64,000 bases of DNA from Leptolyngbya sp. NIES-3755 (GTDB lineage Bacteria > Cyanobacteriota > Cyanobacteriia > Leptolyngbyales > Leptolyngbyaceae), in NCBI GenBank assembly GCA_001548435.1, contig AP017308.1, forward strand, positions 372,001 to 436,000. The letters are read 5' to 3'. The notes beneath the pieces were generated by a model that had not been told where the DNA came from, made no database searches, and saw nothing but the letters and a program-made list of their open reading frames with translations. Positions within the stretch are counted from its first letter, which is position 1; the number at the start of each line of letters is the position of its first letter. The position numbers and the translations under genes are program-made. Positions 1-64,000 of this stretch are shown here, piece after piece.

Positions 1-827
1 GAATCAGCGCGATCGACAATCCCCGTGCTGCCCGTCAAAGATTAGGCTACGTCGCTCAAGCCGTCGCGATCGATAAAATGCTCACCGGTCGCGAACTGCT
101 CGAACTCCAAGCGGCTCTTTATCATTTGCCAAAAGCCTCGATCAAGCCTCGAATCGCTGAAATGTTAACCCTGCTCGGACTCGATGAATGGGCAGATAAA
201 AAGAGCGGCACATATTCAGGCGGATTACAAAAACGATTGGATCTCGCTGCGGGATTGCTTCATCAGCCAGACGTTTTGGTATTAGATGAACCGACCGTCG
301 GACTGGATATCGAAAGCCGTGTCGCGGTTTGGAATTTCTTACGTCAACTGCGCGAACAAGGCACATCGGTTTTAATCACCAGCCATTATTTAGAGGAAAT
401 TGATGCACTTGCCGATCGAGTGGCGATTATCGATCGAGGAGTTGTCATCTCTTCAGGAACGCCTTCGGAACTGAAAGATCAAGTGGGAGGAGAACGGATC
501 ACCTTACGGATTCGAGAATTTTCGCCACTGGATGAAGCTGAAAAAGCGCGATCGCTGCTCGAATCTTTACCCATCGTTCAAGAAGTGATCATTAATGGAG
601 CGCAAGGAAATTCGCTAAACTTAGTCGTCTCTCCGAATAGTGATGCCTTGTCCAAAGTTCAACAAGCTCTTCAACAAGCGGGACTCCCGACCTTTGGAAT
701 TGCTCAGTCACGTCCGAGTTTGGATGATGTCTATCTTGCTGCAACCGGACAAACTCTAATGGATGCGGAACTTGCGGCAGCCGGAAGTCGAGACCCGAAA
801 GCAGAACGTAAGCAAAACATGAGATAG
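1..827 (+). CDS. ABC transporter ATP-binding protein, DrrA-type (5' end cut by window)
   Basis: This is the ATPase subunit of an ABC-2 type exporter. The reading frame is open back to base 3, so the gene starts before the window and the Walker A motif is missing from view. Visible motifs are the Q-loop (GYVAQ), the ABC signature (YSGGLQKR), Walker B (VLVLDEPTVGLD) and the H-loop (ITSHYLEE). After the ATPase fold comes a domain of about 100 residues typical of DrrA/CcmA-type proteins. The permease gene begins 9 bp after the stop, so the two are almost certainly one operon and one complex. DrrAB-type pairs export lipids, antibiotics or polysaccharides; nothing here fixes the substrate. Confidence 0.93.
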   Translation, partial: ISAIDNPRAARQRLGYVAQAVAIDKMLTGRELLELQAALYHLPKASIKPRIAEMLTLLGLDEWADKKSGTYSGGLQKRLDLAAGLLHQPDVLVLDEPTVGLDIESRVAVWNFLRQLREQGTSVLITSHYLEEIDALADRVAIIDRGVVISSGTPSELKDQVGGERITLRIREFSPLDEAEKARSLLESLPIVQEVIINGAQGNSLNLVVSPNSDALSKVQQALQQAGLPTFGIAQSRPSLDDVYLAATGQTLMDAELAAAGSRDPKAERKQNMR

Positions 828-836
828 CAAACAACT

Positions 837-1712
837 ATGAGTACAACCATTACCCCGTCTAAAACTTCGTTCGACTCAAAATCGACGATCGCGCCTCCAA
901 ATCCAGTAGGCGATTTTTTCCAAGAAACGGCAGCGATGACTCGTCGATTGTTTATTCAGTTGCAGCGTCGCCCTTCTACTTTGATTGCTGGCATTATTCA
1001 GCCGTTGATGTGGTTGTTCCTATTTGGCGCACTGTTTCAAAATGCACCGAGAGGATTGTTCGGGGATCAAGTGAATTATGGTCAGTTCTTAGGGGCTGGC
1101 GTGATTGTGTTTACTGCGTTCAGTGGTGCTTTAAATGCCGGACTTCCAGTGATGTTCGATCGAGAATTTGGGTTTCTTAATCGATTGTTAGTGGCTCCAC
1201 TCGCTTCGCGATCGTCGATCGTGATGGCTTCAGCAATTTTCATTACGACTCTGAGCCTGATTCAAACGAGCGCGATCGTCGTCATGAGTGCTTTCTTAGG
1301 TGCAGGATTACCGAGTCCGATCGGTCTTGCATTGGTCGCTCTGATCGTTTTGTTATTAGTCGTTGGAGTGACCGCTTTAAGTTTAGGATTGGCGTTTGCG
1401 CTACCGGGACATATCGAATTGCTTGCCGTAATCTTTGTCACGAACTTGCCGTTACTGTTTGCGAGTACAGCACTTGTTCCACTGTCGTTTATGCCGAAAT
1501 GGTTGCAAGTGGTCGCGACTTTGAATCCGCTGAGTTATGCGATCGAGCCAATTCGCTATCTGTATCTGCACCCGGATTGGAGCTTTGGCAGTGTGATCAT
1601 GCAAGCTCCGTTTGGGAATGTGACCTTGGGTGGAGCATTGTTGATTTTGGTTGGACTTTGTGCGATCGCGCTTATTGCGGTTCAACCCTTGATGAAACGT
1701 CGATTAGCTTAG
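837..1712 (+). CDS. ABC-2 type transporter permease, DrrB-type
   Basis: This 291-residue protein is the membrane subunit for the upstream ATPase. About 40 cytoplasmic residues precede six hydrophobic segments. The stretch around LNRLLVAPLASRSSIV matches the conserved ABC-2 loop (F-N-R-L-L-v-A-P), and a segment near SFMPKWLQVVATLNPLSYAIE matches the late ABC-2 motif. The ATG at 837 is 9 bp after the ATPase stop. A GC-rich hairpin follows 30 bp after the stop. The substrate is unknown. Confidence 0.92.
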   Translation: MSTTITPSKTSFDSKSTIAPPNPVGDFFQETAAMTRRLFIQLQRRPSTLIAGIIQPLMWLFLFGALFQNAPRGLFGDQVNYGQFLGAGVIVFTAFSGALNAGLPVMFDREFGFLNRLLVAPLASRSSIVMASAIFITTLSLIQTSAIVVMSAFLGAGLPSPIGLALVALIVLLLVVGVTALSLGLAFALPGHIELLAVIFVTNLPLLFASTALVPLSFMPKWLQVVATLNPLSYAIEPIRYLYLHPDWSFGSVIMQAPFGNVTLGGALLILVGLCAIALIAVQPLMKRRLA

Positions 1713-1737
1713 AAGCTTGTTGAACAGCAATATAAAG

Positions 1738-1773
1738 TGGGGGGATTAGTATCGAGACGATCCCCCATTTTTG
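1738..1773 (+). terminator. Rho-independent terminator of the ABC operon
   Basis: A stem of GGGGGA (1740-1745) pairs with TCCCCC (1761-1766), followed by ATTTTTG. It lies between the permease stop and the end of the convergent gene, so it may serve both strands. Confidence 0.75.
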
Positions 1774-1783
1774 TGCTTAAAAA

Positions 1784-2098
1784 TTACTCCCGACGCTTGA
1801 TGTGCTGGAAATAGTCCTGTAACATCCATCTCACATTACTTTTCGTCACTTTTTGTCCCAGCACGTCCGTCATCAGTCGCCACAATTCAGAGCCGACATT
1901 GCGAATGAACCCCTCATCATAGCCGTGATCCCGTGCAATCTCACGATAGCCTCTACTATTCCAGGACTCTTGGAGCACGATCGTTTGAACTTTGGTCAAG
2001 GGACGCGGATAGAGTAACTGTTCAACAAGGGTGAGTAACTGATTGTTCGGTGCATCATTAGGAGCGAGCAAACAGTTGCTTCTTTCTTTTACATTCAT
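1784..2098 (-). CDS. Stand-alone vMAP-type N-terminal HTH domain protein
   Basis: This 104-residue protein consists of one helix-turn-helix-like domain. The pattern is LTKVQ, ESW, then GYREIARDHGYDEGFIRNVG, SELW and KVTKSN. It matches the N-terminal HTH domain of cyanobacterial vWA-MoxR-associated proteins and related WD40/NACHT signalling ATPases. Those proteins carry it fused to a large effector or ATPase; here it is alone, and no ATPase gene lies beside it. It could be an adaptor, a DNA-binding regulator, or the remainder of a larger gene. The ATG at 2098 is followed by a lysine/arginine-rich N-terminus. The domain match is from memory of the family pattern. Confidence 0.7.
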   Translation of the reverse strand: MNVKERSNCLLAPNDAPNNQLLTLVEQLLYPRPLTKVQTIVLQESWNSRGYREIARDHGYDEGFIRNVGSELWRLMTDVLGQKVTKSNVRWMLQDYFQHIKRRE

Positions 2099-2550
2099 GC
2101 TGATCTGTGGTTTCCAAAGACAAATTTTTCACGGGATGCTGTCTTAAACCCTGAAGCAATAATCAAATCAATTCTTATACGCATATTATTTTTAACACTG
2201 AACCCATAAACTTACAATCAAGAAATAACAATACTGATTCCTATCATTACTAAATAAACTCATCAGGATACTGTTTATTAATTTGTATAAAGGTTAGCGG
2301 TAGAACCTGTAATCGAGCTAGGACATCGCTTTTTCTCGGCTTCCAACTTGTGACATAAATATGACATTCATGTGACATTAGCAAAAGAATTTCCATGTCA
2401 GAAATATTACTCTTGAGTTGTCTCCGTATAAATCATGAGTAGTAAAGATTAATTTACACACTTAGCTTTTGCTCAATACGGAGCGACGAAACACGATCGT
2501 GCATCTTTCGCCAGATCAACTTTTTCTGACCGCCTATTGAGGTGACAACA
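2099..2550. other. 452-bp AT-rich intergenic region with repeat-bearing promoter
   Basis: I see no gene in this stretch. It separates the divergent HTH gene and the M10 protease gene. The notable elements are three TGACAT copies at 2351-2378, an inverted ATGTCA at 2395-2400, and a TATAAA box at 2427-2432 that could be a -10 element for the protease. The last part, 2539-2550, holds the Shine-Dalgarno sequence GAGG. Confidence 0.5.
2351..2378 (+). promoter_or_regulatory. Triple direct repeat TGACAT with 11-bp spacing (candidate operator)
   Basis: TGACAT occurs at 2351, 2362 and 2373. The copies start exactly 11 bp apart, one helical turn each, and an inverted copy (ATGTCA) follows at 2395-2400. 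Direct repeats on an 11-bp period are the classic binding pattern of OmpR/PhoB-family response regulators. The half-site resembles the E. coli Pho box half TGTCAT with one base changed. It lies about 175 bp upstream of the secreted protease gene and about 50 bp upstream of a TATAAA box. Confidence 0.5.
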
Positions 2551-5205
2551 ATGAGAACTTTTTTAGAGAAACAGACTTTCCTTGAAACTGGGAATGATTC
2601 TGGATTCACCGCAAAATCAGCTTCGCTGCAACTCGATACCGATGAATCGAACTTGCTCTTACGTCAATTGAGTGCAAGCATTAGTCGATCGTCGATCGGC
2701 TACAATCCCAGTGACTTCGCGGGCAATACGCTCTCAACTGCAAGAGCGATCGCGGTTAGTGCAACTACAACAAGCTATCAGGATTTCGTTGGCAGCGTTG
2801 ATACGAATGATTACTATCGCTTTACCCTAACTGATACCCGCAACTTCTCACTCGGACTGACTGGATTAACTGCGGATGCAGATGTCAGCCTGCTCAATAG
2901 TACAGGTAGCTTTATTGCAGGGTCATCTCTAGGCGGAACCTCTGCGGAATCGATTGCTCAGCAATTGACCGCAGGAACCTATTACATTCGAGTCTACCCT
3001 TACAGCGGTGACACTAACTACACCTTGAGTGTGTCTGCCGCTCCATCAAGCATTGATTTTGCGGGCAACACCCTCTCCACTGCACGAGTCATTACTGTGG
3101 GTACAACCACAACAAACTATCAGGATTTTGTCGGGAGCGTTGATACGAATGATTACTACCGCTTCAGCTTGAGTGATACCCGCAACTTCTCGCTTAGGCT
3201 CACTGGACTCACTGCGGATGCAGATGTCAGCCTGCTCAATAGTACAGGTAGCTTTATTACAGGGTCATCTCTGGGCGGAACTTCTGCGGAATCAATTACT
3301 CAGCAACTGACCGCAGGAACTTATTACATTCGGGTTTACCCCTACAGCGGCAACACCAACTACACCTTAAGCGTGTCTGCTGCTCCAGTTTTACCAAGTC
3401 TCAGTATTGTTGCCACTGATCCAACTGCGGCTGAGGTGAATTCGGGACAAGCCGCGAATCCTGGACTGTTTACAATCACCAGAACCGGCAGTACGGCGGC
3501 GGCTCTGACATTGAGCTATCTCGTTAGCGGAAGTGCGACAAAAGGCAGTGACTACAACAACATCACAGGCACGACCGGCAACACGGGTACGATTACCATT
3601 CCAGTGGGAGCCACCAGCGTCACGATTCCAATTAATGTGATTAACGATGCTCTAATCGAAGCCTCTGAGAGCGTTGTGCTCACCCTCAATTCAGGCACAG
3701 GCTATCAACTCGGCACAAACAGTGCGACAGTCACGATTCTTGACAATGATTCCCCGACTGTGCCTAACCCAACCGTTTCGACCTTTGCCCTAACAGGTAA
3801 TAACCAAATTGATTCCCTGCTGGCATCGTCGAGAACCTTCTGGAATACGAGTGGCAGCGGCGGCAACATTACCTATAGCTTCTACCGCAATTCTTCAGGT
3901 TCGTATTACGGTTCTGAAATCGTGACGGAACTGAGTGAGACGATCAAGACAAGTGTTCGCAGGATTTTGTCAATGATTTCGTCCTACGTCAACGTCAACT
4001 TTGTAGAGGTGGCAGATACCGCAAATAGCTTCGGAGTGCTGCGCTATATGTTCTCCAACTTGGGTGGTGGTGGCGGTTATGCTTATGCCTACTACCCAGG
4101 GGTCGGTGTTGGCGGAGATGTGCATCTCAGTTCTGCCTACGAGAGTGATCCAGTGAATCGCTTCTCAGGTGCGCCAGGCAACCACGGATATATGACGCTG
4201 ATTCATGAAACGTTCCATGCGATCGGCTTAAAACATCCTGGAAACTACAATGGTTCCGGAACTGGAGAAGGTCCGTTCTTGCCGGGAGGTGAAGACAACA
4301 CCACTAATACTCTCATGTCCTACAACTTTCCAGGACCAACAGCGATTACGCCGATGGCTTATGATATTCGGGCGCTCCAGTATCTCTATGGAGTCCGAAG
4401 CTACAATTCAACCAACACCAACTACGTCTTTAATTCAGTCAATAACTACACGCTCAACGGACAAGTCTTTGGCACGACTGGAACCAGCAAACAATCCGTA
4501 TGGGATAGTGGCGGTGTAGATACGTTTAACTTCTCTGGGCTTGCGACGACCGATCGCTATCGATTTGATTTGCGGGGTGGCGGGTTGATGACGACGCAAT
4601 CCGCTTTCAACAGCACAAGCTACACCGACCGGAGTGGAACGGGCACATATTCGATGACGGGGTTTGGGACTTCGATCGCATTTAATACCGTGATTGAGAA
4701 CTTAGTGAATTCTCGATCGGATGATTTCGTGATTGCGAATAGTGCCGCGAATACCTTCAGTGGCTATACTCGCGGCGTGTTCACGGGTAATGATATCTAT
4801 GAAGGAACCAATTCGGCTGATGTGCTGGATCTGAGCAGTTATGGTTTGGCTGATTTAGCGACGACGGTGAGTAGTGGAACCTTGAATATCCGACTCGGAA
4901 CGAGTGGCACAATCCAGGTGCGGAATTACTTTAGTTCTGCGGGTTCGATGCGAGTGCGAGTGGGTAGCACGTTCTATCGATACAGTACGACTGGAGGTTG
5001 GCAAGTTGCGCCTTCGCCTGCGTTACCTGCGAATCATGGAGAACTGGTGACCGCTTCGGGAGGGTTGACATCTCGTCGGGATCTTCCTGCTGCTCCGGAT
5101 ACGCCTGCGGTAATTGCTTGTAGCTGTGCTGCTTGTGCTGTGGAACGTCGGTTGAATCAGTTGGGCAATTCAGCGTTGAGCGATCGAATTCGACGCGCAG
5201 CGTAA
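2551..5205 (+). CDS. Secreted M10-type (serralysin/matrixin-like) zinc metalloprotease with PPC and Calx-beta domains
   Basis: This is a predicted extracellular protease of 884 residues. I chose the ATG at 2551 because GAGG at 2539-2542 gives a proper ribosome site; the in-frame GTG at 2542 overlaps it. Order of parts: two bacterial pre-peptidase C-terminal (PPC) domains of about 114 residues each (roughly 50-280), a Calx-beta-like domain (about 285-400), then the catalytic domain. Its zinc site is HETFHAIGLKH at about 552-562 and its Met-turn is LMSY. A beta-rich C-terminal domain follows. There is no Sec signal, which fits type I secretion, but canonical RTX nonapeptides are not visible. 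The tail carries a Cys cluster (CSCAAC). The PPC domains are a recent DNA-level tandem duplication. Confidence 0.85.
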   Translation: MRTFLEKQTFLETGNDSGFTAKSASLQLDTDESNLLLRQLSASISRSSIGYNPSDFAGNTLSTARAIAVSATTTSYQDFVGSVDTNDYYRFTLTDTRNFSLGLTGLTADADVSLLNSTGSFIAGSSLGGTSAESIAQQLTAGTYYIRVYPYSGDTNYTLSVSAAPSSIDFAGNTLSTARVITVGTTTTNYQDFVGSVDTNDYYRFSLSDTRNFSLRLTGLTADADVSLLNSTGSFITGSSLGGTSAESITQQLTAGTYYIRVYPYSGNTNYTLSVSAAPVLPSLSIVATDPTAAEVNSGQAANPGLFTITRTGSTAAALTLSYLVSGSATKGSDYNNITGTTGNTGTITIPVGATSVTIPINVINDALIEASESVVLTLNSGTGYQLGTNSATVTILDNDSPTVPNPTVSTFALTGNNQIDSLLASSRTFWNTSGSGGNITYSFYRNSSGSYYGSEIVTELSETIKTSVRRILSMISSYVNVNFVEVADTANSFGVLRYMFSNLGGGGGYAYAYYPGVGVGGDVHLSSAYESDPVNRFSGAPGNHGYMTLIHETFHAIGLKHPGNYNGSGTGEGPFLPGGEDNTTNTLMSYNFPGPTAITPMAYDIRALQYLYGVRSYNSTNTNYVFNSVNNYTLNGQVFGTTGTSKQSVWDSGGVDTFNFSGLATTDRYRFDLRGGGLMTTQSAFNSTSYTDRSGTGTYSMTGFGTSIAFNTVIENLVNSRSDDFVIANSAANTFSGYTRGVFTGNDIYEGTNSADVLDLSSYGLADLATTVSSGTLNIRLGTSGTIQVRNYFSSAGSMRVRVGSTFYRYSTTGGWQVAPSPALPANHGELVTASGGLTSRRDLPAAPDTPAVIACSCAACAVERRLNQLGNSALSDRIRRAA
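2706..3389 (+). repeat. Tandem intragenic duplication encoding two PPC domains (period 342 bp)
   Basis: The two copies are nearly identical at DNA level over much of their length. The GATGTCAGCCTGCTCAATAG word occurs at 2881 and again at 3223, giving a 342-bp period, or 114 codons, in frame. Most differences are silent or conservative. Confidence 0.85.
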
Positions 5206-5222
5206 TTGCACAAAAACAGAGA

Positions 5223-5252
5223 GGGCAGATCTGGATGGAACTGCCCTTTTCT
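5223..5252 (+). terminator. Terminator of the metalloprotease gene
   Basis: GGGCAG (5223-5228) pairs with CTGCCC (5241-5246) and is followed by TTTTC. Confidence 0.75.
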
Positions 5253-5274
5253 TGATCGAATTCATTCTGGACTT

Positions 5275-5438
5275 CTATAGCAATCCTAATTGAGTCATAA
5301 ATCTCCGATCTGCCCTCATCCCCAACCCTTCTCCCTAGGGGAGAAGGGAGCTAGACTCTTGTTCCCTCTCCCCTAGGGAGAGGGCTAGGGTGAGGGCAGA
5401 ATGACTATGCTCTTACAAATCAAATAGGATTGCTATAG
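5275..5438. mobile_element. MITE-like 164-bp palindromic element
   Basis: The element is bounded by CTATAGCAATCCTA (5275-5288) and its perfect inverse (5425-5438); the inverted repeats extend to 18 bp with one mismatch. Inside is a second, larger imperfect palindrome, TCTGCCCTCA... to ...TGAGGGCAGA, with CCCTAGGG cores. CTT flanks both ends and may be a short target duplication. No transposase is encoded. It sits between two convergent genes. Sequences of this style are common dispersed repeats in cyanobacterial genomes; it is probably mobilised in trans. Confidence 0.7.
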
Positions 5439-5471
5439 CTTGAACCCTCAGTGCTCATTGCATTCTATTGT

Positions 5472-7253
5472 TCACACCGACAATGCTGCATCCGTTTGGG
5501 TCGCATCACTGCCCCCAGAGTAGACCAAACCCCGCTGGACATCGAGCGTGACAATCTCACCATCGCGAATCATGCCCGTCGCATTTTTCACACCGACTAA
5601 GACAGGAATTCCCAACCGCAGTCCGATCACCGCTGCATGACTCGTTAAACTACTATCTTCGGTCACGATTCCAGCAGCTTTACGAATGGCATCAATATGA
5701 TCTGCATTCGTACTGGGAGCTACTAAGATTTCACCGGAATGAAATTGGCGGATTTCTTTCAATGTCGAAGCTAATCTAGCGCGACCACTGACTGATCCTT
5801 GTCCAATTCCCACGCCTTTTCCACGCACTGCGGTGACCACTTCAACCTTAATCAAATCGGTTGAACCTGCCACTCCTTGAAGCGTTCCAGCCGTGAGAAC
5901 AACGAGATCGCCTTCAGAAACTAAGCCTTTTTCTTGTGCGACATTGAGCGCGGCTTGGAAAGTTTGCCCGGTCGAGGGCAGATCTAATACTAAAAGCGGT
6001 TTCACCCCCCAAACGAGTTGCAGTTGACGGGCGACATCCACATGGGGCGTGATTGCCAGAATTGGAGTTCTAGGACGGAACTTTGAAACGTTACGGGCGG
6101 TTGATCCCGTTTTCGTCAAAGACATGATCGCAGAAGCATCAAGTTGGACGGCGATATTTCCGACCGCTTGACTGATTGCATTCGGAATCGATCGACCACT
6201 ATTCTCGCTGGGTTGCTTCGCGTTCTCTTGCTCGATCCGAACCGCGATCGATGCCATCTGAGACACTGCCTCGATCGGATACTTCCCAACCGCTGTTTCG
6301 TTCGACAGCATCACCGCATCGGTTCCATCCAAAATCGCATTTGCCACATCGGAAATCTCTGCGCGAGTCGGACGCGGACTATGCACCATACTATCGAGCA
6401 TCTGAGTCGCGGTGATGACTGGAATTCCGAGACGATTCGCAGTTTTGATCAGGCGCTTTTGCAGGATTGGAACATCTTCGGCAGGCAGTTCAACACCGAG
6501 ATCACCCCGCGCAACCATCACACCATCAGAGATTGATAGAATTGCCTCCATTTGTTCGATCGCTTCGTGCTTTTCGATCTTGACAATCACCGGAACCGAT
6601 TTGCCCGCGCTCGAAATCAGTTCTTTGATCTCTAAAACGTCTTGAGGATTGCGGACAAAGCTGAGTGCTACCCAATCTACGCCCTGATCTAATCCGAACA
6701 CTAAATCTTTGCGATCTTTGTCAGTTAGCGCTTTGATCGATAGATAGACACCGGGGAAATTGACCCCTTTATTGTTCGAGAGCGGACCCCCGACGACAAC
6801 ACGACAATGAAGCGATTGTGTTGCTTGATCAATCTCTTCGACTTTCATTTCAACTCTGCCATCATCGAGCAGAATCGTTGCACCTTGAGGAACTTCTTCG
6901 GAAAGCAGATCGTAAGTCACCGAGCTAATCTCTTGAGTTCCGGGAACTAGGCGGCTTGTGAGTGTAAATCGATCGCCTTTATTCAAAATAATTGAGCCGT
7001 TCTCGAAGCGTCCTAAGCGAATTTTGGGACCTTGGAGATCCTGTAGAATTGCGACGGGTTGATTCAGTTCAAACGAAACTTGTCGAATCAGGCGAATGCT
7101 GCGGAGATGATCATCGTGCGTCCCGTGCGAGAAATTTAGACGTAGCGTGGTGGCTCCAGCTTCGATCAGATCGCGTAGAACATCCGGGCTGCTGGTTGCA
7201 GGTCCGATCGTGGCAACAATTTTCGTGCGACGGTGAGAAGATTGCAGTGGCAT
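5472..7253 (-). CDS. pyk: Pyruvate kinase with C-terminal PEP-utiliser domain
   Basis: This enzyme converts phosphoenolpyruvate and ADP to pyruvate and ATP, the last step of glycolysis. The 593 residues include the N-terminal TKIVATIGPATSS motif, LRLNFSHG, the active-site lysine region VKIEKHEA, MVARGDLGVELP and TATQMLDSM. After the normal alpha/beta C-domain comes an extra module of about 100 residues with the TSHAAV signature of the PEP-utilising mobile domain, as in Bacillus and cyanobacterial type II enzymes. The histidine there corresponds to the phospho-His of PEP synthase, but its role in pyruvate kinase is structural or unknown. Its leader carries a long-range inverted repeat. Confidence 0.96.
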   Translation of the reverse strand: MPLQSSHRRTKIVATIGPATSSPDVLRDLIEAGATTLRLNFSHGTHDDHLRSIRLIRQVSFELNQPVAILQDLQGPKIRLGRFENGSIILNKGDRFTLTSRLVPGTQEISSVTYDLLSEEVPQGATILLDDGRVEMKVEEIDQATQSLHCRVVVGGPLSNNKGVNFPGVYLSIKALTDKDRKDLVFGLDQGVDWVALSFVRNPQDVLEIKELISSAGKSVPVIVKIEKHEAIEQMEAILSISDGVMVARGDLGVELPAEDVPILQKRLIKTANRLGIPVITATQMLDSMVHSPRPTRAEISDVANAILDGTDAVMLSNETAVGKYPIEAVSQMASIAVRIEQENAKQPSENSGRSIPNAISQAVGNIAVQLDASAIMSLTKTGSTARNVSKFRPRTPILAITPHVDVARQLQLVWGVKPLLVLDLPSTGQTFQAALNVAQEKGLVSEGDLVVLTAGTLQGVAGSTDLIKVEVVTAVRGKGVGIGQGSVSGRARLASTLKEIRQFHSGEILVAPSTNADHIDAIRKAAGIVTEDSSLTSHAAVIGLRLGIPVLVGVKNATGMIRDGEIVTLDVQRGLVYSGGSDATQTDAALSV

Positions 7254-7644
7254 TACAGTGAAAAACCTAGAGAGTCAAATAGGGTCGAACCTGCATACAA
7301 AGCAGCACATCCACGACCCGTTTAGACCGGATCGAGGGCATCTGGGATACTACCACGTTTGGGCACAGGGCAGAATCGCTTTTGGTTAGAGATTATCGCA
7401 GCTTTGTATGCAAAATGTTACGGAAAATCAGGGGGAAACTTCAAGTCAGTGATGTAAGGGAATTCTGACTTGCCGGAGCGATTCAAAAAGAGATCGATCG
7501 TAATAAAAGAAAATCAATCAGAATAGTTCGGAACTTCCGAATACGGATCGCATCCTCGTTAAAATAGTTACGATTTATGTTTTGTTTCAATTGTTTGCAG
7601 TTTTCAACTCCGCTCCTCTAGTCGTTTGCCCATAGTTTTGACCA
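7254..7644. other. 391-bp intergenic region between divergent pyk and debranching-enzyme genes
   Basis: I see no gene here. It must hold the promoters of both flanking genes. The only striking element is the 12-bp inverted repeat at 7292-7303/7401-7412, described separately. The half next to the debranching gene is AT-rich. Confidence 0.5.
7292..7412 (-). promoter_or_regulatory. Long-range inverted repeat in the pyk leader
   Basis: TGCATACAAAGC (7292-7303) has its perfect inverse GCTTTGTATGCA at 7401-7412, with 97 nt between. Allowing one mismatch the arms reach 15 bp. It lies 39-160 bp upstream of the pyk start, so it could form a closing stem in a long 5' leader or be two operator half-sites. 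Confidence 0.4.
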
Positions 7645-9906
7645 ATGATCTCAGACCTGATTGAACTCGACGGAAGAAAGTTTGTTCCAGCCGATCAGAT
7701 GCCCGTTCCAGAATGGGCTTCGGTGTTGAATGAGCGCCCGCAGCCGATTTTGACGCTCAAAGACGATGATATGTTCTTGCTGACCGATACGTTTGGAAAT
7801 ATCGGCGGATCGTCAGATGAAGGGCGAAGTAGCGGTTTAGGGCTGTTTTGCAATGATACGCGGTTTCTCAATCGCTTGGAACTACAGCTTGATGGACGAT
7901 CGCCCATTTTGCTCAGTAGTACAGCAGAGAAAGGATTTGTCCTATCGGTGCTGTGTACTAATCCGAGACTCGACGATCGCATTCCCGCAGAAACGATCGG
8001 GATCAAGCGCGAACTCGTTCTCAATGGCGGATTGTTTGAAGAGATCGAAATCGCGAACTACAGTACTGAACCGGTTGAGTTTGAACTCAGTTTGAGCTTT
8101 GGAGCCGATTTCATTGATTTATTCGAGGTGCGAGGATTTGGTCGAAATCAGCGAGGAACACTCCTGAGACGATTGCCCTCAGAAGCGAATGAGGTGGATG
8201 ATGTCGATTCATTTGTCGCGGTGGACGAATTGGGACAATCTCCGATGGAGCTAACGTTGGCGTATCAAGGATTGGATGGTTCGATTTTAGAATCCCGTAT
8301 TGATTTTGTTCATTATCAACCGGATACAGTGAAGGGCTACACCGCCGTTTGGCGATTGAATTTTCAACCGCATGAGAAACAGACCTTTGGATATCGTTTG
8401 CAGCCTTTGAGCAATGGTCGTCCGGTTTCCAGAGTGAGTGCGCCCATTACCTTATCTCAGGCGAAAGCAGCAGAGTTCGCGGAAGAACAACACTGGAGGC
8501 AACAGGCAACGCAGATCCGAACGGATAAAACCACATTCAATCGTGTGGTTGAACGCGCTGAACAAGATGTCTATCTACTCAGACAAACGTTTGGTAAGAA
8601 TAAAGCTTTGTCCGCCGGAGTCCCCTGGTTCTCAACTTTATTCGGACGAGATTCGATCATTGCTGCTTCCCAAACTCTGTTACTTGATCCGCAGATTGCA
8701 CGAGAGACGCTGACCATCCTGGCACATTACCAAGGCAAGACTGACGACGAATGGCGCGAGGAACAACCGGGTAAGATTCTGCACGAGATTCGATTCGGAG
8801 AAATGGCACGATGCCAAGAAATCCCGCATACGCCTTACTACGGAACAGTCGATGCAACTCCACTTTGGTTGATGTTGTATGCCGAATATTTCTCTTGGAC
8901 AGCGGACTATGAAACGCTCGATCGACTTTGGAATAATGCGATCGCTGCAATGGATTGGGTCGATCGCAATCTAAAAGCAACCGGATATCTCAGCTACGAG
9001 CGCAAATCGAAACGCGGCTTAGATAACCAAGGCTGGAAAGATTCGGGGAACTGCATTGTCGATCGTAAAGGCAAACTCGCTCAAGGTGCGATCACACTCT
9101 GCGAAGTTCAAGGCTATGTCTATTCCGCCAAAGTTCGATTGAGCCAGATTGCTCGAATGAAAAAGCGAATTGATCTTGCCGATCGCTGGGAAGAAGAAGC
9201 TCGCGATCTCAAAGTTCGATTCAATCGCGATTTCTGGATGGAAGATCAAGACTTCTGTGCTTTGGCGTTGGATGGTGATGGCAATCCCGTTGATAGCATT
9301 ACCTCGAATCCAGGACATTGTTTGCAGTTAGGAATTTTTACACCAGAGAAAGCCTACAGTGTTGCAGAACGGCTACGTGCTCCGGATATGTTCAATGGTT
9401 GGGGCATTCGGACATTAAGTAGCTTGTCGCCTGCTTACAATCCCATGGGTTATCACGTTGGATCAGTGTGGCCTCATGACAATGCGTTAATTGCGATCGG
9501 ACTTCGTTCTCTGGGTCTAATCGATCAAGCGCTCGAACTCTGTAAAGGCTTGCTCGATATGACTCGTCACCAGCCTTATCAGCGTCCGCCAGAATTGTTC
9601 TGTGGCTACGATCGCACCGATGACAATGAACCTGTGCAATATCCGGTGGCTTGTACTCCGCAAGCTTGGGCAACCGGAAGCGTTTTCCAACTGGTTCACA
9701 TGATTGTGAATTTAGTCCCAGATGCACCGGGGAACTGTTTGCGAGTGATTGATCCAGCTTTGCCGGAATCGATTAACTATCTAGCACTGAAAAATCTCCG
9801 GGTGGGTCCGACTTTGCTCGATCTTGAATTTGAGCGATCGGGATCTTCGACTTCTTGCCGCGTCTCGAAAAAACGGGGGAACTTGCGAGTCGTAATTGAA
9901 GCGTAG
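7645..9906 (+). CDS. Glycogen-debranching-type amylo-alpha-1,6-glucosidase
   Basis: This is a 753-residue glycoside hydrolase with two parts. The N-terminal beta domain of about 300 residues is of the bacterial GDE_N_bis type (near LTDTFGNIGG and LGLFCNDTRFLNRLEL). The C-terminal part is an (alpha/alpha)6 barrel, marked by GVPWFSTLFGRDSIIAA, GWKDSGNCIVD and YHVGSVWPHDNALIAIGL. These match proteins annotated as amylo-alpha-1,6-glucosidases, which act on alpha-1,6 branches or related alpha-glucans. The exact substrate in cyanobacteria is not settled, and a glucosylglycerol or trehalose role is possible. It is divergent from pyruvate kinase, so it may share control with carbon catabolism. Confidence 0.85.
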   Translation: MISDLIELDGRKFVPADQMPVPEWASVLNERPQPILTLKDDDMFLLTDTFGNIGGSSDEGRSSGLGLFCNDTRFLNRLELQLDGRSPILLSSTAEKGFVLSVLCTNPRLDDRIPAETIGIKRELVLNGGLFEEIEIANYSTEPVEFELSLSFGADFIDLFEVRGFGRNQRGTLLRRLPSEANEVDDVDSFVAVDELGQSPMELTLAYQGLDGSILESRIDFVHYQPDTVKGYTAVWRLNFQPHEKQTFGYRLQPLSNGRPVSRVSAPITLSQAKAAEFAEEQHWRQQATQIRTDKTTFNRVVERAEQDVYLLRQTFGKNKALSAGVPWFSTLFGRDSIIAASQTLLLDPQIARETLTILAHYQGKTDDEWREEQPGKILHEIRFGEMARCQEIPHTPYYGTVDATPLWLMLYAEYFSWTADYETLDRLWNNAIAAMDWVDRNLKATGYLSYERKSKRGLDNQGWKDSGNCIVDRKGKLAQGAITLCEVQGYVYSAKVRLSQIARMKKRIDLADRWEEEARDLKVRFNRDFWMEDQDFCALALDGDGNPVDSITSNPGHCLQLGIFTPEKAYSVAERLRAPDMFNGWGIRTLSSLSPAYNPMGYHVGSVWPHDNALIAIGLRSLGLIDQALELCKGLLDMTRHQPYQRPPELFCGYDRTDDNEPVQYPVACTPQAWATGSVFQLVHMIVNLVPDAPGNCLRVIDPALPESINYLALKNLRVGPTLLDLEFERSGSSTSCRVSKKRGNLRVVIEA

Positions 9907-9925
9907 ATAACGTTTGATGTTGGGG

Positions 9926-9956
9926 TCTCCTGTCAGTGTGATGGGAGATTTTTTTT
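9926..9956 (+). terminator. Terminator of the debranching-enzyme gene
   Basis: TCTCC (9926-9930) pairs with GGAGA (9944-9948), followed by a run of eight T. Confidence 0.7.
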
Positions 9957-9959
9957 GCG

Positions 9960-10133
9960 ATCGCTCAAACAGTCCAATCTTCGATCGATAGATTCGGATT
10001 CGTCTTGTCGTGCAGCATTCATCTGCTCTATCACTCTTACAAAATAGGGATCGGAAAATGCCTGCATATTCAATCCAAGGATTCTCTGGTTGACCTGGTT
10101 GAGTTGTTGTACTTTCCATCTGCACTGGAATGA
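9960..10133 (-). pseudogene. Frameshifted antitoxin-like gene fragment
   Basis: On the minus strand from about 10125, one frame reads ENPWIEYAGIF. The +1 frame then continues as SDPYFVRVIEQMNAARQDE. The composite matches the usual pattern of small cyanobacterial VapB-like antitoxins (N-P-W-x-x-x-A-G-I-F followed by D-P-x-F and an acidic helix). A one-base indel in the TTTTCC run near 10061 breaks it. The fragment overlaps the terminator region of the debranching gene. Confidence 0.45.
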
Positions 10134-10148
10134 TAGATCACGCCTAGT

Positions 10149-10247
10149 TTAGCGAAGAAGAACCAGGCGGGGAAGAGCGATCGAACCCTTGAATAACGCC
10201 GCACTAATCAGCAAATTCGTATCTAGAACAAATCGAACGCTACTCAT
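10149..10247 (-). pseudogene. Truncated PIN-domain (VapC-like) toxin
   Basis: The ATG at 10247 overlaps the antitoxin stop by 8 nt, the usual toxin-antitoxin arrangement. The product starts SSVRFVLDTNLLISAALF, the PIN-domain beta strand with the first catalytic aspartate (LDTN). After about 20 residues it degrades and stops at 32 residues. Another frame continues with FAKLGVIYHSSA, which looks like the next PIN segment, so a frameshift and a deletion are likely. The remaining acidic active-site residues are absent, so the product cannot be an active RNase. Confidence 0.6.
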
Positions 10248-10455
10248 CCAAGATCGATTGCAAAATTTCTGGAGTTAACCCGTTGGCTTCCGCTTCGTCG
10301 CTCAACTGATCCATCGTGGTCTGCAACTGGGTAATTTGCATGGCACACTTCAGCCACAAATTCATTAACGCCTGAATCTTTTGTTGCTGCTCTGGATTCG
10401 CAGAATGATAGGTCTTTGCGACATCTGCATCGACTTGAATGTTGATGGTCTCCAT
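10240..10455 (-). CDS. Antitoxin-like protein of the broken PIN toxin
   Basis: This 71-residue protein starts ETINIQVDADVAKTYHSA, followed by a helical stretch (NPEQQQKIQALMNLWLK) and an acidic C-terminus. This layout is common in cyanobacterial antitoxins paired with PIN toxins, where the N-terminal strand binds DNA or dimerises and the C-terminus wraps the toxin. Its stop overlaps the start of the truncated toxin at 10247. With the toxin dead, the antitoxin may be a relic or an anti-addiction factor against related systems. Confidence 0.6.
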   Translation of the reverse strand: METINIQVDADVAKTYHSANPEQQQKIQALMNLWLKCAMQITQLQTTMDQLSDEAEANGLTPEILQSILDE

Positions 10456-10603
10456 CCTGCACCATTTCGATTCTGGATGCCTTTAGTATAATTCCATCCC
10501 GACCCTGCTTCATTAAATTCAAGATTTCCAAACTCCGCATTCTGAACCATCTGTGTAATCCTGGATCATGCACAAATTGTTCTAGCTTTCTAAGGAACTC
10601 CTC

Positions 10604-11755
10604 ATGGACGACAAGCTGATGCTCATGATTCCAGGACCGACCCCGGTTCCGGAGCAGGTCTTATCGGCAATGGCAAAACATCCGATCGGACACCGCAGCG
10701 GCGATTTTGGCAAAATCGTGTCAGAAGTTACGCAAAATTTAAAATGGCTCCATCAAACCCAAAATGATTTACTCATCCTCGCGGCAAGTGGCACAGGCGC
10801 GATGGAAGCAGGGATTATTAACTTTCTCAGTCCAGGCGATCGCGTTTTAGTGGCAACCAACGGGAAGTTCGGAGAACGTTGGGCAGAAGTCACCGATGCG
10901 TATGGATTGCAAACTGAACGAGTCACGGCAGAGTGGGGTAAGCCGCTCGATCCCGAAGCGATTCGCGAAAAATTGGAAAGCGATCGAGAAAAACAAATTA
11001 AAGCGGTGATCGTGACCCACAGTGAAACTTCGACGGGTGTGATCAACGATTTGGAAACGATTAACCGTCATGTGAAAGCACATGGAGAAGCGTTGATCAT
11101 TGTGGATACTGTAACCAGTTTGGGGGCGACCAGTGTTCCCGTTGATGAATGGGGCTTGGACGTGGTGGCATCGGGATCGCAGAAAGGCTACATGATTCCG
11201 CCAGGATTGGGCTTTGTAGCAGTGAGTCCGAAGGCTTGGGAAGCTTACAAGACGGCGAAATTGCCTCGGTACTATTTGGATTTGGGCAAGTATCGGAAAT
11301 CGAGCGCGAAAGATACCACTCCGTTTACGCCTGCGATTAACTTGTTTTATGCAATGCAAGCCGCTCTTAGAATGATGCAGGCTGAAGGCTTAGAAAACAT
11401 CTTTGCGCGGCATGAACGGCAACGGCAAGCAACACGAGCAGCAGTCAAAGGATTGGGAATGCCTCTGTTTGCAGCAGATGAATGTAGCAGTCCTGCGATT
11501 ACAGCCGTCATGCCGAATGGAGTTGATGCAGAGAAAATTCGGAAAGTGATGCGGAATCGGTTTGATATTGCGCTGGCAGGGGGACAAGATCACCTCAGCG
11601 GTAAGATCTTCCGCATTGGACATCTGGGATTTGTTAGCGATCGAGACATTCTAACTGCGATCGCGGCTCTCGAAGCCACCTTGCAAGAACTCGGTTACGA
11701 CGGATTCACGCCGGGATCAGGAATTGCTGCCGCTGCGAAGGTGTTATCGAACTAA
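10604..11755 (+). CDS. Class V aminotransferase (alanine-glyoxylate / serine-pyruvate type)
   Basis: This is a 383-residue PLP enzyme. The N-terminal MIPGPTPVPEQVL and HR motif, the glycine-rich ASGTGAMEAG cofactor loop, the aspartate in IIVDTVTSLG, and the Schiff-base lysine in ASGSQKGYMIPPGLG all match the alanine-glyoxylate or serine-glyoxylate aminotransferase family. In cyanobacteria it is often labelled the soluble hydrogenase 42-kDa subunit, an old misnomer. A photorespiratory role, converting glyoxylate to glycine, is the likely one. The stop codon overlaps by 4 bp the stop of the convergent polysaccharide polymerase gene. Confidence 0.9.
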   Translation: MDDKLMLMIPGPTPVPEQVLSAMAKHPIGHRSGDFGKIVSEVTQNLKWLHQTQNDLLILAASGTGAMEAGIINFLSPGDRVLVATNGKFGERWAEVTDAYGLQTERVTAEWGKPLDPEAIREKLESDREKQIKAVIVTHSETSTGVINDLETINRHVKAHGEALIIVDTVTSLGATSVPVDEWGLDVVASGSQKGYMIPPGLGFVAVSPKAWEAYKTAKLPRYYLDLGKYRKSSAKDTTPFTPAINLFYAMQAALRMMQAEGLENIFARHERQRQATRAAVKGLGMPLFAADECSSPAITAVMPNGVDAEKIRKVMRNRFDIALAGGQDHLSGKIFRIGHLGFVSDRDILTAIAALEATLQELGYDGFTPGSGIAAAAKVLSN

Positions 11756-13179
11756 CGCTGATCGAGAATCGCATCGATCGACGGAGGATTAGCTGCTTGT
11801 TGGGATTCGTACAATCGAGCCGCAGCAGCTAATCCCATAAATCCCCAGAGAATAATGCCGAATGGAGTCAGCATCACGACGTTTAGACTGATTTGAGAAA
11901 CGGTGGCAAGGACGATCGCACGACAGGCTCCGACAAAGGGATCAGTCGAGGCTTGTCGAGTTTGGAGCGCATTCACGACGAGTAATCCCATTCCCGCAAC
12001 ATAAGGAATGGTGCCAAACCAGCCAAGATTTAGAAGCAGTGCAAGGATACCGCTATCGTTTCCGCCAATGTTGGCATCTCGAATCGCGAAACCTAAGCCG
12101 CGTCCTTCAAATTCGCTCAATGCCTCGGTTAAAAGGTTGGAATAGCCGAGACTACGATCGATAAAACTTCCATCCTGTTGCGCTGTAAAGAACGTTTGGA
12201 AGCGTGAACTAATCACCGAGGAGAACGGCTCGATCATCGTTAATGGCAATACGATCAGCGACATTAGCATTAACGTCACGATCAATCGCATCTGAAATTT
12301 CGGTTTCAATGTAGGAATAAAGACGATTAAACCGATAAACCAACTCAGCCAGGATGTTCTTGCCAACGTTAAGAGAAACGCAAGATAACCAAAGCCAGAG
12401 GATGCAATTTTTAACGGACTCTTAATCGCGAATAGTAATAGTAATCCTGCTACCATCGTGGTCGCGAAAGGTTGCGGAGAGTGCATCGTGCTAAAAACGC
12501 GAATTCCTAATGGATTTGGAGTTCCGAATGAATAGATTCGGAGATTGTTAATGAGATTCTGTAGCCAATACTGATCCCAAATTGGCGCGACCAAGAACTG
12601 AATCACACCGTAGACTCCCATGACCAAAACTCCCCAAAGAAATGTTTTCTCGGTAACGCGCTTAAGATCGGGAAATCTTCGCCAATGAGAAAAGACATAG
12701 TATCCAAATAAAACTGGAGTAATCCAGTTTAAGAATGGAATGATCACAGGTTGAATCGTATAAGTTACTACTCCAATACAGGTCGCATACAACACGGAAG
12801 CAATACACAAGACGAAAGGTAAGCCGTTTCCTTTGATTGCTTGTGGAAGTTGAATTAAGAATGTGAGAATCGGCAGAAATGCAACAAAGAATGGAGCCAA
12901 AAGAACTGGGTTTGGATCAATCCAGCCGATTTGCCAATCGATTAAGCGACGAACGAATGGCGTGAGAAACCAGAGCCACCAGGTGAATCCAATGTAGAAA
13001 ATTGGGTATCGGAAAAAGAGCAGTGCCCCCACAATTAAACTTCCAGCGGGAAAGGCGAGTCGGAGAATTGAGGCGACGTTGGCGACGAGACAAAGTGCTG
13101 TGAATCCGATGAGGCATCCGACGAGAAGCCACGGTTCAGAAAGTTGTGGGGATTTGGGTTGGGGTTGATTGATGTACAT
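11752..13179 (-). CDS. O-antigen ligase/Wzy-like polysaccharide polymerase
   Basis: This is a 475-residue integral membrane protein with about ten hydrophobic segments and a large extracytoplasmic loop near residues 310-360. That is the general layout of the O-antigen ligase/Wzy superfamily. These proteins are poorly conserved, so the call rests on topology and context: it is the last gene of a minus-strand exopolysaccharide cluster. It probably joins repeat units on the periplasmic face of the membrane. Confidence 0.7.
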   Translation of the reverse strand: MYINQPQPKSPQLSEPWLLVGCLIGFTALCLVANVASILRLAFPAGSLIVGALLFFRYPIFYIGFTWWLWFLTPFVRRLIDWQIGWIDPNPVLLAPFFVAFLPILTFLIQLPQAIKGNGLPFVLCIASVLYATCIGVVTYTIQPVIIPFLNWITPVLFGYYVFSHWRRFPDLKRVTEKTFLWGVLVMGVYGVIQFLVAPIWDQYWLQNLINNLRIYSFGTPNPLGIRVFSTMHSPQPFATTMVAGLLLLFAIKSPLKIASSGFGYLAFLLTLARTSWLSWFIGLIVFIPTLKPKFQMRLIVTLMLMSLIVLPLTMIEPFSSVISSRFQTFFTAQQDGSFIDRSLGYSNLLTEALSEFEGRGLGFAIRDANIGGNDSGILALLLNLGWFGTIPYVAGMGLLVVNALQTRQASTDPFVGACRAIVLATVSQISLNVVMLTPFGIILWGFMGLAAAARLYESQQAANPPSIDAILDQR

Positions 13180-13221
13180 GGATTGGAGTTGGGGTGTGAG
13201 ACTAGGAGCTTTGCTGCACCT

Positions 13222-14391
13222 TCAGTGTTCGGTTCTGTGCGAAGGGATGGCATTTGTAGGAGAATTCGATCGCATTTCCCAAGCCAGGTCATAAAGTTTG
13301 AGCGTATCCTGGGCAATCTGTTTCCAACTGTAGCGCTGAGCCGATCGGTAAGCGTTTTGTCGGAGTCGATCGAGTAACGTGCGATCCAAAATCAAGGTTT
13401 CGATCGCTTGCTCAAAGGCGGCTCGATCGCGACAAGGCACAATCAATCCAGTCTTGCCATCTTGGACAATTTCCATCGGTCCAGGTGCGGTCGTCGTGAC
13501 GGGAGCCAGTCCACATGCCATTGCTTCGACCAGTGCGACCCCGAAGCCCTCTGAAATCGTGGGTAAAACTTTGATGTGATGTCCGTTTAAGAGTTCTGGA
13601 AGTTGGTGATTTTCATAATACGGAATCACGGTGACGCGATCGCGCACTTCAGGATCGAAATCGGCATACACCTGATCGGCTGAAACCTCAGTGCCAAACA
13701 AGCTCACTTCTAATTTGGGATGGCGTTTGAGCAAGGCATTTAACGCAGGTGAGCCGTATTGAATCCCTTTGCGAACAATGTAGCTACTGACTTGAGCAAT
13801 TTTGATGGGTTCGCTCTCTGGCGGAGTCGGTTCAAATGGCAGATTTAGCATCGTTTCAGGAATGCCATTGGGTACGACATGAGCGCGATCGGGATTCACT
13901 CCTAAGTGTTCGATCGCATAGTGTCGATCGCGATGATTCAATAACAAAACAAGATCCGAGTGACGCATCGATGTTGCCGCTTCCCATAAGCGAATACTGC
14001 CACGGTAGAGCGGATATTTCCATTCGAGTTTGAGCGTTCCACGCTTGGCTTCTTCGAGGTATTCCAAATGTTCGATGTGTTCTAAACCGTGACAGCGAGC
14101 GACGAGTAACGGGCGAGATTTGCGGAATTTTTGCAGGATTGAACCCCAAATCCAGGCATCGGCAGTCGAAGCATCGATGACATCGATCGATGATTTTGCA
14201 ATTTTCGCGGCGGTGAATTCGGGGAAAAGAACGAATCTTTGCAGAGGTGATAATTGTTTTGGTAAATGATCGACTGAGTAAAATTCTGTCTGATGTCCAA
14301 GTTTTTCGTATTCTTGAATCAAGCGCCAGGTAACACCGGAACCACCCGCATTGGGATCAGCAGGATAATGGCATGTAAATAGAGTTTTCAT
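13222..14391 (-). CDS. Glycosyltransferase family 4 protein (first of the pair)
   Basis: This 389-residue GT-B enzyme has an N-terminal acceptor domain (HYPADPNAGGSGVTWRL) and a C-terminal donor domain. The latter carries the GT4 EX7E signature at SEGFGVALVEAMACGLAPV. The start is 2 nt after the stop of the upstream glycosyltransferase gene, so the two are probably translationally coupled. It likely adds a sugar to the lipid-linked repeat unit. Donor and acceptor are unknown. Confidence 0.88.
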   Translation of the reverse strand: MKTLFTCHYPADPNAGGSGVTWRLIQEYEKLGHQTEFYSVDHLPKQLSPLQRFVLFPEFTAAKIAKSSIDVIDASTADAWIWGSILQKFRKSRPLLVARCHGLEHIEHLEYLEEAKRGTLKLEWKYPLYRGSIRLWEAATSMRHSDLVLLLNHRDRHYAIEHLGVNPDRAHVVPNGIPETMLNLPFEPTPPESEPIKIAQVSSYIVRKGIQYGSPALNALLKRHPKLEVSLFGTEVSADQVYADFDPEVRDRVTVIPYYENHQLPELLNGHHIKVLPTISEGFGVALVEAMACGLAPVTTTAPGPMEIVQDGKTGLIVPCRDRAAFEQAIETLILDRTLLDRLRQNAYRSAQRYSWKQIAQDTLKLYDLAWEMRSNSPTNAIPSHRTEH

Positions 14392-14393
14392 GA

Positions 14394-15560
14394 TTAGGAA
14401 ATTACCAATTCAAGTAAGTTCTTTTCGATACCATCGATCAATTTCTCGTAACTAAAATAATCGGAAACATACTGACGGCATCTTGTTCCTAACGTCGGAT
14501 CTTTTTCTCGCCAATTAATCCTGCGATCGAGACAGTCTGCTAAATCTTGCTCATTGCCCGGTTCAAATAAGTAATTCGCGAATTCTTCCCTCAAAATCTC
14601 AGGATTTCCACCAATCCGACTTGCCACTTTTGGGACACCACAAGCCAACGATTCAAATAATCCTAAGCTGCAAGGTTCATTCCAAATGCTCGGCAGAACA
14701 TTCACATCACTGGCTTGATAAAGTGAAATTGGATTTGCCAAATGTCCGACGAATTCAACTTGATTAGAAACACCGAATGATTCTGCTAATTGAATCAGCG
14801 ATCGCAGATATTTCATGCCTTCGTCTTCACATTCATGCCCCTTGGAAAAACTGTAATGCGTGACGGGTTTTCCGGCAATCAATGTTTTAATTTTTCTTCC
14901 GGTCTTGATTAAGATCGCAGTTGCTTTAATCAGCGTTTCAAGTCCTTTTTCTCGGTCAATTCTACCGATATAAGAGATGATTCTAGTATCATCAGTGACA
15001 TTCCATTGCTGTCGTACCTGAGCTAGATTTTCAGCAGGTTTGAATTTATCTAAATCTACGCCATTGTAAACCACTCGAATACGATCGCGATTCATTCCAA
15101 ACTCAATCCAATCTCGCTTAGTCTGATTGGAAACTGCAATAAACCGATCGACATTTCGCAATCCAAATTTTCGTTGTCGATTTAATTGCAGCGGTGGAAG
15201 TTGCAGATAACAGACGTAGGGTAATCGACGGAAAAATGACAAGATCGAAGCGAATAATGAAAAGTGATAGTCATTACAAAAAATAATCGAATTCGGCTCG
15301 ATCGAGAGTTGCCCAATCTTGATCAAACTCGGTAGAAATCGCATCGTACTTTCCAGACTTCGCCAATCGAAACCATAAGCGCTGATTTGAATTGTGCGAT
15401 CGCAAATTGATCGATATTCTTCTAACAAATCTCCCGGTTTGAGATAGAGCAATGTAATGTGATGTCCTCTCGATCGCAGTCCTCGACAGATCGTTAGCAA
15501 GTTCAATTCTTGCCCTCCGCGCTGACTGGTAACATGATTTTCAAGAATAATGAGATTCAT
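14394..15560 (-). CDS. Glycosyltransferase family 4 protein (second of the pair)
   Basis: This is a 388-residue GT-B enzyme. The N-terminus has the GGQE motif (SQRGGQELNLL) typical of GT4. The donor domain shows SYIGRIDREKGLETLI and a C-terminal LGLFESLACGVPKV motif. The EX7E is less tidy here (NEPCSLGLFESLA), but the acidic residues are present. It starts 35 bp after the stop of the HepA-like ABC gene and belongs to the same transcript by spacing. Confidence 0.87.
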   Translation of the reverse strand: MNLIILENHVTSQRGGQELNLLTICRGLRSRGHHITLLYLKPGDLLEEYRSICDRTIQISAYGFDWRSLESTMRFLPSLIKIGQLSIEPNSIIFCNDYHFSLFASILSFFRRLPYVCYLQLPPLQLNRQRKFGLRNVDRFIAVSNQTKRDWIEFGMNRDRIRVVYNGVDLDKFKPAENLAQVRQQWNVTDDTRIISYIGRIDREKGLETLIKATAILIKTGRKIKTLIAGKPVTHYSFSKGHECEDEGMKYLRSLIQLAESFGVSNQVEFVGHLANPISLYQASDVNVLPSIWNEPCSLGLFESLACGVPKVASRIGGNPEILREEFANYLFEPGNEQDLADCLDRRINWREKDPTLGTRCRQYVSDYFSYEKLIDGIEKNLLELVIS

Positions 15561-15595
15561 ATCAGGTCGTTGTCATCTAAGTCTTTCTTGCCCCT

Positions 15596-17431
15596 CTAAC
15601 TCGATCGAACTTCGTGTTGAATCCGATGATAATGCCAAAGTCGTCCCTGCTTCTCTAACAAACTCTGATAACTTCCTTGCTCGACAATTTGCCCCTGCTC
15701 CATCACGACCACTTGATCCGCTCGAACGATCGTAGAAAGTCGATGCGCGATCGTAATCACTGTTCGCCCCTGAGATAACCGCTCCAAAGATTGCTGAATC
15801 AATCGCTCTGACTCAGAATCTAAAGCACTCGTCGCCTCATCCAAAATCAGAATTTCAGGATCACGCAACAAAGCACGAGCGATCGCTAATCGTTGCCGCT
15901 GTCCGCCGGATAATCGCACTCCACGATCGCCTAACACGGTTTCAAACTGCTCTGACATTTCGAGAATGAAATCTAACGCATTCGCTTGTTCTGCCGCTTG
16001 CCAAATTTGTTGATCGCTGATGTTTTCTAATCCGTAAGCGATATTCTCACGTACTGAGGTATTGAAAATAAACGTGTCTTGAGTCACGATCGCCATTTTT
16101 GTCCGCAACGATTCCAGCATGAACGATCGAGCATCTTGTCCATCAAATACAATTTTGCCGAAGGTCGGATCGTAAAAGCGTGGGATCAGATCGACCAGCG
16201 TTGTTTTTCCAGCACCAGAACCCCCGACGATCGCGGTTGTTTTCCCTTTTGGAATGCAGAGTGAAATATCTTTTAGAACAGGCTGATTCGGGTCGTATCC
16301 AAAATCAACGCCGCAGAATTCGATCGAGTGTTGCAGTCCCTCAAACATACGATCGCCGTCTTGCAAATACGGTTTATCATCACGCCGCAACAATTCGCGC
16401 AAATTCTTCAGCGATCCACTCGCAGAAATCAATTGCACTCGACTGCCGTTAACTTCATGAATTGCCGGAACCAGCCGAAACAGAATAAACAAAAATGTAA
16501 GAAGCGATGCCGTTTGCAGAGTGCCATTTTGGACAAAAACGGTGATCGCCAAAATGATCATCACAATCAAAATCGTCGTCGCCAATCCTTCCGCTAACGG
16601 GCGCACGATCGCGGATTGTCGAGTCGCTTTCATTCCCGATTTTACGACTTCTGAACTGGCGTTGTAGTACCGTTTGCGCTCATAATCCTGAGTTGCAAAG
16701 GCTTGTACCGTCCGGATTCCACTAATAAATTCCAAAGCGGTACTAATGAATCTTCCATTTGCAGCCGTCACCGCGACACTCTTAGTTCTCACGCGATCAT
16801 TTAATCGAGAAAGCGCGATCGCAATTGCACCAAATAACGTTAGAGAAATAATCGTTAACTGCCACGAGATCGTAAACAACAACGCTGAATACAAAATCAA
16901 CGTTAAAAACCGAATAAAAATAAATGCACTCAGCGCAAACGCGAAATTTAATTTACCAACTTCAGTCGTGATCGTATTAATCAGTTCACCCACGGACACG
17001 TGATTGAAATAACTCAGATTCACCGCTTGCAATTGCTCAAAGACTTGTCGGCGTAATCGATCGACTAATCGCTGTTGAGCAAAATCGGTATACACCTGAG
17101 TAAAGTAATTAAACACGGCTCGAATCCAAGCCGACAATAGAATCAGACCCGATACGCGCAATAGTCGTTCGGTCGCACCCCGATCAACTCCTAGAATCCA
17201 AACATCAAACCAATCGATCCCAGTGCGAAACGGTTCAGCAGTTGGACTCACCAAACTTTGCAGAAACGCTAAGAGAAATCCGAAGCCAAATCCCTCAAAC
17301 GCCGCCGACCCGATCGCGAACAAAACCGCCGCGATCGCAACGCGTGGAAAGAACTTGAACTCTCGAAAAATAAAGGCGTGGTCTTGCCAAAACCGAGTCG
17401 CACTAAAAATTCGCTTGATCCGTTGGGGCAT
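15596..17431 (-). CDS. hepA: HepA-like ABC transporter, fused membrane and ATPase domains
   Basis: This is a half-transporter of 611 residues. I chose the ATG at 17431 because GAGGAG lies six bases upstream; a longer frame opens at 17491. Six hydrophobic segments fill about residues 30-310. The ATPase follows, with Walker A (GGSGAGKTT), signature (LSGGQRQR), Walker B (ILILDEATSALD) and H-loop (AHRLS). It resembles Anabaena HepA, needed for the heterocyst polysaccharide layer, and MsbA generally. Adjacency to the HepC-like gene strengthens the assignment. It probably flips or exports lipid-linked sugars. The gene name is by resemblance. Confidence 0.8.
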   Translation of the reverse strand: MPQRIKRIFSATRFWQDHAFIFREFKFFPRVAIAAVLFAIGSAAFEGFGFGFLLAFLQSLVSPTAEPFRTGIDWFDVWILGVDRGATERLLRVSGLILLSAWIRAVFNYFTQVYTDFAQQRLVDRLRRQVFEQLQAVNLSYFNHVSVGELINTITTEVGKLNFAFALSAFIFIRFLTLILYSALLFTISWQLTIISLTLFGAIAIALSRLNDRVRTKSVAVTAANGRFISTALEFISGIRTVQAFATQDYERKRYYNASSEVVKSGMKATRQSAIVRPLAEGLATTILIVMIILAITVFVQNGTLQTASLLTFLFILFRLVPAIHEVNGSRVQLISASGSLKNLRELLRRDDKPYLQDGDRMFEGLQHSIEFCGVDFGYDPNQPVLKDISLCIPKGKTTAIVGGSGAGKTTLVDLIPRFYDPTFGKIVFDGQDARSFMLESLRTKMAIVTQDTFIFNTSVRENIAYGLENISDQQIWQAAEQANALDFILEMSEQFETVLGDRGVRLSGGQRQRLAIARALLRDPEILILDEATSALDSESERLIQQSLERLSQGRTVITIAHRLSTIVRADQVVVMEQGQIVEQGSYQSLLEKQGRLWHYHRIQHEVRSS

Positions 17432-17523
17432 CCCGGTCTCCTCTAAGGCATGAGCAAGCAAACTGTAATGCTTACAGCGCAGGCATTTCACCTACTTATC
17501 TTACAGTTTATCCGCTTCAAGAT

Positions 17524-18483
17524 TTAGAACGCTCCAAAGCCCGATAAGACTTTTGGAACCGTCCGCAACAAAATCTTGAAATCGCCCCCTAATGACCAAT
17601 TTTTAAGATATTCCAAATCGCGATCGCTGACCGCATCCAAATCCACCAAGGTCGATCGAGCTTCCACCTGCCACGCTCCGGTAATCCCTGGTAACGCATT
17701 CAATCGCGTCTGCATCTCCGGTCGAATTCGCACCGCATCGTACAGCGCCCAAGGTCTCGGACCGACCAAACTCATTTCTCCACGCAAGACATTGATCAAC
17801 TGCGGCAATTCATCCAAACTGTACCGCCGCAACCATTTCCCCAATGGGGTCACTCTCGGATCATCTTCGCGCTTGTGCAAACAGTCCGCCGCTTGATTCG
17901 CCATAATTCGATGATGGGCTTTTTCAGCATCCATCACCATCGTGCGGAATTTCAGGATGCGAAATAGTTTGCCGCGCTGACCGACTCGCCACTGGCTAAA
18001 AAAGATCGATCCTGGAGAAGTAAGTGCGATCGCCAATCCAATCGCAATCAGCAAAGGACCGAGCAAGATCAACAGCGCCGCCGCCACGCTCCAATCAAAA
18101 ATCCGTTTCCAGCCCCACGAAAGCTCCCATTTCCGATGCGGGAGTTGCGCGGCAGGAGGCAACCGGAGGTAAATCGATTTGCCAGAGTGTTGACACGCTT
18201 CTGCCCACTCTTTGATCGTGGTCTCTCCCAAACTCGGATCAATCCGCACGAGTTCGATCGGGGAGCGTTTAAGGCATTCCGTCAGCCAAATGGAATTTGA
18301 GAGGGGGGGGAGCGGGGGTTGTCTGAAACTGCGATCGCGCTCTCTCGCGGTTCGTTGAAGAACCAGAAGTTGAGTGCGTCGCCAGTACAGAAAACATCGT
18401 TGGCTTTCTTGCCCCATCTCCTCTGTTTTGTCCCAGGCGGAGGTTGGAGTCCCTTGCAAAATTAGCGGATCAAAAGTTGTCAT
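17524..18483 (-). CDS. hepC: HepC-like polyprenyl-phosphate sugar transferase
   Basis: The first cytoplasmic part of about 125 residues lacks the long membrane region of WbaP and WcaJ. It is followed by the core phosphoglycosyl transferase domain: one re-entrant membrane helix (WSVAAALLILLGPLLIAIGL), then KFRTM, RRYSLDELPQLINVLRGEMS and GPRP. This enzyme links the first sugar phosphate to undecaprenyl phosphate, starting polysaccharide assembly. The short N-terminus matches what I know as heterocyst-development HepC. A run of eight C lies inside the coding region (18303-18310, seen as G on the plus strand) and could slip. Confidence 0.8.
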   Translation of the reverse strand: MTTFDPLILQGTPTSAWDKTEEMGQESQRCFLYWRRTQLLVLQRTARERDRSFRQPPLPPLSNSIWLTECLKRSPIELVRIDPSLGETTIKEWAEACQHSGKSIYLRLPPAAQLPHRKWELSWGWKRIFDWSVAAALLILLGPLLIAIGLAIALTSPGSIFFSQWRVGQRGKLFRILKFRTMVMDAEKAHHRIMANQAADCLHKREDDPRVTPLGKWLRRYSLDELPQLINVLRGEMSLVGPRPWALYDAVRIRPEMQTRLNALPGITGAWQVEARSTLVDLDAVSDRDLEYLKNWSLGGDFKILLRTVPKVLSGFGAF

Positions 18484-19154
18484 GAGTTATCCGGTAAAGT
18501 CGCGAAATATCGGTTTTCTGAGATGCAGATCTGACGGTCAATCGAGTAAGAAAATAGACTTAATGGTGACAAAAATGTTGCAAGTTCGAGTCCTAACTTG
18601 AGGAATCTACTCGAATCATTAATCACTCAGATTTTAGTAGATTTAAGGACAAATATCTCTACTTCAGGTAAGAGCACTTAAGAGGTTCTATCTTTTGGAA
18701 GAACTTCAATTAATTTGACTGAATTTGCTCAAAATCTCGCTTTTCCTGAGTCAAGCTCAGAAATTTCCACAGCCCATTAGAATTAAATTTTATACTAAAC
18801 TGAGGCTTTAGAGGCAAAGGTTTCTATCAATTTCGCGTCGGTGAAATCCCGTTGACTGCGGGGATCAGCTATCGTTCACCCATCTTAAAAGCGATAAAAT
18901 TAGCACTTGTATGCGGATAACAATTCTCAAGTTCAGGAGATCGATAATTTACAATTTATCTGAAGACTGAAATATTGGTGTATCTCTATTTTGCTAATGT
19001 CTTGTACCAGTCAGTCTGCTGTCATAGCTCGATCGAGCCGTGTTAAATCACATCATCTTTCTAAGTAGAGAGATTAATCGATTTAAAAATAAGAAGTCAA
19101 CGAAAAAGGACAAACCCAATTAGATTTGTCCTTCAAAAACGGGTCGATCAATTT
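18484..19154. other. 671-bp gap splitting the exopolysaccharide cluster
   Basis: No open frame in this AT-rich stretch looks like a gene. It is the only large gap within the minus-strand polysaccharide cluster. Its left part must hold the promoter for hepC and the genes after it. Its right end holds the terminator of the kinase gene (19103-19133). I found no known riboswitch pattern. Confidence 0.5.
19103..19133 (-). terminator. Terminator of the tyrosine-kinase gene
   Basis: On the minus strand AAGGACAAA and TTTGTCCTT form a perfect 9-bp stem with a 10-nt loop, followed by TTTCG. The end of the kinase gene is 22 bp upstream. Confidence 0.8.
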
Positions 19155-21380
19155 CTAAGCAGGTGTGGGAGCCGATCGATAATAGTAACTGTGTCCACTT
19201 TCAGAACAATTCGCCACAACTCCGACCAAGTTCAATCGACTCAGCATTCCAACCGCTTGCGACACTTGATTCCTATCGACATGCCCCATTCGTCCGACGA
19301 GCAATGCTCCATCACAGAACGAAGCTGCCAACAGCGCATCGACAATTCCCAGCACCGGAGGCGCATCTAGAATCACCAAATCGTAATGCTGCTCGAACAC
19401 CGTCATTAAATCGCGCATCCGTTTAGAACTGAGCAACTTCACCGAATCAGTCGGAGTCGGTCCCGCCGTGAGCACCGAAATCGGCAAATCACTATAAGTA
19501 CTTGCAGGTTGAATTGCCGATTGAGTCAACGCTCGATCGCTGGTCAACAACGTTGATAAACCATGATCATTCGGGAGTTGCAGTTGATGATGCAAACCCG
19601 GACGACGCAGATCCGCATCAATCAACAGAACCCGCTGATGCAGTCGAGCCGCGCTAATTGCCAACCCAAGAGCAACCGTCGATTTTCCTTCACCCGCAAG
19701 CGCAGAAGTCACCACGAGCGATCGCATCGGACTGCCATCGGTCATCAATTGCAGATTCTTGTAAATCAAATCCAGCGATTCGCGGAACGGTGCCCAGTGT
19801 AGGACTTGGAGCATCGAAGTATCGCCTGCATTCGTCGATCGACCAAACGCAAAATTCGTCGTTGGCATCAATTCAGACAGAGGCAATTCTGGAACCATGC
19901 CAATCAGCGGGATCGATGCCTGCTTGGTCAAATCTTCCGAAGTCCGAATCGACTTATCTGCCGACTCCCGTAAGAATGCCGCCACACAGCCCAACAGCAA
20001 GCCCCCTGCTGCACCCACCATGAGATTTCTCATCCAGTTTGGACCGACTTGGCGACCGACTTTGGACTGCTCCACCACTTGCCAATCAAATCCACCGCGG
20101 GCAATTTCGAGACCCAATTCTTGCCGCGCTTTTTCCAACTGATCCAACGTGTCGCGCTGGAGTTTCACCGTGGGCAGCAAGCGATTGTATTCTGCCAATA
20201 GGGTTGGGAATCGCTGGAGTTGAGCTTGTAAACGCTGAGCTTCTGCTACTAAGGATTGATCCCGCGCTCGTGCAGCAAAGAAGTCTACTTGAGCTTGAGT
20301 TAAATCGCTGGCAAACTTCAGATCGTTTTCACCCAACTGTCCGGTTGAGAACAAACCTGCATCTGATCCCGCGATCGAGCTTGCTTCTGATCCCAAAACC
20401 CGCTGTGCTTCTTGCTGCAAGAGGGCGACCTGACGTTCCCGCTGATCTAATAACTGCTGAACAAACGGCGTTTTCGCGGTAAATCGAGTTTGCTGCTGAG
20501 CCAAAGCCACTTCAGTCTTTTGAATTTCGGCAAGTAAAGCCTGATACTGTCTCGACTGACTCAATCTCGACGCGATCGTCGCTTGTTCTGGCGATCGGGC
20601 AAGTTGCTGTTGCAGGGCGGAAAATCTCGCTTGAGCACTTGCCAGTTCTCCTCGATTGGATTGTTGATCCTTCTGCAATTCCCGCAGCGATTCAACTAAA
20701 GCTCTCGATTGGTCTTCAGGATCAACCAAATTTGAAGACTTACGGAACTGTTCGAGATCTGCCTCTGCCTTATCGACCTTGGCTTGCACTTGAGGAATTT
20801 GCCGATCGATAAACGACAATCCTTTCGCCAATCGATTCCGCTGCTGTTCTAAGTTGTAGTCCTGATACACCCGTTGCAGCGCTTTAAGGACTTCGCGAGT
20901 TTTAACGCGATCGTGGTCGATGTAGCTCATCTCCACAATGTTGGTGTTCACCCGCTCATTTCCACGCAGTTCTTGAACCTGGACAATGTTTAACCGTCGC
21001 GTTAAGCGATCGACATCAATATCGCTGTATCGCGGCTTCAATTCGTCCACGGCTCGTTGCAGTAGAGGCGTACTCCGCATCAAGTTCACCTGCGTTGCCG
21101 TATCCGTCTCGACATTCGGATCAGCAAACGAAACGCTATTGTCTCCAGGAGTGCGACGTTCCCGGTAGTTCGATTCAATGAGCATTTGCATCGTACTGCG
21201 ATACGTGGGTGGCATAAAAGCAGTTACGCCCGCTGCGAGTGCGATCGTGCCTGCGAGTGCACCCAAAAACCAAATCTTCCGTCGCATCAACACGCCAAAA
21301 AGCTGTCCGTAGCCTGGATCAGGTTCCTGCATCGGTGAGGATGGATTGAAAAGGGTGATATTACCTTGCGCCACGATCAT
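19155..21380 (-). CDS. Polysaccharide biosynthesis tyrosine autokinase, Wzc-like (Wzz + BY-kinase)
   Basis: This 741-residue inner-membrane protein controls polysaccharide chain length and export. It has a Wzz domain with a first membrane helix (about 34-55), then long coiled coils (about 180-430), and a second helix near GAAGGLLLGCVAAFL. A cytoplasmic bacterial tyrosine kinase follows. Its Walker A is ALAGEGKST with the lysine at about 566, Walker A' is VLLIDADLRRP, and a Walker B-like VILDAPP is present. The C-terminus carries a short tyrosine cluster (HSYYYRS), fewer tyrosines than E. coli Wzc. It sits between two glycosyltransferase-containing blocks of the cluster. Confidence 0.92.
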   Translation of the reverse strand: MIVAQGNITLFNPSSPMQEPDPGYGQLFGVLMRRKIWFLGALAGTIALAAGVTAFMPPTYRSTMQMLIESNYRERRTPGDNSVSFADPNVETDTATQVNLMRSTPLLQRAVDELKPRYSDIDVDRLTRRLNIVQVQELRGNERVNTNIVEMSYIDHDRVKTREVLKALQRVYQDYNLEQQRNRLAKGLSFIDRQIPQVQAKVDKAEADLEQFRKSSNLVDPEDQSRALVESLRELQKDQQSNRGELASAQARFSALQQQLARSPEQATIASRLSQSRQYQALLAEIQKTEVALAQQQTRFTAKTPFVQQLLDQRERQVALLQQEAQRVLGSEASSIAGSDAGLFSTGQLGENDLKFASDLTQAQVDFFAARARDQSLVAEAQRLQAQLQRFPTLLAEYNRLLPTVKLQRDTLDQLEKARQELGLEIARGGFDWQVVEQSKVGRQVGPNWMRNLMVGAAGGLLLGCVAAFLRESADKSIRTSEDLTKQASIPLIGMVPELPLSELMPTTNFAFGRSTNAGDTSMLQVLHWAPFRESLDLIYKNLQLMTDGSPMRSLVVTSALAGEGKSTVALGLAISAARLHQRVLLIDADLRRPGLHHQLQLPNDHGLSTLLTSDRALTQSAIQPASTYSDLPISVLTAGPTPTDSVKLLSSKRMRDLMTVFEQHYDLVILDAPPVLGIVDALLAASFCDGALLVGRMGHVDRNQVSQAVGMLSRLNLVGVVANCSESGHSYYYRSAPTPA

Positions 21381-21432
21381 TCACTCCGTTGAATCTAAAT
21401 TTCAGGAAACTATAAAACTTACTAAACTGCAA

Positions 21433-22521
21433 TCATTTCGTCCCACAAACTTCAGCAATCACACCCTCGATCGAGCTAAAAAAGGCATCCTCAGAGAATT
21501 TATTCATCGCATGATCTCGAATTCTTTGATAGTTCCATTCGATCGCTTTCGCTCTGAGAAGTGCTCGATGCAGCGCTTGTGGAGTTTGAGAATTAAAGAA
21601 TACACCCGTAACCCCTGGAATTTGGGTATCGAGAACACCCCCTTCCCCATATGCAATCACTGGAGTGCCGCTGGCATTCGCCTCGATCGGAACCAATCCG
21701 TAATCTTCCAGTGCCATCACAATCACCGACTTCGATTTCGACATCAATTGCTTCCGTTCCGCATCGCTGACATGCCCTAAAAATTTTACGTTTTGCATTG
21801 CCCGCGCTTCTAGGGTATCGCGCTCTGGTCCGTCTCCGGTCACAATTAAATTCCAACCGAGCCAGTTAAACGCCTCAACCACGACATCTAATCGTTTGTA
21901 GCTGACCAATCGAGCCGATGCCAGATAAAAATCCTCTTTCTGATTCGAGAAGGCAAACTGCTCACTATCGATCGGGCAATTGATCACCCGTGCAGGCTTG
22001 CTGTAAATCTGCTCAATCCGCTGCGCCACCGTTTGAGAATTGGCGATGTACACATCTGGTTCTTGTGCATACGCGAGATCTGCCTTTCGCATCGCTCGAA
22101 AGACCTGTTCCAACAGCGGCAAAAATCGTCGATAGGCGGTGTACTCTCGCAAATACGTTTTGGTGTCCCACAAAAATCTTGTGATGTTGTGACAAAAACA
22201 GATATGCTTCGCGTCCGGTCGCTTTTTTACTCCTTTGGCAAAACTGGTCGTACTGCTAATGATCAAGTCATAGTCGCGCAAGTCCAACGCCCGAAACGCA
22301 GAATAGTAAAGCGGTGCAAGCAGTTTGAAATAGCGAGAAGCGTTCGGAATCTGCTGTAAATAAGTCGTAAACACCTTCCGATCGCCAAAATCGATCGAGG
22401 CTTCCGGTTCATACAGCGAGGTGAAGATATCTGCATCTGGGTAGCGCTTACAGAGCATTTCAAAAACCCGCTCTGCACCCCCTTTCTGAGTCAGATAGTC
22501 ATGGACAAGGGCAACTTTCAT
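21433..22521 (-). CDS. Glycosyltransferase (GT4/GT1 type)
   Basis: This is a 362-residue GT-B fold. The N-terminus VALVHDYLTQKGGAERVFE has the GGAE loop typical of mannosyl- or rhamnosyl-type GT4 enzymes. The donor site shows VTGDGPERD, followed by ALEDYGLVPIEANASGTPV as the EX7E region. It is the promoter-proximal gene of the block with the Wzc-like kinase, 52 bp upstream of the kinase start. The sugar is unknown. Confidence 0.88.
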   Translation of the reverse strand: MKVALVHDYLTQKGGAERVFEMLCKRYPDADIFTSLYEPEASIDFGDRKVFTTYLQQIPNASRYFKLLAPLYYSAFRALDLRDYDLIISSTTSFAKGVKKRPDAKHICFCHNITRFLWDTKTYLREYTAYRRFLPLLEQVFRAMRKADLAYAQEPDVYIANSQTVAQRIEQIYSKPARVINCPIDSEQFAFSNQKEDFYLASARLVSYKRLDVVVEAFNWLGWNLIVTGDGPERDTLEARAMQNVKFLGHVSDAERKQLMSKSKSVIVMALEDYGLVPIEANASGTPVIAYGEGGVLDTQIPGVTGVFFNSQTPQALHRALLRAKAIEWNYQRIRDHAMNKFSEDAFFSSIEGVIAEVCGTK

Positions 22522-22794
22522 GACAAAACCGTGAAGGACACTAGCAACTCGGAGACATCGAATTTTAGATCTGGATCGGGAAATCGATCGCGAAGATGAC
22601 CAGATTCGAGAAAGCCGATACAGTTGCTTGAATGAAGCCCAGGCAGAGAACTTCGTTGAAAATGGTTACTCTGAATTTAAAGTAAAACCTTATCGGCACA
22701 ACTATAAATTTTTCATGAAGGTTTAAGCATCTTTCTGATGGTAGAGATACGACCCAAGACTGGACTATACCCAAGGGCATGGAAGCACTCTATT

Positions 22795-22995
22795 CTAGTC
22801 CTCGTCCATCTCGTCGGCTCTTAAGTCCCCAGGCTCATTCAACATTTGAGGAGTCACCGCTGGATTCTCGACAATCTCTCTTGGATCGCCTTGATATCCA
22901 CCGCTGTAAACTAAATCATTCGGATCAACCACCTTTTGTTTCTTAGGCGGTGAATCATCGGTTGGTTTCGGTAAACGTTCTGCTGGCTCTGTCAT
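22795..22995 (-). CDS. Small acidic hypothetical protein
   Basis: This 66-residue protein is rich in Pro, Asp and Glu. It has LVYSGGYQGDPREIVENP in the middle and ends in an acidic tail (RADEMDED). There is no membrane segment and it is probably disordered. Similar short proteins are common in cyanobacteria, but I know no function. It lies between the glycosyltransferase and peptidase genes on the same strand. Confidence 0.55.
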   Translation of the reverse strand: MTEPAERLPKPTDDSPPKKQKVVDPNDLVYSGGYQGDPREIVENPAVTPQMLNEPGDLRADEMDED

Positions 22996-23063
22996 CTTTC
23001 AAACCCAAATTTCCTTGAATCCTACGGGTTCGATCGAGTCTCTTCCCCTATCCAAAGAAGGAG

Positions 23064-23819
23064 TTAGTCTTTCAAACCCGGCATTTCCAGCCATCCGGGG
23101 ACATAGTGACTTGATTTGCGAAGCTCTTTGTCGATCGCTTTATAAGTTGGATCTTTCTCTTCAACCAGCGCCCAGAACCGCGCCGAGTGGTTGAGATGTA
23201 CCGTATGACATAGTTCATGCACAAAGACATAGCGCACGAGTTCGGGTGGCAGAAACAACAATTTATAGTTGAGGCTGATATTGCACTGCTGTGAACAGCT
23301 TGCCCAAAGCGTCTTTTGTCCCCGAATCGAAGCTTTATGAAACGGTAAATCTAACTCCTGACTGATGGACCAGAGCCAGGGAACGAGTCGCTGATAAGCT
23401 TTATGAGTTAACCATTCCTGAAGAAGAGCGCGACAAAGTTCTTCATTGTTCGTATTGCCACGTAGAATCAGTTTTGACTTGCCTTTCTCGGTCAGCGTCA
23501 CTCTGGAAAATCCGGTCGGTTGGTACTCGATTTCCCACAGTTGATTGATCGCTCTCAACGCTAACTGTTCAGGCAACGCGGGGGAAGTCTCGAACTGTTG
23601 TCGCTGTGCTTCTAATCTGTCGATCGTTCGCTCAATCCAGCTTTGTTTGGTCTGCAAAATCTCAGGGATTCGGCTCTGGTCAAATCCGCGTGGGATAATG
23701 ACTTCTAAGCCGCCCTGAACCGTCATTTTGAGGCTGACGTGTTTTGCTTTAATGCTTTCGCGAACTCGATACTGAGGGAGTTCTACAAGCTGACCCTTAA
23801 TCAGTCTTGATTCAACCAT
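23064..23819 (-). CDS. YgjP/SprT-like zinc metallopeptidase-domain protein (DUF45)
   Basis: This 251-residue protein starts from the ATG at 23819; a TTG at 23843 would add eight residues. The C-terminal half carries the zinc motif VHELCHTVHLNHSARFW, in which HELCH and a following H-S-x-x-F-W match the YgjP (DUF45) family. WASCSQQCNISLNYKL, ahead of it, is the other conserved block. Members are often linked to restriction-modification or to housekeeping DNA-protein work, but none is firmly characterised. No restriction gene lies nearby. Confidence 0.82.
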   Translation of the reverse strand: MVESRLIKGQLVELPQYRVRESIKAKHVSLKMTVQGGLEVIIPRGFDQSRIPEILQTKQSWIERTIDRLEAQRQQFETSPALPEQLALRAINQLWEIEYQPTGFSRVTLTEKGKSKLILRGNTNNEELCRALLQEWLTHKAYQRLVPWLWSISQELDLPFHKASIRGQKTLWASCSQQCNISLNYKLLFLPPELVRYVFVHELCHTVHLNHSARFWALVEEKDPTYKAIDKELRKSSHYVPGWLEMPGLKD

Positions 23820-23893
23820 TGGTACGCATGATAGCAATTCCAAACCCGTTATCTATACTACTGGATTCTTCTGGGATTGAATCAGTAATTTGG

Positions 23894-26800
23894 CTAAGAG
23901 TCGAAACGGTTGGGCGACGCGAGATTTAAGAATCTTGTAAATTGCGGCTCGAACAACAATTTAATTGTTCCAGTGGGTCCGTTTCGATGTTTGGTGATGA
24001 GGACTTCGGCAATTCCTCGATCGGGTGTATCTTCGTTATAATATTCGTCGCGATAAAGCATCATTACGAGGTCAGCGTCTTGCTCGATGCTGTTGTGAAC
24101 GATGATGTCATCCGCCACAAAATTATGCAGTCCAGGAACGGTAAGATCAAACACTTCTTCCACTCCATCTGGAACGATCGACACAATTTCATCCCAATAG
24201 ACGTGGCTTTCCGCGAACTGATAAAGCCGATCGGATTTCACAACCTCTGCCAATCGTGCTGTCCGTTCACGGCTCAAGTTTTGACGATGCAATCCCGTAC
24301 CACAGTACTCAATCCCAAGTCCTGCCTGCATTTGACGGTGAGTTAAACCAACCTGTTGCATTGCAGGAAGCGCGTAGAGTGACCAAATCGCATGAGGAAC
24401 GACATCACGATTTGTATTCGCAACTCGAACGCTCAAATACTCCTTAATCACGCTCAAGCATTGCTGTTTATATTGTCCAACTGCACCAATTTCAGAGATA
24501 AATCGTTCCATATCGGATTTACCTGTGATCGTGACGTGATATTGATCTCGTCCTTTTCCAACTTGAGGCAGTCGTTTTAGACGAGCATTAATCTCGAATC
24601 GCAGTAGGAGAGACTGAACGCCTTGAGCGAGTTGTTTACTGCTGCTGGCATAGTACGCGATCGGGCGAGGTCGCTGACCTTGAACTAATTTAATGCAGCC
24701 GTCAGTACTCCACAAATGCCGCAAGAAGAGCGCGATCGCGGATTTCGATTGTTCAAAGACCAGCGCTGGAATAAATTTCTCATGCGATCGCAGTCCAAAC
24801 ACGCCTAAGTTATCCAACCATTGTGCGATTGGATTGCGAGTATTTCGGCTCAGGTTTTCGGTGGCACTCAAATACACTTGATACCAATCTCGTTCTTTCA
24901 CAATTCGAGGATTAAGTGCCTCACCGAATGCTTGAGTCGCCAGATTAGAAACAGCTTCAGCTAAGTCTAACTCTCTGGTTGTGTACTGAATGGCATGGCG
25001 TGGCAACGTACAACCATCGCCAATGAGATGCCCTAACAGCGCAAGTTTTTCATCGCTGATAGTTTGCGAAATTGAACTAGAAATCTGACGGGGCAGTGCA
25101 AGATGTTCTTTTTCGCTCAGTTCATCGAGTCGTTTCCACCCGTTAATCGTTAGAAACTTGTGATTTCCGGTTGCGCGAATCGATCGACCGCTACGAGTGG
25201 TCAATCTAAAAATAGGTTTCGTTCCAGTGGAAAACGCATGACTGACTTCTGCTCGTTCTAGCTGTAACGTTTCTTCGTTCAATGCCCAAACTGCGAAGCC
25301 AGATTTTCCGACAAGATCCGCGATCGAGACTCGTGCTCCTGTGTCCGCCAATGTCACCAGCGTATCTCCAGTCAAACAGCCCGATTCGCGCAAATCAGAC
25401 ATCATCGGACGTTTATCAGCACGGGATTCTACGCTTCGGCTCAATTGAGAGAGGGCAATCACAGGCACATTCAATTCACGGGCAAGCCCCTTCAATGCAC
25501 GAGTAATTCTTGCAAGTTCTTGAACTCGATTTTCACTACCGCTGCCTTCCATGAGTTGCAGGTAGTCGATCAAAATCATGCCGAGTGCGCCGCCTTGTTC
25601 GGCTTGTAGTTTGCGGGCACGCGATCGCATTTCCACAACACTAATATTCGGCGTATCGTCAATAAAGATTCTCAGTTCTGACAATCTGCCGATCGCATTA
25701 CTCAACGGCTCCCAATCCTGAGAGGCAATTCTACCCGATCGTAATCTTCCACTCTCGATCCGAGCTTCACTCGCCAGCAATCGCTGAACAATCTGCTCTT
25801 TCGACATTTCTAAACTAAATACTGCGACTGGAAGCTTGTATTGTGCTGCAATATTTCGCCCCAAACCCAGACAGAACGCCGTGTTGTGCACACAAATGTC
25901 ATTCGCAACAAAGTTATGAGTCTTGGGAATGGTCAGATCGTAAACTTGTTTTTCGCCTACGAACTCGATCGCAGTAATTTCATCCCAGTAGACTTCACTA
26001 TTTGCCAAATCCTGAAGAACTGCTGAACGTTGGGCACATAAGACTGAGCCAGCTTGTGCCTCATGAGTTGCTGAACCGAAAATCTCGATCGACTTTGCAT
26101 CAATCAGACCAAGTTTCCAAACTGGCTGAGCGGCAGAACTGAATTGAAGCTGACTAACGACTCCAAATCTCAGGAGTAGATGTTGAACTTGACGCGCTAA
26201 CTTTTCGTGATGTAGAACATCACCGTTTTCAAGTAGTCGATTCAGGAAAGTTGCTAATTGATCACGAACAAGCTGGAATACGATCGATGGAATTTCTGTC
26301 GTACTCAGTTCAATAAGTCGATCGATCTCACTTGGCGCAACTGAAACTTTTCCGAAAATGTCAATGATTCGAGGAACAGCAATACGATCGCCCACTCGCA
26401 ATGAGGACAAAGGCAACCATCCATCAAGCGTCAAATAAGGATGCGTTAGTGTGGTTTCGACTGTTCTGCCCAGGCGAGTTGTAACTCGGAAAACGGGCTT
26501 AATGCCGTCATCGATAAAGGCGGAAGGCTCGGTTACAGAGAATTTCCAGTTATCGTTGAGCGTTAGTAATTCCGCTTGGCGATGTTGGTAAATTTCTTCG
26601 ATTGTCGCGATCGAGCCGTCTGCTAATACAAGTTCTGCATCGTGAGCGAGGCATTTTCCCATTGACGGACGACCCGCCACGATGATCAAATCCGATCGCT
26701 GAAATCCCTGAGTTTTGCCATCCAAATCATAAAAGCCCGAAGCTAATCCGGGTAATGCCATTCCTGCCGATCGCTCTTCGATCTCAGCAAAGGTCTTGGT

Positions 26801-27313
26801 CAAAATATCCGCTGTTGCAATCAAGCCTTGATTCGGTCGAACTTGCGTAATACTAAAGACTTTCTGTTCAGCTTCGTCCAGAACCTTCTCTAATTCTTTT
26901 GCCGTTTCATGTCCAAGCTGTGAAATCTGATGTCCAGTGCTGATTAACTTCCGCCGCAAGTACTTATCAACAACCAGAGTCGCATATTGATCAATGTTGA
27001 CCGCGCTTACAGTTCGATCGACGAGTTGCACCAGTTTCGACTGTCCGCCTAATTTGTCGAGCAAACCGCGATCGTTTAACCAAGTTGAAACGCTCATTAA
27101 ATCGGTTGGAGATCCCTGCTGATGAAGGGCAACACAGGCTTTGTAGATCTCTTGGTGAGCGCTGCTGTAGAACGCTTCGGAGCGTAGAATATCGAGAATC
27201 CGCGTAATCGCTTCGGGATCGAGCAGAATTCCGCCTAAAATTGCCTCTTCAGCATCGAGATTCTGAGGGGGAATGCGATCGTTAACCGGTTGGAAATTGA
27301 AGTCTTGAACCAT
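23894..27313 (-). CDS. dnaB: Replicative DNA helicase DnaB with two inteins
   Basis: This is the fork helicase. The precursor is 1139 residues from the ATG at 27313; a TTG at 27382 lies inside a hairpin and is unlikely. Removing the two inteins (257 and 429 residues) leaves a 453-residue DnaB, the normal size. The N-terminal domain starts VNDRIPPQNLDAEEAILGG. Walker A, GRPSMGK then T, is split after the lysine by the first intein. The second splits the protein between SDLRESG and SIEQDADLVMML. Both insertion sites are known intein sites in DnaB. The helicase is active only after both splice. The gene follows rplI on the same strand. Confidence 0.97.
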   Translation of the reverse strand: MVQDFNFQPVNDRIPPQNLDAEEAILGGILLDPEAITRILDILRSEAFYSSAHQEIYKACVALHQQGSPTDLMSVSTWLNDRGLLDKLGGQSKLVQLVDRTVSAVNIDQYATLVVDKYLRRKLISTGHQISQLGHETAKELEKVLDEAEQKVFSITQVRPNQGLIATADILTKTFAEIEERSAGMALPGLASGFYDLDGKTQGFQRSDLIIVAGRPSMGKCLAHDAELVLADGSIATIEEIYQHRQAELLTLNDNWKFSVTEPSAFIDDGIKPVFRVTTRLGRTVETTLTHPYLTLDGWLPLSSLRVGDRIAVPRIIDIFGKVSVAPSEIDRLIELSTTEIPSIVFQLVRDQLATFLNRLLENGDVLHHEKLARQVQHLLLRFGVVSQLQFSSAAQPVWKLGLIDAKSIEIFGSATHEAQAGSVLCAQRSAVLQDLANSEVYWDEITAIEFVGEKQVYDLTIPKTHNFVANDICVHNTAFCLGLGRNIAAQYKLPVAVFSLEMSKEQIVQRLLASEARIESGRLRSGRIASQDWEPLSNAIGRLSELRIFIDDTPNISVVEMRSRARKLQAEQGGALGMILIDYLQLMEGSGSENRVQELARITRALKGLARELNVPVIALSQLSRSVESRADKRPMMSDLRESGCLTGDTLVTLADTGARVSIADLVGKSGFAVWALNEETLQLERAEVSHAFSTGTKPIFRLTTRSGRSIRATGNHKFLTINGWKRLDELSEKEHLALPRQISSSISQTISDEKLALLGHLIGDGCTLPRHAIQYTTRELDLAEAVSNLATQAFGEALNPRIVKERDWYQVYLSATENLSRNTRNPIAQWLDNLGVFGLRSHEKFIPALVFEQSKSAIALFLRHLWSTDGCIKLVQGQRPRPIAYYASSSKQLAQGVQSLLLRFEINARLKRLPQVGKGRDQYHVTITGKSDMERFISEIGAVGQYKQQCLSVIKEYLSVRVANTNRDVVPHAIWSLYALPAMQQVGLTHRQMQAGLGIEYCGTGLHRQNLSRERTARLAEVVKSDRLYQFAESHVYWDEIVSIVPDGVEEVFDLTVPGLHNFVADDIIVHNSIEQDADLVMMLYRDEYYNEDTPDRGIAEVLITKHRNGPTGTIKLLFEPQFTRFLNLASPNRFDS
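24092..25378 (-). mobile_element. DnaB intein 2 (RESG/SIEQ site), 429 residues, with LAGLIDADG endonuclease
   Basis: The intein begins CLTGDTLVTLA after SDLRESG and ends FVADDIIVHN before Ser. This is the same site as the Synechocystis DnaB intein, which I recall as also about 429 residues. Block B is TGNH. Both endonuclease motifs are visible, LLGHLIGDG and the partner LWSTDGC, each with its acidic residue. It may still be an active homing element. Confidence 0.93.
25883..26653 (-). mobile_element. DnaB intein 1 (P-loop site), 257 residues, endonuclease decayed
   Basis: The intein begins with Cys (CLAHDAELVLADG) right after GRPSMGK and ends with VHN before Thr. The block B TxxH motif is TLTH. 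Splicing residues (Cys1, His-Asn at the end, Thr+1) are intact. The central part lacks a first LAGLIDADG motif and keeps only a degraded second half (LATFLNRLLENGD, then EKLARQVQHLLLRF). It looks like a homing endonuclease caught in decay, so the intein is probably fixed and splicing-competent but no longer mobile. Confidence 0.92.
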
Positions 27314-27344
27314 GATGCTGAGAAGCGTATGGGGCGAGAATGTA

Positions 27345-27382
27345 TTGGGGGCTGAATCCAATTTCACGGACTCAACCCCCAA
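27345..27382 (-). promoter_or_regulatory. Strong hairpin in the rplI-dnaB junction
   Basis: On the minus strand the arms at 27368-27382 and 27345-27359 form a 15-bp stem with two G-U pairs (TTGGGGG pairing with CCCCCAA) and an 8-nt loop. It ends 32 bases before the dnaB ATG. No T-run follows, so it is not a standard terminator. It may stabilise or process the mRNA, or reduce read-through from rplI. Confidence 0.5.
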
Positions 27383-27426
27383 CTATACAGCTATTTCCAA
27401 TCTTAGCAAGTTTTAGTAATCTTGTA

Positions 27427-27885
27427 CTAAGCTGCAACGACTCGAATAATCACTTTTGAAGTGACTTCGGGGTGCAGTTTGATTTGCGCCGTGTACTCTC
27501 CGAGTTTGCTGATGTCGGGAAGCGTGATCGAACGTCGATCGACTTCTTGATTGGTCTTCGCCTTGATTGCATCTGCAACATCTTGGTTTGTGACCGTTCC
27601 GAAGATCGAATCGTTTTCACCCGCTTGTTTCTCGATATCAAATCCGCCAGCCGTTTCGATTTCTGCTGAGATCTGAACCGCTTGCTGTTTCAATTCGGCT
27701 AACCGTTGTTCTTCTAATTCGCGCCGACGAGCGACCTGTTTGAGAATCCCAGGATTGACCGTGGTTGCCTTGCCTTGGGGCACGAGATAGTTTCTTGCAT
27801 AACCGGGGGCGACTTCCACTAAGTCCCCAATGCGTCCTAATTTGCTTACGTTCTGCGTGAGAACAAGCTGAATCCGCTTCGCCAT
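27427..27885 (-). CDS. rplI: 50S ribosomal protein L9
   Basis: This 152-residue protein binds 23S rRNA. The N-terminus has the conserved LTQNVSKLGRIGDLVEVAPGYARNYLVP region (an rRNA-binding loop rich in G, K and R), then a long connecting helix and a small C-terminal domain ending VIIRVVAA. Length and order are normal. It lies 36 bp after the NRPS stop on the same strand and upstream of dnaB. The rplI-dnaB neighbourhood is a common bacterial arrangement, while the NRPS in front is unusual. Confidence 0.97.
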   Translation of the reverse strand: MAKRIQLVLTQNVSKLGRIGDLVEVAPGYARNYLVPQGKATTVNPGILKQVARRRELEEQRLAELKQQAVQISAEIETAGGFDIEKQAGENDSIFGTVTNQDVADAIKAKTNQEVDRRSITLPDISKLGEYTAQIKLHPEVTSKVIIRVVAA

Positions 27886-27921
27886 AATGTCTGTGTACTC
27901 GATTGTTTCCGCACAAATAGT

Positions 27922-30900
27922 CTATTCTACCGGAAAGCGACCCGATTCGATTGGAAAGAGATGAGCGATTTTTTGGATTAAGATTTTCATCGCTGATTTA
28001 TCGACACAAGAGAGATGGGTTCCTGGGAGAATGTGAACGGTTAATTTATCTTCTGCTAAGGTGCGCCAACTGACCCACATTTCTGAAGGTTTTGCTTCCT
28101 CTTCGCAAATGAATAATTGCACTGGAAAGGCACTTGTGCGTGGATAATAGCGACCAACAATTCGACCATGCCGCCAATAAGGATCAGTGCTGCCTGTGAG
28201 TGGATCGATCGCGCTAAATAGAATCATTCGCACGATTAATTTGAGGCTCCAGATTACTTTTTTGAAGAATAAGATTGTACGATCGAACCATTTCACCGAT
28301 CGACATTCCACACCAAACGCATTCCAGCGCGTCAACAATTCCAGCAACAATCGAAAGTTTCGCACGACAGGTAATTTCTGAAAGATGGTGAATTGTTCTG
28401 GAATCGCCATCAAATTCCCAGGTGCGATTAATGCGAGTAGTGCGACTTCTTGTCCTTGAGCGTGAAGCTGTTGAGCAATTTCATACGCGACCGCAGCCCC
28501 CATCGAATAGCCCATCAGATAATACGGTCCTTCTGGTTGGAACTGGCGCATTTCTCGAACGGCGTGATCTGCCATCATTTCCAGCGTGGTACTAGAATCG
28601 ATCGATAACTCTTGAATTCCATAAATCGGTTGCTCTGAATCAAGATGAGCACGTAACCCCTCACAAAATCGAAAGGTTCCAGTCGCGCCAGGAATGCAGA
28701 AAAGTGGCGATCGACTCAAATCTCCTGCTTGAAATTGAATCAGTGCAGACGAAAAATCGGCTCGTTCATCTTCAAGGACTTGGCTCAATTGTCGAATCGT
28801 TGGAACTTGATAGAGCATCGCCATCGGAATTGGTTTGCCTAAAGCTTGCTCCATCTTTGCGGCTAATTGCAGCATTAACAGTGAATGTCCGCCGAGTTCA
28901 AAAAAGTCATCCTCTACGCTAATTGGCTCAACTTTGAGAACGTCTTGCCAGATTCGGACAAGCTGATGTTCGATCGAGGTTTGCGGAAGCGAAATTGTTC
29001 TCGTAGAAGTCGTAGGAGCAATCTCTAACAGTGCTTTACGATCGACCTTTCCATTCGCTGTCAAAGGAAATGCTGTAAGTTCAACGATCGCACTCGGAAC
29101 CATGTAGTTTGGCATCGATTGTTTCAGAAACCGCTGAAGTTCCTCTGGTTCAATCGATTGTTGAGCCACAATGTACGCGATCAATCGTTGTGACTGTGCA
29201 AGCACGATCGAATCTTTGACGGCTGAATGTTGATTGAGTGCGAATTCGATTTCTCCAAGCTCAATCCGAAAGCCGCGAATCTTCACTTGATCGTCATTTC
29301 TGCCCAAATATTCAAGCTTGCCATCTTGCCGATAGCGTACTAGATCGCCAGTTCGGTACAGTCTTTGAGGTGGCAATCCTGGAAACTGATGCTCAATGAA
29401 TTTCTCTTGAGTTTGTTCTGGGCGGCGTAGATAGCCTCTTGCGACTCCCAATCCACCAATGTAGAGTTCTCCAGCCACTCCAATTGGAACAGGCTGCATC
29501 TGTGCATCGAGAACATAGGTTTGAACATTATCGATCGCACTTCCGATCGAGAGTTCTCCTTGATCAAATCCCGATCGAATTGGATCATACACAGTCGCAA
29601 TCACCGTCGCTTCTGTCGGTCCATAAGTATTCAGCCAGCGTGGATAGTTCCCGACTCGCTCGAACCAGGTGAGATACGTCGATCGAGAAGCTTTTTCCCC
29701 ACCCACAACGACTAATCGAACGGCTGAAGGTAAGACCAAATCTAATTCTGTCAGTCCATAAACAATCTGATGCCAGAGTGCAGTCGGAAGATTCAGCACA
29801 GTAATTTGATAAGCTTCAACAAATTGTAAAAACTGTCGAGTAGACATCAAACAATCTGGAGAACGGAGTACTAGAGTTGCACCGCAGATCAGAGTTGGGA
29901 AGATTTCTTCGATCGCAATATCAAAGCTCAGTGCCGAAGCTTGCAAAACGCGATCGCATTCCTCTAATTCATATTCCCGAATTACGGCAAGATTGTGATT
30001 CACCATGCTCTGATGCTCAATCATTACGCCCTTCGGTTTTCCAGTCGAACCGGACGTGTAAATGACATAAGCAAGATTGTTGTTTTTCACATTGCTCTGA
30101 ACGGGTGCAGCACTAAAAGATTCAACCTCATCTAAATTCGTTAGTAACACTGTCACCTGAGCATCCGACATCAGCAATTCAAGTCGCTCTTTTGGATAGG
30201 TCGGATCAAGCGGAACGAACGCGCCACCAGCTTTCAAAATACCGAGAATGCCAACAATAAAATCAATCGATCGAGCCATGCAAATCCCGACTAGATCATC
30301 AGGCTGAACTCCTTTTGATTGTAAGAATCGTGCCAGTTGATGCGATCGCGCTTCTAATTCTTGATAGGTAATTTGTTCTTGATCGAATTGAACCGCGATC
30401 GCATTCGGTGTTCTCGCAGCTTGAGCCGAAATCAATTCATGCACACAGCTTGAAGGAATCGATTGAGCCGTATCATTCCACTCAACCAATAATTGAGATT
30501 GCTGTTCTGCTGGCAAAATTGAGAGATGCGAAATTCGTTCTTGAGGAGTACAAACAACACTCTCCAGTAAAGTCTCAAACTGTTGAGCCATGCGCGTGAT
30601 CAGGTCACTGTCAAATCGCTCTGCATTGTATTGCCAGACCAAATTGAATCGATCGCCCGCTTCTACCACTTGCAAATCTAGATCGAATGTTGCTCCACCT
30701 TGATGTTCGAGCAAATAAGGTGTGAGTGTAAGTTCCCCAAATGATTGCGTGATCCAACGATGTTTTTGCCAAGTAAACGTAACCGAAAATAGACGACTCG
30801 TTTTCTTCTGTTTGACTAATTCTTGGAGTGGCAGATCTTGATGCGCTTGTACTTCACGAACAATACGATCGACTCGCTCCAAAAGTGTTCCAAATTCAAG

Positions 30901-31818
30901 TTCTGCCTGCATCGGAACTCGCAAAGGAACCATATTCGAGAAATAGCCAATCACATCCTGAAACGAATCCGTTCCCCAACGTCCCGCCATTGCAGTCCCG
31001 ATCGCTAAATCACTCTCACCCGTATAGCGATACAGCAACACCAAAAACGCTGTGAGTAGAACACGATAGAGACTATAACCCTGTGATTTTAGTGACTCAA
31101 TCAAATGAGCGGGCAGTAGGAAAGATTGTGTCTCACTTGTTGTTTGAGAAGAAGACTGACCCGGCAAATCAAGCTCTGAAAGTTCACCTGCTAGTTGCTG
31201 ATTCCAGAAATCGATCAACTCTTTTCCGCGATCGCAACTCAGCATCTCACTCTGCCAATTCACATAATCGGCATAAGTCGTTGCTTGCACCGCGCTTCGC
31301 GTTCGCGATTCCACAGATTTCCCTTGATAGAACCGTCCCCAATCCCGAATCAGCAGATCAAACGTCCACATATCCCCGGCAATATGATGCAAAGTAATCA
31401 CTTGAATGAACTCCTGATCACTCCGCTGAAACAAGCTCACTCGGATTGCAGGTTCCGTCTCTAAGTGAAACAGTTTCGTCGTCTCAGCAAAAATCTGAGT
31501 TTCTAAAGTTTCCTCACTCCAATCTGTGGCTTGAATGTATTGCAGTGGAATCTTGCCAGATTGAACGACTCGAAACGGTTGCCCATTCGCCTCAACATAG
31601 TGCGATCGCAGGATCGAATGTGCCTGAAACGCTTGATCCCAAGCCTGCTTCCAAGCTCCCACATCCAACACACCTTCAATCCGAATCGTGTGATAGATGT
31701 TGTAAGCTGGACTGTCTGGATCAAGCTGATAAAGAAACCATAACCCTTGTTGCTGCCAAGAAAGCGGAAATTGAACTGAAACTTGGGTGAATGAATCAAG
31801 TGCTGTCAAACTTTGCAT
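27922..31818 (-). CDS. Single-module NRPS: condensation, adenylation, carrier, thioesterase
   Basis: This 1298-residue enzyme has four parts. Condensation (about 15-440) carries HHIAGDM with His144, His145 and Asp149. Adenylation (about 465-870) carries VIYTSGSTGKPKGVM, a NTYGPTEAT loop and GELYIGG. The carrier domain has its phosphopantetheine serine at 979 (FELGGHSLL). The thioesterase has the nucleophile Ser1105 in GYSMG and a late His in GTHLSCVD. With one module it probably joins an external acyl or amino partner to one amino acid and releases the product. The core around FDIAIEE departs from the usual residues, so I do not predict the substrate. No tailoring genes lie nearby. Confidence 0.9.
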   Translation of the reverse strand: MQSLTALDSFTQVSVQFPLSWQQQGLWFLYQLDPDSPAYNIYHTIRIEGVLDVGAWKQAWDQAFQAHSILRSHYVEANGQPFRVVQSGKIPLQYIQATDWSEETLETQIFAETTKLFHLETEPAIRVSLFQRSDQEFIQVITLHHIAGDMWTFDLLIRDWGRFYQGKSVESRTRSAVQATTYADYVNWQSEMLSCDRGKELIDFWNQQLAGELSELDLPGQSSSQTTSETQSFLLPAHLIESLKSQGYSLYRVLLTAFLVLLYRYTGESDLAIGTAMAGRWGTDSFQDVIGYFSNMVPLRVPMQAELEFGTLLERVDRIVREVQAHQDLPLQELVKQKKTSRLFSVTFTWQKHRWITQSFGELTLTPYLLEHQGGATFDLDLQVVEAGDRFNLVWQYNAERFDSDLITRMAQQFETLLESVVCTPQERISHLSILPAEQQSQLLVEWNDTAQSIPSSCVHELISAQAARTPNAIAVQFDQEQITYQELEARSHQLARFLQSKGVQPDDLVGICMARSIDFIVGILGILKAGGAFVPLDPTYPKERLELLMSDAQVTVLLTNLDEVESFSAAPVQSNVKNNNLAYVIYTSGSTGKPKGVMIEHQSMVNHNLAVIREYELEECDRVLQASALSFDIAIEEIFPTLICGATLVLRSPDCLMSTRQFLQFVEAYQITVLNLPTALWHQIVYGLTELDLVLPSAVRLVVVGGEKASRSTYLTWFERVGNYPRWLNTYGPTEATVIATVYDPIRSGFDQGELSIGSAIDNVQTYVLDAQMQPVPIGVAGELYIGGLGVARGYLRRPEQTQEKFIEHQFPGLPPQRLYRTGDLVRYRQDGKLEYLGRNDDQVKIRGFRIELGEIEFALNQHSAVKDSIVLAQSQRLIAYIVAQQSIEPEELQRFLKQSMPNYMVPSAIVELTAFPLTANGKVDRKALLEIAPTTSTRTISLPQTSIEHQLVRIWQDVLKVEPISVEDDFFELGGHSLLMLQLAAKMEQALGKPIPMAMLYQVPTIRQLSQVLEDERADFSSALIQFQAGDLSRSPLFCIPGATGTFRFCEGLRAHLDSEQPIYGIQELSIDSSTTLEMMADHAVREMRQFQPEGPYYLMGYSMGAAVAYEIAQQLHAQGQEVALLALIAPGNLMAIPEQFTIFQKLPVVRNFRLLLELLTRWNAFGVECRSVKWFDRTILFFKKVIWSLKLIVRMILFSAIDPLTGSTDPYWRHGRIVGRYYPRTSAFPVQLFICEEEAKPSEMWVSWRTLAEDKLTVHILPGTHLSCVDKSAMKILIQKIAHLFPIESGRFPVE

Positions 31819-31992
31819 GGGAATGAAACAGTCTGTGCGCGAGGATCTTCAGGTTGCGCCATTCACAGCGAGTTACACCGCAACCCTATCCATGCCCAAA
31901 CCGTTCAATTGCTGGGAACAATGCTCGATCGTGAACCTGTAGAAGTTAAAAAATCCGTGTATGCTCAAACCGTGGAAACCCAACCTGGGTAG
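31813..31992 (+). pseudogene. Possible short coding remnant upstream of the NRPS
   Basis: The frame has no good ATG except near its end (31921), and overlaps the NRPS start on the other strand. The stretch NPIHAQTVQLLGTMLDREPV reads like real protein, which is why I list it. It ends at TAG 31990-31992. It may be a remnant of a deleted gene or chance. Confidence 0.2.
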
Positions 31993-32370
31993 AGAAACAT
32001 TCCCTGAGCTTGCTCTCAACCTGGTCTGCCTAGAGATCACAGCTAAGAGCAATATTTTTTGATGCTGAATTTAATTCTACAAAGCTAGGAATTCGATCGT
32101 CTACAGTACGCAATAGGTGTTCGTTTCAACTGCATTTCACAGTATTAAGACGAACTCTTTATGCCAAAAACCGCGATCGTCTCTCACCCCGCTAATCTCG
32201 AATTTCGCTTCCTATGAGAACTTCACCCGTGAGATCAGCTTACTAGGGTCTTTTTCTATCGTTGTACCATCCTGCAATCAATGTCTAACAAGATACGATC
32301 GCGACCCTAATTTCTAAAAATGGGGTTTCAAATTCCAAAAAAGGTGTTATTCTTAAAAAACACAAAACGT
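31993..32370. other. 378-bp intergenic region before the tRNA
   Basis: No gene or recognised RNA motif is visible. The region is moderately AT-rich and contains short imperfect hairpins only. The promoter for the tRNA must be in its last part; the NRPS promoter probably lies just to its left, overlapping 31819-31992. Confidence 0.4.
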
Positions 32371-32441
32371 GCGGGCATAGTTTAGTGGTAAAACACCTGC
32401 CTTCCAAGCAGGATATCCGGGTTCGATTCCCGGTGCCCGCT
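32371..32441 (+). tRNA. tRNA-Gly (anticodon TCC)
   Basis: The acceptor arms GCGGGCA and TGCCCGC pair perfectly. The D-arm is TAGTTTAGTGGTA. The anticodon stem CCTGC/GCAGG holds the loop CTTCCAA, and the T-arm has GGTTCGATTCC. The CCA end is not encoded. It decodes GGA and GGG codons. Confidence 0.97.
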
Positions 32442-32552
32442 TCTTCTAAACGCTAATCATTAAAACTGCCGTAATAAAGGCAGGCTTCTACCTCCGCCAT
32501 GGGATAATTACTTCACGAAAACAAAGGGTTCTACCCGCGTGAGGAGATGAAG

Positions 32553-33128
32553 ATGACACAAAATTTCTGGCAAAAATCCTTATCCGCTTTGACGATCGCG
32601 GCTCTATCGGCTCCGATCCTCATGCCTGCTGCAATGGCACAAACCGGATCGCTCACTGGACAATCGCGCTGTGCCAAGCAAGCCACGGCGATTTTTGCTC
32701 AGCGATCGGCAGCCAGTCCAGTGGTTCGGACGCTCACCGAGAATCAGCCTGTCACATTGGCAGAAAACACCGCAGAAGGTGGATTTATCGCGGTGAGTGC
32801 ACCTGTCCGAGGCTTTATCCAAACCGTGACGCTGAGACTCTGCCCCACCAGTGGCAATCCGACTCCGACTCCGACCCCGAATCCAACTGCGACCTGCCGC
32901 CGAGTCACTCAAAGCCAGGGTCTGATCGTGCGTCAAGGCGGGAATGTCTCTTCTCCGGTGGTGGGCAGTGTGGCAAACAATACGCAAGTATTCTTAACCA
33001 CGAATCCTGCCACCACGAGCATCGATTCAACCGGTCGGATCTGGGTGAGAATTGCGAAACCTGTAGCGGGCTGGATCTCGAACGGCTTCCAAAATACACC
33101 TGGAACGAACCTGGTGAATTGTCAGTAA
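32553..33128 (+). CDS. Secreted protein with two SH3-like (SH3b) domains
   Basis: This 191-residue protein has a Sec signal peptide cleaved after ...MPAAMA. The ATG at 32553 is preferred over 32547 because GAGGAG (32541-32546) is six bases before it. Two bacterial SH3 modules of about 60 residues follow, joined by a PTPTPTPNP linker. Each holds a pair of cysteines that may form a disulfide. Such modules bind peptidoglycan or exported polymers; none here carries an enzyme. It faces the M23 peptidase gene, which also has an SH3 module, 29 bp away on the other strand. Confidence 0.85.
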   Translation: MTQNFWQKSLSALTIAALSAPILMPAAMAQTGSLTGQSRCAKQATAIFAQRSAASPVVRTLTENQPVTLAENTAEGGFIAVSAPVRGFIQTVTLRLCPTSGNPTPTPTPNPTATCRRVTQSQGLIVRQGGNVSSPVVGSVANNTQVFLTTNPATTSIDSTGRIWVRIAKPVAGWISNGFQNTPGTNLVNCQ

Positions 33129-33157
33129 GTGATCTAGAGTCGATCGACTTTAGAATC

Positions 33158-34069
33158 TCAGAACCGTAACGGGACGGGTGAGGGCGATCCAGCTTGTCGA
33201 ACCCCTCCTTGTCCCGCACGATCGAGTAATTCCATCGGATTAATCGCGGACTGATAATTGTCTGCACCTTGACGAATCTCATAGTGCAGATGCGGTCCGG
33301 TGGAATTGCCATTATTTCCGATCGCTGCAATCAGTTGACCGGGAGTCACTGCCTGACCTTGTTTCACATAGGATTTACTGATGTGAGCAAATAAGTGAAT
33401 CCGTCCCTGTGGGTCTCGGATCTTGACCTGCCAACCGTAGCCCCATTCGTAATTCGTCGTATCTTGTTCGCGCCCTACAAAGCTGACGACCCCACAAATC
33501 GGACTATTAATCGGATCGCCAATTCTGCCATCAAAATCAACTCCGGTATGAAAGCGAGTCTGACCGGGATTAAACGGATCGCTGACTCGTCCAAATCCTT
33601 GATTAATGACCGGAATTGGAACTGGATAGACTGGAGCACAATTTGAGGCGGAAGGCACGATCGGATCAGTAGCAGGAGTGCTCCGAATGGTGACGACTTT
33701 TGATTGAGAAACCGATCGAGGAGCGGCGAGGAGTCGAACTTGATTACTTTGAACCCAGCCTGTGATTCCGGAGCGATTCGATTCCATCTGATACCAGAGA
33801 TTGCCATCGCTCATTTGAGCACGATCGAGAATCCGAATCCGATCGCCCGAATAGGCAAATCCTGCGATCGTAGCGCTCAAAGAAGGCGTAGTCCGAACAT
33901 TAATCTGAGCAAACTGCCGGTTGCCAATGAGTTCAGCAGGTTGTGCGGCTTCAACAGGCTGCGCGGCATCCGAAAACTGTAACCAAACCTGACTCGTGAG
34001 AATTCCAAAGCTTAGGACGAACAGCACCAAGCTTCGGGCGAAGATGCGCCCTGCACGATTGATTTTCAT
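33158..34069 (-). CDS. SH3-M23 family peptidase (peptidoglycan hydrolase)
   Basis: This 303-residue exported protein has an N-terminal signal or anchor segment, an SH3-like module (about 50-115) and a C-terminal M23/LytM domain. Zinc ligands appear in HTGVDFDG and HLHYE, and HIS in FAHIS matches the third conserved histidine. M23 enzymes cut cross-bridge peptides of peptidoglycan. All catalytic motifs are present, so it should be active rather than an EnvC/NlpD-type activator. Confidence 0.92.
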   Translation of the reverse strand: MKINRAGRIFARSLVLFVLSFGILTSQVWLQFSDAAQPVEAAQPAELIGNRQFAQINVRTTPSLSATIAGFAYSGDRIRILDRAQMSDGNLWYQMESNRSGITGWVQSNQVRLLAAPRSVSQSKVVTIRSTPATDPIVPSASNCAPVYPVPIPVINQGFGRVSDPFNPGQTRFHTGVDFDGRIGDPINSPICGVVSFVGREQDTTNYEWGYGWQVKIRDPQGRIHLFAHISKSYVKQGQAVTPGQLIAAIGNNGNSTGPHLHYEIRQGADNYQSAINPMELLDRAGQGGVRQAGSPSPVPLRF

Positions 34070-34146
34070 GAGGATACGTTAGGAGGTTAGGGAGAAAAGC
34101 GCGATCGCTCTCTACTATCCCTGCCATTGAACATCAGATCGGGAAA

Positions 34147-34992
34147 TTATTGATCGATCTTTGAAAGTAAATCCGTTGCGGTTTCGCAGAGTTGGCGATG
34201 AATTTTTCCATTGCTGGCAAGAATTCCACCCCACTGATTCACATCAGCACGATTGTATTGCACTGGAGATTGATCGAAATAGGTGAACTGTCCGCCTGCT
34301 TCAGTCAAGATCAGTTCCGGAGCGGCAAAGTCCCAATCTTTCGCGGCAGATTTGCCAGAGAGAGATAAATAGAGATCGGCTTGTTGTTCTACGATCGACG
34401 CAATCTTACAGCCGACACTGCCGATTTGACGCTGTTGTTGAACAGGGAATTGTTCCATTAGTTGATTAAACCGAACATCGCGATGACTGCGACTCGCAAC
34501 AACGGTGAGATCCGCAAATTCTGATTTGTCTGAAACGGATAATTGATGTCGATCGCCATTCTGAGTTTCGACCCAAGTTCCACCATTCAAAGTTGCAGAA
34601 TAGAGTTTACCAAGTGCAGGACAAGCGACGATACCCACCACTGGACGACCTTGATAAGCCAAAGCAATGTGCATCGCATATTCACCCGTGCGATTGATGA
34701 AATCTTTTGTCCCATCGAGTGGATCAATAATCCACACCCAAGCCCGATTCAGGCGAACTTCAGCAGGTTCAGATTGATAGGTTTCTTCGCTGAGATAGCC
34801 AAAGGTTTGCGGATCGAATACCGACTGTAGCTTTTCGAGAATGTAAGAATTTGCTGCGATATCCGCTGAAGTGACGGGACTATCCCCTGATTTTTCAACT
34901 TCAAAGTTGCGGGATTGTTCGACGAGAATGTTCGCCGCGCCCCAACCAATTCGACGGGCAATGGCGCAAATACCTTCAAAGTTCATCAGCAT
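34147..34992 (-). CDS. cysQ: 3'(2'),5'-bisphosphate nucleotidase / inositol-phosphatase family (CysQ-like)
   Basis: This 281-residue enzyme belongs to the lithium-sensitive phosphatase superfamily. The metal site shows as IIDPLDGTKDF and the C-terminal site as DWDFAAPELILTEAGG. The early SPVTSADIAANSYI motif favours the CysQ-type adenosine 3',5'-bisphosphate phosphatase, which recycles the by-product of sulfate activation, though inositol monophosphatase remains possible. Its start is 6 bp after the stop of the upstream PfkB-type kinase gene, so both are in one operon. Confidence 0.82.
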   Translation of the reverse strand: MLMNFEGICAIARRIGWGAANILVEQSRNFEVEKSGDSPVTSADIAANSYILEKLQSVFDPQTFGYLSEETYQSEPAEVRLNRAWVWIIDPLDGTKDFINRTGEYAMHIALAYQGRPVVGIVACPALGKLYSATLNGGTWVETQNGDRHQLSVSDKSEFADLTVVASRSHRDVRFNQLMEQFPVQQQRQIGSVGCKIASIVEQQADLYLSLSGKSAAKDWDFAAPELILTEAGGQFTYFDQSPVQYNRADVNQWGGILASNGKIHRQLCETATDLLSKIDQ

Positions 34993-34998
34993 GATTGT

Positions 34999-35850
34999 TC
35001 AAACAGCCTCATTATTATAGATGCGATGTTTTATCCATTCGCGTGTGCCGAAGAACCGACATGAATGTGAAGCAACATGGGCAGCTTTGAAGAGTGCATC
35101 AATAAATGAATGCTCTAATATATAGTGGCAAAATGCACCGTGGAAGATGTCACCTGCTCCGAGCGTATCCACCACTGGAACTTGGGGAACATCAATTTCA
35201 AGGGTTGGGAGCTTGATTGTGTTCTTTCCGTGTGTGATCGCAATGTGTGAAATTCCAAAGTTCTGTAGATAATCAAAAACAGTCTGATTCGTAGGTGGGT
35301 GGAAATTGGCAGAACAAATTGCATAGTCTACATAAGGTAAAACCGTTTCAAATCCGGGCTTCCAACTTCCACCATCGATCGCAACTGGAATGTTTCTCTC
35401 ACGTGCCTGTTTCGCGATCGCACTTCCAATCTGCATCTGATGTCCATCAATCAGCACAATATCAATGTCATCAAGAAGCACTGAATAATCTGTCACTTGA
35501 GATTTCACTGCATTAATCGAAACCACTGCTCGATCGCCTGTTGATTTGCTGACTACGATCGAAGATACTGGCGGCGATTCTGTCTTTGTTGGATCAAGAT
35601 CAACACTCTGAACACCACAAGCTTGTAAGTCACTTTTAATTAAATGACAAATCGGATGTGAGCCAATCGCACCGATCAAAGTTGCAGAATTGCCTAAATG
35701 TTGAAACGCGATCGCAGCATTAGTCGCCGGACCTCCAGCCGCGATCGCAGTTTCTTCTGCCACAATTTTCTGATTCGAGCTTGGGGGAGCCTCCGCAAGA
35801 TAGATTAAATCCAGCGTGACTAAGCCCACAAATAAGCCAGACTTTGACAT
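34999..35850 (-). CDS. PfkB family carbohydrate kinase
   Basis: This 283-residue protein has the N-terminal GGPATNAAI motif and the PfkB signature DTLGAGDIFHGAF holding the catalytic aspartate. Ribokinase-like sugars or nucleosides are the possible substrates. Pairing with a CysQ-like phosphatase suggests a nucleotide or sugar-phosphate salvage role, which is inference. Its start codon is only 9 bp from that of the divergent rsmI, so each promoter must lie inside the other gene. Confidence 0.85.
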   Translation of the reverse strand: MSKSGLFVGLVTLDLIYLAEAPPSSNQKIVAEETAIAAGGPATNAAIAFQHLGNSATLIGAIGSHPICHLIKSDLQACGVQSVDLDPTKTESPPVSSIVVSKSTGDRAVVSINAVKSQVTDYSVLLDDIDIVLIDGHQMQIGSAIAKQARERNIPVAIDGGSWKPGFETVLPYVDYAICSANFHPPTNQTVFDYLQNFGISHIAITHGKNTIKLPTLEIDVPQVPVVDTLGAGDIFHGAFCHYILEHSFIDALFKAAHVASHSCRFFGTREWIKHRIYNNEAV

Positions 35851-35859
35851 AATTTCTAC

Positions 35860-36693
35860 ATGACAGCAACTCTATATATTGTGGGCACACCCCTCGGCAA
35901 TTTAGAAGACATGACTTATCGGGCAGTCCGAATCCTGCAAACAGTGGATTTGATTGCTGCGGAAGACACGCGCCACACTGGAAAACTCTTACAGCACTTC
36001 CAAATCAAAACTCCACAGATTAGCTATCACGATCACAATCGACATTCCAGAACAGCAGAACTGATCGATCGATTACAACAAGGCAGATCGATCGCATTAG
36101 TCACCGATGCAGGAATGCCCGGAATTTCTGATCCAGGATACGAACTCGTAAAAGCTTGTGCAGAAAATAGTATCCCAGTTGTTCCAATTCCTGGTGCAAC
36201 TGCCGCGATGACTGCTTTGAGTGCTTCAGGCTTAAAGAGCGATCGCTTTGTCTTCGAGGGCTTTCTTCCTGCTAAAGAAACGGAACGGCGTGAACATCTC
36301 GAAACCCTGATCACTGACGATCGAACCCTGATTTTCTACGAAGCTCCTCATCGAGTGCAGAAAACGCTTCAGGACATTGCAACCGTTTTAGGGGGCGATC
36401 GACAAATTGTGCTCGCTCGTGAACTCACCAAACTACACGAAGAATTCTGGCGCGGAACCGTCAAAGCTGCGATCGCACATTACACCCAGACCGAACCAAA
36501 AGGCGAATTCACGCTGATTGTTTCGGGTGCAGAACCGACGAAAGTTCCACTCACCGAAGAAGTTCTCAAAGCTGAATTGTTGTCACTGATGCAGCAAGGA
36601 ATTTCTCGATCGCAAGCCAGTCGCCAACTTTCACAGCAAACCGCTTTACCGCGTCGTCAACTGTATCAACTCGCCTTACAGATTGAGCTATGA
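35860..36693 (+). CDS. rsmI: 16S rRNA (cytidine1402-2'-O)-methyltransferase
   Basis: This 277-residue SAM-dependent methyltransferase has the tetrapyrrole-methylase fold. Conserved features are YIVGTPLGNLEDMTYRA at the start, AEDTRHTGKLLQHF, ALVTDAGMPGISDPGYELV, VPIPGATA and FYEAPHR. It modifies C1402 of 16S rRNA at the decoding centre. The stop overlaps the next gene's start by 4 bp (ATGA), so it is translationally coupled to an unknown protein. Confidence 0.95.
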   Translation: MTATLYIVGTPLGNLEDMTYRAVRILQTVDLIAAEDTRHTGKLLQHFQIKTPQISYHDHNRHSRTAELIDRLQQGRSIALVTDAGMPGISDPGYELVKACAENSIPVVPIPGATAAMTALSASGLKSDRFVFEGFLPAKETERREHLETLITDDRTLIFYEAPHRVQKTLQDIATVLGGDRQIVLARELTKLHEEFWRGTVKAAIAHYTQTEPKGEFTLIVSGAEPTKVPLTEEVLKAELLSLMQQGISRSQASRQLSQQTALPRRQLYQLALQIEL

Positions 36694-37217
36694 GCGAATC
36701 CGAACTTGAGCGTCTATTACAAAAAGCATTCGATCAATGTGAACGGTTGGGACATCCGCTTGATCCAGAACAAAAAGAAATTCTACGATCGACGTTGCAG
36801 CGCACAAATCCACTCGAACAATTAACCAAGGAACAACGCCAAGCTTTACTACAATTTGCTCAGGAGCCAGAGTGGAAAACCTCACTCTTAAATGATTGGC
36901 TTCAAAATCGCGATTCTGGAACAATGCAGTTCGTTCGAGACCAATATGGACTGGCGTGGCTCAATTCGATTCTGCCTGAAGATTTAGCAGCTTATCGCGA
37001 TCGAGAAACCCGATTGAAGGTGGGCGATCGCATTGAAGTCTCAAACACTTTGTGGGAATGGGTGCAAGATGGCGATCAAGAATGGTACTCTTGCACCGTG
37101 ATTAGTCTAACGGAAGCCGATAGTTCCCAAGACACTCGCTGTACGATTCGATTTGAGAATGGTCAGGAATACGAAATCCAAGGCGTGTATGACTGGAATC
37201 GATCGAACTGGCGATAA
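36690..37217 (+). CDS. Unknown protein coupled to rsmI
   Basis: This 175-residue soluble protein overlaps the rsmI stop in an ATGA. The N-terminal half is helical and charged (ELERLLQKAFDQCERLGHPL). The C-terminal half is beta-rich with tryptophans (VSNTLWEWVQDGDQEWYSC, then YDWNRSNW) and looks like a small barrel-type domain, possibly SH3-like. I do not recognise the family. The tight coupling suggests a role in translation or ribosome assembly, but this is only context. Confidence 0.7.
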   Translation: MSESELERLLQKAFDQCERLGHPLDPEQKEILRSTLQRTNPLEQLTKEQRQALLQFAQEPEWKTSLLNDWLQNRDSGTMQFVRDQYGLAWLNSILPEDLAAYRDRETRLKVGDRIEVSNTLWEWVQDGDQEWYSCTVISLTEADSSQDTRCTIRFENGQEYEIQGVYDWNRSNWR

Positions 37218-37221
37218 TCAA

Positions 37222-37845
37222 TCAACGTGGAACAAATTGATCAAGAGAACACTCCGGAAACAAAACAGGAATTCTCGATCGTACTCGCTCCACTTCAGGC
37301 GTATTCTGACTCTCCGAACATAACGTAAGCTGCCAATAAAGATAGCCCCGACAAGCAACCAACCGCTCAAGATACTCCTCAAACTGATAGCTCATCGCAG
37401 ACAGTTCCTCGCCAAAATAGTGAAAATAGACCGTGTCCTCTGGTGCAGCATCTAACTGTTGATAAAACGCCGCACAAGCTTCCGGTTGAAACAAATCGAA
37501 CGGTTTTACTCCTCTGAAGCGTTCACTGTCTGGAATATCTTCAAACCACGTCGTTCCTTCCCAATTGCCAAAAATCTGCTCCACAGGAAGAAGCTGAATC
37601 GAGCCGCGATCGACTTCCTGATCCGAAAAGGCTTCCTTGGCTTCCCATTCCACCGTCACCCCATTCATCTCTTTGTAGAATGCTTCTAGTCCGGTTGGTA
37701 ACTTTAACTGAGCCATCCAACGTGCCGTATCAAGCTGTGCTGAAGTCGCAGGCGGCGCAATCTCCGCTGTCGTCACGGTGATCGTCTCCATTGCGGAAAG
37801 CGATCGCACCATTGCTTCTATTTGTTTTCGATACTCTTTCGCCAT
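37222..37845 (-). CDS. SMI1/KNR4 (SUKH)-like protein, candidate immunity factor
   Basis: This 207-residue protein has the SUKH pattern: KLPTGLEAFYKEMNGVTVEW (Leu-Pro, then a helix ending in N-G), followed by strands ending in IQLLPVEQIFGNW. A late helix, YQFEEYLERLVA, closes the fold. SUKH proteins are the most common immunity proteins of bacterial polymorphic nuclease toxins. Its start is 33 bp after the stop of the DUF4157 nuclease-like gene on the same strand, the usual toxin-then-immunity order. The N-terminal 30 residues do not belong to the fold. Assignment is by eye. Confidence 0.7.
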   Translation of the reverse strand: MAKEYRKQIEAMVRSLSAMETITVTTAEIAPPATSAQLDTARWMAQLKLPTGLEAFYKEMNGVTVEWEAKEAFSDQEVDRGSIQLLPVEQIFGNWEGTTWFEDIPDSERFRGVKPFDLFQPEACAAFYQQLDAAPEDTVYFHYFGEELSAMSYQFEEYLERLVACRGYLYWQLTLCSESQNTPEVERVRSRIPVLFPECSLDQFVPR

Positions 37846-37878
37846 AAGTCCTCTTTCGGCATCAATTGATCAAGTCGA

Positions 37879-39894
37879 TCACTTCTTCTTCTTCGCAATT
37901 TTTTTGACTCTACTCTGAGTGCTCACCTTTTTCTTAATGGTATGAGAAGTTTTTTTGATGGCGGGTGGCAACGAGAGCGGATCTTTTGGTTTGGCTGTTG
38001 GTTTAGCTGTCCGTCGTGAACGATTCGCGTTATAAGCCGCCGCCATCTTCCGCCCGCCGATCCACTGTTGATAAGCAGTTTTCCACTTCTGCGGAATGTT
38101 GGTTTGAGATTGAATGAATGTGTTTTGGGCATCTAAATCACCTGTCGCGCTCTGTCCCGCGTAAGTGACAAGCACTTGAACGATCGTAGGTTTAGATTCT
38201 TTTCCGAGCAAACTTTCTAGTCCTGATTGATTCAGCGAATCCAGAATTGTCTTTTGCATTGCTAGGGAATTGTAGCCAAAGATCAAGAAATCTGTCTGCG
38301 ACCACCGAAGCGCGATCGGACCTAAATAAGGCAAAAGTTCATTGTGATAGCGAATGAGCAGCTTCCGTTGTACTGAAGAATCAAGGGCAGCGAAGAAATC
38401 CTGTAGTTTGCTTGAGTCATTAGCCAGCGTTAACGGGATCAGAACCTCTAGCGCGATCGAGTCCGGATCGGTCAGCCCCAAGTAGGTGATCACGAAAGTT
38501 GCTAAGGAATTCACATTAGAAGTATTTTTCAAAACCTCTCCTTTCGCCCTGTCCTCCATACTGAAGTAAATCGATGGAAAAGCTTTGAGGATGGCAACCT
38601 TCAAGTCATCATGGCTGACCAAATCATAGACTTGTGCTCGAACCTGATCGCTGACGGATTGCAACTGAGTAATGAGATCCGTCGCTTTCGTCTTGTCCCA
38701 ATCTTTGTACTGTTGCGCTTCGGTCGTTCCAAGCGGAGCAACAGGCAACGGAATATCTGCTCCCCAAGTCGTACCACTTTGTCCCATCACTCCCCACGCC
38801 ATATCAATCCGATGCGGTACGACAGCGGTAAAATCGGTGGCGGTGGTTGAGTTGCTCTGATATTTCACCTCAGTCCTCAACCAAATCTTATATCCCGCTT
38901 CGGCTAGATTTTTTGCTGCCGTTTCTGGACCCGCAGACATCTGGCTATTGATCTTTGCAGGTCCGGGAGCCAAATTCCATTTTTCGTTACCCGGCCCTCC
39001 TAATCGACCATTCCACAAGTGCATTCGGACCGCATTATAGTGCGAACTATGTCCCTGCCGATTGCCGAGAGTATGCCCTGCGTTCCAGAGTTCATTCCAA
39101 CCAAACGGTGCGACCGAAGGAGAATTCGCAGCGGCTCCCAGAGGTGTGCCTTGAAGATTAATCACCTCTACTTTCTTAGCACGATGATCTTCCTCGTGTT
39201 TGATATCACTAGAACGCGTGGATGAATTGCTTAACTCATAGGCTCTTTGTACCACAGGCGCGCTCGATCGACGTTGTTGAATCACATGCGTGAGTTCATG
39301 CGCGATCAACGATTGCCCTTGACGATTGTTCGGACGGTAGTTGCCCTGTCGGAAAAAGATATCGTGTCCGGTTGTAAAGGCTTTGGCGTGAATCGATCGA
39401 TTTAAGCGATCGCTCTCTGCATCGGTATGCACGTTCACCTGACTAAAATCTGCTCTAAACGCTTGCTCCATCGGTTTACGAATGGAATCTGCCAGCGGAT
39501 GTCCCTGACTGCTCGATCGCGCAATTTCAGGCTCTAGTGCCTCAGTGGGTGGCTGTGTGTCGGCTTGCAATTGGGGTTGCTGAGTGGCAACCTGTTTAAT
39601 GTCTGGGGGTTGAACTTGAGGAGCGGGCTGGGGAGCGTGAATCTGATCAATGACATGATCGGCAACGCGATCGGCTTCTTGCTCGGCTTGACTTCCCACC
39701 GCTGCGATTTCGAGTTTTGGCTGAACGACCGTTGTTTCTGTCGAATCGGTTGGAATCAGGCTGAAATCTTGATGTCGCTGTGTTTTGCTTGCAGGATCAG
39801 CCGTGGGGGGTGATTGTACCGCTGTTGACTGAAGCGGTTTTCTCATCGGATTGGGCTGGGAATGGTCGGGGCGAACCAGGCGCTGATAAGTCAT
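37879..39894 (-). CDS. DUF4157 (eCIS-core) protein with nuclease-like module and basic tail
   Basis: This 671-residue protein begins with a disordered Pro/Gln-rich part (1-125). The DUF4157 domain (about 130-205) follows, with FSQVNVHTDAESDRLNRSI and a metallopeptidase-like HELTH at 199-203. A second module (about 260-370) shows AGHTLGNRQGH with His274, then LGGPGN at 298-303, WNLAP and NSQM (316-319). It resembles the G-H...N...L-G-G-P-G-N...W-N-L-x-P nuclease-like modules of bacterial polymorphic toxins. A helical region and a lysine-rich end (VKKIAKKKK) close it. DUF4157 proteins are typical cargo or partners of contractile injection systems. The gene is followed by a SUKH-like gene; no eCIS structural gene lies in the window. 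Confidence 0.8.
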   Translation of the reverse strand: MTYQRLVRPDHSQPNPMRKPLQSTAVQSPPTADPASKTQRHQDFSLIPTDSTETTVVQPKLEIAAVGSQAEQEADRVADHVIDQIHAPQPAPQVQPPDIKQVATQQPQLQADTQPPTEALEPEIARSSSQGHPLADSIRKPMEQAFRADFSQVNVHTDAESDRLNRSIHAKAFTTGHDIFFRQGNYRPNNRQGQSLIAHELTHVIQQRRSSAPVVQRAYELSNSSTRSSDIKHEEDHRAKKVEVINLQGTPLGAAANSPSVAPFGWNELWNAGHTLGNRQGHSSHYNAVRMHLWNGRLGGPGNEKWNLAPGPAKINSQMSAGPETAAKNLAEAGYKIWLRTEVKYQSNSTTATDFTAVVPHRIDMAWGVMGQSGTTWGADIPLPVAPLGTTEAQQYKDWDKTKATDLITQLQSVSDQVRAQVYDLVSHDDLKVAILKAFPSIYFSMEDRAKGEVLKNTSNVNSLATFVITYLGLTDPDSIALEVLIPLTLANDSSKLQDFFAALDSSVQRKLLIRYHNELLPYLGPIALRWSQTDFLIFGYNSLAMQKTILDSLNQSGLESLLGKESKPTIVQVLVTYAGQSATGDLDAQNTFIQSQTNIPQKWKTAYQQWIGGRKMAAAYNANRSRRTAKPTAKPKDPLSLPPAIKKTSHTIKKKVSTQSRVKKIAKKKK

Positions 39895-39944
39895 AAAGCT
39901 GAATCTCCGAAGGTAGTGCTACCGCAGACCGCCCATCATTGTAA

Positions 39945-39982
39945 AGCCACAGTCTCTGTGCACAATATTAAGGATTGTGGCT
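39945..39982. repeat. Imperfect inverted repeat upstream of the DUF4157 gene
   Basis: AGCCACA (39945-39951) is inverted as TGTGGCT (39976-39982). A second nested pair, CACAAT (39961-39966) and ATTGTG (39974-39979), can form an alternative stem. It lies 51 bp upstream of the DUF4157 start and between divergent genes. Confidence 0.35.
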
Positions 39983-40100
39983 GCACATCGATTGAAGTCT
40001 TAAATACCTTATGGGAATCGATCGAATTGTAAGCAATGGATAGAAATTAGAACAAGATACGTCTAGAGAACGTGACTACGATCGCAGTTCTCAAGCTATT

Positions 40101-40116
40101 TGTAGAGATCTCTACA
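40101..40116. promoter_or_regulatory. Perfect 16-bp palindrome before the Nramp gene
   Basis: TGTAGAGATCTCTACA is a perfect palindrome ending 17 bp before the Nramp ATG. A dimeric repressor site at this place would block transcription or translation. The sequence is not the standard Fur or Zur box. Confidence 0.55.
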
Positions 40117-40132
40117 CTATCTTTTATTCAGT

Positions 40133-41413
40133 ATGCAAATTGCGCCACAAAAACCTGCACGATTTAGAAGAATTTTGCGATTATTAGGTCCTGGACTGAT
40201 TACCGGAGCTTCTGACAATGATCCAAGTGGAGTCGCGACTTACTCTCAAGCAGGAGCCAAATTCGGATTTGGAATGCTTTGGACAATGGTATTTGTCTAT
40301 CCATTTATGGGCGGCATTCAAGATATTAGTGCGCGAGTCGGTCGTGTAACGGGTCATGGCATCGCAGGCAATCTACGCCGCTATTATCCCAAATGGTTGT
40401 CTCTGGCGATCGCGGTTCTGATGGTCATTGCCAATACAATCAATCTGGGAGCAGACATCGGAGCAATGGGCGAAGCAGTTCAACTCGTCAGCGGTGCACC
40501 TGCGTTTTTGTTTGCGATCGCATTCGCCATTTTGTCGGTTGTTCTACAAATTACCGTTCCTTATTCCCGCTATGCGTCTGTACTCAAATGGTTAACACTG
40601 ACTCTATTCGCCTATGTTGCGGTTGTATTTGCGGTTAAAGTCCCGTGGGGAGAAGCCCTGAAAGATACACTACTGCCCTCTGTTTCATTCAATTCGGACT
40701 ATCTCACGATGCTGATCGCACTTCTCGGCACTACAATCAGCCCCTACCTATTCTTTTGGCAAGCTTCACAAGAAGTCGAAGAAGTTGAAATCAACCCCAA
40801 AGCACAACCGCTAAAACAAGCTCCGCAGCAAGCCTCTAAACAACTCAATCGCATTCGCTGGGATACCTATTCAGGAATGGCGTTCTCGAACATTGTGGCA
40901 TTTTTCATCATTCTGACTGCTGCTGCAACGCTGCATACTCAAGGAAAAACGGAAATTCAAAGTGCGGCTGAGGCGGCACAAGCTCTACAACCGATCGCGG
41001 GAAATTTTGCCACACTGCTCTTTAGTTTGGGTGTGGTGGGTACTGGATTGTTAGCGATTCCGGTGCTGGCAGGTTCCGCTGCATACGCGATCGGGGAAGC
41101 GCTAAAGATTCCCACTGGACTCGATCAGCACCCACTCGAAGCGAAAGGATTTTACGCCATTCTCACGGTGGCAACTCTGTTAGGTTTGGGAATTGCAGTC
41201 AGTCCGATTAACTCGATCGATGCGCTATTTTGGTCAGCAGTCGCGAATGGAGTCGTGGCTCCACCTGTGATGGTGATGTTAATGCTGATGACCACGAATC
41301 GCCGTGTGATGGGGCAATTTACGCTATCTCGCCGATTGCAAATTCTCGGATGGATGGCGACAATATTGATGACGGTTGCCACGATCGGCTTTTTTGCAAC
41401 TTGGGGCAAATAG
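40133..41413 (+). CDS. Nramp-family metal transporter with atypical motifs
   Basis: This 426-residue protein has about eleven hydrophobic segments. TM1 carries the Nramp region as TGASDNDPSGVATYSQAGA, where canonical members show D-P-G-N. The TM6 equivalent reads TTISPYLFFWQASQE, lacking the metal-binding M-P-H of Mn/Fe transporters. These changes place it with the NRMT-like (magnesium-type) or other divergent branch rather than MntH. A palindrome lies 17 bp before the start. The start has no visible Shine-Dalgarno sequence. The transported ion is unknown. Confidence 0.85.
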   Translation: MQIAPQKPARFRRILRLLGPGLITGASDNDPSGVATYSQAGAKFGFGMLWTMVFVYPFMGGIQDISARVGRVTGHGIAGNLRRYYPKWLSLAIAVLMVIANTINLGADIGAMGEAVQLVSGAPAFLFAIAFAILSVVLQITVPYSRYASVLKWLTLTLFAYVAVVFAVKVPWGEALKDTLLPSVSFNSDYLTMLIALLGTTISPYLFFWQASQEVEEVEINPKAQPLKQAPQQASKQLNRIRWDTYSGMAFSNIVAFFIILTAAATLHTQGKTEIQSAAEAAQALQPIAGNFATLLFSLGVVGTGLLAIPVLAGSAAYAIGEALKIPTGLDQHPLEAKGFYAILTVATLLGLGIAVSPINSIDALFWSAVANGVVAPPVMVMLMLMTTNRRVMGQFTLSRRLQILGWMATILMTVATIGFFATWGK

Positions 41414-41414
41414 G

Positions 41415-42293
41415 CTACTTCTTACGATCGAACCGATTCGCGATCGAGGTCAACAGTAATGCTCCAACAACACAAATCATTCCAATCCATTCATGCACCT
41501 GTGGATATTCTCCAAGCTGCCACGCCGCGAAGGTCACACCCATTACCGGAGTCATTAACATTCCCAAACTCGATAATCCTGCTGGAAGCTGAGTGAGCAC
41601 ATACATCCAAAGCAACATCGGAATCGCATTTCCAGGAAGAATGCTGTACATCAAGGCAGTGATAAAGTCCGAATTCCACTGAATTGGAGGAGCCGGAACA
41701 ACAAGCGCGATCGCAATTAACGGCAAGGCTCCGAACACAGTCTGCCAAGCGGTCAATGAAAGTAAACTGATGTTCGATCGATTAATTTTCTTAGCAGTGA
41801 CGTTTCCCCCTGCCCAACTTAATCCCGCAATCACCGCTAAGATTCCACTGATCGGTGTTCCTTGCAGTCGAAACGGATCGAGAATCAGCAACAATCCTGA
41901 GAAAGCAACCGCGATCGCGACCCATTGCAATCCTTTAATCCGTTCACCGAGAAAGTACCAAGCCAGTAACAATGTCCAAAACGGCATCGTGTATACCAGA
42001 ATTGCTGTTTTTCCGGCTCCCCCGCTCATCAGTGCCCAAGCTGCAAATCCACTAAATCCCGCAGTTTGCAGCAGTCCTAACAAAAATAATTGGGGCACAG
42101 AGGTAGGTTGAATTGATTGTCCCCTGAACATCAGTGCAGTAAACAGAATGGCTCCACTTCCAACATTTCGCAGCGCGGCAAACACCAATGGAGAGGAATA
42201 TTGCACTCCAATTTTCATCTGCGTCCAACTGTAGCCCCAGAGAATTGCGATCGCAATTAACGCCAAGACTGCTAACTTCGGAATTCGAGTCAT
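41415..42293 (-). CDS. EamA/DMT-family transporter
   Basis: This 292-residue membrane protein has ten hydrophobic helices in two repeats of the EamA type (LWGYSWTQMKIG at the start and LSWAGGNVTAKKI in the second half). EamA proteins export amino acids, metabolites or drugs; the substrate cannot be told. I start at the ATG 42293 rather than the TTG at 42305. The stop is 2 bp from the stop of the convergent Nramp gene. Confidence 0.85.
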   Translation of the reverse strand: MTRIPKLAVLALIAIAILWGYSWTQMKIGVQYSSPLVFAALRNVGSGAILFTALMFRGQSIQPTSVPQLFLLGLLQTAGFSGFAAWALMSGGAGKTAILVYTMPFWTLLLAWYFLGERIKGLQWVAIAVAFSGLLLILDPFRLQGTPISGILAVIAGLSWAGGNVTAKKINRSNISLLSLTAWQTVFGALPLIAIALVVPAPPIQWNSDFITALMYSILPGNAIPMLLWMYVLTQLPAGLSSLGMLMTPVMGVTFAAWQLGEYPQVHEWIGMICVVGALLLTSIANRFDRKK

Positions 42294-42398
42294 GTCCACA
42301 CCCAACTGAAATAGGCATAGCTTAAAACTAAAGTTCTTCGTCTACAATCCACCAGAAGCGTTAAGAACTGTAAAATTAAAGAAAAAGGTTGAGATCCG

Positions 42399-42842
42399 AT
42401 GACAAATCCCACTTGGAAAATTAAGCTGCTCTACGATCGTGAATGTCCGCTCTGTATGCGTGAAGTCAATTTTCTGAAAAAGCGAGATCGCGATCGAGGC
42501 TTAGTCGAATTCGTAGATATTGCTGACGAAAACTATTCCCCTGAAGAGAATGGTGGGATTGACTACGAGACTGCAATGGGTCGGATTCACGCTGTATTGC
42601 CCGATGGCAGCACGATCAAAAACGTTGAGGTGTTTCGCCGCGTTTATGAAATTCTTGGCATGGGATGGGTCTATGCGATTACTCGAATTCTGGTGTTTGG
42701 CTGGTTGGCTGACAAGCTATACGAGATTTGGGCAGATTGGCGATTAGCGCTCACTGGAAGACCGAATTTGAGCGTCATTTTGGCAGAACGGCAGAAACGG
42801 TTAGATTGTTCAAATGAGGGGCGTTGCCGAGTCGAGAAATGA
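42399..42842 (+). CDS. DUF393 thiol-disulfide oxidoreductase-like protein
   Basis: This 147-residue protein has the DUF393 pattern: LLYDRECPLCMREVNFLKK with a C-x-x-C pair, then an inner region with HAVLPDGS, and a C-terminal hydrophobic stretch (WVYAITRILVFGWLADKLYEIW). The family (YuxK-like) is predicted to have a thioredoxin-like fold and may reduce or sense thiols. Its stop overlaps the hicA start in an ATGA, which is unusual for a housekeeping gene next to a toxin. Confidence 0.85.
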   Translation: MTNPTWKIKLLYDRECPLCMREVNFLKKRDRDRGLVEFVDIADENYSPEENGGIDYETAMGRIHAVLPDGSTIKNVEVFRRVYEILGMGWVYAITRILVFGWLADKLYEIWADWRLALTGRPNLSVILAERQKRLDCSNEGRCRVEK

Positions 42843-43096
42843 CGAAACGCAAAAAGCTTCGGGAACGGCTGAGTAACAATCCAAATGATGTAACTTTTTC
42901 AGACATTCGCAATCTGCTTGAGCAAGAAGGATTCACGCTCGATAGAATCACAGGTAGCCATCATATTTTTGAGAAGGGCGAAATAATCTTTGTGGTTCCA
43001 GTTCACAACGGCAAGGTGAAATCTGTCTATGTCAAACGAGCGATTCGCCTCATCGAATTAGAAGACAATCAAGAGAACGAGGAAGAAACACCATGA
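42839..43096 (+). CDS. hicA: HicA-family mRNA interferase toxin
   Basis: This 85-residue protein starts at ATG 42839, overlapping the DUF393 stop. HicA features are IRNLLEQEGFTLDRITGSHHIF, with the catalytic His in GSHHIF, and VPVHNGKVKSVYVKRAIRLI. HicA cleaves mRNA when its antitoxin is degraded. Its stop overlaps the antitoxin start by 4 bp (ATGA), so the two are coupled. The N-terminus is lysine- and arginine-rich. Confidence 0.9.
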   Translation: MTKRKKLRERLSNNPNDVTFSDIRNLLEQEGFTLDRITGSHHIFEKGEIIFVVPVHNGKVKSVYVKRAIRLIELEDNQENEEETP

Positions 43097-43311
43097 ACTA
43101 CCCGATCGTCATTTATCCCGCTGATGAAGGTGGCTATGTTGCTGAGGTTCCAGCGTTGAAAGGATGTTTAGCGCAGGGTGAGACACTCACAGAAGTCTTA
43201 GAAGAGCTAGAAATCGTGAAAGAACTGTGGATTGAAACCGCAACGAAGCGAGGACAAACGTTACCGAATGTTGAACTTGCGATCGATAAAATTAAAACAT
43301 TGAATGAATAA
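43093..43311 (+). CDS. hicB: HicB-family antitoxin
   Basis: This 72-residue partner of HicA has the short HicB fold: YPIVIYPADEGGYVAEVPAL followed by KGCLAQGETLTEVLEELE. It lacks a separate C-terminal DNA-binding (HTH or RHH) domain, so repression of the operon must come from elsewhere or be absent. Order toxin then antitoxin is the normal one for hicAB. Confidence 0.9.
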   Translation: MNYPIVIYPADEGGYVAEVPALKGCLAQGETLTEVLEELEIVKELWIETATKRGQTLPNVELAIDKIKTLNE

Positions 43312-43406
43312 CGCCAATTGGCTCAGATGAATCGATTGTAAAGTCGCACCGCACTCCAAAAGATTTGCTCTAGGATAGACCTTTGTTAATTTTGAGGAGT
43401 GAGACC

Positions 43407-44771
43407 TTGAGCATCGAAGCGAGAGCCTGGGAATTGTTAGAAAAATCGATTGTGTATTATCAGGGTCGCGAGGTTGGCACGATCGCTGCCTGTGATACTG
43501 AAGTCGCTGCATTAAACTACGATCAATGTTTCGTTCGAGACTTTATCTCCTCTGCTCTTCTATTTTTGATGCGCGGCAGATTTGAGATTGTTCGCAACTT
43601 TCTGGAAGAAACATTGAGACTCCAACCGAAAACGACTCAGTTTGATTCTTCCAAACCAAGTCGGGGTCTGATGCCTGCAAGTTTCAAAATCATTGCTTAC
43701 GAAGGTGGAGAGTACTTAAAAGCCGACTTTGGTGATCATGCGATCGGCAGAGTTGCCCCGGCTGATTCTGGATTGTGGTGGATCATTCTACTGAGAGCTT
43801 ATGTGATTGCCACTGGAGACATTAGTTTTGCTTCTCAATCCGATGTTCAAGAAGGGATTCGCTTTATCTTAGAACTCTGCTTGGTGACTCGGTTTGATAT
43901 GTATCCGATGGTCTTGGTTCCCGATGGAGCCAGCATGATCGATCGACGAATGGGAACTTATGGTCATCCGCTCGACATTCAAGCCCTGTTCTATGCCGCT
44001 TTGCGATCGAGCTTAGAACTCCTGGTTGAGAATGACGAAAATCAGAAAATGATTCAAGGGATTCACAGTCGATTAATCCCGCTCAGACGGCAACTGAGAG
44101 AGCATTATTGGCTTGATCCAGAGCGCTTGAATGTGATCTACCGCTATCGAGTCGAAGAATACGGTGAAGAGGCTCTGAACCAGTTCAACATCTATTCGGA
44201 CTCAATCCCGTTCTATCGGCTGGCAAACTGGCTTCCAGAGGCGGGCGGATACATGGCAGGGAACTTAGGACCCTCTCAGATGGATGTGCGATTCTTCTCG
44301 ATCGGGAACTTAATGTCGATCGTGTCTGCCCTTGCCACCGAAAGACAATCCCACAAGATTCTGAACCTCATCGAACTGCGCTGGACTGATTTAGTCGGAC
44401 AGATGCCGATGAAACTCTGCTATCCCGCACTTGAAGATGTGGAATGGCGCATTGTCACCGGAGCCGATCCAAAAAATCGTCCTTGGTCGTATCACAATGG
44501 CGGAAGTTGGCCCGTTCTGCTCTGGATGCTGACCGCTGCTGCGAAAAAGATGAACCGAGGCGAACTCGCGCATCATGCGATCGCCATTGCAGAACGTCGA
44601 TTGCTCGAAGACCAATTTCCAGAGTACTACGATGGTCCCGATGGTCGATTGATCGGCAAGGAATCGCGGAAATATCAAACTTGGACGATCGCAGGCTATT
44701 TACTGGCAAAAGAACTGATTGCTCGTCCTGAGAATCTGAAGCTGATCGACTTTGACTGGGAACCAAAGTGA
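43407..44771 (+). CDS. Glycoside hydrolase 100 alkaline/neutral invertase
   Basis: This 454-residue enzyme splits sucrose into glucose and fructose. It starts from the TTG at 43407, where GAGGAG lies 7 bases upstream (43394-43399); no ATG fits. GH100 features are EVAALNYDQCFVRDFISSAL, DFGDHAIGRVAPADSGLWWI, GRMG-like DRRMGTYGHPLDIQALFY and WSYHNGGSWPVLLWML. Cyanobacterial invertases of this group resemble the plant cytosolic ones. The protein has no signal peptide, so it acts in the cytoplasm on stored or compatible-solute sucrose. Confidence 0.92.
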   Translation: MSIEARAWELLEKSIVYYQGREVGTIAACDTEVAALNYDQCFVRDFISSALLFLMRGRFEIVRNFLEETLRLQPKTTQFDSSKPSRGLMPASFKIIAYEGGEYLKADFGDHAIGRVAPADSGLWWIILLRAYVIATGDISFASQSDVQEGIRFILELCLVTRFDMYPMVLVPDGASMIDRRMGTYGHPLDIQALFYAALRSSLELLVENDENQKMIQGIHSRLIPLRRQLREHYWLDPERLNVIYRYRVEEYGEEALNQFNIYSDSIPFYRLANWLPEAGGYMAGNLGPSQMDVRFFSIGNLMSIVSALATERQSHKILNLIELRWTDLVGQMPMKLCYPALEDVEWRIVTGADPKNRPWSYHNGGSWPVLLWMLTAAAKKMNRGELAHHAIAIAERRLLEDQFPEYYDGPDGRLIGKESRKYQTWTIAGYLLAKELIARPENLKLIDFDWEPK

Positions 44772-44799
44772 TCCAACAAGTGATCAAACCACAACAAAG

Positions 44800-44847
44800 G
44801 ATGGAGTACTCGTGAAATTTCGGACAATCAGACCGTAGTACTCCATC
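44800..44847 (+). repeat. 11-bp perfect inverted repeat after the invertase gene
   Basis: GATGGAGTACT (44800-44810) is inverted as AGTACTCCATC (44837-44847) with a 26-nt loop. It starts 28 bp after the invertase stop and lacks a T-run, so it is an mRNA 3' structure or operator rather than a plain terminator. Confidence 0.5.
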
Positions 44848-44953
44848 GGCTGAAACCCTTGCCGCTGGACTTACAGGCAAATTTTATCAATCCTCGATCG
44901 ACTATCAAAAATAGCTGAAACACTGTGATCATAAGCATTCCATGATCTGATAG

Positions 44954-45033
44954 TTGATCAACAGTGGTCAAATCAACTAAAAAAGTGCAAAATTAACATA
45001 CAAAATTGCAAAATTATTGTTCTGATTGATCAA
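44954..45033 (+). promoter_or_regulatory. Repeat-rich upstream region of the H1-like gene
   Basis: TTGATCAA palindromes occur at 44954-44961 and 45026-45033, and TGATCAAA at 44781-44788. Between them TGCAAAATTA is repeated at 44986-44995 and 45007-45016, exactly 21 bp apart, two helical turns. The last palindrome ends 42 bp before the ATG. It looks like a regulated promoter with several bound proteins, possibly self-regulated. Confidence 0.45.
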
Positions 45034-45075
45034 ACAAGTACTACAATCAAGAACAATTTACAGCGAGGTAAAACA

Positions 45076-45732
45076 ATGCCCTACGCCATCTTAGATAATG
45101 CAGTCCGCAAGAACTTAGAACAAGAACGCGATCGACTAAAAGGCGATCGTGACTCGATCATCAAAGCCGCGATTGCAGCAGCCACTTCCGAAATTGAGCA
45201 AACTCTCGAATACCTCAATGGTTTGCTCGGTGGACAAATCGAGCCTCCGACCAATGGCAAAGGTAAAGGCAAGAAAGCTGCAACGACGATCGAACTTCCC
45301 GAAGTTGAAGCGGCTCCTGCTCCTGAAGCAAAGCCCAAACAGCAACGCAAAGGACGCGGTAAAGCTAAAGCGGCTGCCGAAGAAACGACCAAAGTAGCTC
45401 CTGAGAAGAAAACACGCGGCAAAGGCAAGAAGACCGAAGAAGCGGCTCCGAAGAAAACCCGCAATGTGAAGCCTCCTGTTCCGTTTGATGCCACCATGAA
45501 ACGCGACTTTAAAGGATTAACTCCCGCAGAAGCCGTTCTCAAAGTGCTGACAGGTTCCCCCAGCGAAACCTTCACGACTGATGAAGTGATCGATATTCTC
45601 TACGGTTCCTTGCCCAGCGTCACCATGCCTGAAGCTCGGAAGCGGATTGCATTAACCTTGGCACATGGCATGAGAAAAGGCAGCTACGAGAAAGTGGGCG
45701 AAAACCCCAGCCGCTTCAAAATCAAAGGCTAA
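45076..45732 (+). CDS. Histone H1-like lysine-rich protein with C-terminal winged-helix-type domain
   Basis: This 218-residue protein has three parts. An N-terminal helical segment of about 60 residues has coiled-coil character (VRKNLEQERDRLKGDRDSI). A lysine/alanine/proline-rich linker (about 60-135) holds GKGKGKK, KGRGKAKAAAEE and KKTRGKGKK repeats, resembling eukaryotic H1 tails. The folded C-terminus of about 75 residues (LTPAEAVLKVLTGSPSETF, then DEVIDILYG) has a wing-like ending SYEKVGENPSRFKI. It is probably a nucleoid-associated protein. I infer DNA binding from the charge and the domain shape. Confidence 0.6.
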   Translation: MPYAILDNAVRKNLEQERDRLKGDRDSIIKAAIAAATSEIEQTLEYLNGLLGGQIEPPTNGKGKGKKAATTIELPEVEAAPAPEAKPKQQRKGRGKAKAAAEETTKVAPEKKTRGKGKKTEEAAPKKTRNVKPPVPFDATMKRDFKGLTPAEAVLKVLTGSPSETFTTDEVIDILYGSLPSVTMPEARKRIALTLAHGMRKGSYEKVGENPSRFKIKG

Positions 45733-45766
45733 TTGGTTCTTCTGCTCGATCGCAGCAAGGCTCATC

Positions 45767-45949
45767 ATGACTACATTGCTGGTTCACATTCCGCTGATGG
45801 TTGATGTTCTGGCTCAGATGAAAACTGAACAGTTTTATGAGTGCTGTGAGGCAAATTCTGAGCTTTGGACACTGAAGAACAAAAAAAAGCCCGGATTGGT
45901 CATGCTGAACCAAGATCACCGGGCTAATCGCAAAGCTGTGATGAGCTAA
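45767..45949 (+). pseudogene. Truncated Uma2-family fragment
   Basis: This 60-residue frame reads LVHIPLMVDVLAQMKTEQFY followed by ECCEANSELW, closely matching the N-terminus of cyanobacterial Uma2 (DUF820) endonuclease-like proteins. The family goes on for about 150 more residues with the catalytic core; here it runs straight into the terminator of the opposite gene. It is a remnant and should not be functional. Confidence 0.45.
45881..45925 (-). terminator. Terminator of the DUF427 gene
   Basis: On the minus strand AGCCCGG (45919-45925) pairs with CCGGGCT (45888-45894), followed by a run of seven T. An inner TTGGT/ACCAA pair extends the stem. It lies 21 bp after the DUF427 stop. Confidence 0.8.
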
Positions 45950-46230
45950 GCTTCGACTTTTACACCTTTCCAGAAGGCAATGTAGCCTGTAATGTTCTTC
46001 GCCGCATCTTTGGGCGTGGGATAGTACCAGGCGGCATCTTTATTGGTTTGTCCATCCACCACAAGGTTGTAGTAGCTGGCAACGCCTTTCCAGCCGCAAG
46101 TGGTGTGAGTACTGCTGTCTTGAAAATATTCAGGCTTAATCGAGTCGGGTGGAAAGTATTGGTTCCCCTCGACCACTTCTGTGCGATCGCTTTCTGCTAA
46201 GACCGCTCCGTTCCAAATGGCTCTTGGCAT
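45946..46230 (-). CDS. DUF427 domain protein
   Basis: This 94-residue protein has the DUF427 pattern: AIWNGAVLAESDRTEVVEGNQYFP, HTTCGWKGVASYYNL, and then DAAWYYPTPKDAAKNITGYI. It covers one complete domain. The family is widespread and small, with no proven biochemical role. It is followed by a strong terminator. Confidence 0.88.
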   Translation of the reverse strand: MPRAIWNGAVLAESDRTEVVEGNQYFPPDSIKPEYFQDSSTHTTCGWKGVASYYNLVVDGQTNKDAAWYYPTPKDAAKNITGYIAFWKGVKVEA

Positions 46231-46264
46231 AACTTGATATCCAAACGCTTCGGTTTAAAGCCTA

Positions 46265-46423
46265 TCACTCTCCCTGCGGTGTGTAACATGTGCGATCGCT
46301 CCAGCGGTATACTTGAGCCTTTTCACAATCGTGACCGTCATCGATCGACTCGGCTGAACCGAAATGCACAAAGGTAAAGACAGCGACAAGGAGCGCAATC
46401 ATTCCAGAAATCACGGACGACAT
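46265..46423 (-). CDS. Short exported or membrane protein (52 residues)
   Basis: The ATG at 46423 opens a 52-residue frame ending at TGA 46265-46267. Residues 3-22 are hydrophobic (IALLVAVFTFVHFG), followed by a polar part with two cysteines (DGHDCEKAQ and DRTCYTPQ) that could form a disulfide. It lies upstream of the DUF427 gene on the same strand, 34 bp before its start. There is no strong ribosome site. Family unknown; it resembles many small cyanobacterial membrane proteins. Confidence 0.45.
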   Translation of the reverse strand: MSSVISGMIALLVAVFTFVHFGSAESIDDGHDCEKAQVYRWSDRTCYTPQGE

Positions 46424-46687
46424 TCTTTATCTGAGTAGAGGATGAATCCTAGCATCGTGGAAATACGGAGAGATTTACAAGCGTAATTCTTGAATTCACA
46501 TAGAAATTTCATCGAATCTTCAGAAAATTTCGATAGTGATCCAAGAAAACCTCGATCGACCTCTTGAGAAAAACTGCACAAGCGTGGCGCGTATCGGACA
46601 AAATGAATTCTGTCTGCTCTCAGTGGTTCAACCCTTGACTTAGGGAATACCGTTAAATCACACCCTCATTCCACAGGAGTTTCGCTC

Positions 46688-48589
46688 ATGAGCCGTGCTT
46701 ATCCCTCTGTGCCGTTTGAACAAGCCCCGTATCGCGCCATTCAGTCTTTACCGGAACTTTGGTCGGTCATTTCTAAGCAGTATGCGACCGTTTTGGCAGT
46801 TCATGACCCGCACAGCACTCCAGAAGTTAAACTCACCTACGCGCAGCTTTATGAGCAAATGCAGTGGTTTGCAGCAGGGATTCAAGCATTAGAAATTCGT
46901 ACCGATGCAGCCGATCGAGTTCCGCCTCGGATTGCGCTCTTTTCCGATAACTGTCCCCGGTGGTTGATTGCAGATCAGGGAATTATGCGATCGGGCGCGG
47001 TAGACGTAGTTCGAGGCGCACAAGCTGATCCGTTAGAGTTACGGTACATCTTGGAGCACAGTGGCTCAGTGGGTGTCGTTCTGCAAGATGCGGAATTGTT
47101 GAAAAAGCTCCGACCGATTTTGGCAGAAGTGCCGCTACAATTCGTGATTCTGCTGAGCGATGAGACAGTAACCTCCGATACTTACAAGGTAATGAACTTC
47201 TCTGAGGTGATCAATCTTGGAAAATCACAGACGCTTCAACCTGTTCAACAAGATCGAGAAACTTTAGCCACGCTGATGTACACATCGGGAACATCGGGAA
47301 TGCCAAAGGGTGTGATGCTCAGCCACGGGAACTTATTGTACGAAGTGAATGGCGCGTATGCAGTGGCGAAATTGGAGGCAGGAGAGCGGGTCTTAAGCAT
47401 TCTTCCGATTTGGCATAGTTATGAGCGGACGTTTGAATACTTCATTTTCTCGAATGGTTGTACTCAGATTTATACGAACATTCGCTTTGTGAAAAAAGAC
47501 ATTAAAGACCATCGACCGCACTACATGGTTGGGGTTCCGAGATTGTGGGAATCGATTTACGAAGGCATTCAGAAACAATTCCGTGACCAGCCTGAGAAAA
47601 AACAGAAGTTAGTAAAGTTCTTCTTAGGTCAAAGCCAGAAGTATATTTTGGCAAAACGCACCGCTGAGAATTTGAACTTAGATCACCTCGATCCCTCTGG
47701 CTCTGAGAAGTTGATGGCAAAAATGAAAGCGGCAGTTCGATATCCCTTTCATAAATTGGGCGATCGATTAGTCTATCAAAAGGTTCGACAAGGAACGGGC
47801 GGCTGTCTTAAGTTCGTCGTGAGTGGCGGTGGCTCGATCGCGGAACATTTAGAAGACTTTTTCGAGATTGTGGGCATTACGATTCTAGGCGGTTATGGAC
47901 TGACCGAAACTTCTCCGATTACTCATGCGCGTCGTCCGTGGCGGAATGTGCGTGGGGCAGATGGTGAAGCGCTACCCGGAACTGAGACGCGAATTGTTGA
48001 CCCTGAGACGCGGAAAGATCTACCAGTTGGTCAACGGGGCTTAATTTTGCTGCGGGGACACCAGATCATGCAGGGCTATTTCAAGAATCCGGAGGCAACT
48101 GCCAAAGCGATCGATTCACAAGGTTGGTTTGATACCGGGGACTTGGGGATGGTGACGCGGTATGGTGATTTGATCATCACTGGACGGGCGAAAGATACGA
48201 TCGTATTAACCAATGGCGAGAACATTGAACCCCAACCGATCGAAGATGCGTGTCTGCGGAGTCCGTACATCGATCAAATTATGCTCGTCGGACAAGATCA
48301 GAAAGTTCTGGGCGCGTTAGTTGTACCGAACATCGAAGCTCTAGAACAGCGGAAAGGTGGAACTGTGAATCTACAAGACCCGACTGTGCAGGAATTATTC
48401 CGTCAAGAATTGGCGAAATTAGTTAAAGAGCGTCCGGGTTATCGTCCAGACGATCGAATTGGTAACTTTAGGCTGTTATCAGAGCCGTTCACAATGGAGA
48501 ATGGATTGCTGACGCAGACCTTGAAAATCCGGCGAAACGTTGTGATGGAGCGCTACCAAGGTATGATTGACGAGATGTTTTCGCAGTAG
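46688..48589 (+). CDS. aas: Long-chain fatty acid ligase, acyl-ACP synthetase-like
   Basis: This 633-residue ANL-superfamily enzyme activates fatty acids with ATP. It starts at ATG 46688, behind AGGAG (CACAGGAGTTTCGCTC). Motifs are YTSGTSGMPKGVMLSHGN (P-loop), YGLTETSPITHAR, WFDTGDLG and GRAKDTIVLTNGENIEPQPIE. In cyanobacteria the single long enzyme of this type (slr1609-like) transfers freed fatty acids to ACP for recycling membrane lipids. Whether it uses ACP or CoA cannot be told by eye. The gene is isolated, not in an operon. Confidence 0.85.
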   Translation: MSRAYPSVPFEQAPYRAIQSLPELWSVISKQYATVLAVHDPHSTPEVKLTYAQLYEQMQWFAAGIQALEIRTDAADRVPPRIALFSDNCPRWLIADQGIMRSGAVDVVRGAQADPLELRYILEHSGSVGVVLQDAELLKKLRPILAEVPLQFVILLSDETVTSDTYKVMNFSEVINLGKSQTLQPVQQDRETLATLMYTSGTSGMPKGVMLSHGNLLYEVNGAYAVAKLEAGERVLSILPIWHSYERTFEYFIFSNGCTQIYTNIRFVKKDIKDHRPHYMVGVPRLWESIYEGIQKQFRDQPEKKQKLVKFFLGQSQKYILAKRTAENLNLDHLDPSGSEKLMAKMKAAVRYPFHKLGDRLVYQKVRQGTGGCLKFVVSGGGSIAEHLEDFFEIVGITILGGYGLTETSPITHARRPWRNVRGADGEALPGTETRIVDPETRKDLPVGQRGLILLRGHQIMQGYFKNPEATAKAIDSQGWFDTGDLGMVTRYGDLIITGRAKDTIVLTNGENIEPQPIEDACLRSPYIDQIMLVGQDQKVLGALVVPNIEALEQRKGGTVNLQDPTVQELFRQELAKLVKERPGYRPDDRIGNFRLLSEPFTMENGLLTQTLKIRRNVVMERYQGMIDEMFSQ

Positions 48590-48666
48590 GTTACATCAAT
48601 GGGGGCTAAAGCGTTTATGATTACTCCCTAGCCCCCGTTCTCCTAGTTTTTACTCCGAGTCACAGT

Positions 48667-49116
48667 ATGGAAATCTCTAAGTCTCATCTGTTGTTACAGC
48701 GCAATGTAAATGTGAAGGCGGTGGTTACTCCCCGCTGGAAGGAAGAAGCGCAGCAAACGTTACAGGCGCAATTAAATCAGGTGGATAATCAGTTACAGCA
48801 GCTTGAAATGCAGATGCAGCAAGTGTTGACTGAAGTTCAGCGACAAACGCTTCAACCGGGTAGTCCAGAGGCATTACAGCAGAGCGAAAATATTCGGATG
48901 CAGTTCAATCAGCGCAAAAGTGAATTGTTAGAACAGAAGAATCAGAGCCTTCAGCAGTTGCAACAGGTTCAGATGTTGGAATTGGATCAGGAAGTGCAAC
49001 AAGGTCAGATTGGCAGCGTGTTTCGGATTGAACCGGGTGACAATTTGGTCGAGAAGATGAATGTGGAAGTGTTGCTGCGTGATGGCATCGTTGAGGAGAT
49101 TCGCGGGATTATTTAG
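48667..49116 (+). CDS. YlqD-like coiled-coil protein
   Basis: This 149-residue protein has an N-terminal strand segment (LLLQRNVNVKAVVTPRWKEE), a long glutamine-rich coiled coil (about 28-112), and a C-terminal strand pair ending in EVLLRDGIVEEIRGII. This matches the YlqD family, which has no established function. The spacing to the previous gene is 77 bp and a hairpin (GGGGGCTA pairing with TAGCCCCC) lies in the gap. A strong terminator follows. Confidence 0.75.
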   Translation: MEISKSHLLLQRNVNVKAVVTPRWKEEAQQTLQAQLNQVDNQLQQLEMQMQQVLTEVQRQTLQPGSPEALQQSENIRMQFNQRKSELLEQKNQSLQQLQQVQMLELDQEVQQGQIGSVFRIEPGDNLVEKMNVEVLLRDGIVEEIRGII

Positions 49117-49131
49117 ACAAAATATTTGGAG

Positions 49132-49181
49132 AACGTGCTGGGTCTGGGAGAAATCCTGTTAGATCCAGCACGTTGTTTTTT
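49132..49181 (+). terminator. Terminator after the YlqD-like gene
   Basis: AACGTGCTGG (49132-49141) pairs with CCAGCACGTT (49165-49174), extended by four more pairs with one G-U. GTTTTTTGG follows. Confidence 0.85.
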
Positions 49182-49280
49182 GGTGGAATAAATCGAAGTC
49201 TATCTCCATCTACAAATTTTCACGATCGACCATTCCCAATTCTCGCTATTGTCGGTGTTAGACATTCTCTGACGCGGCGT

Positions 49281-50732
49281 ATGGCAAAGTACATTCTGGC
49301 ACTCGATCTGGGCACAACAGGCAATCGAGCATTTCTCTTTGATCAGTCTGGCAACATTGCTGAACAGGCTTATTTAGAGTTGCAGCAGTACTATCCACAG
49401 CCGGGATGGTTGGAACACGATGCGGAAGAGATTTGGAATGCAACACAATCAGTTATTCGATCGACAATTCAACAAATCGATCCAGCGGAGATTGCCGCGA
49501 TCGGGCTAACGGTTCAGCGCGAAACTTGCTTACTTTGGGACAAGAATACTGGAAAGCCGTTACATCGAGCGATCGTATGGCAAGACCGACGAACGGCAGA
49601 TTTTTGTAATGAACTTCGAGATCAGGGATTAACAGAGGAAATCTACGATCGAACAGGTTTAGTAATTGATGCTTATTTTTCCGCGACTAAGCTGCGATGG
49701 TTGCTCGATCATATTGAAGGACTGGATTTAAACAACGTCTTAGCAGGCACGATCGATACTTGGATTCTCTGGAAGCTGACTAACGGGAAAGTTCACGCCA
49801 CGGATCACAGTAATGCCAGTCGCACTTCATTAATGAACTTAAAAACTCTAGAGTGGGACGATCGATTGCTTGAAATTTTCGGAATTCCTAAACAGATTTT
49901 GCCTTCGATTCAGCCCAGTTTAGGAACATTCGGAACCGCAGATTTATTAGGAGTTCCGATCACAGCAATTTTGGGTGATCAACAGGCTGCATTGTTTGGA
50001 CAAGGATGCGATCGACCCGGTTTAATGAAATGCACTTATGGAACTGGAAGCTTTCTTGTTGCACATACCGGAACAGAGATTGTCAGATCAAATCAACAAC
50101 TCATTTCAACGATCGCTTGGACTCAGAACAATCAAATTGGGTATGCACTCGAAGGCAGTATGTTCACGAGTGGCGCTTGTGTTCAATGGCTGAGAGATGG
50201 ACTGGGATTGATCAAAACAGCGCAGGAAACCGAAGCGATCGCACAACAAGTTCCAGATAATGGCGGCGTGTACTTTGTGCCTGCATTGAGTGGATTGGGA
50301 ACACCGCACTGGGATATGAGTGCACGTGGAGCTTTCTTGGGAATTACAGGCGGCGTGAAGCGGGAACACATGGTTAGAGCCGTATTAGAAGCGATCGCAT
50401 TTCAGGTTAAAGAAGTGGTTGATGAAATCGAAACGTATAGTCCAATTCCTTTGCAGAAACTCTCTGTAGACGGTGGCGCTTGTGAGAATAATTTTCTGAT
50501 GCAGCTTCAAGCCGATATTTTAGGAATCCCGATCGAGCGTCCAGCCATTCGCGATACAACCGTTTTAGGAGTTGCATTTGCGGCAGGATTGGCTTGTGGA
50601 TTTTGGCAGCGTTATGATCAATTAGTCGAACATCGCGTCATCGATCGTATTTTTGAACCTCGATCGTCTTCAGTTCAGGCTGATTTCAACCAATGGCAAA
50701 AAGCAGTCGATCGGGCAAAATGTTGGCAGTAG
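49281..50732 (+). CDS. glpK: Glycerol kinase
   Basis: This 483-residue enzyme makes glycerol 3-phosphate from glycerol and ATP. The start is the ATG at 49281 (MAKYILALDLGTTG); an open frame reaches back to 49173 but crosses noncoding sequence. FGGY motifs are LALDLGTTGNRAFLFD, QRETCLLWD, HATDHSNASRTSLMNL, GDQQAALFGQGC, TYGTGSF and VDGGACENNFLMQLQAD. The enzyme is a little shorter than E. coli GlpK (502). The next gene, a phosphatase, starts 16 bp after the stop, so both are co-transcribed. Confidence 0.95.
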   Translation: MAKYILALDLGTTGNRAFLFDQSGNIAEQAYLELQQYYPQPGWLEHDAEEIWNATQSVIRSTIQQIDPAEIAAIGLTVQRETCLLWDKNTGKPLHRAIVWQDRRTADFCNELRDQGLTEEIYDRTGLVIDAYFSATKLRWLLDHIEGLDLNNVLAGTIDTWILWKLTNGKVHATDHSNASRTSLMNLKTLEWDDRLLEIFGIPKQILPSIQPSLGTFGTADLLGVPITAILGDQQAALFGQGCDRPGLMKCTYGTGSFLVAHTGTEIVRSNQQLISTIAWTQNNQIGYALEGSMFTSGACVQWLRDGLGLIKTAQETEAIAQQVPDNGGVYFVPALSGLGTPHWDMSARGAFLGITGGVKREHMVRAVLEAIAFQVKEVVDEIETYSPIPLQKLSVDGGACENNFLMQLQADILGIPIERPAIRDTTVLGVAFAAGLACGFWQRYDQLVEHRVIDRIFEPRSSSVQADFNQWQKAVDRAKCWQ

Positions 50733-50748
50733 TGTTCTCAGGTTCGTG

Positions 50749-52932
50749 ATGTTACCTTTTTCTGAGTTGCCTTTGGTTTTGGCGGGTCCAATTTTGCGAC
50801 GGACTGAACCTGAATCAGTGACAGTTTGGGTTGCACTCCAGCAAGCTTGTACCGTTCAACTGCGGATTTATAGCACCAGAGAGACAGCGATCGATCAGTG
50901 TGTCATGGAAGGAACACGATCGACGATTGCAATCGGCAAATTCCTCCACATTGTGGCAGTTACGGCTCGATCGACTGAAACGATTCTGAACAATGATCAA
51001 CTTTACGCTTATGATCTACAGTTCACCACTTCAGAGCAAAGCTACGATTTTGAAACAGCGCTAACGTCAGAACGCTTTCCAGAGATTGCACTCAGCTATT
51101 TTGCACATCAGAAACCGACTTTTGTACTACCGCCCGATCGCATTGAAGATCTCAAGTTTGTGCATGGTTCTTGTCGCAAACCCCACGGGCATGGCATTGA
51201 TGCTTTACCGATTTTGGATCATTTACTCGAAAAAACTGCGGCATCATTGCGCGATCGACCGCAACAATTGTTCCTCACAGGCGATCAAATCTATGGGGAT
51301 GATGTTGCTGATACCTTTCTCAGTATTGCGACTTCGCTCGGAGATACCGTATTAGGATGGCAAGAACAATTACCGATCGGGCAACGCGATGACATTGAGT
51401 ATCATGCTCCATCCACGTTTCGTCCTGGACAACGGGCTGACATTGCCACCCAACACGCAGGCTTTACCGCAGGACTAAAACACAAACGCAGCAAAGTCAC
51501 GAATCATCTTTTCAGCTTGGGAGAATACTATGCGACTTATCTCCTAGTTTGGTCTCCAGTCTGTTGGGCAATGCCGAATCTGCGAATTGCTCAACACCAA
51601 CCCATTCATCAATTCGTCCACACATTGTGGAAAGTTCGACGCGCAATGGCGAATATTGCAACCTATATGATCTTTGATGATCATGAGGTGAGTGATGATT
51701 GGAACCTGAATCGAGCTTGGTGCTTTCGAGTGTTTGGGCGACCTTTGGGACGCAGAGTCGTTCAAAATGCAATGCTCGCTTATACAGTGTTTCAAGGTTG
51801 GGGCAACACTCCAGAGCAATTTGAAGCAGGACGATCGGGAGAGAAATTATTAGCTGCGGCTCAAGGTTGGTCGGATTCTCAAGGACGCGATCGCACAATG
51901 AATCAAGCGATCGCAAATTATCTCGGAATGCCCCCAGAAGATCCTGAAACCGGATTACCGCAATTTGTGCGAGATGAAGACGTAATGATTCTCGATCGAC
52001 ATCCAGAAACAATTCAGTGGTACTACAGTATTCCGAGTCCCTGTCACCGCATGGTGGTGTTAGATACTCGAACTTGGCGCGGTTATCCGATCGCAGAACG
52101 AGCAGAACAATTCGGAGTGTCGAAAGCAGTTGCGCCTCCAATGTTGCTCTGCCCCACTGCATTAAAGCAACAGCTATCTTTGCTCCAAGCTTGCACTCCT
52201 GAACAGCTTCCGATTTTAATTACACCAACCAATCTCTTTGGTTTGAAAGTGATCGATCGGATTCATCACTGGCAATTGCGACAGAAAAAAGTCTTTTCTA
52301 CTGATGTAGGCGATGCTTGGAACATTGATACATCAGCACTGGCGCGATTGTTAACGATGCTGTTTGAGGAACATTCATCGATCGTCGTTCTCTCCGGAGA
52401 TATTCACTACAGTTCCTCGATTCGACTGTCTTATCAGAATCTTTCACCGCTCAAGCCGCCTGCCGTTCTCGTTCAATTAACGTGCAGTGCAATTAAAAAT
52501 GAAGAACTACTCACTCGGATTCTTCATACCCGATTAAAAGATTGGTTGTTGCCGGAACCTGTACGTCGTTGGAGTGGATGGAACAATCCAACCAGAATGA
52601 TCGAACAACCTCGGAATCGGTTCGGGAAACCCCCAGATTGGCAATGCACTTTAGAATGGTTGCGAGGAAGAGCAGTCCGACGATACAGCCCAAATCTCGA
52701 TCGAACTTGGATCGTACTGGAGCAAGGTCGAACCTGGCTGAAGTTTTGGAGATGGAAATGGTTCCAAGACGGCAAAGAAGTGATCGGGGTGAATAATATT
52801 GCGCTAGTCAGCTTTGAAGCTTCTCCGAAAGAATCGCTCACTGTATTTCATAGTCTATTGTGGTTCTCGCGCTGGAAACCGCTGCAAATTGTTCAGAGTC
52901 GATATGATTGCAAGCTCGATCGAGACTCCTGA
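50749..52932 (+). CDS. PhoD-like phosphatase (metallophosphatase)
   Basis: This 727-residue protein is taken from the ATG at 50749. The first 110 residues are a beta domain (GPILRRTEPESVTVWVAL). The PhoD-type catalytic domain follows: FVHGSCRKPHGHG, LTGDQIYGDDVADT, MIFDDHEVSDDWN and VLSGDIHYSSS, giving the metal ligands Asp, His and Asn of this family. No Sec or Tat signal is visible, so it is probably cytoplasmic, unlike true PhoD. It lies 16 bp after glpK; a role in freeing glycerol or phosphate from a glycerol phosphate ester is plausible but not shown. Confidence 0.82.
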   Translation: MLPFSELPLVLAGPILRRTEPESVTVWVALQQACTVQLRIYSTRETAIDQCVMEGTRSTIAIGKFLHIVAVTARSTETILNNDQLYAYDLQFTTSEQSYDFETALTSERFPEIALSYFAHQKPTFVLPPDRIEDLKFVHGSCRKPHGHGIDALPILDHLLEKTAASLRDRPQQLFLTGDQIYGDDVADTFLSIATSLGDTVLGWQEQLPIGQRDDIEYHAPSTFRPGQRADIATQHAGFTAGLKHKRSKVTNHLFSLGEYYATYLLVWSPVCWAMPNLRIAQHQPIHQFVHTLWKVRRAMANIATYMIFDDHEVSDDWNLNRAWCFRVFGRPLGRRVVQNAMLAYTVFQGWGNTPEQFEAGRSGEKLLAAAQGWSDSQGRDRTMNQAIANYLGMPPEDPETGLPQFVRDEDVMILDRHPETIQWYYSIPSPCHRMVVLDTRTWRGYPIAERAEQFGVSKAVAPPMLLCPTALKQQLSLLQACTPEQLPILITPTNLFGLKVIDRIHHWQLRQKKVFSTDVGDAWNIDTSALARLLTMLFEEHSSIVVLSGDIHYSSSIRLSYQNLSPLKPPAVLVQLTCSAIKNEELLTRILHTRLKDWLLPEPVRRWSGWNNPTRMIEQPRNRFGKPPDWQCTLEWLRGRAVRRYSPNLDRTWIVLEQGRTWLKFWRWKWFQDGKEVIGVNNIALVSFEASPKESLTVFHSLLWFSRWKPLQIVQSRYDCKLDRDS

Positions 52933-53032
52933 GACAATGTGCAGACCCTATATTGAATCAAAGAGAATAACGCTCAGAAACCCGATCGTAGTTTTGGGGC
53001 ATTCTAGGAGCCGTCCTAATCGCCCCGAACCT

Positions 53033-55255
53033 ATGTCAAAACTACGCTTTTACTGGCTCCAGTCGCCTCCACTCCAGCCCGTTCTAATTGTTCCATTCTT
53101 GCTACAAATCTTCATCGCAGTCGGCTTGGTTGGATACTTCTCATTTAGAAACGGGGAAAAAGCAGTCAATCAACTCGCAGAACAATTAGTGGCAAGAGTA
53201 AATCAGCAAGTCGATGATCACTTGGACAATTACTTAGCGATGCCTGTGCAATTGACCCAAATGAATGCAGACGCGATCGCACATCAAGAATTAGATCTCA
53301 ACGATCCGATCGCAACCGGACGCTACTTTTGGAGACAAGCCAAAGCCTTTCCACATCTGAGCTACGCTGGCTACGCCCTCACCGATGGCAGAGAATCTGG
53401 GGCGGGGCGCTGGGTTCAAGGGATCGATTTGTTACTGTATGAGAATCGCAACGGACAAGCCGCTGACTATGTTGCCGACCAAACTGGCGATCAAGCCATG
53501 TTGCTTCAGCGCTACAACTATAGTCCGCTGAATGAATCCTGGTACAAAGATGCGATCGCAGCAGGCAAAATGATTCGGGGCGCGATCGAAGCCGCTGAAA
53601 ATACCAACATTGAAACCACAGAAGCAGGCAAGCAGCTTAAAACTCAAGATAGTGCCCTTAGTGGCGGACTAGAGTACTATGTTTCCGTCTCGACAGCGGC
53701 TCCAATCTATGACAAAAACCGCAAGCTATTAGGAGTCATCAGCACCGAGCAAACTCTCACCAGTATTAGTGAATTTCTGCGGGACTTAAACATTAGCACC
53801 TCTGGGCAAGTCTTCATCATCGAACGCAACGGATTGATGGTCGGTAGTTCTAGCAAGCAACCGATTTTATACAAACAGAACAATGAAGTGCAGCGATACA
53901 GCGGACTCAACTATCGCGATCCCCTAATTCGGGCGATCTCGCAAACTTTACAACCCCAGATCAAAACCCTTCAATCTGCCCAAACCTTGCAAGTGACCTT
54001 CAATGAGCAGCGCCATTATGTGAAAGTGACACCGTGGCGAGATGCACTTGGCTTAGATTGGCTGGTGATTGTCAGCGTACCTGAATCTGATTTCATGGGA
54101 GAAATCAACCAGAACTTTCGGATCACACTTTTCTTGTGTATTGCCGCCGCGATCGCTGCGACTGTGATCGGAGTGTTGACCGCTCGGTGGATTGCTCGAC
54201 CGATTTCGCAACTGAGTCAAGTCTCAAGCGCGATCGCACTTGGGGATCTTCAACCTGCTCAGCAAATTAACATTCGAGGCATTCGAGAGCTACAGTTTGT
54301 CAGTCGCTCGTTCAACCACATGGCGCATCAGCTTCAAGCCTCCTTTGATCAATTGAAACAAGTAAATACAGAACTTGAAAATCGCGTAGAAGCCCGCACC
54401 TGTGAATTACAGACTGCGATGCAAGACCTTCAGCGAACACAAACTCAGATGGTTCAGAGCGAAAAAATGTCGGCATTAGGGCAGATGGTTGCAGGAGTCG
54501 CCCATGAAATTAACAATCCGGTGAACTTTATCCACGGCAATCTCACTCATGTCGATCGCTATACCCAAGATTTGCTCAATCTAGTGCAGCTTTATCGGCA
54601 CTATTTCCCGACGGTTCCCGCTGAAATTTCTAGCGAGTTAGAAGCGATCGATCTTGGATTTCTAGAAGAAGATTTGACGAAAGTGCTTCAATCAATGCGA
54701 ATCGGAACCGAGCGGATTTGTGAGATTGTGCTGTCGTTACGCAATTTTTCCCGACTTGATGAAGCAGAATTCAAAGCGGTGAATCTTCACGAAGGAATTG
54801 ATAGTACGCTGATGATTTTGCAGCATCGAGTGAAACAGCTAGAAATTGAAATCATTAAGCAATACAATTCCCTGCCAGAAGTCGAATGTTATCCGGGACA
54901 ACTCAATCAGGTTTTGATGAACTTGATTAGTAATGCGATCGATGCAGTTGAAGGACAATCTTTTAAAACAATTCAGATTGAAACTCAAGTGATCCAGGAT
55001 TCGGTTTTGATTTGTATTACGGACAATGGAGCAGGAATTCCAGAGACAGTTCGATCGCGGATTTTTGATCCGTTCTTTACGACAAAACCTGTCGGAAAAG
55101 GAACGGGATTAGGCTTATCTATTAGCTACCAAATCGTTACGCAAAAACATTACGGAAAGCTCTACTGTGAATCAAAATCTGGAGAAGGCACAAAATTTTA
55201 CATTGAAATTCCAGTGCATCAGAAATTGTTGACTGAAACTTCTGTAAGGGAATGA
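53033..55255 (+). CDS. Membrane sensor histidine kinase with dCache domain (first of three)
   Basis: The 740 residues start from ATG 53033. A TM helix (about 16-38) is followed by a long extracellular dCache-type sensor (about 40-350), a second TM ([17 protein letters not shown]), HAMP, coiled coil, and the kinase core. The phosphoacceptor is His491 in [10 protein letters not shown]. The ATP site shows [17 protein letters not shown] and [14 protein letters not shown]. No receiver is attached. The HEINNP type is the HWE-like or NtrB-like group common in cyanobacteria. The next gene has a similar sensor, and the third has a similar kinase core. Confidence 0.9.
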
Positions 55256-55284
55256 TGAAGATGCACTAATTTGCGCCTTCCATT

Positions 55285-57978
55285 ATGCTGCCACGATCGA
55301 AAAATCACTGGGTCAACCGCGTTCCTCTAAGAGCCGTTTTGGTTGTGCCATTTGTTCTACAGATCTTTGCAGCAGTGGGATTGACCGGATATTTATCACT
55401 GCGAAATGGACAAAAAGCGGTCAATACGATCGCTCAACAAGTCAAAGAAGAAGCGACCGCACGAGTAGAGCAACACCTCGATACCTATCTGGCTTTGCCG
55501 TATCAAGTCAATCAACTGAATCTGAGAGCGATCGATCAAGGACTGCTTAAACTAAACGACCTCGATCAAGCTGGACGCTACTTTTGGAATCAATCAAAAA
55601 CTTTTGATCGGTTTAGTTACATTGCTTTTTATCTTGCAGATGGCAGAAGTGCTGGAGCCGGGGCTTGGTTGAAAGGTTACGACGTATTGCTCACCTATAA
55701 TTTCACTGGGTTGAGCGATATCACTTACAGCGCAGATGCTCAGGGAAATCGCGCTCAGAAAGTAATGGAAACCGAAATTCAAACAATTACACAAGACTGG
55801 TATCAGAAGGCAGCAAAAGCAGGCAAACCCATCTGGAAGATGAGTATCGTAGAAGAATACGACAATTACATTTCGCTGTCTAATTTTGCTCCAATCTACG
55901 ATAAGAACCGAAAGCTACTCGGTATCGTTGGCGTTGATCTTGTACTATCAGACATTGCAACTTTCTTGCAAAACATTCGAGTCAGTGCATCGGGTCAGGT
56001 CTTCATTTTGGAGCGAAATGGTCAATTCGTTGCGAGTTCTGACGACAAGCCGATTACATTTAGGAATAAAGATCAGACTGAGCGCTACAGCATTGCTAAC
56101 AGTCCTGATCCGGTTAAGCGCTCGATCGCCAAAGAGATCGAAACCCAGTTCAAATCTCTCGACTCGATTCGATCGACTCAACACTTCGATCTGATGCTAA
56201 ATGGTGAGCGTCAGTATGTGCAGATTTCGCCTTGGCGCGATCAGAATGGTTTGGATTGGCTCGTCGTCGTGACCATGCCCGAATCCGACTTTATGGCGCA
56301 AATCAATGCCAATACTCGCACCACGATCTTCTTATGTTTGGGAGCACTGGGAATTGCGACGATTTTGGGTATCTATACGTCTCGTTGGATTGCACGTCCG
56401 ATTCTGCAACTTCAACAAGCGAGTGAAGGCATTGCCGCAGGGGAACTCGATCGTACTGTTGATGTGAAGGGCATTCGAGAACTTCAAGGATTAGCCGGAT
56501 CGTTTAATCAGATGGCAGCACAGTTGAAAACCTCGTTTACAGAGCTTGAAGATCGCGTTGCAGAACGCACGATCGAGCTACAGCAAGCTAAAGAAATCGC
56601 GGACAGTGCCAACCAAGCCAAGAGCGAATTCCTCGCAAACATGAGTCACGAACTCCGAACACCGCTGAATGGAATTCTCGGTTATGCACAGATTTTAGGT
56701 CGATCGAGAACTTTACCTGAAAAGGAACGGCATGGAGTCAACGTGATTTACCAATGTGGATCGCACTTGCTGACATTGATTAATGATGTGCTTGATCTCT
56801 CGAAAATTGAAGCCCGTAAGCTAGAACTATCTCCGCAAGCGATTCATTTTCCTTCCTTCTTGCAAGGTGTAGTCGAAATTTGTCGCATTCGAGCCGAGCA
56901 GAAAAACATTGAATTTCGCTATGAACCGGATGCCGATTTAGCGATCGGGATTGCAGCCGATGAAAAACGATTGCGGCAAGTGTTGATTAATCTATTAGGC
57001 AATGCGATTAAGTTTACCGATAAAGGAAGCGTTACACTGCGAGTCGAGAATTGGGCGATCGAGGACAAGGTTCGACTCCGATTTACAGTCGCAGATACCG
57101 GAGTCGGAATTGCTCCAGAAGATGCTGACAAACTGTTTCAGGCATTCGAGCAAGTCGGAGAACAAAGCCGCAAAACTGAAGGAACAGGACTGGGATTGGC
57201 AATCAGTCAACAGATTGTGCAGTTGATGGGCGGACAGATTCAAGTCAAGAGCCAGCTTGGAGTCGGAAGCGATTTCTACTTTGAGGTGAGCGTTCCTTTG
57301 GCAGAAGATTGGAGCCAGCAGCAGACTTCAGCGATCGGGAATATTATCGGCTACGAAGGACAACCGCGAGAAATCTTAGTGGTAGACGATCGTTGGGAAA
57401 ATCGTGCTGTCTTGCTCAATCTGCTCGAACCTTTAGGATTTAGAGTCACCGAGGCTGAACATGGAAAAGCGGCATTAGAGCAACTTTCTGAACAGCGTCC
57501 GGATCTGGTGATTACCGATCTAGCAATGCCGGTGATGGACGGCTTCACATTGTTGCAGCAAATTCGAGAAACTGAAGAACTACGATCGCTGACTGTCATT
57601 GTTTCTTCTGCTTCGGTTGCCCAATTGGATCAGCAAATGAGTTTGGATGCAGGCGGCAATGATTTCTTATCAAAACCTGTTCAAGTTGCAGAGTTATTCA
57701 GGCTGTTGGAAAAGCATCTCAATCTTACTTGGCGCTATGAGGACACCGATTCAGAAGCTGAGATCGAGCCTGTTGAACTCATTCCACCATCCATTGAAGT
57801 GCTGAAAGCATGGTTAGAACTTGCTCAAGCAGGACGATTAAAGAAACTGATCAGCATCGCAGAACAATTTGGGCAACAAGACGATCGCTATCAGCCCTTT
57901 GTCCAACAAGCGATCCAGCTTGCCAAGCAGTTCCAAACCGAACAACTCGAACAATTCATCCAACACTACATTGCTTAA
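55285..57978 (+). CDS. Hybrid sensor histidine kinase with receiver domain (second of three)
   Basis: This 897-residue protein has a TM segment (about 17-37), a dCache-like sensor paralogous to the first kinase (e.g. the AGRYFWNQSKTF and [12 protein letters not shown] blocks), TM2, HAMP, and a coiled coil. The HisKA domain follows with His455 in ANMSHELRTPLNGILG, then an ATPase with NLLGNAIKFT and TGLGLAIS. A receiver domain has its acceptor Asp745 in VITDLAMPVMDGF, followed by a C-terminal helical extension of about 100 residues. The start lies 29 bp after the previous stop. Confidence 0.92.
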   Translation: MLPRSKNHWVNRVPLRAVLVVPFVLQIFAAVGLTGYLSLRNGQKAVNTIAQQVKEEATARVEQHLDTYLALPYQVNQLNLRAIDQGLLKLNDLDQAGRYFWNQSKTFDRFSYIAFYLADGRSAGAGAWLKGYDVLLTYNFTGLSDITYSADAQGNRAQKVMETEIQTITQDWYQKAAKAGKPIWKMSIVEEYDNYISLSNFAPIYDKNRKLLGIVGVDLVLSDIATFLQNIRVSASGQVFILERNGQFVASSDDKPITFRNKDQTERYSIANSPDPVKRSIAKEIETQFKSLDSIRSTQHFDLMLNGERQYVQISPWRDQNGLDWLVVVTMPESDFMAQINANTRTTIFLCLGALGIATILGIYTSRWIARPILQLQQASEGIAAGELDRTVDVKGIRELQGLAGSFNQMAAQLKTSFTELEDRVAERTIELQQAKEIADSANQAKSEFLANMSHELRTPLNGILGYAQILGRSRTLPEKERHGVNVIYQCGSHLLTLINDVLDLSKIEARKLELSPQAIHFPSFLQGVVEICRIRAEQKNIEFRYEPDADLAIGIAADEKRLRQVLINLLGNAIKFTDKGSVTLRVENWAIEDKVRLRFTVADTGVGIAPEDADKLFQAFEQVGEQSRKTEGTGLGLAISQQIVQLMGGQIQVKSQLGVGSDFYFEVSVPLAEDWSQQQTSAIGNIIGYEGQPREILVVDDRWENRAVLLNLLEPLGFRVTEAEHGKAALEQLSEQRPDLVITDLAMPVMDGFTLLQQIRETEELRSLTVIVSSASVAQLDQQMSLDAGGNDFLSKPVQVAELFRLLEKHLNLTWRYEDTDSEAEIEPVELIPPSIEVLKAWLELAQAGRLKKLISIAEQFGQQDDRYQPFVQQAIQLAKQFQTEQLEQFIQHYIA

Positions 57979-57979
57979 G

Positions 57980-59221
57980 ATGTCTCAGATTACAGGTTTA
58001 ATTTTGATTGTGGATGATACCCCGGTAAATCTGGAGGTCATCTCAGAAGCTTTGAGCGATGCGGGATTTGAAGTCGCGATCGCAACTAGCGGCGATCGTG
58101 CGCTGCAACAGTTAGAACGCAGCTTGCCAGATTTAATTCTGCTCGATGTGATGATGCCGGGAATTGATGGGTTTGAGACTTGTCGGCGGATCAAAGCAAA
58201 CGATCGAACCCGTCACATTCCGATCATTTTCATGACTGCACTGGCAGATACAGAAAGTAAAATTCGCGCTCTAGATCTGGGAGCCGTCGATTACATTGCA
58301 AAACCATTTCACGAGAAAGAAGTTCTTGCAAGAGTCAGAACTCATTTACAACTGCACAATCTGACTCGCAATTTAGCCACTCAAGTCGCTGAAAAAACCG
58401 CAGCATTACAAGCTTCTCAACTGCAATTAATTCAAAATGAAAAAATGTCTGCATTGGGCAATCTGGTTGCAGGTGTGGCACATGAAATCAACAATCCGAT
58501 CGGGTGTATTGTGGGCAATGTTTCTGTCATTCACAATTCGATGACGGATTTATTTAAGCTAATTGATCTCTATAGTCAAAAACTCCCGAATCCTGGCGAA
58601 GACATCGAAGCTGAACTAGAAGCGATCGACCTTGAGTATCTTCGCCAGGACTTACCGAAGTTGATTCAAGCGATGGAAGATAGTGGCGATCGCATTCGAT
58701 CCATCAGCAAAAGTCTACGAACCTTTTCCCGCACCGACCACGATCGCAAACAGTCTTTCGATCTGCATGAAGGCATCGATAGTACTGTGTTAATTCTGCG
58801 GCATCGACTGAAGGCGAATCAACACCGCCCAGAAATTCAAGTGATCACAGAGTATGGATTGTTGCCACCGATCGACTGTTTTCCAGGGCAACTCAATCAG
58901 GTTTTTATGAATTTGATCAGTAACGCGATCGATGCGATCGAGGAATCTCATACAACAACCGATCATCAGATCAAGATTCAGACTTCGGTAGAAGCAGATC
59001 GAGTGAGAATCGCGATCGCAGATGACGGAATTGGAATGTCAGAAGAAGTTCAAGCGAAGATTTTTGAGCAGCGATTTACGACGAAAGCTGTTGGGAAAGG
59101 AACGGGATTGGGATTAGCGATCGTGCACCAAATCATTATCGAAAATCATAATGGTACGATTCAACTTCAGTCAGAACCGGGCAAAGGAACAGAATTTATT
59201 GTGCAATTACCGATCGATTGA
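57980..59221 (+). CDS. Receiver-histidine kinase fusion (third of three)
   Basis: The 413 residues start 1 nt after the hybrid-kinase stop. A receiver domain comes first, with acceptor Asp56 in LLDVMMPGIDGFE and AKPFHEKE at its end. A coiled coil follows (residues about 125-155), then a kinase core with His168 in [22 protein letters not shown] and [10 protein letters not shown]. There is no membrane segment. It is cytoplasmic and could take phosphate from the hybrid kinase and pass it on. Its core is close to that of the first kinase. Confidence 0.92.
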   Translation: MSQITGLILIVDDTPVNLEVISEALSDAGFEVAIATSGDRALQQLERSLPDLILLDVMMPGIDGFETCRRIKANDRTRHIPIIFMTALADTESKIRALDLGAVDYIAKPFHEKEVLARVRTHLQLHNLTRNLATQVAEKTAALQASQLQLIQNEKMSALGNLVAGVAHEINNPIGCIVGNVSVIHNSMTDLFKLIDLYSQKLPNPGEDIEAELEAIDLEYLRQDLPKLIQAMEDSGDRIRSISKSLRTFSRTDHDRKQSFDLHEGIDSTVLILRHRLKANQHRPEIQVITEYGLLPPIDCFPGQLNQVFMNLISNAIDAIEESHTTTDHQIKIQTSVEADRVRIAIADDGIGMSEEVQAKIFEQRFTTKAVGKGTGLGLAIVHQIIIENHNGTIQLQSEPGKGTEFIVQLPID

Positions 59222-59265
59222 GATGCGGGAACTGTCTGCGAACCTCGCACCTCAATCTCTGTAGC

Positions 59266-60279
59266 TTACTTCCCTAGCACCGAGGTCATCGCCCGACCAA
59301 TGTTCTGAGGCTGCATTGCGTCCACTGCCGCAGTCGGTTCATACCCACAATGCACCATACAATCTGCACATTGAGGATTACCACTCTTGCGCCCGTATTG
59401 ATTCCAGTCGGTCTTATCCAATAGCTCTTGGAAGGTCTTGTAATGTCCTTCATTCAAGAGATAGCAAGGTTTTTGCCAACCGAGAACACTGTAGCTCGGA
59501 CTTCCCCAAGGAGTGCATTCATAGTCCTTTTCACCCGTGAGGAAATCGAGGAACAATGGATTATGGCTAAAGTTCCACTTTCTACCCATTTTCAGAGGTG
59601 CAAGAATTTGGCGGAACAATGCCTTGGTTTGCTCTCGTTTGAGGAAATGATCCTGATCCGGTGCCCATTCGTAGGAGTAACCTGGCGAAATTTGCATTCC
59701 ATCCACACCTAGCTCACTCAAAAAATCGAAGAACTCGTGCATTTCCTTGGGATCAGCACCGTCGAAAATCGTCGTGTTGGTGTTGACTTGGAAGCCTCTT
59801 GCTTTTGCCGCTTTGATTGCTTTGACAGCCGTATCGAACACGCCTTTACGATCGACACATTGATCATGCCAGTCGCGCATTCCATCCAAATGCACCATAA
59901 AGGTAAAATACGGCGAAGGTTTGAACTTATCCAGGCTCTTTTCGAGCAAGATTCCATTCGTGCAGAGATAGATGAATTTTTTACGATCGACCAATCCCTG
60001 AACAATCTCACCAATCTGTGGATGCAATAACGGTTCACCACCCGGAATTGACACGACAGGCGCACCACATTCTTCAGCCGCCTTGAAGCACTCTTCAGGA
60101 GTCAGATTTTTCTTCAGAATTTCGACTGGATGCTGAATTTTGCCACAGCCAGAACATGCCAAATTGCATCGAAAAAGCGGTTCTAGCATTAGAACGAGAG
60201 GAAATCGCTTTCGCCCCATGAGACGCTGTTTTACGAGATAAGAACCAACCCCGATTACTTGCTGTAAGGGAACTCCCAT
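59266..60279 (-). CDS. hpnH: Adenosyl-hopene transferase, radical SAM
   Basis: This 337-residue radical SAM enzyme adds 5'-deoxyadenosine to the hopene skeleton, the first step of C35 hopanoid side-chain building. The cluster cysteines are C38, C42 and C45 in [25 protein letters not shown] is the SAM-binding GGE motif. A C-terminal set of cysteines ([12 protein letters not shown]) matches HpnH. Its start is 10 bp after the hpnA stop; both are one operon. Confidence 0.92.
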
Positions 60280-60289
60280 CGATATCTCC

Positions 60290-61279
60290 TCACTTTGTTT
60301 TGATGGATAAATTTTCCTGAAACCAGTTTACGGCATCTTTCAAAGCGATGCGAATTGGCGTTTGAGGCAGTCCCAATTCGTCGATCGCTTTTCTCGGATT
60401 GTAGTACATCGGTTGTTTTGACATTCTCACCCCATCGACCGGGATCGAGGGCGTTTTACCGAATTTTGTTAGAATCTGCTCATCGATCCATGCCACACTC
60501 AACGGCAACCACATCGGAACCGATCGAGCAGGCGCACTCAGTCCAGTAATTTGACTCAATTCATCCAAAAGTTGTTTCAAGCTCAAGTTCTGATTGCCCA
60601 AAATGTAACGCTCTCCGGTTTTGCCTTTTTGGAAAGCGAGTAAATGCCCAACAGCGACATCGCGAACATGAACAAAATTAAGTCCGGTTTCTACATAGCT
60701 TGGCATTCGACGCTCTAAAAATCGCAGCACAATATCGCCCGTGGGGGTCGGTTTGATGTCATACGCACCGATCGGAGTACTCGGATTGACTATCACGACA
60801 TCTTGACCGGATTGAATTGCTTTGATGGCTTCTTGTTCTGCCCAGTACTTCGATTGTTTGTAGTGTCCAATTAGCTTTTCTACTGGAGATTGATAGTCTT
60901 CGGTGGTCGGTTCACCACTGGGATCAATCCCGATCGCAGCAACCGAACTGGTATAAATCGATCGCTCAATTCCAGCCTTTTTTGCAGCCGCGAGAACATT
61001 CCGAGTTCCGATCACATTGCTTTGATAGAGAAGATCTCGATCGCGTTGCCACAGTGAATAATGTGCTGCAACGTGAAACAATATTTGACAGCCCTGCATC
61101 AATTCGGGTAGCTGTTCATCGGTCAAATCGCCTTGAACTATCTCAACCGCTAAACCTTGCAAATTCTCCAATCGACTATTCGGACGCACCAAACAGCGAA
61201 CTTCCCAATCTTGTTCAAGCAAGAGCCGAACGAGATTTGCTCCTACGAAACCTGTACCGCCTGTAACGAATGCTTTCAT
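60290..61279 (-). CDS. hpnA: Hopanoid-associated sugar epimerase, NAD-dependent
   Basis: This 329-residue short-chain dehydrogenase/reductase has the NAD motif [15 protein letters not shown] and the catalytic Tyr-x-x-x-Lys region ([12 protein letters not shown]) with SSVAAIG before it. The length and the neighbour hpnH match HpnA, linked to hopanoid modification or transport. Its exact reaction is not established. Confidence 0.88.
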
Positions 61280-61394
61280 TGCGTTAAATCAACTTATCGA
61301 TCGAATAGATTCCAAAACTTCGACTTTACAATAATGGCGTGAGGAGAACCGCTTCAGATCCGATCCCCAATCGTATTTTTATGGGAGCTTTGAG

Positions 61395-61880
61395 ATGCAC
61401 CCCAGAACACTACAAATCGCTGGTTCTCGCTTCGTTCGATCGACAATTTTCATTTCTGCTGTCTTAGCGGTGAGCAGTTTACCAAGCGTCGCTGCTCCGG
61501 TCTTTTCCGAGTCTACTAATCCAACTGTGTCCCAAGACGACATCGTTTATGGGCAAGTTCCGCGTCAGTTAGTTGTCAGCCAGAAACCCGCTGCAACCAA
61601 TACTGCTGTGCTTGCTCCTTTGACGATCGGTAGAATTGGCTCGAATGGATTACCAAACTCGATCGCGATCAATTATTCCTCGAAACCGCTATCAGTTGGT
61701 GGCGGCGGAACCCCAACGAGAACACTGCCTCAGTTTGCATTCATTCCTCAAAATAGCCTAAATCAAGGCGGAGAAATTAATGCTCCAGTACGATCGTCTC
61801 GCTTTGAAACGCATGTGATTCAATCAGATCAGGGCTTTCTGGATGAATCGACTCAGACTCAAGTTCGATTCTCGTTCTGA
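61395..61880 (+). CDS. Exported hypothetical protein
   Basis: This 161-residue protein starts with a signal peptide (FISAVLAVSSLPSVAAPVF). The rest is rich in Ser, Pro, Asn and Gly, with SVGGGGTPTRTLPQF in the middle and no recognised domain. It is likely secreted or periplasmic. I do not recognise the family. It lies 115 bp from the divergent hpnA and 42 bp from the convergent RND gene. Confidence 0.6.
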   Translation: MHPRTLQIAGSRFVRSTIFISAVLAVSSLPSVAAPVFSESTNPTVSQDDIVYGQVPRQLVVSQKPAATNTAVLAPLTIGRIGSNGLPNSIAINYSSKPLSVGGGGTPTRTLPQFAFIPQNSLNQGGEINAPVRSSRFETHVIQSDQGFLDESTQTQVRFSF

Positions 61881-61922
61881 AATAGAGTGGGAAGCTTAGC
61901 GTAATCTTTGCTTCCCACTGTT

Positions 61923-64000
61923 CTATTGTGCTTTGCGCGATCGCGGTTTGAGATCATCAAGCAAGGTATACACCACAGGCACAACGAACAAGCTAAGTAG
62001 AGTTGAAGTAATCAATCCACCCGCGATCGCAACTGCCATCGGGGATCGAAGCTCTGATCCGGCTCCTAATCCAATGGCGATCGGAACCATGCCTAAAATC
62101 GTTGCCGCAGTGGTCATCATGATCGGGCGTAATCGAATCGGACCTGCTTGCAGAATCGCTTCATTACGATCGTAGCCTTCACGTCTCAGTTGATTGATGT
62201 AATCGACAATGAGAATCGCGTTTTTATTCGTCAATCCCAGTAGAAACACAAAGCCAATCAGCGAAATCATCCCGAAATCGCTCTGAGTGACTAACAATGC
62301 CAACATTGCGCCAACCAGTGCTAGAGGCAGAGAAAGCGCGACTACGATCGGATCAATCAAACTACGAAACAGCCACACAAGGACAATCACAATACAGAGT
62401 GCAGACAATCCGAGCGTTTTACCAAAGCTACCAAAGATCTCTTGACTACTTGCAGAATCACCACCCAAATCGAGTGTGACTCCCGCTGGCAGAATGGGTT
62501 TCGACTCTTCGACCAATCGATTCGTCGCATCGCCTAAAGGTAAGTCTTTGCCTAAATTTGCACTGACATACACTACACGCTGTCCATCTCGTCGATCGAT
62601 TTGTTGAAGTCCATTCCGGTTACTGCTACCACTCACAGTCACATCCACAATTCCTGGAATCGTTTGCAATCGAGTCTGCAAATCTGTTCCCACTTTTTCT
62701 AAGACTGCCAGATCATCTCCTTTAATTGCTGCTTGAAGTGGCTTCTGGCTGCCTGCTTCGACAAAAGGAATATCTTCGACGCTGGTAGAAACTCCTGTAA
62801 TTTGCGGCAAGGATGCTCTGATCTGATCCTGCACTGTTGCAGTCGGCGTGGAATGATTGTCTTTCAACTTGACGTAGAGCAATCCTTTGTTCGGCTCTCC
62901 TTCACGCGATCCCACCGTTGTAAAAATGGTCTCAACATCAGGCGCTTTTCGCACTGTATCTTCAAGCTGTTTTGCCACACTGAGCGAGTCTTGCAGCGGA
63001 TTGATCTGTGGAACTTGTCCCCCTGCTGCAACGATTCTGGCAATCTCTTCTTGAGGTGGAATCTGCGGAAGTGGAGCCGTATATCGAACGTTGAACTCAC
63101 CTCGATCGAGCTTCGGAATAAATCCTTGAGGAATCATCGGAATAATCGCAATTCCCGCTGCAAAACTCGCCAGTGCAATTCCAACGACGATCGCACGATG
63201 TCGCAGTGACCAACGCAACAATCGATAGTACAGATCGCTAAATCGCGACCAGATGCCAAAATCACGATCGCGCTTTTCTCCCGGACGTTTCCGCAGCATA
63301 TAAATCGACAACACAGGCGATAATGTCCGCGCCACGAGCAGAGACATAATCATCGCAGCCGAAACGGTAATTCCAAACGGCTTGAAGAATTGCCCGATCA
63401 CGCCGCCCATGAGTCCGATCGGTAAAAAGACGGCAACCGCTGTAAAAGTCGCTGCTGTAACCGTTAATCCAATCTCATTCGTCGCATGAAGAGCCGCTTC
63501 TTTCGGAGTCGCACCATCTTCAATGTGACGGCTAATATTTTCGACATCCACGATCGCATCATCGACAACACTTCCGATCACGAGTGCCAATGCCAACAGC
63601 GTAATCGTTTCCAAATTGAATCCGAAAATCGCCATCACAATGAACGTTCCAAGCAACGAAACTGGAATCGCTAAGGCAGAAATTAACGTCGCCTTCCAAC
63701 TGCGGAGGAACGGGAAAATTACGATAATTGAAAGCACGACCGCTTCGATCAATGCCTCGATCGTTGAATGGGTTGCTCTCCGAATAAATTCCGCTTGCGT
63801 TGCTGCGAGTGTAATCGTGACATTGGAAAGATTTTGTCTCAGCGTTGCAATTTCTTTTTCAACAGCATCCACGACTTCGAGCGTATTCGCGTCACCGCGC
63901 TTGATCACTTGAATCGCGATCGCATCTCTACCGTTAAATCTTGTTAGCGTTGCTCCTTGTTGATTCCCTCCCGTTCCTAAAACATTCACTTTCAGAACGC
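61923..64000 (-). CDS. RND efflux pump inner-membrane protein, AcrB/HAE1-like (5' end cut)
   Basis: The frame stays open to the window end, so about 350 N-terminal residues are outside. Visible features are the porter segment (GTGGNQQGATLTRFNGRDAI), the membrane helices with ALALVIGSVVDDAIVDVENISRHIE (the proton-relay region, with paired Asp), a large periplasmic loop, and the second half with LLGLTNKNAILIVDYINQLRR. The last 30 residues are short, as in the HAE1 group. It probably exports lipophilic compounds with a periplasmic adaptor encoded outside. The nearby hopanoid genes suggest, without proof, hopanoid transport (HpnN-like). Confidence 0.9.
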   Translation of the reverse strand, partial: VLKVNVLGTGGNQQGATLTRFNGRDAIAIQVIKRGDANTLEVVDAVEKEIATLRQNLSNVTITLAATQAEFIRRATHSTIEALIEAVVLSIIVIFPFLRSWKATLISALAIPVSLLGTFIVMAIFGFNLETITLLALALVIGSVVDDAIVDVENISRHIEDGATPKEAALHATNEIGLTVTAATFTAVAVFLPIGLMGGVIGQFFKPFGITVSAAMIMSLLVARTLSPVLSIYMLRKRPGEKRDRDFGIWSRFSDLYYRLLRWSLRHRAIVVGIALASFAAGIAIIPMIPQGFIPKLDRGEFNVRYTAPLPQIPPQEEIARIVAAGGQVPQINPLQDSLSVAKQLEDTVRKAPDVETIFTTVGSREGEPNKGLLYVKLKDNHSTPTATVQDQIRASLPQITGVSTSVEDIPFVEAGSQKPLQAAIKGDDLAVLEKVGTDLQTRLQTIPGIVDVTVSGSSNRNGLQQIDRRDGQRVVYVSANLGKDLPLGDATNRLVEESKPILPAGVTLDLGGDSASSQEIFGSFGKTLGLSALCIVIVLVWLFRSLIDPIVVALSLPLALVGAMLALLVTQSDFGMISLIGFVFLLGLTNKNAILIVDYINQLRREGYDRNEAILQAGPIRLRPIMMTTAATILGMVPIAIGLGAGSELRSPMAVAIAGGLITSTLLSLFVVPVVYTLLDDLKPRSRKAQ

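What the first reader, a model, noticed from the sequence alone, without database searches (positions are those of the whole stretch)
27922..31818. Orphan single-module NRPS directly in front of rplI-dnaB
The C-A-T-TE enzyme ends 36 bp before rplI on the same strand, with no tailoring or transport gene near it. An NRPS next to ribosomal protein L9 and the helicase is unexpected. Read-through could tie core genes to secondary-metabolite expression. One module with a leading C domain implies an acceptor delivered from elsewhere.
Basis: partly seen in the sequence, partly recalled or inferred. Interest (0 to 1): 0.55.

Follow-up and report, generated by a model that had tools for sequence, protein, structure and literature searches.

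The report
Orphan single-module peptide synthetase beside rplI
A cyanobacterial chromosome carries one intact lone peptide-making enzyme between a tRNA gene and a ribosomal-protein gene; it is probably a small N-acylating enzyme for a lysine- or ornithine-like amino acid, and its place next to rplI looks incidental rather than regulatory.

Summary
In detail: 27922-31818 (-) encodes a 1,298-aa C-A-T-TE NRPS ending 36 bp before rplI-dnaB, with no tailoring, carrier or transport gene among the neighbours scanned. It is a real gene under purifying selection: full-length orthologs (70-86% identity, dN/dS 0.12-0.16) in 3 of 7 other genus genomes; outside the genus nothing above 46% identity in 34 family genomes. 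In three genomes it lies between tRNA-Gly and rplI; three relatives show that spacer empty; a fourth ortholog is on a contig without rplI.

rplI keeps its own promoter-like box, [GA]GTANNAT 36-60 nt before its ATG, in 13 of 23 other-genus loci (shuffles: mean 0.67, maximum 5). Here the NRPS's last codons run over it. A regulatory tie is unsupported, though no terminator was found.

The A-domain code DIENVGTVIK suggests a lysine/ornithine-type substrate. The C domain groups with three others, one beside a free ACP and acyl ligase in an isonitrile-lipopeptide-like operon. G002 shows only four other carrier domains. Best reading: an acyl donor in trans, an N-acyl diamino acid as product. The TE lacks the usual Asp in all four orthologs. 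New member of a known kind.

The parts
27922..31818 (-). single-module NRPS, C-A-T-TE, 1,298 aa
   Evidence: orthologs; dN/dS
30487..31770 (-). condensation domain (aa 17-444), active-site motif HHIAGDM
   Evidence: motif identical in 4 of 4 orthologs; tree
29047..30426 (-). adenylation domain (aa 465-924), specificity code DIENVGTVIK
28777..28965 (-). thiolation (PCP) domain (aa 952-1014), GGHSLL
27949..28731 (-). thioesterase domain (aa 1030-1290), GYSMG nucleophile, PGTH histidine, no Asp at the usual position
27924..27929 (-). TAGAAT, inferred -10 box of the rplI promoter, overlapped by the last NRPS codons and stop
   Evidence: sequence; conservation; not mapped by experiment
27427..27885 (-). 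rplI (ribosomal protein L9)
23894..27382 (-). dnaB ORF with two inteins
31933..32060 (-). stretch of the NRPS leader that aligns among the four orthologs; an upstream TTGAAA/TACTGT pair at about 32103-32129 is a candidate NRPS promoter
   Evidence: promoter inferred by eye
32371..32441 (+). tRNA-Gly (TCC), the other border of the NRPS

Best explanation
An intact single-module NRPS, kept under selection, that acts as a stand-alone N-acylating synthetase. Its A domain loads a Lys/Orn-type diamino acid onto its own T domain; its C domain joins an acyl group brought in trans on a free-standing carrier (most likely the fatty-acid ACP, or acyl-CoA) to that amino acid; its TE releases the N-acyl (possibly bis-acyl or lactam) product. 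It is expressed from its own promoter on the tRNA-Gly side. It lies in the spacer between tRNA-Gly and rplI without having destroyed the rplI promoter, so the link with rplI-dnaB is positional. Shown: domains, selection, presence and absence at the locus, rplI leader conservation. Inferred: substrate, donor, product, promoter use.
For: Orthologs with dN/dS 0.12-0.16 and conserved motifs. Code DIENVGTVIK in 3 of 4 orthologs, DIENIGTVIK in the fourth. In PMC10522769 (passages) Asp and Glu at code positions 1 and 3 bind the two amines of ornithine or lysine, and codes DLEDIGTV(T/V/I)K and DIESIGTVTK are listed for untested homologs; the proposed AptA Lys code is DTEQIGSII (PMC9564503 Table 3, passages). 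The A domain sits in a 14-row clade (100/99) in which 13 of 14 codes have Glu at position 3, against 0 of the 24 other A domains. The C domain is in a 7-row clade (100/99) with L055, L057 and the first C of L066; L055 stands in an operon with TauD, FcoT, a free ACP whose ORF overlaps the NRPS start by 4 bp, and an acyl ligase. Carrier inventory: G002 has 5 PP-binding matches: this NRPS, two of an NRPS pair, a 99-aa ACP and an 804-aa ORF. One PPTase in each of 8 genomes. rplI leader.
Against: No product, assay or transcript. The code is identical to no cited one. The C-domain tree holds 44 domains from loci fetched here and no biochemically typed starter C; N-terminal C domains, among them that of the pair's first protein (L027, L112), also occur in the other, 22-row clade, so the grouping is not proof of an acyl donor. 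L057 shares the C clade but has another code, DASTIAAVCK. Lack of a docking domain is not special: L057, L066 and the pair's first protein show no TubC_N either. G000 and G001 have 15 and 20 carrier matches, so other donors exist there. The TE lacks the usual Asp. The A-domain tree puts G002, not G001, outermost among the orthologs (98/87), unlike the C-domain and species trees. Read-through into rplI is not excluded.
Confidence: 0.5

Rival explanations
1. It works in trans with another NRPS of the same genome (above all the C-A-T protein of the two-gene pair), adding a terminal basic residue and releasing the peptide.
For: The pair (1,069 + 1,802 aa in G000, 1,061 + 1,791 aa in G002) occurs in two genomes with this NRPS; G005 has ORFs of 1,059 and 1,223 aa with carriers on separate contigs. 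Full-length relatives L056, L058, L059 and L060 lie beside an upstream NRPS gene, as terminal modules do.
Against: ORF pairs of like size occur in G003, G004 and G007, which lack this module (judged by size only), and in G000 the pair ends in its own TE. In G001 no such pair was recognised from the ORF sizes. No recognised docking domain on this module.
Confidence: 0.2
2. The NRPS is placed to couple with rplI-dnaB: read-through from its promoter adjusts L9 and helicase supply.
For: 36-bp gap, same strand, no terminator-like site listed in the gap; adjacency in G000, G001 and G002.
Against: rplI leader and -10-like box kept with and without the NRPS and in 13 of 23 loci of other genera; G003, G004 and G007 lack the NRPS there, and in G005 it is on another contig.
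Confidence: 0.08
3. A recent horizontal insertion, or a decaying remnant of a lost cluster, without function.
For: Absent from the locus in G003, G004 and G007; no match above 46% identity in the 34 other family genomes; TE lacks the usual Asp; A-domain tree of the orthologs departs from the species tree.
Against: Open frames and dN/dS 0.12-0.16 in all six ortholog pairs; codon use within the range of 24 window genes; C-domain branching agrees with the single-gene species tree.
Confidence: 0.1

Closest known systems
Isonitrile-lipopeptide synthetase ScoA and its cyanobacterial look-alike in L055
   Same: one module (ScoA recalled; L055), diamino-acid type A code and a C domain in the same clade as L055; the ScoA assay used lysine and the separate proteins ScoB and ScoC (PMC7949033, passages; that ScoB is the ACP and ScoC the ligase is recalled)
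   Different: no TauD, FcoT, ACP or acyl ligase beside it; no FcoT match in 8 genus genomes, but the tool's controls did not ring; ends in a TE, whereas the ScoA assay contained NADPH (a reductase end is recalled)
EntF (enterobactin) and AB3403 (PDB 4zxh), free C-A-T-TE modules
   Same: same domain order (recalled for EntF) and size (1,295 and 1,320 aa); matches along most of the length; TE aligns along its length with 4zxh
   Different: NCBIfam EntF score 479 against a cut-off of 2,400; the A code is unlike the Ser code DVWHVSLI quoted in PMC3207962; no MbtH in 8 of 8 genus genomes
Lys module of anabaenopeptin synthetase (AptA)
   Same: Asp, Glu, Gly, Ser/Thr and Ile at matching code positions
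   Different: AptA's module carries an epimerase and lies in a six-module line

Membership tests
NRPS (complete C-A-T-TE module) | all four domains present, with C, T and TE-nucleophile motifs | tested here: met
NRPS (complete C-A-T-TE module) | canonical Ser-Asp-His triad of the TE | tested here: not met
   Asp position is Ala or Gly in 4 of 4 orthologs; Asp in 11 and Glu in 1 of the 12 other TEs aligned. A conserved Glu (CEEEA/SEDEL) may replace it (inference)
NRPS (complete C-A-T-TE module) | PPTase available | tested here: met
   1 match in each of 8 genomes
Isonitrile lipopeptide synthetase (ScoA type) | Lys/Orn-type adenylation code | tested here: inconclusive
   DIENVGTVIK is of the diamino-acid type; no assay
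Isonitrile lipopeptide synthetase (ScoA type) | operon with TauD-type oxidase, FcoT, ACP and acyl ligase | tested here: not met
   none among the neighbours scanned; present in L055
EntF type | Ser-specific A domain | tested here: not met
   code DIENVGTVIK against DVWHVSLI for Ser; by sequence only
EntF type | aryl-carrier partner | not tested
   not searched by name; the carrier inventory is
rplI-dnaB operon member | transcribed with rplI from a shared promoter | not testable with these tools
   no transcript data; rplI leader kept without it

The most novel reading that the evidence does not exclude
A stand-alone synthetase, related in its C domain to an isonitrile-lipopeptide-like enzyme but without a dedicated ACP, ligase or oxidase beside it, that takes acyl chains straight from the housekeeping fatty-acid ACP to make a lyso-ornithine- or acyl-lysine-type lipid with a TE whose acid residue has moved: an NRPS route to an amino-acid lipid in cyanobacteria.
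Probability: 0.25. Interest if true: 0.5.

Novelty: new member of a known kind. Interest (0 to 1): 0.3.

Why it matters
It shows that a suspicious core-gene neighbour can be an incidental guest: the rplI promoter was kept while a 4-kb gene came to lie against it, so close that its last codons cover the -10-like box. If the substrate prediction holds, a single gene with few possible donors (four other carrier matches in G002) is a small, testable case of NRPS chemistry fed by primary metabolism.

Tried and rejected
Recent foreign origin: not favoured, on codon use and GC and ortholog divergence. Defence-system membership: no PADLOC match. RNA element in the NRPS leader: no Rfam match up to E 10; single-sequence folds of four leaders did not agree. 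MbtH helper: none in 8 genomes (the control rang in 2). Plasmid origin: 2,973 plasmid records match, all under 60% identity. Wider close relatives: one locus in genome contigs, the LEGE 13415 ortholog. Exact adenylation codes in print: 0 papers; 1 paper; only DAESIGSV (BacB Lys) turned up, in PMC3207962 (passages); PMC2739229 (passages) gave no usable code. A paper on this gene: one search gave 0; one search gave 3 listings, of which PMC10536570 (passages) gives only cluster counts for Leptolyngbya boryana. Searches gave listings; of these I opened PMC9564503, PMC10522769, PMC2739229 and PMC7949033 only. One search gave 0 on cyanobacterial NRPS-made ornithine lipids. Structure prediction was not run: the TE question needs coordinates, which the tool's description does not promise, and only window-derived and the search for related loci sequences seemed allowed in the alignment. 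The order-level search returned the same 42 genomes as the family. In the phylum search 2 candidates per genome were scored, so 11 of 386 at E<=1e-235 may undercount.

Rows dropped: G006 is not counted as lacking the gene at the locus, because its assembly has no rplI match. In one search, 39 of 42 genomes had rplI; loci were given for 30, and these 30 were used (7 genus, 23 others).

Full report
Observation. The window belongs to a 6.76-Mb, four-contig genome. It is cyanobacterial: a near relative is the record Pseudanabaenaceae cyanobacterium LEGE 13415. ORF 27922-31818 (-) is a 1,298-aa C-A-T-TE NRPS. rplI starts 36 bp after its stop and dnaB follows. Of nine neighbouring proteins scanned, two are rplI and dnaB and the other seven include no tailoring, carrier or transport gene.

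Who has it. Full-length orthologs occur in 3 of 7 other genus genomes: G005 (86%), G002 (81%) and G001 (70%). In a family search of 42 genomes at E<=1e-215 no match outside the genus exceeded 46% identity. In 386 phylum genomes, with 2 candidates scored per genome, the highest identity outside the family was 47%. The six pairwise dN/dS values of the four orthologs are 0.12-0.16. Codon-usage distance is 3.96, within the range of the 24 window genes compared (2.37-6.64), but long genes should give small distances and dnaB gives 2.9; GC (0.455) and GC3 (0.402) are at the low side.

Locus history. In G000, G001 and G002 the NRPS lies between tRNA-Gly(TCC) and rplI. In G003, G004 and G007 the tRNA-Gly to rplI spacer is short and empty. 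In G005 the NRPS is on a 5.7-kb contig without rplI, from a low-coverage draft by its record title; its 245 bp of upstream sequence resemble that of G000, and rplI stands on another contig after tRNA-Gln. G006 has no rplI match in its assembly, so its absence says nothing. A pyruvate-kinase tree gives ((((G000,G005),G002),(G003,G004)),G007) with (G001,G006) outside; supports run from 54 to 100. The C-domain tree of the orthologs agrees; the A-domain tree puts G002 outermost (98/87). One early gain with later losses, two gains at one site, or some exchange of the gene all remain possible.

rplI promoter. Without the NRPS the rplI leader reads ...CTCCGGTAAAATAGACTATTTGTGCGG... (G003, G004). In G000 the NRPS ends in ...CGCTTTCCGGTAGAATAG, so its last codons and stop lie over the same box; by eye, 29 of 32 bases there match the NRPS-free rplI leader of G005. 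G001 and G002 stop before the box. The box [GA]GTANNAT at 30-80 nt before the ATG is found in 6 of 7 genus loci (G002 has TGTAGAAT) and 13 of 23 loci of other genera; windows further upstream give 1 and 0 of 23, and 1,000 mononucleotide shuffles gave a mean of 0.67 and a maximum of 5. The loci are related, so these counts are not independent, and 10 of 23 lack the box. No terminator-like site was listed in the gap, so read-through stays possible, but a regulatory tie is not needed to explain rplI expression.

Substrate. The code, read by alignment, is DIENVGTVIK (DIENIGTVIK in G002). In the poly-ornithine synthetase paper PMC10522769 (passages) code positions 1 and 3 (Asp, Glu) bind the two amines, position 2 is proposed to set chain length (Phe for Dap/Dab, Met for Orn, Ala for Lys), and codes such as DLEDIGTV(T/V/I)K and DIESIGTVTK are listed among untested homologs. 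The paper also notes that some ornithine domains carry the acid at another position. The proposed Lys code of AptA is DTEQIGSII (PMC9564503, passages). The A domain lies in a 14-row clade (100/99) in which 13 of 14 codes have Glu at position 3, against 0 of 24 outside. I predict Orn or Lys; this is not tested.

Donor. The C domain keeps both histidines and the Asp (HHIAGDM in 4 of 4 orthologs). Among 44 C domains from fetched loci, the four orthologs form with L055, L057 and the first C of L066 a 7-row clade (100/99), apart from a 22-row clade. The 22-row clade is mixed: it holds inner C domains and also N-terminal ones, such as that of the pair's first protein. L066 C1 is the first domain of its ORF, and the upstream genes scanned are not NRPS. 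L057 is the only ORF with P0001-like domains in its 20 kb; its A code differs (DASTIAAVCK) and its neighbours are glycosyltransferases, sulfotransferases and a deacetylase. L055 has an ACP whose ORF overlaps the NRPS start by 4 bp, an acyl ligase, an FcoT thioesterase and a TauD oxygenase. That this is the gene set of isonitrile-lipopeptide operons rests partly on PMC7949033 (passages) and partly on recall. The window's genus gave no FcoT match (0 of 8), but the tool's control did not ring, so absence is not proven. Carrier inventory: G002 shows five PP-binding matches: this NRPS, two of the NRPS pair, a 99-aa ACP and an 804-aa ORF. The G000 ORF of like size (812 aa) is an AMP-ligase, carrier and acyltransferase fusion. 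Hence the donor reading: acyl from the fatty-acid ACP or CoA, less likely from the pair or the fusion.

Release. The TE keeps GYSMG and the histidine, but the Asp expected about 30 residues after the nucleophile (LLD in relatives) is Ala or Gly in 4 of 4 orthologs, while 11 of 12 other TEs have Asp and one has Glu. A conserved Glu nearer the C-terminus could serve; this is inference.

Verdict. An ordinary kind of enzyme in an unusual seat. The seat is shared by part of one genus, probably because it is a tolerated spacer. The most interesting open point is the donor.

Noticed in passing
window 23894-27382 (-): The dnaB ORF holds two inteins (insertions about aa 247-480 and 674-1091; Intein_splicing twice, LAGLIDADG in the second). 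dnaB of G002, G003, G004 and G007 has none (453-474 aa); G001 has an 892-aa form that looks to hold one; G005 was not seen.
   Followed up: partly
L055 (G420) 6617-14541: Isonitrile-lipopeptide-like operon in a cyanobacterium: TauD, FcoT, ACP, C-A-T-TE NRPS, acyl ligase, with a TonB receptor and an MFS gene nearby.
   Followed up: partly
L055 797-4552: A BrxC/BrxD-type ATPase gene and a DEAD-box helicase gene stand a few kb from that operon, possibly a BREX-like defence locus.
   Followed up: no
L110 2560-4998 (G000 C1 about 1.93 Mb): 812-aa fusion of an AMP-ligase-like part, a carrier domain and Acyl_transf_3; PP-binding ORFs of similar length (765-822 aa) occur in 6 of 7 genus genomes searched.
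   Followed up: no
window 31933-32060 (-): Stretch of the NRPS leader that aligns among orthologs; a short stem is suggested by eye in G000 (TTGCTCT/AGAGCAA) and G005 (GACTCT/AGAGTC), but folds did not agree and Rfam gave nothing.
   Followed up: partly
G000 contig C3 (L029, L033): 98-kb contig rich in large NRPS genes; its first 19.9 kb had no long near match in the plasmid collection (5 records, about 1% of the query or less; records of the own genome may be left out).
   Followed up: no
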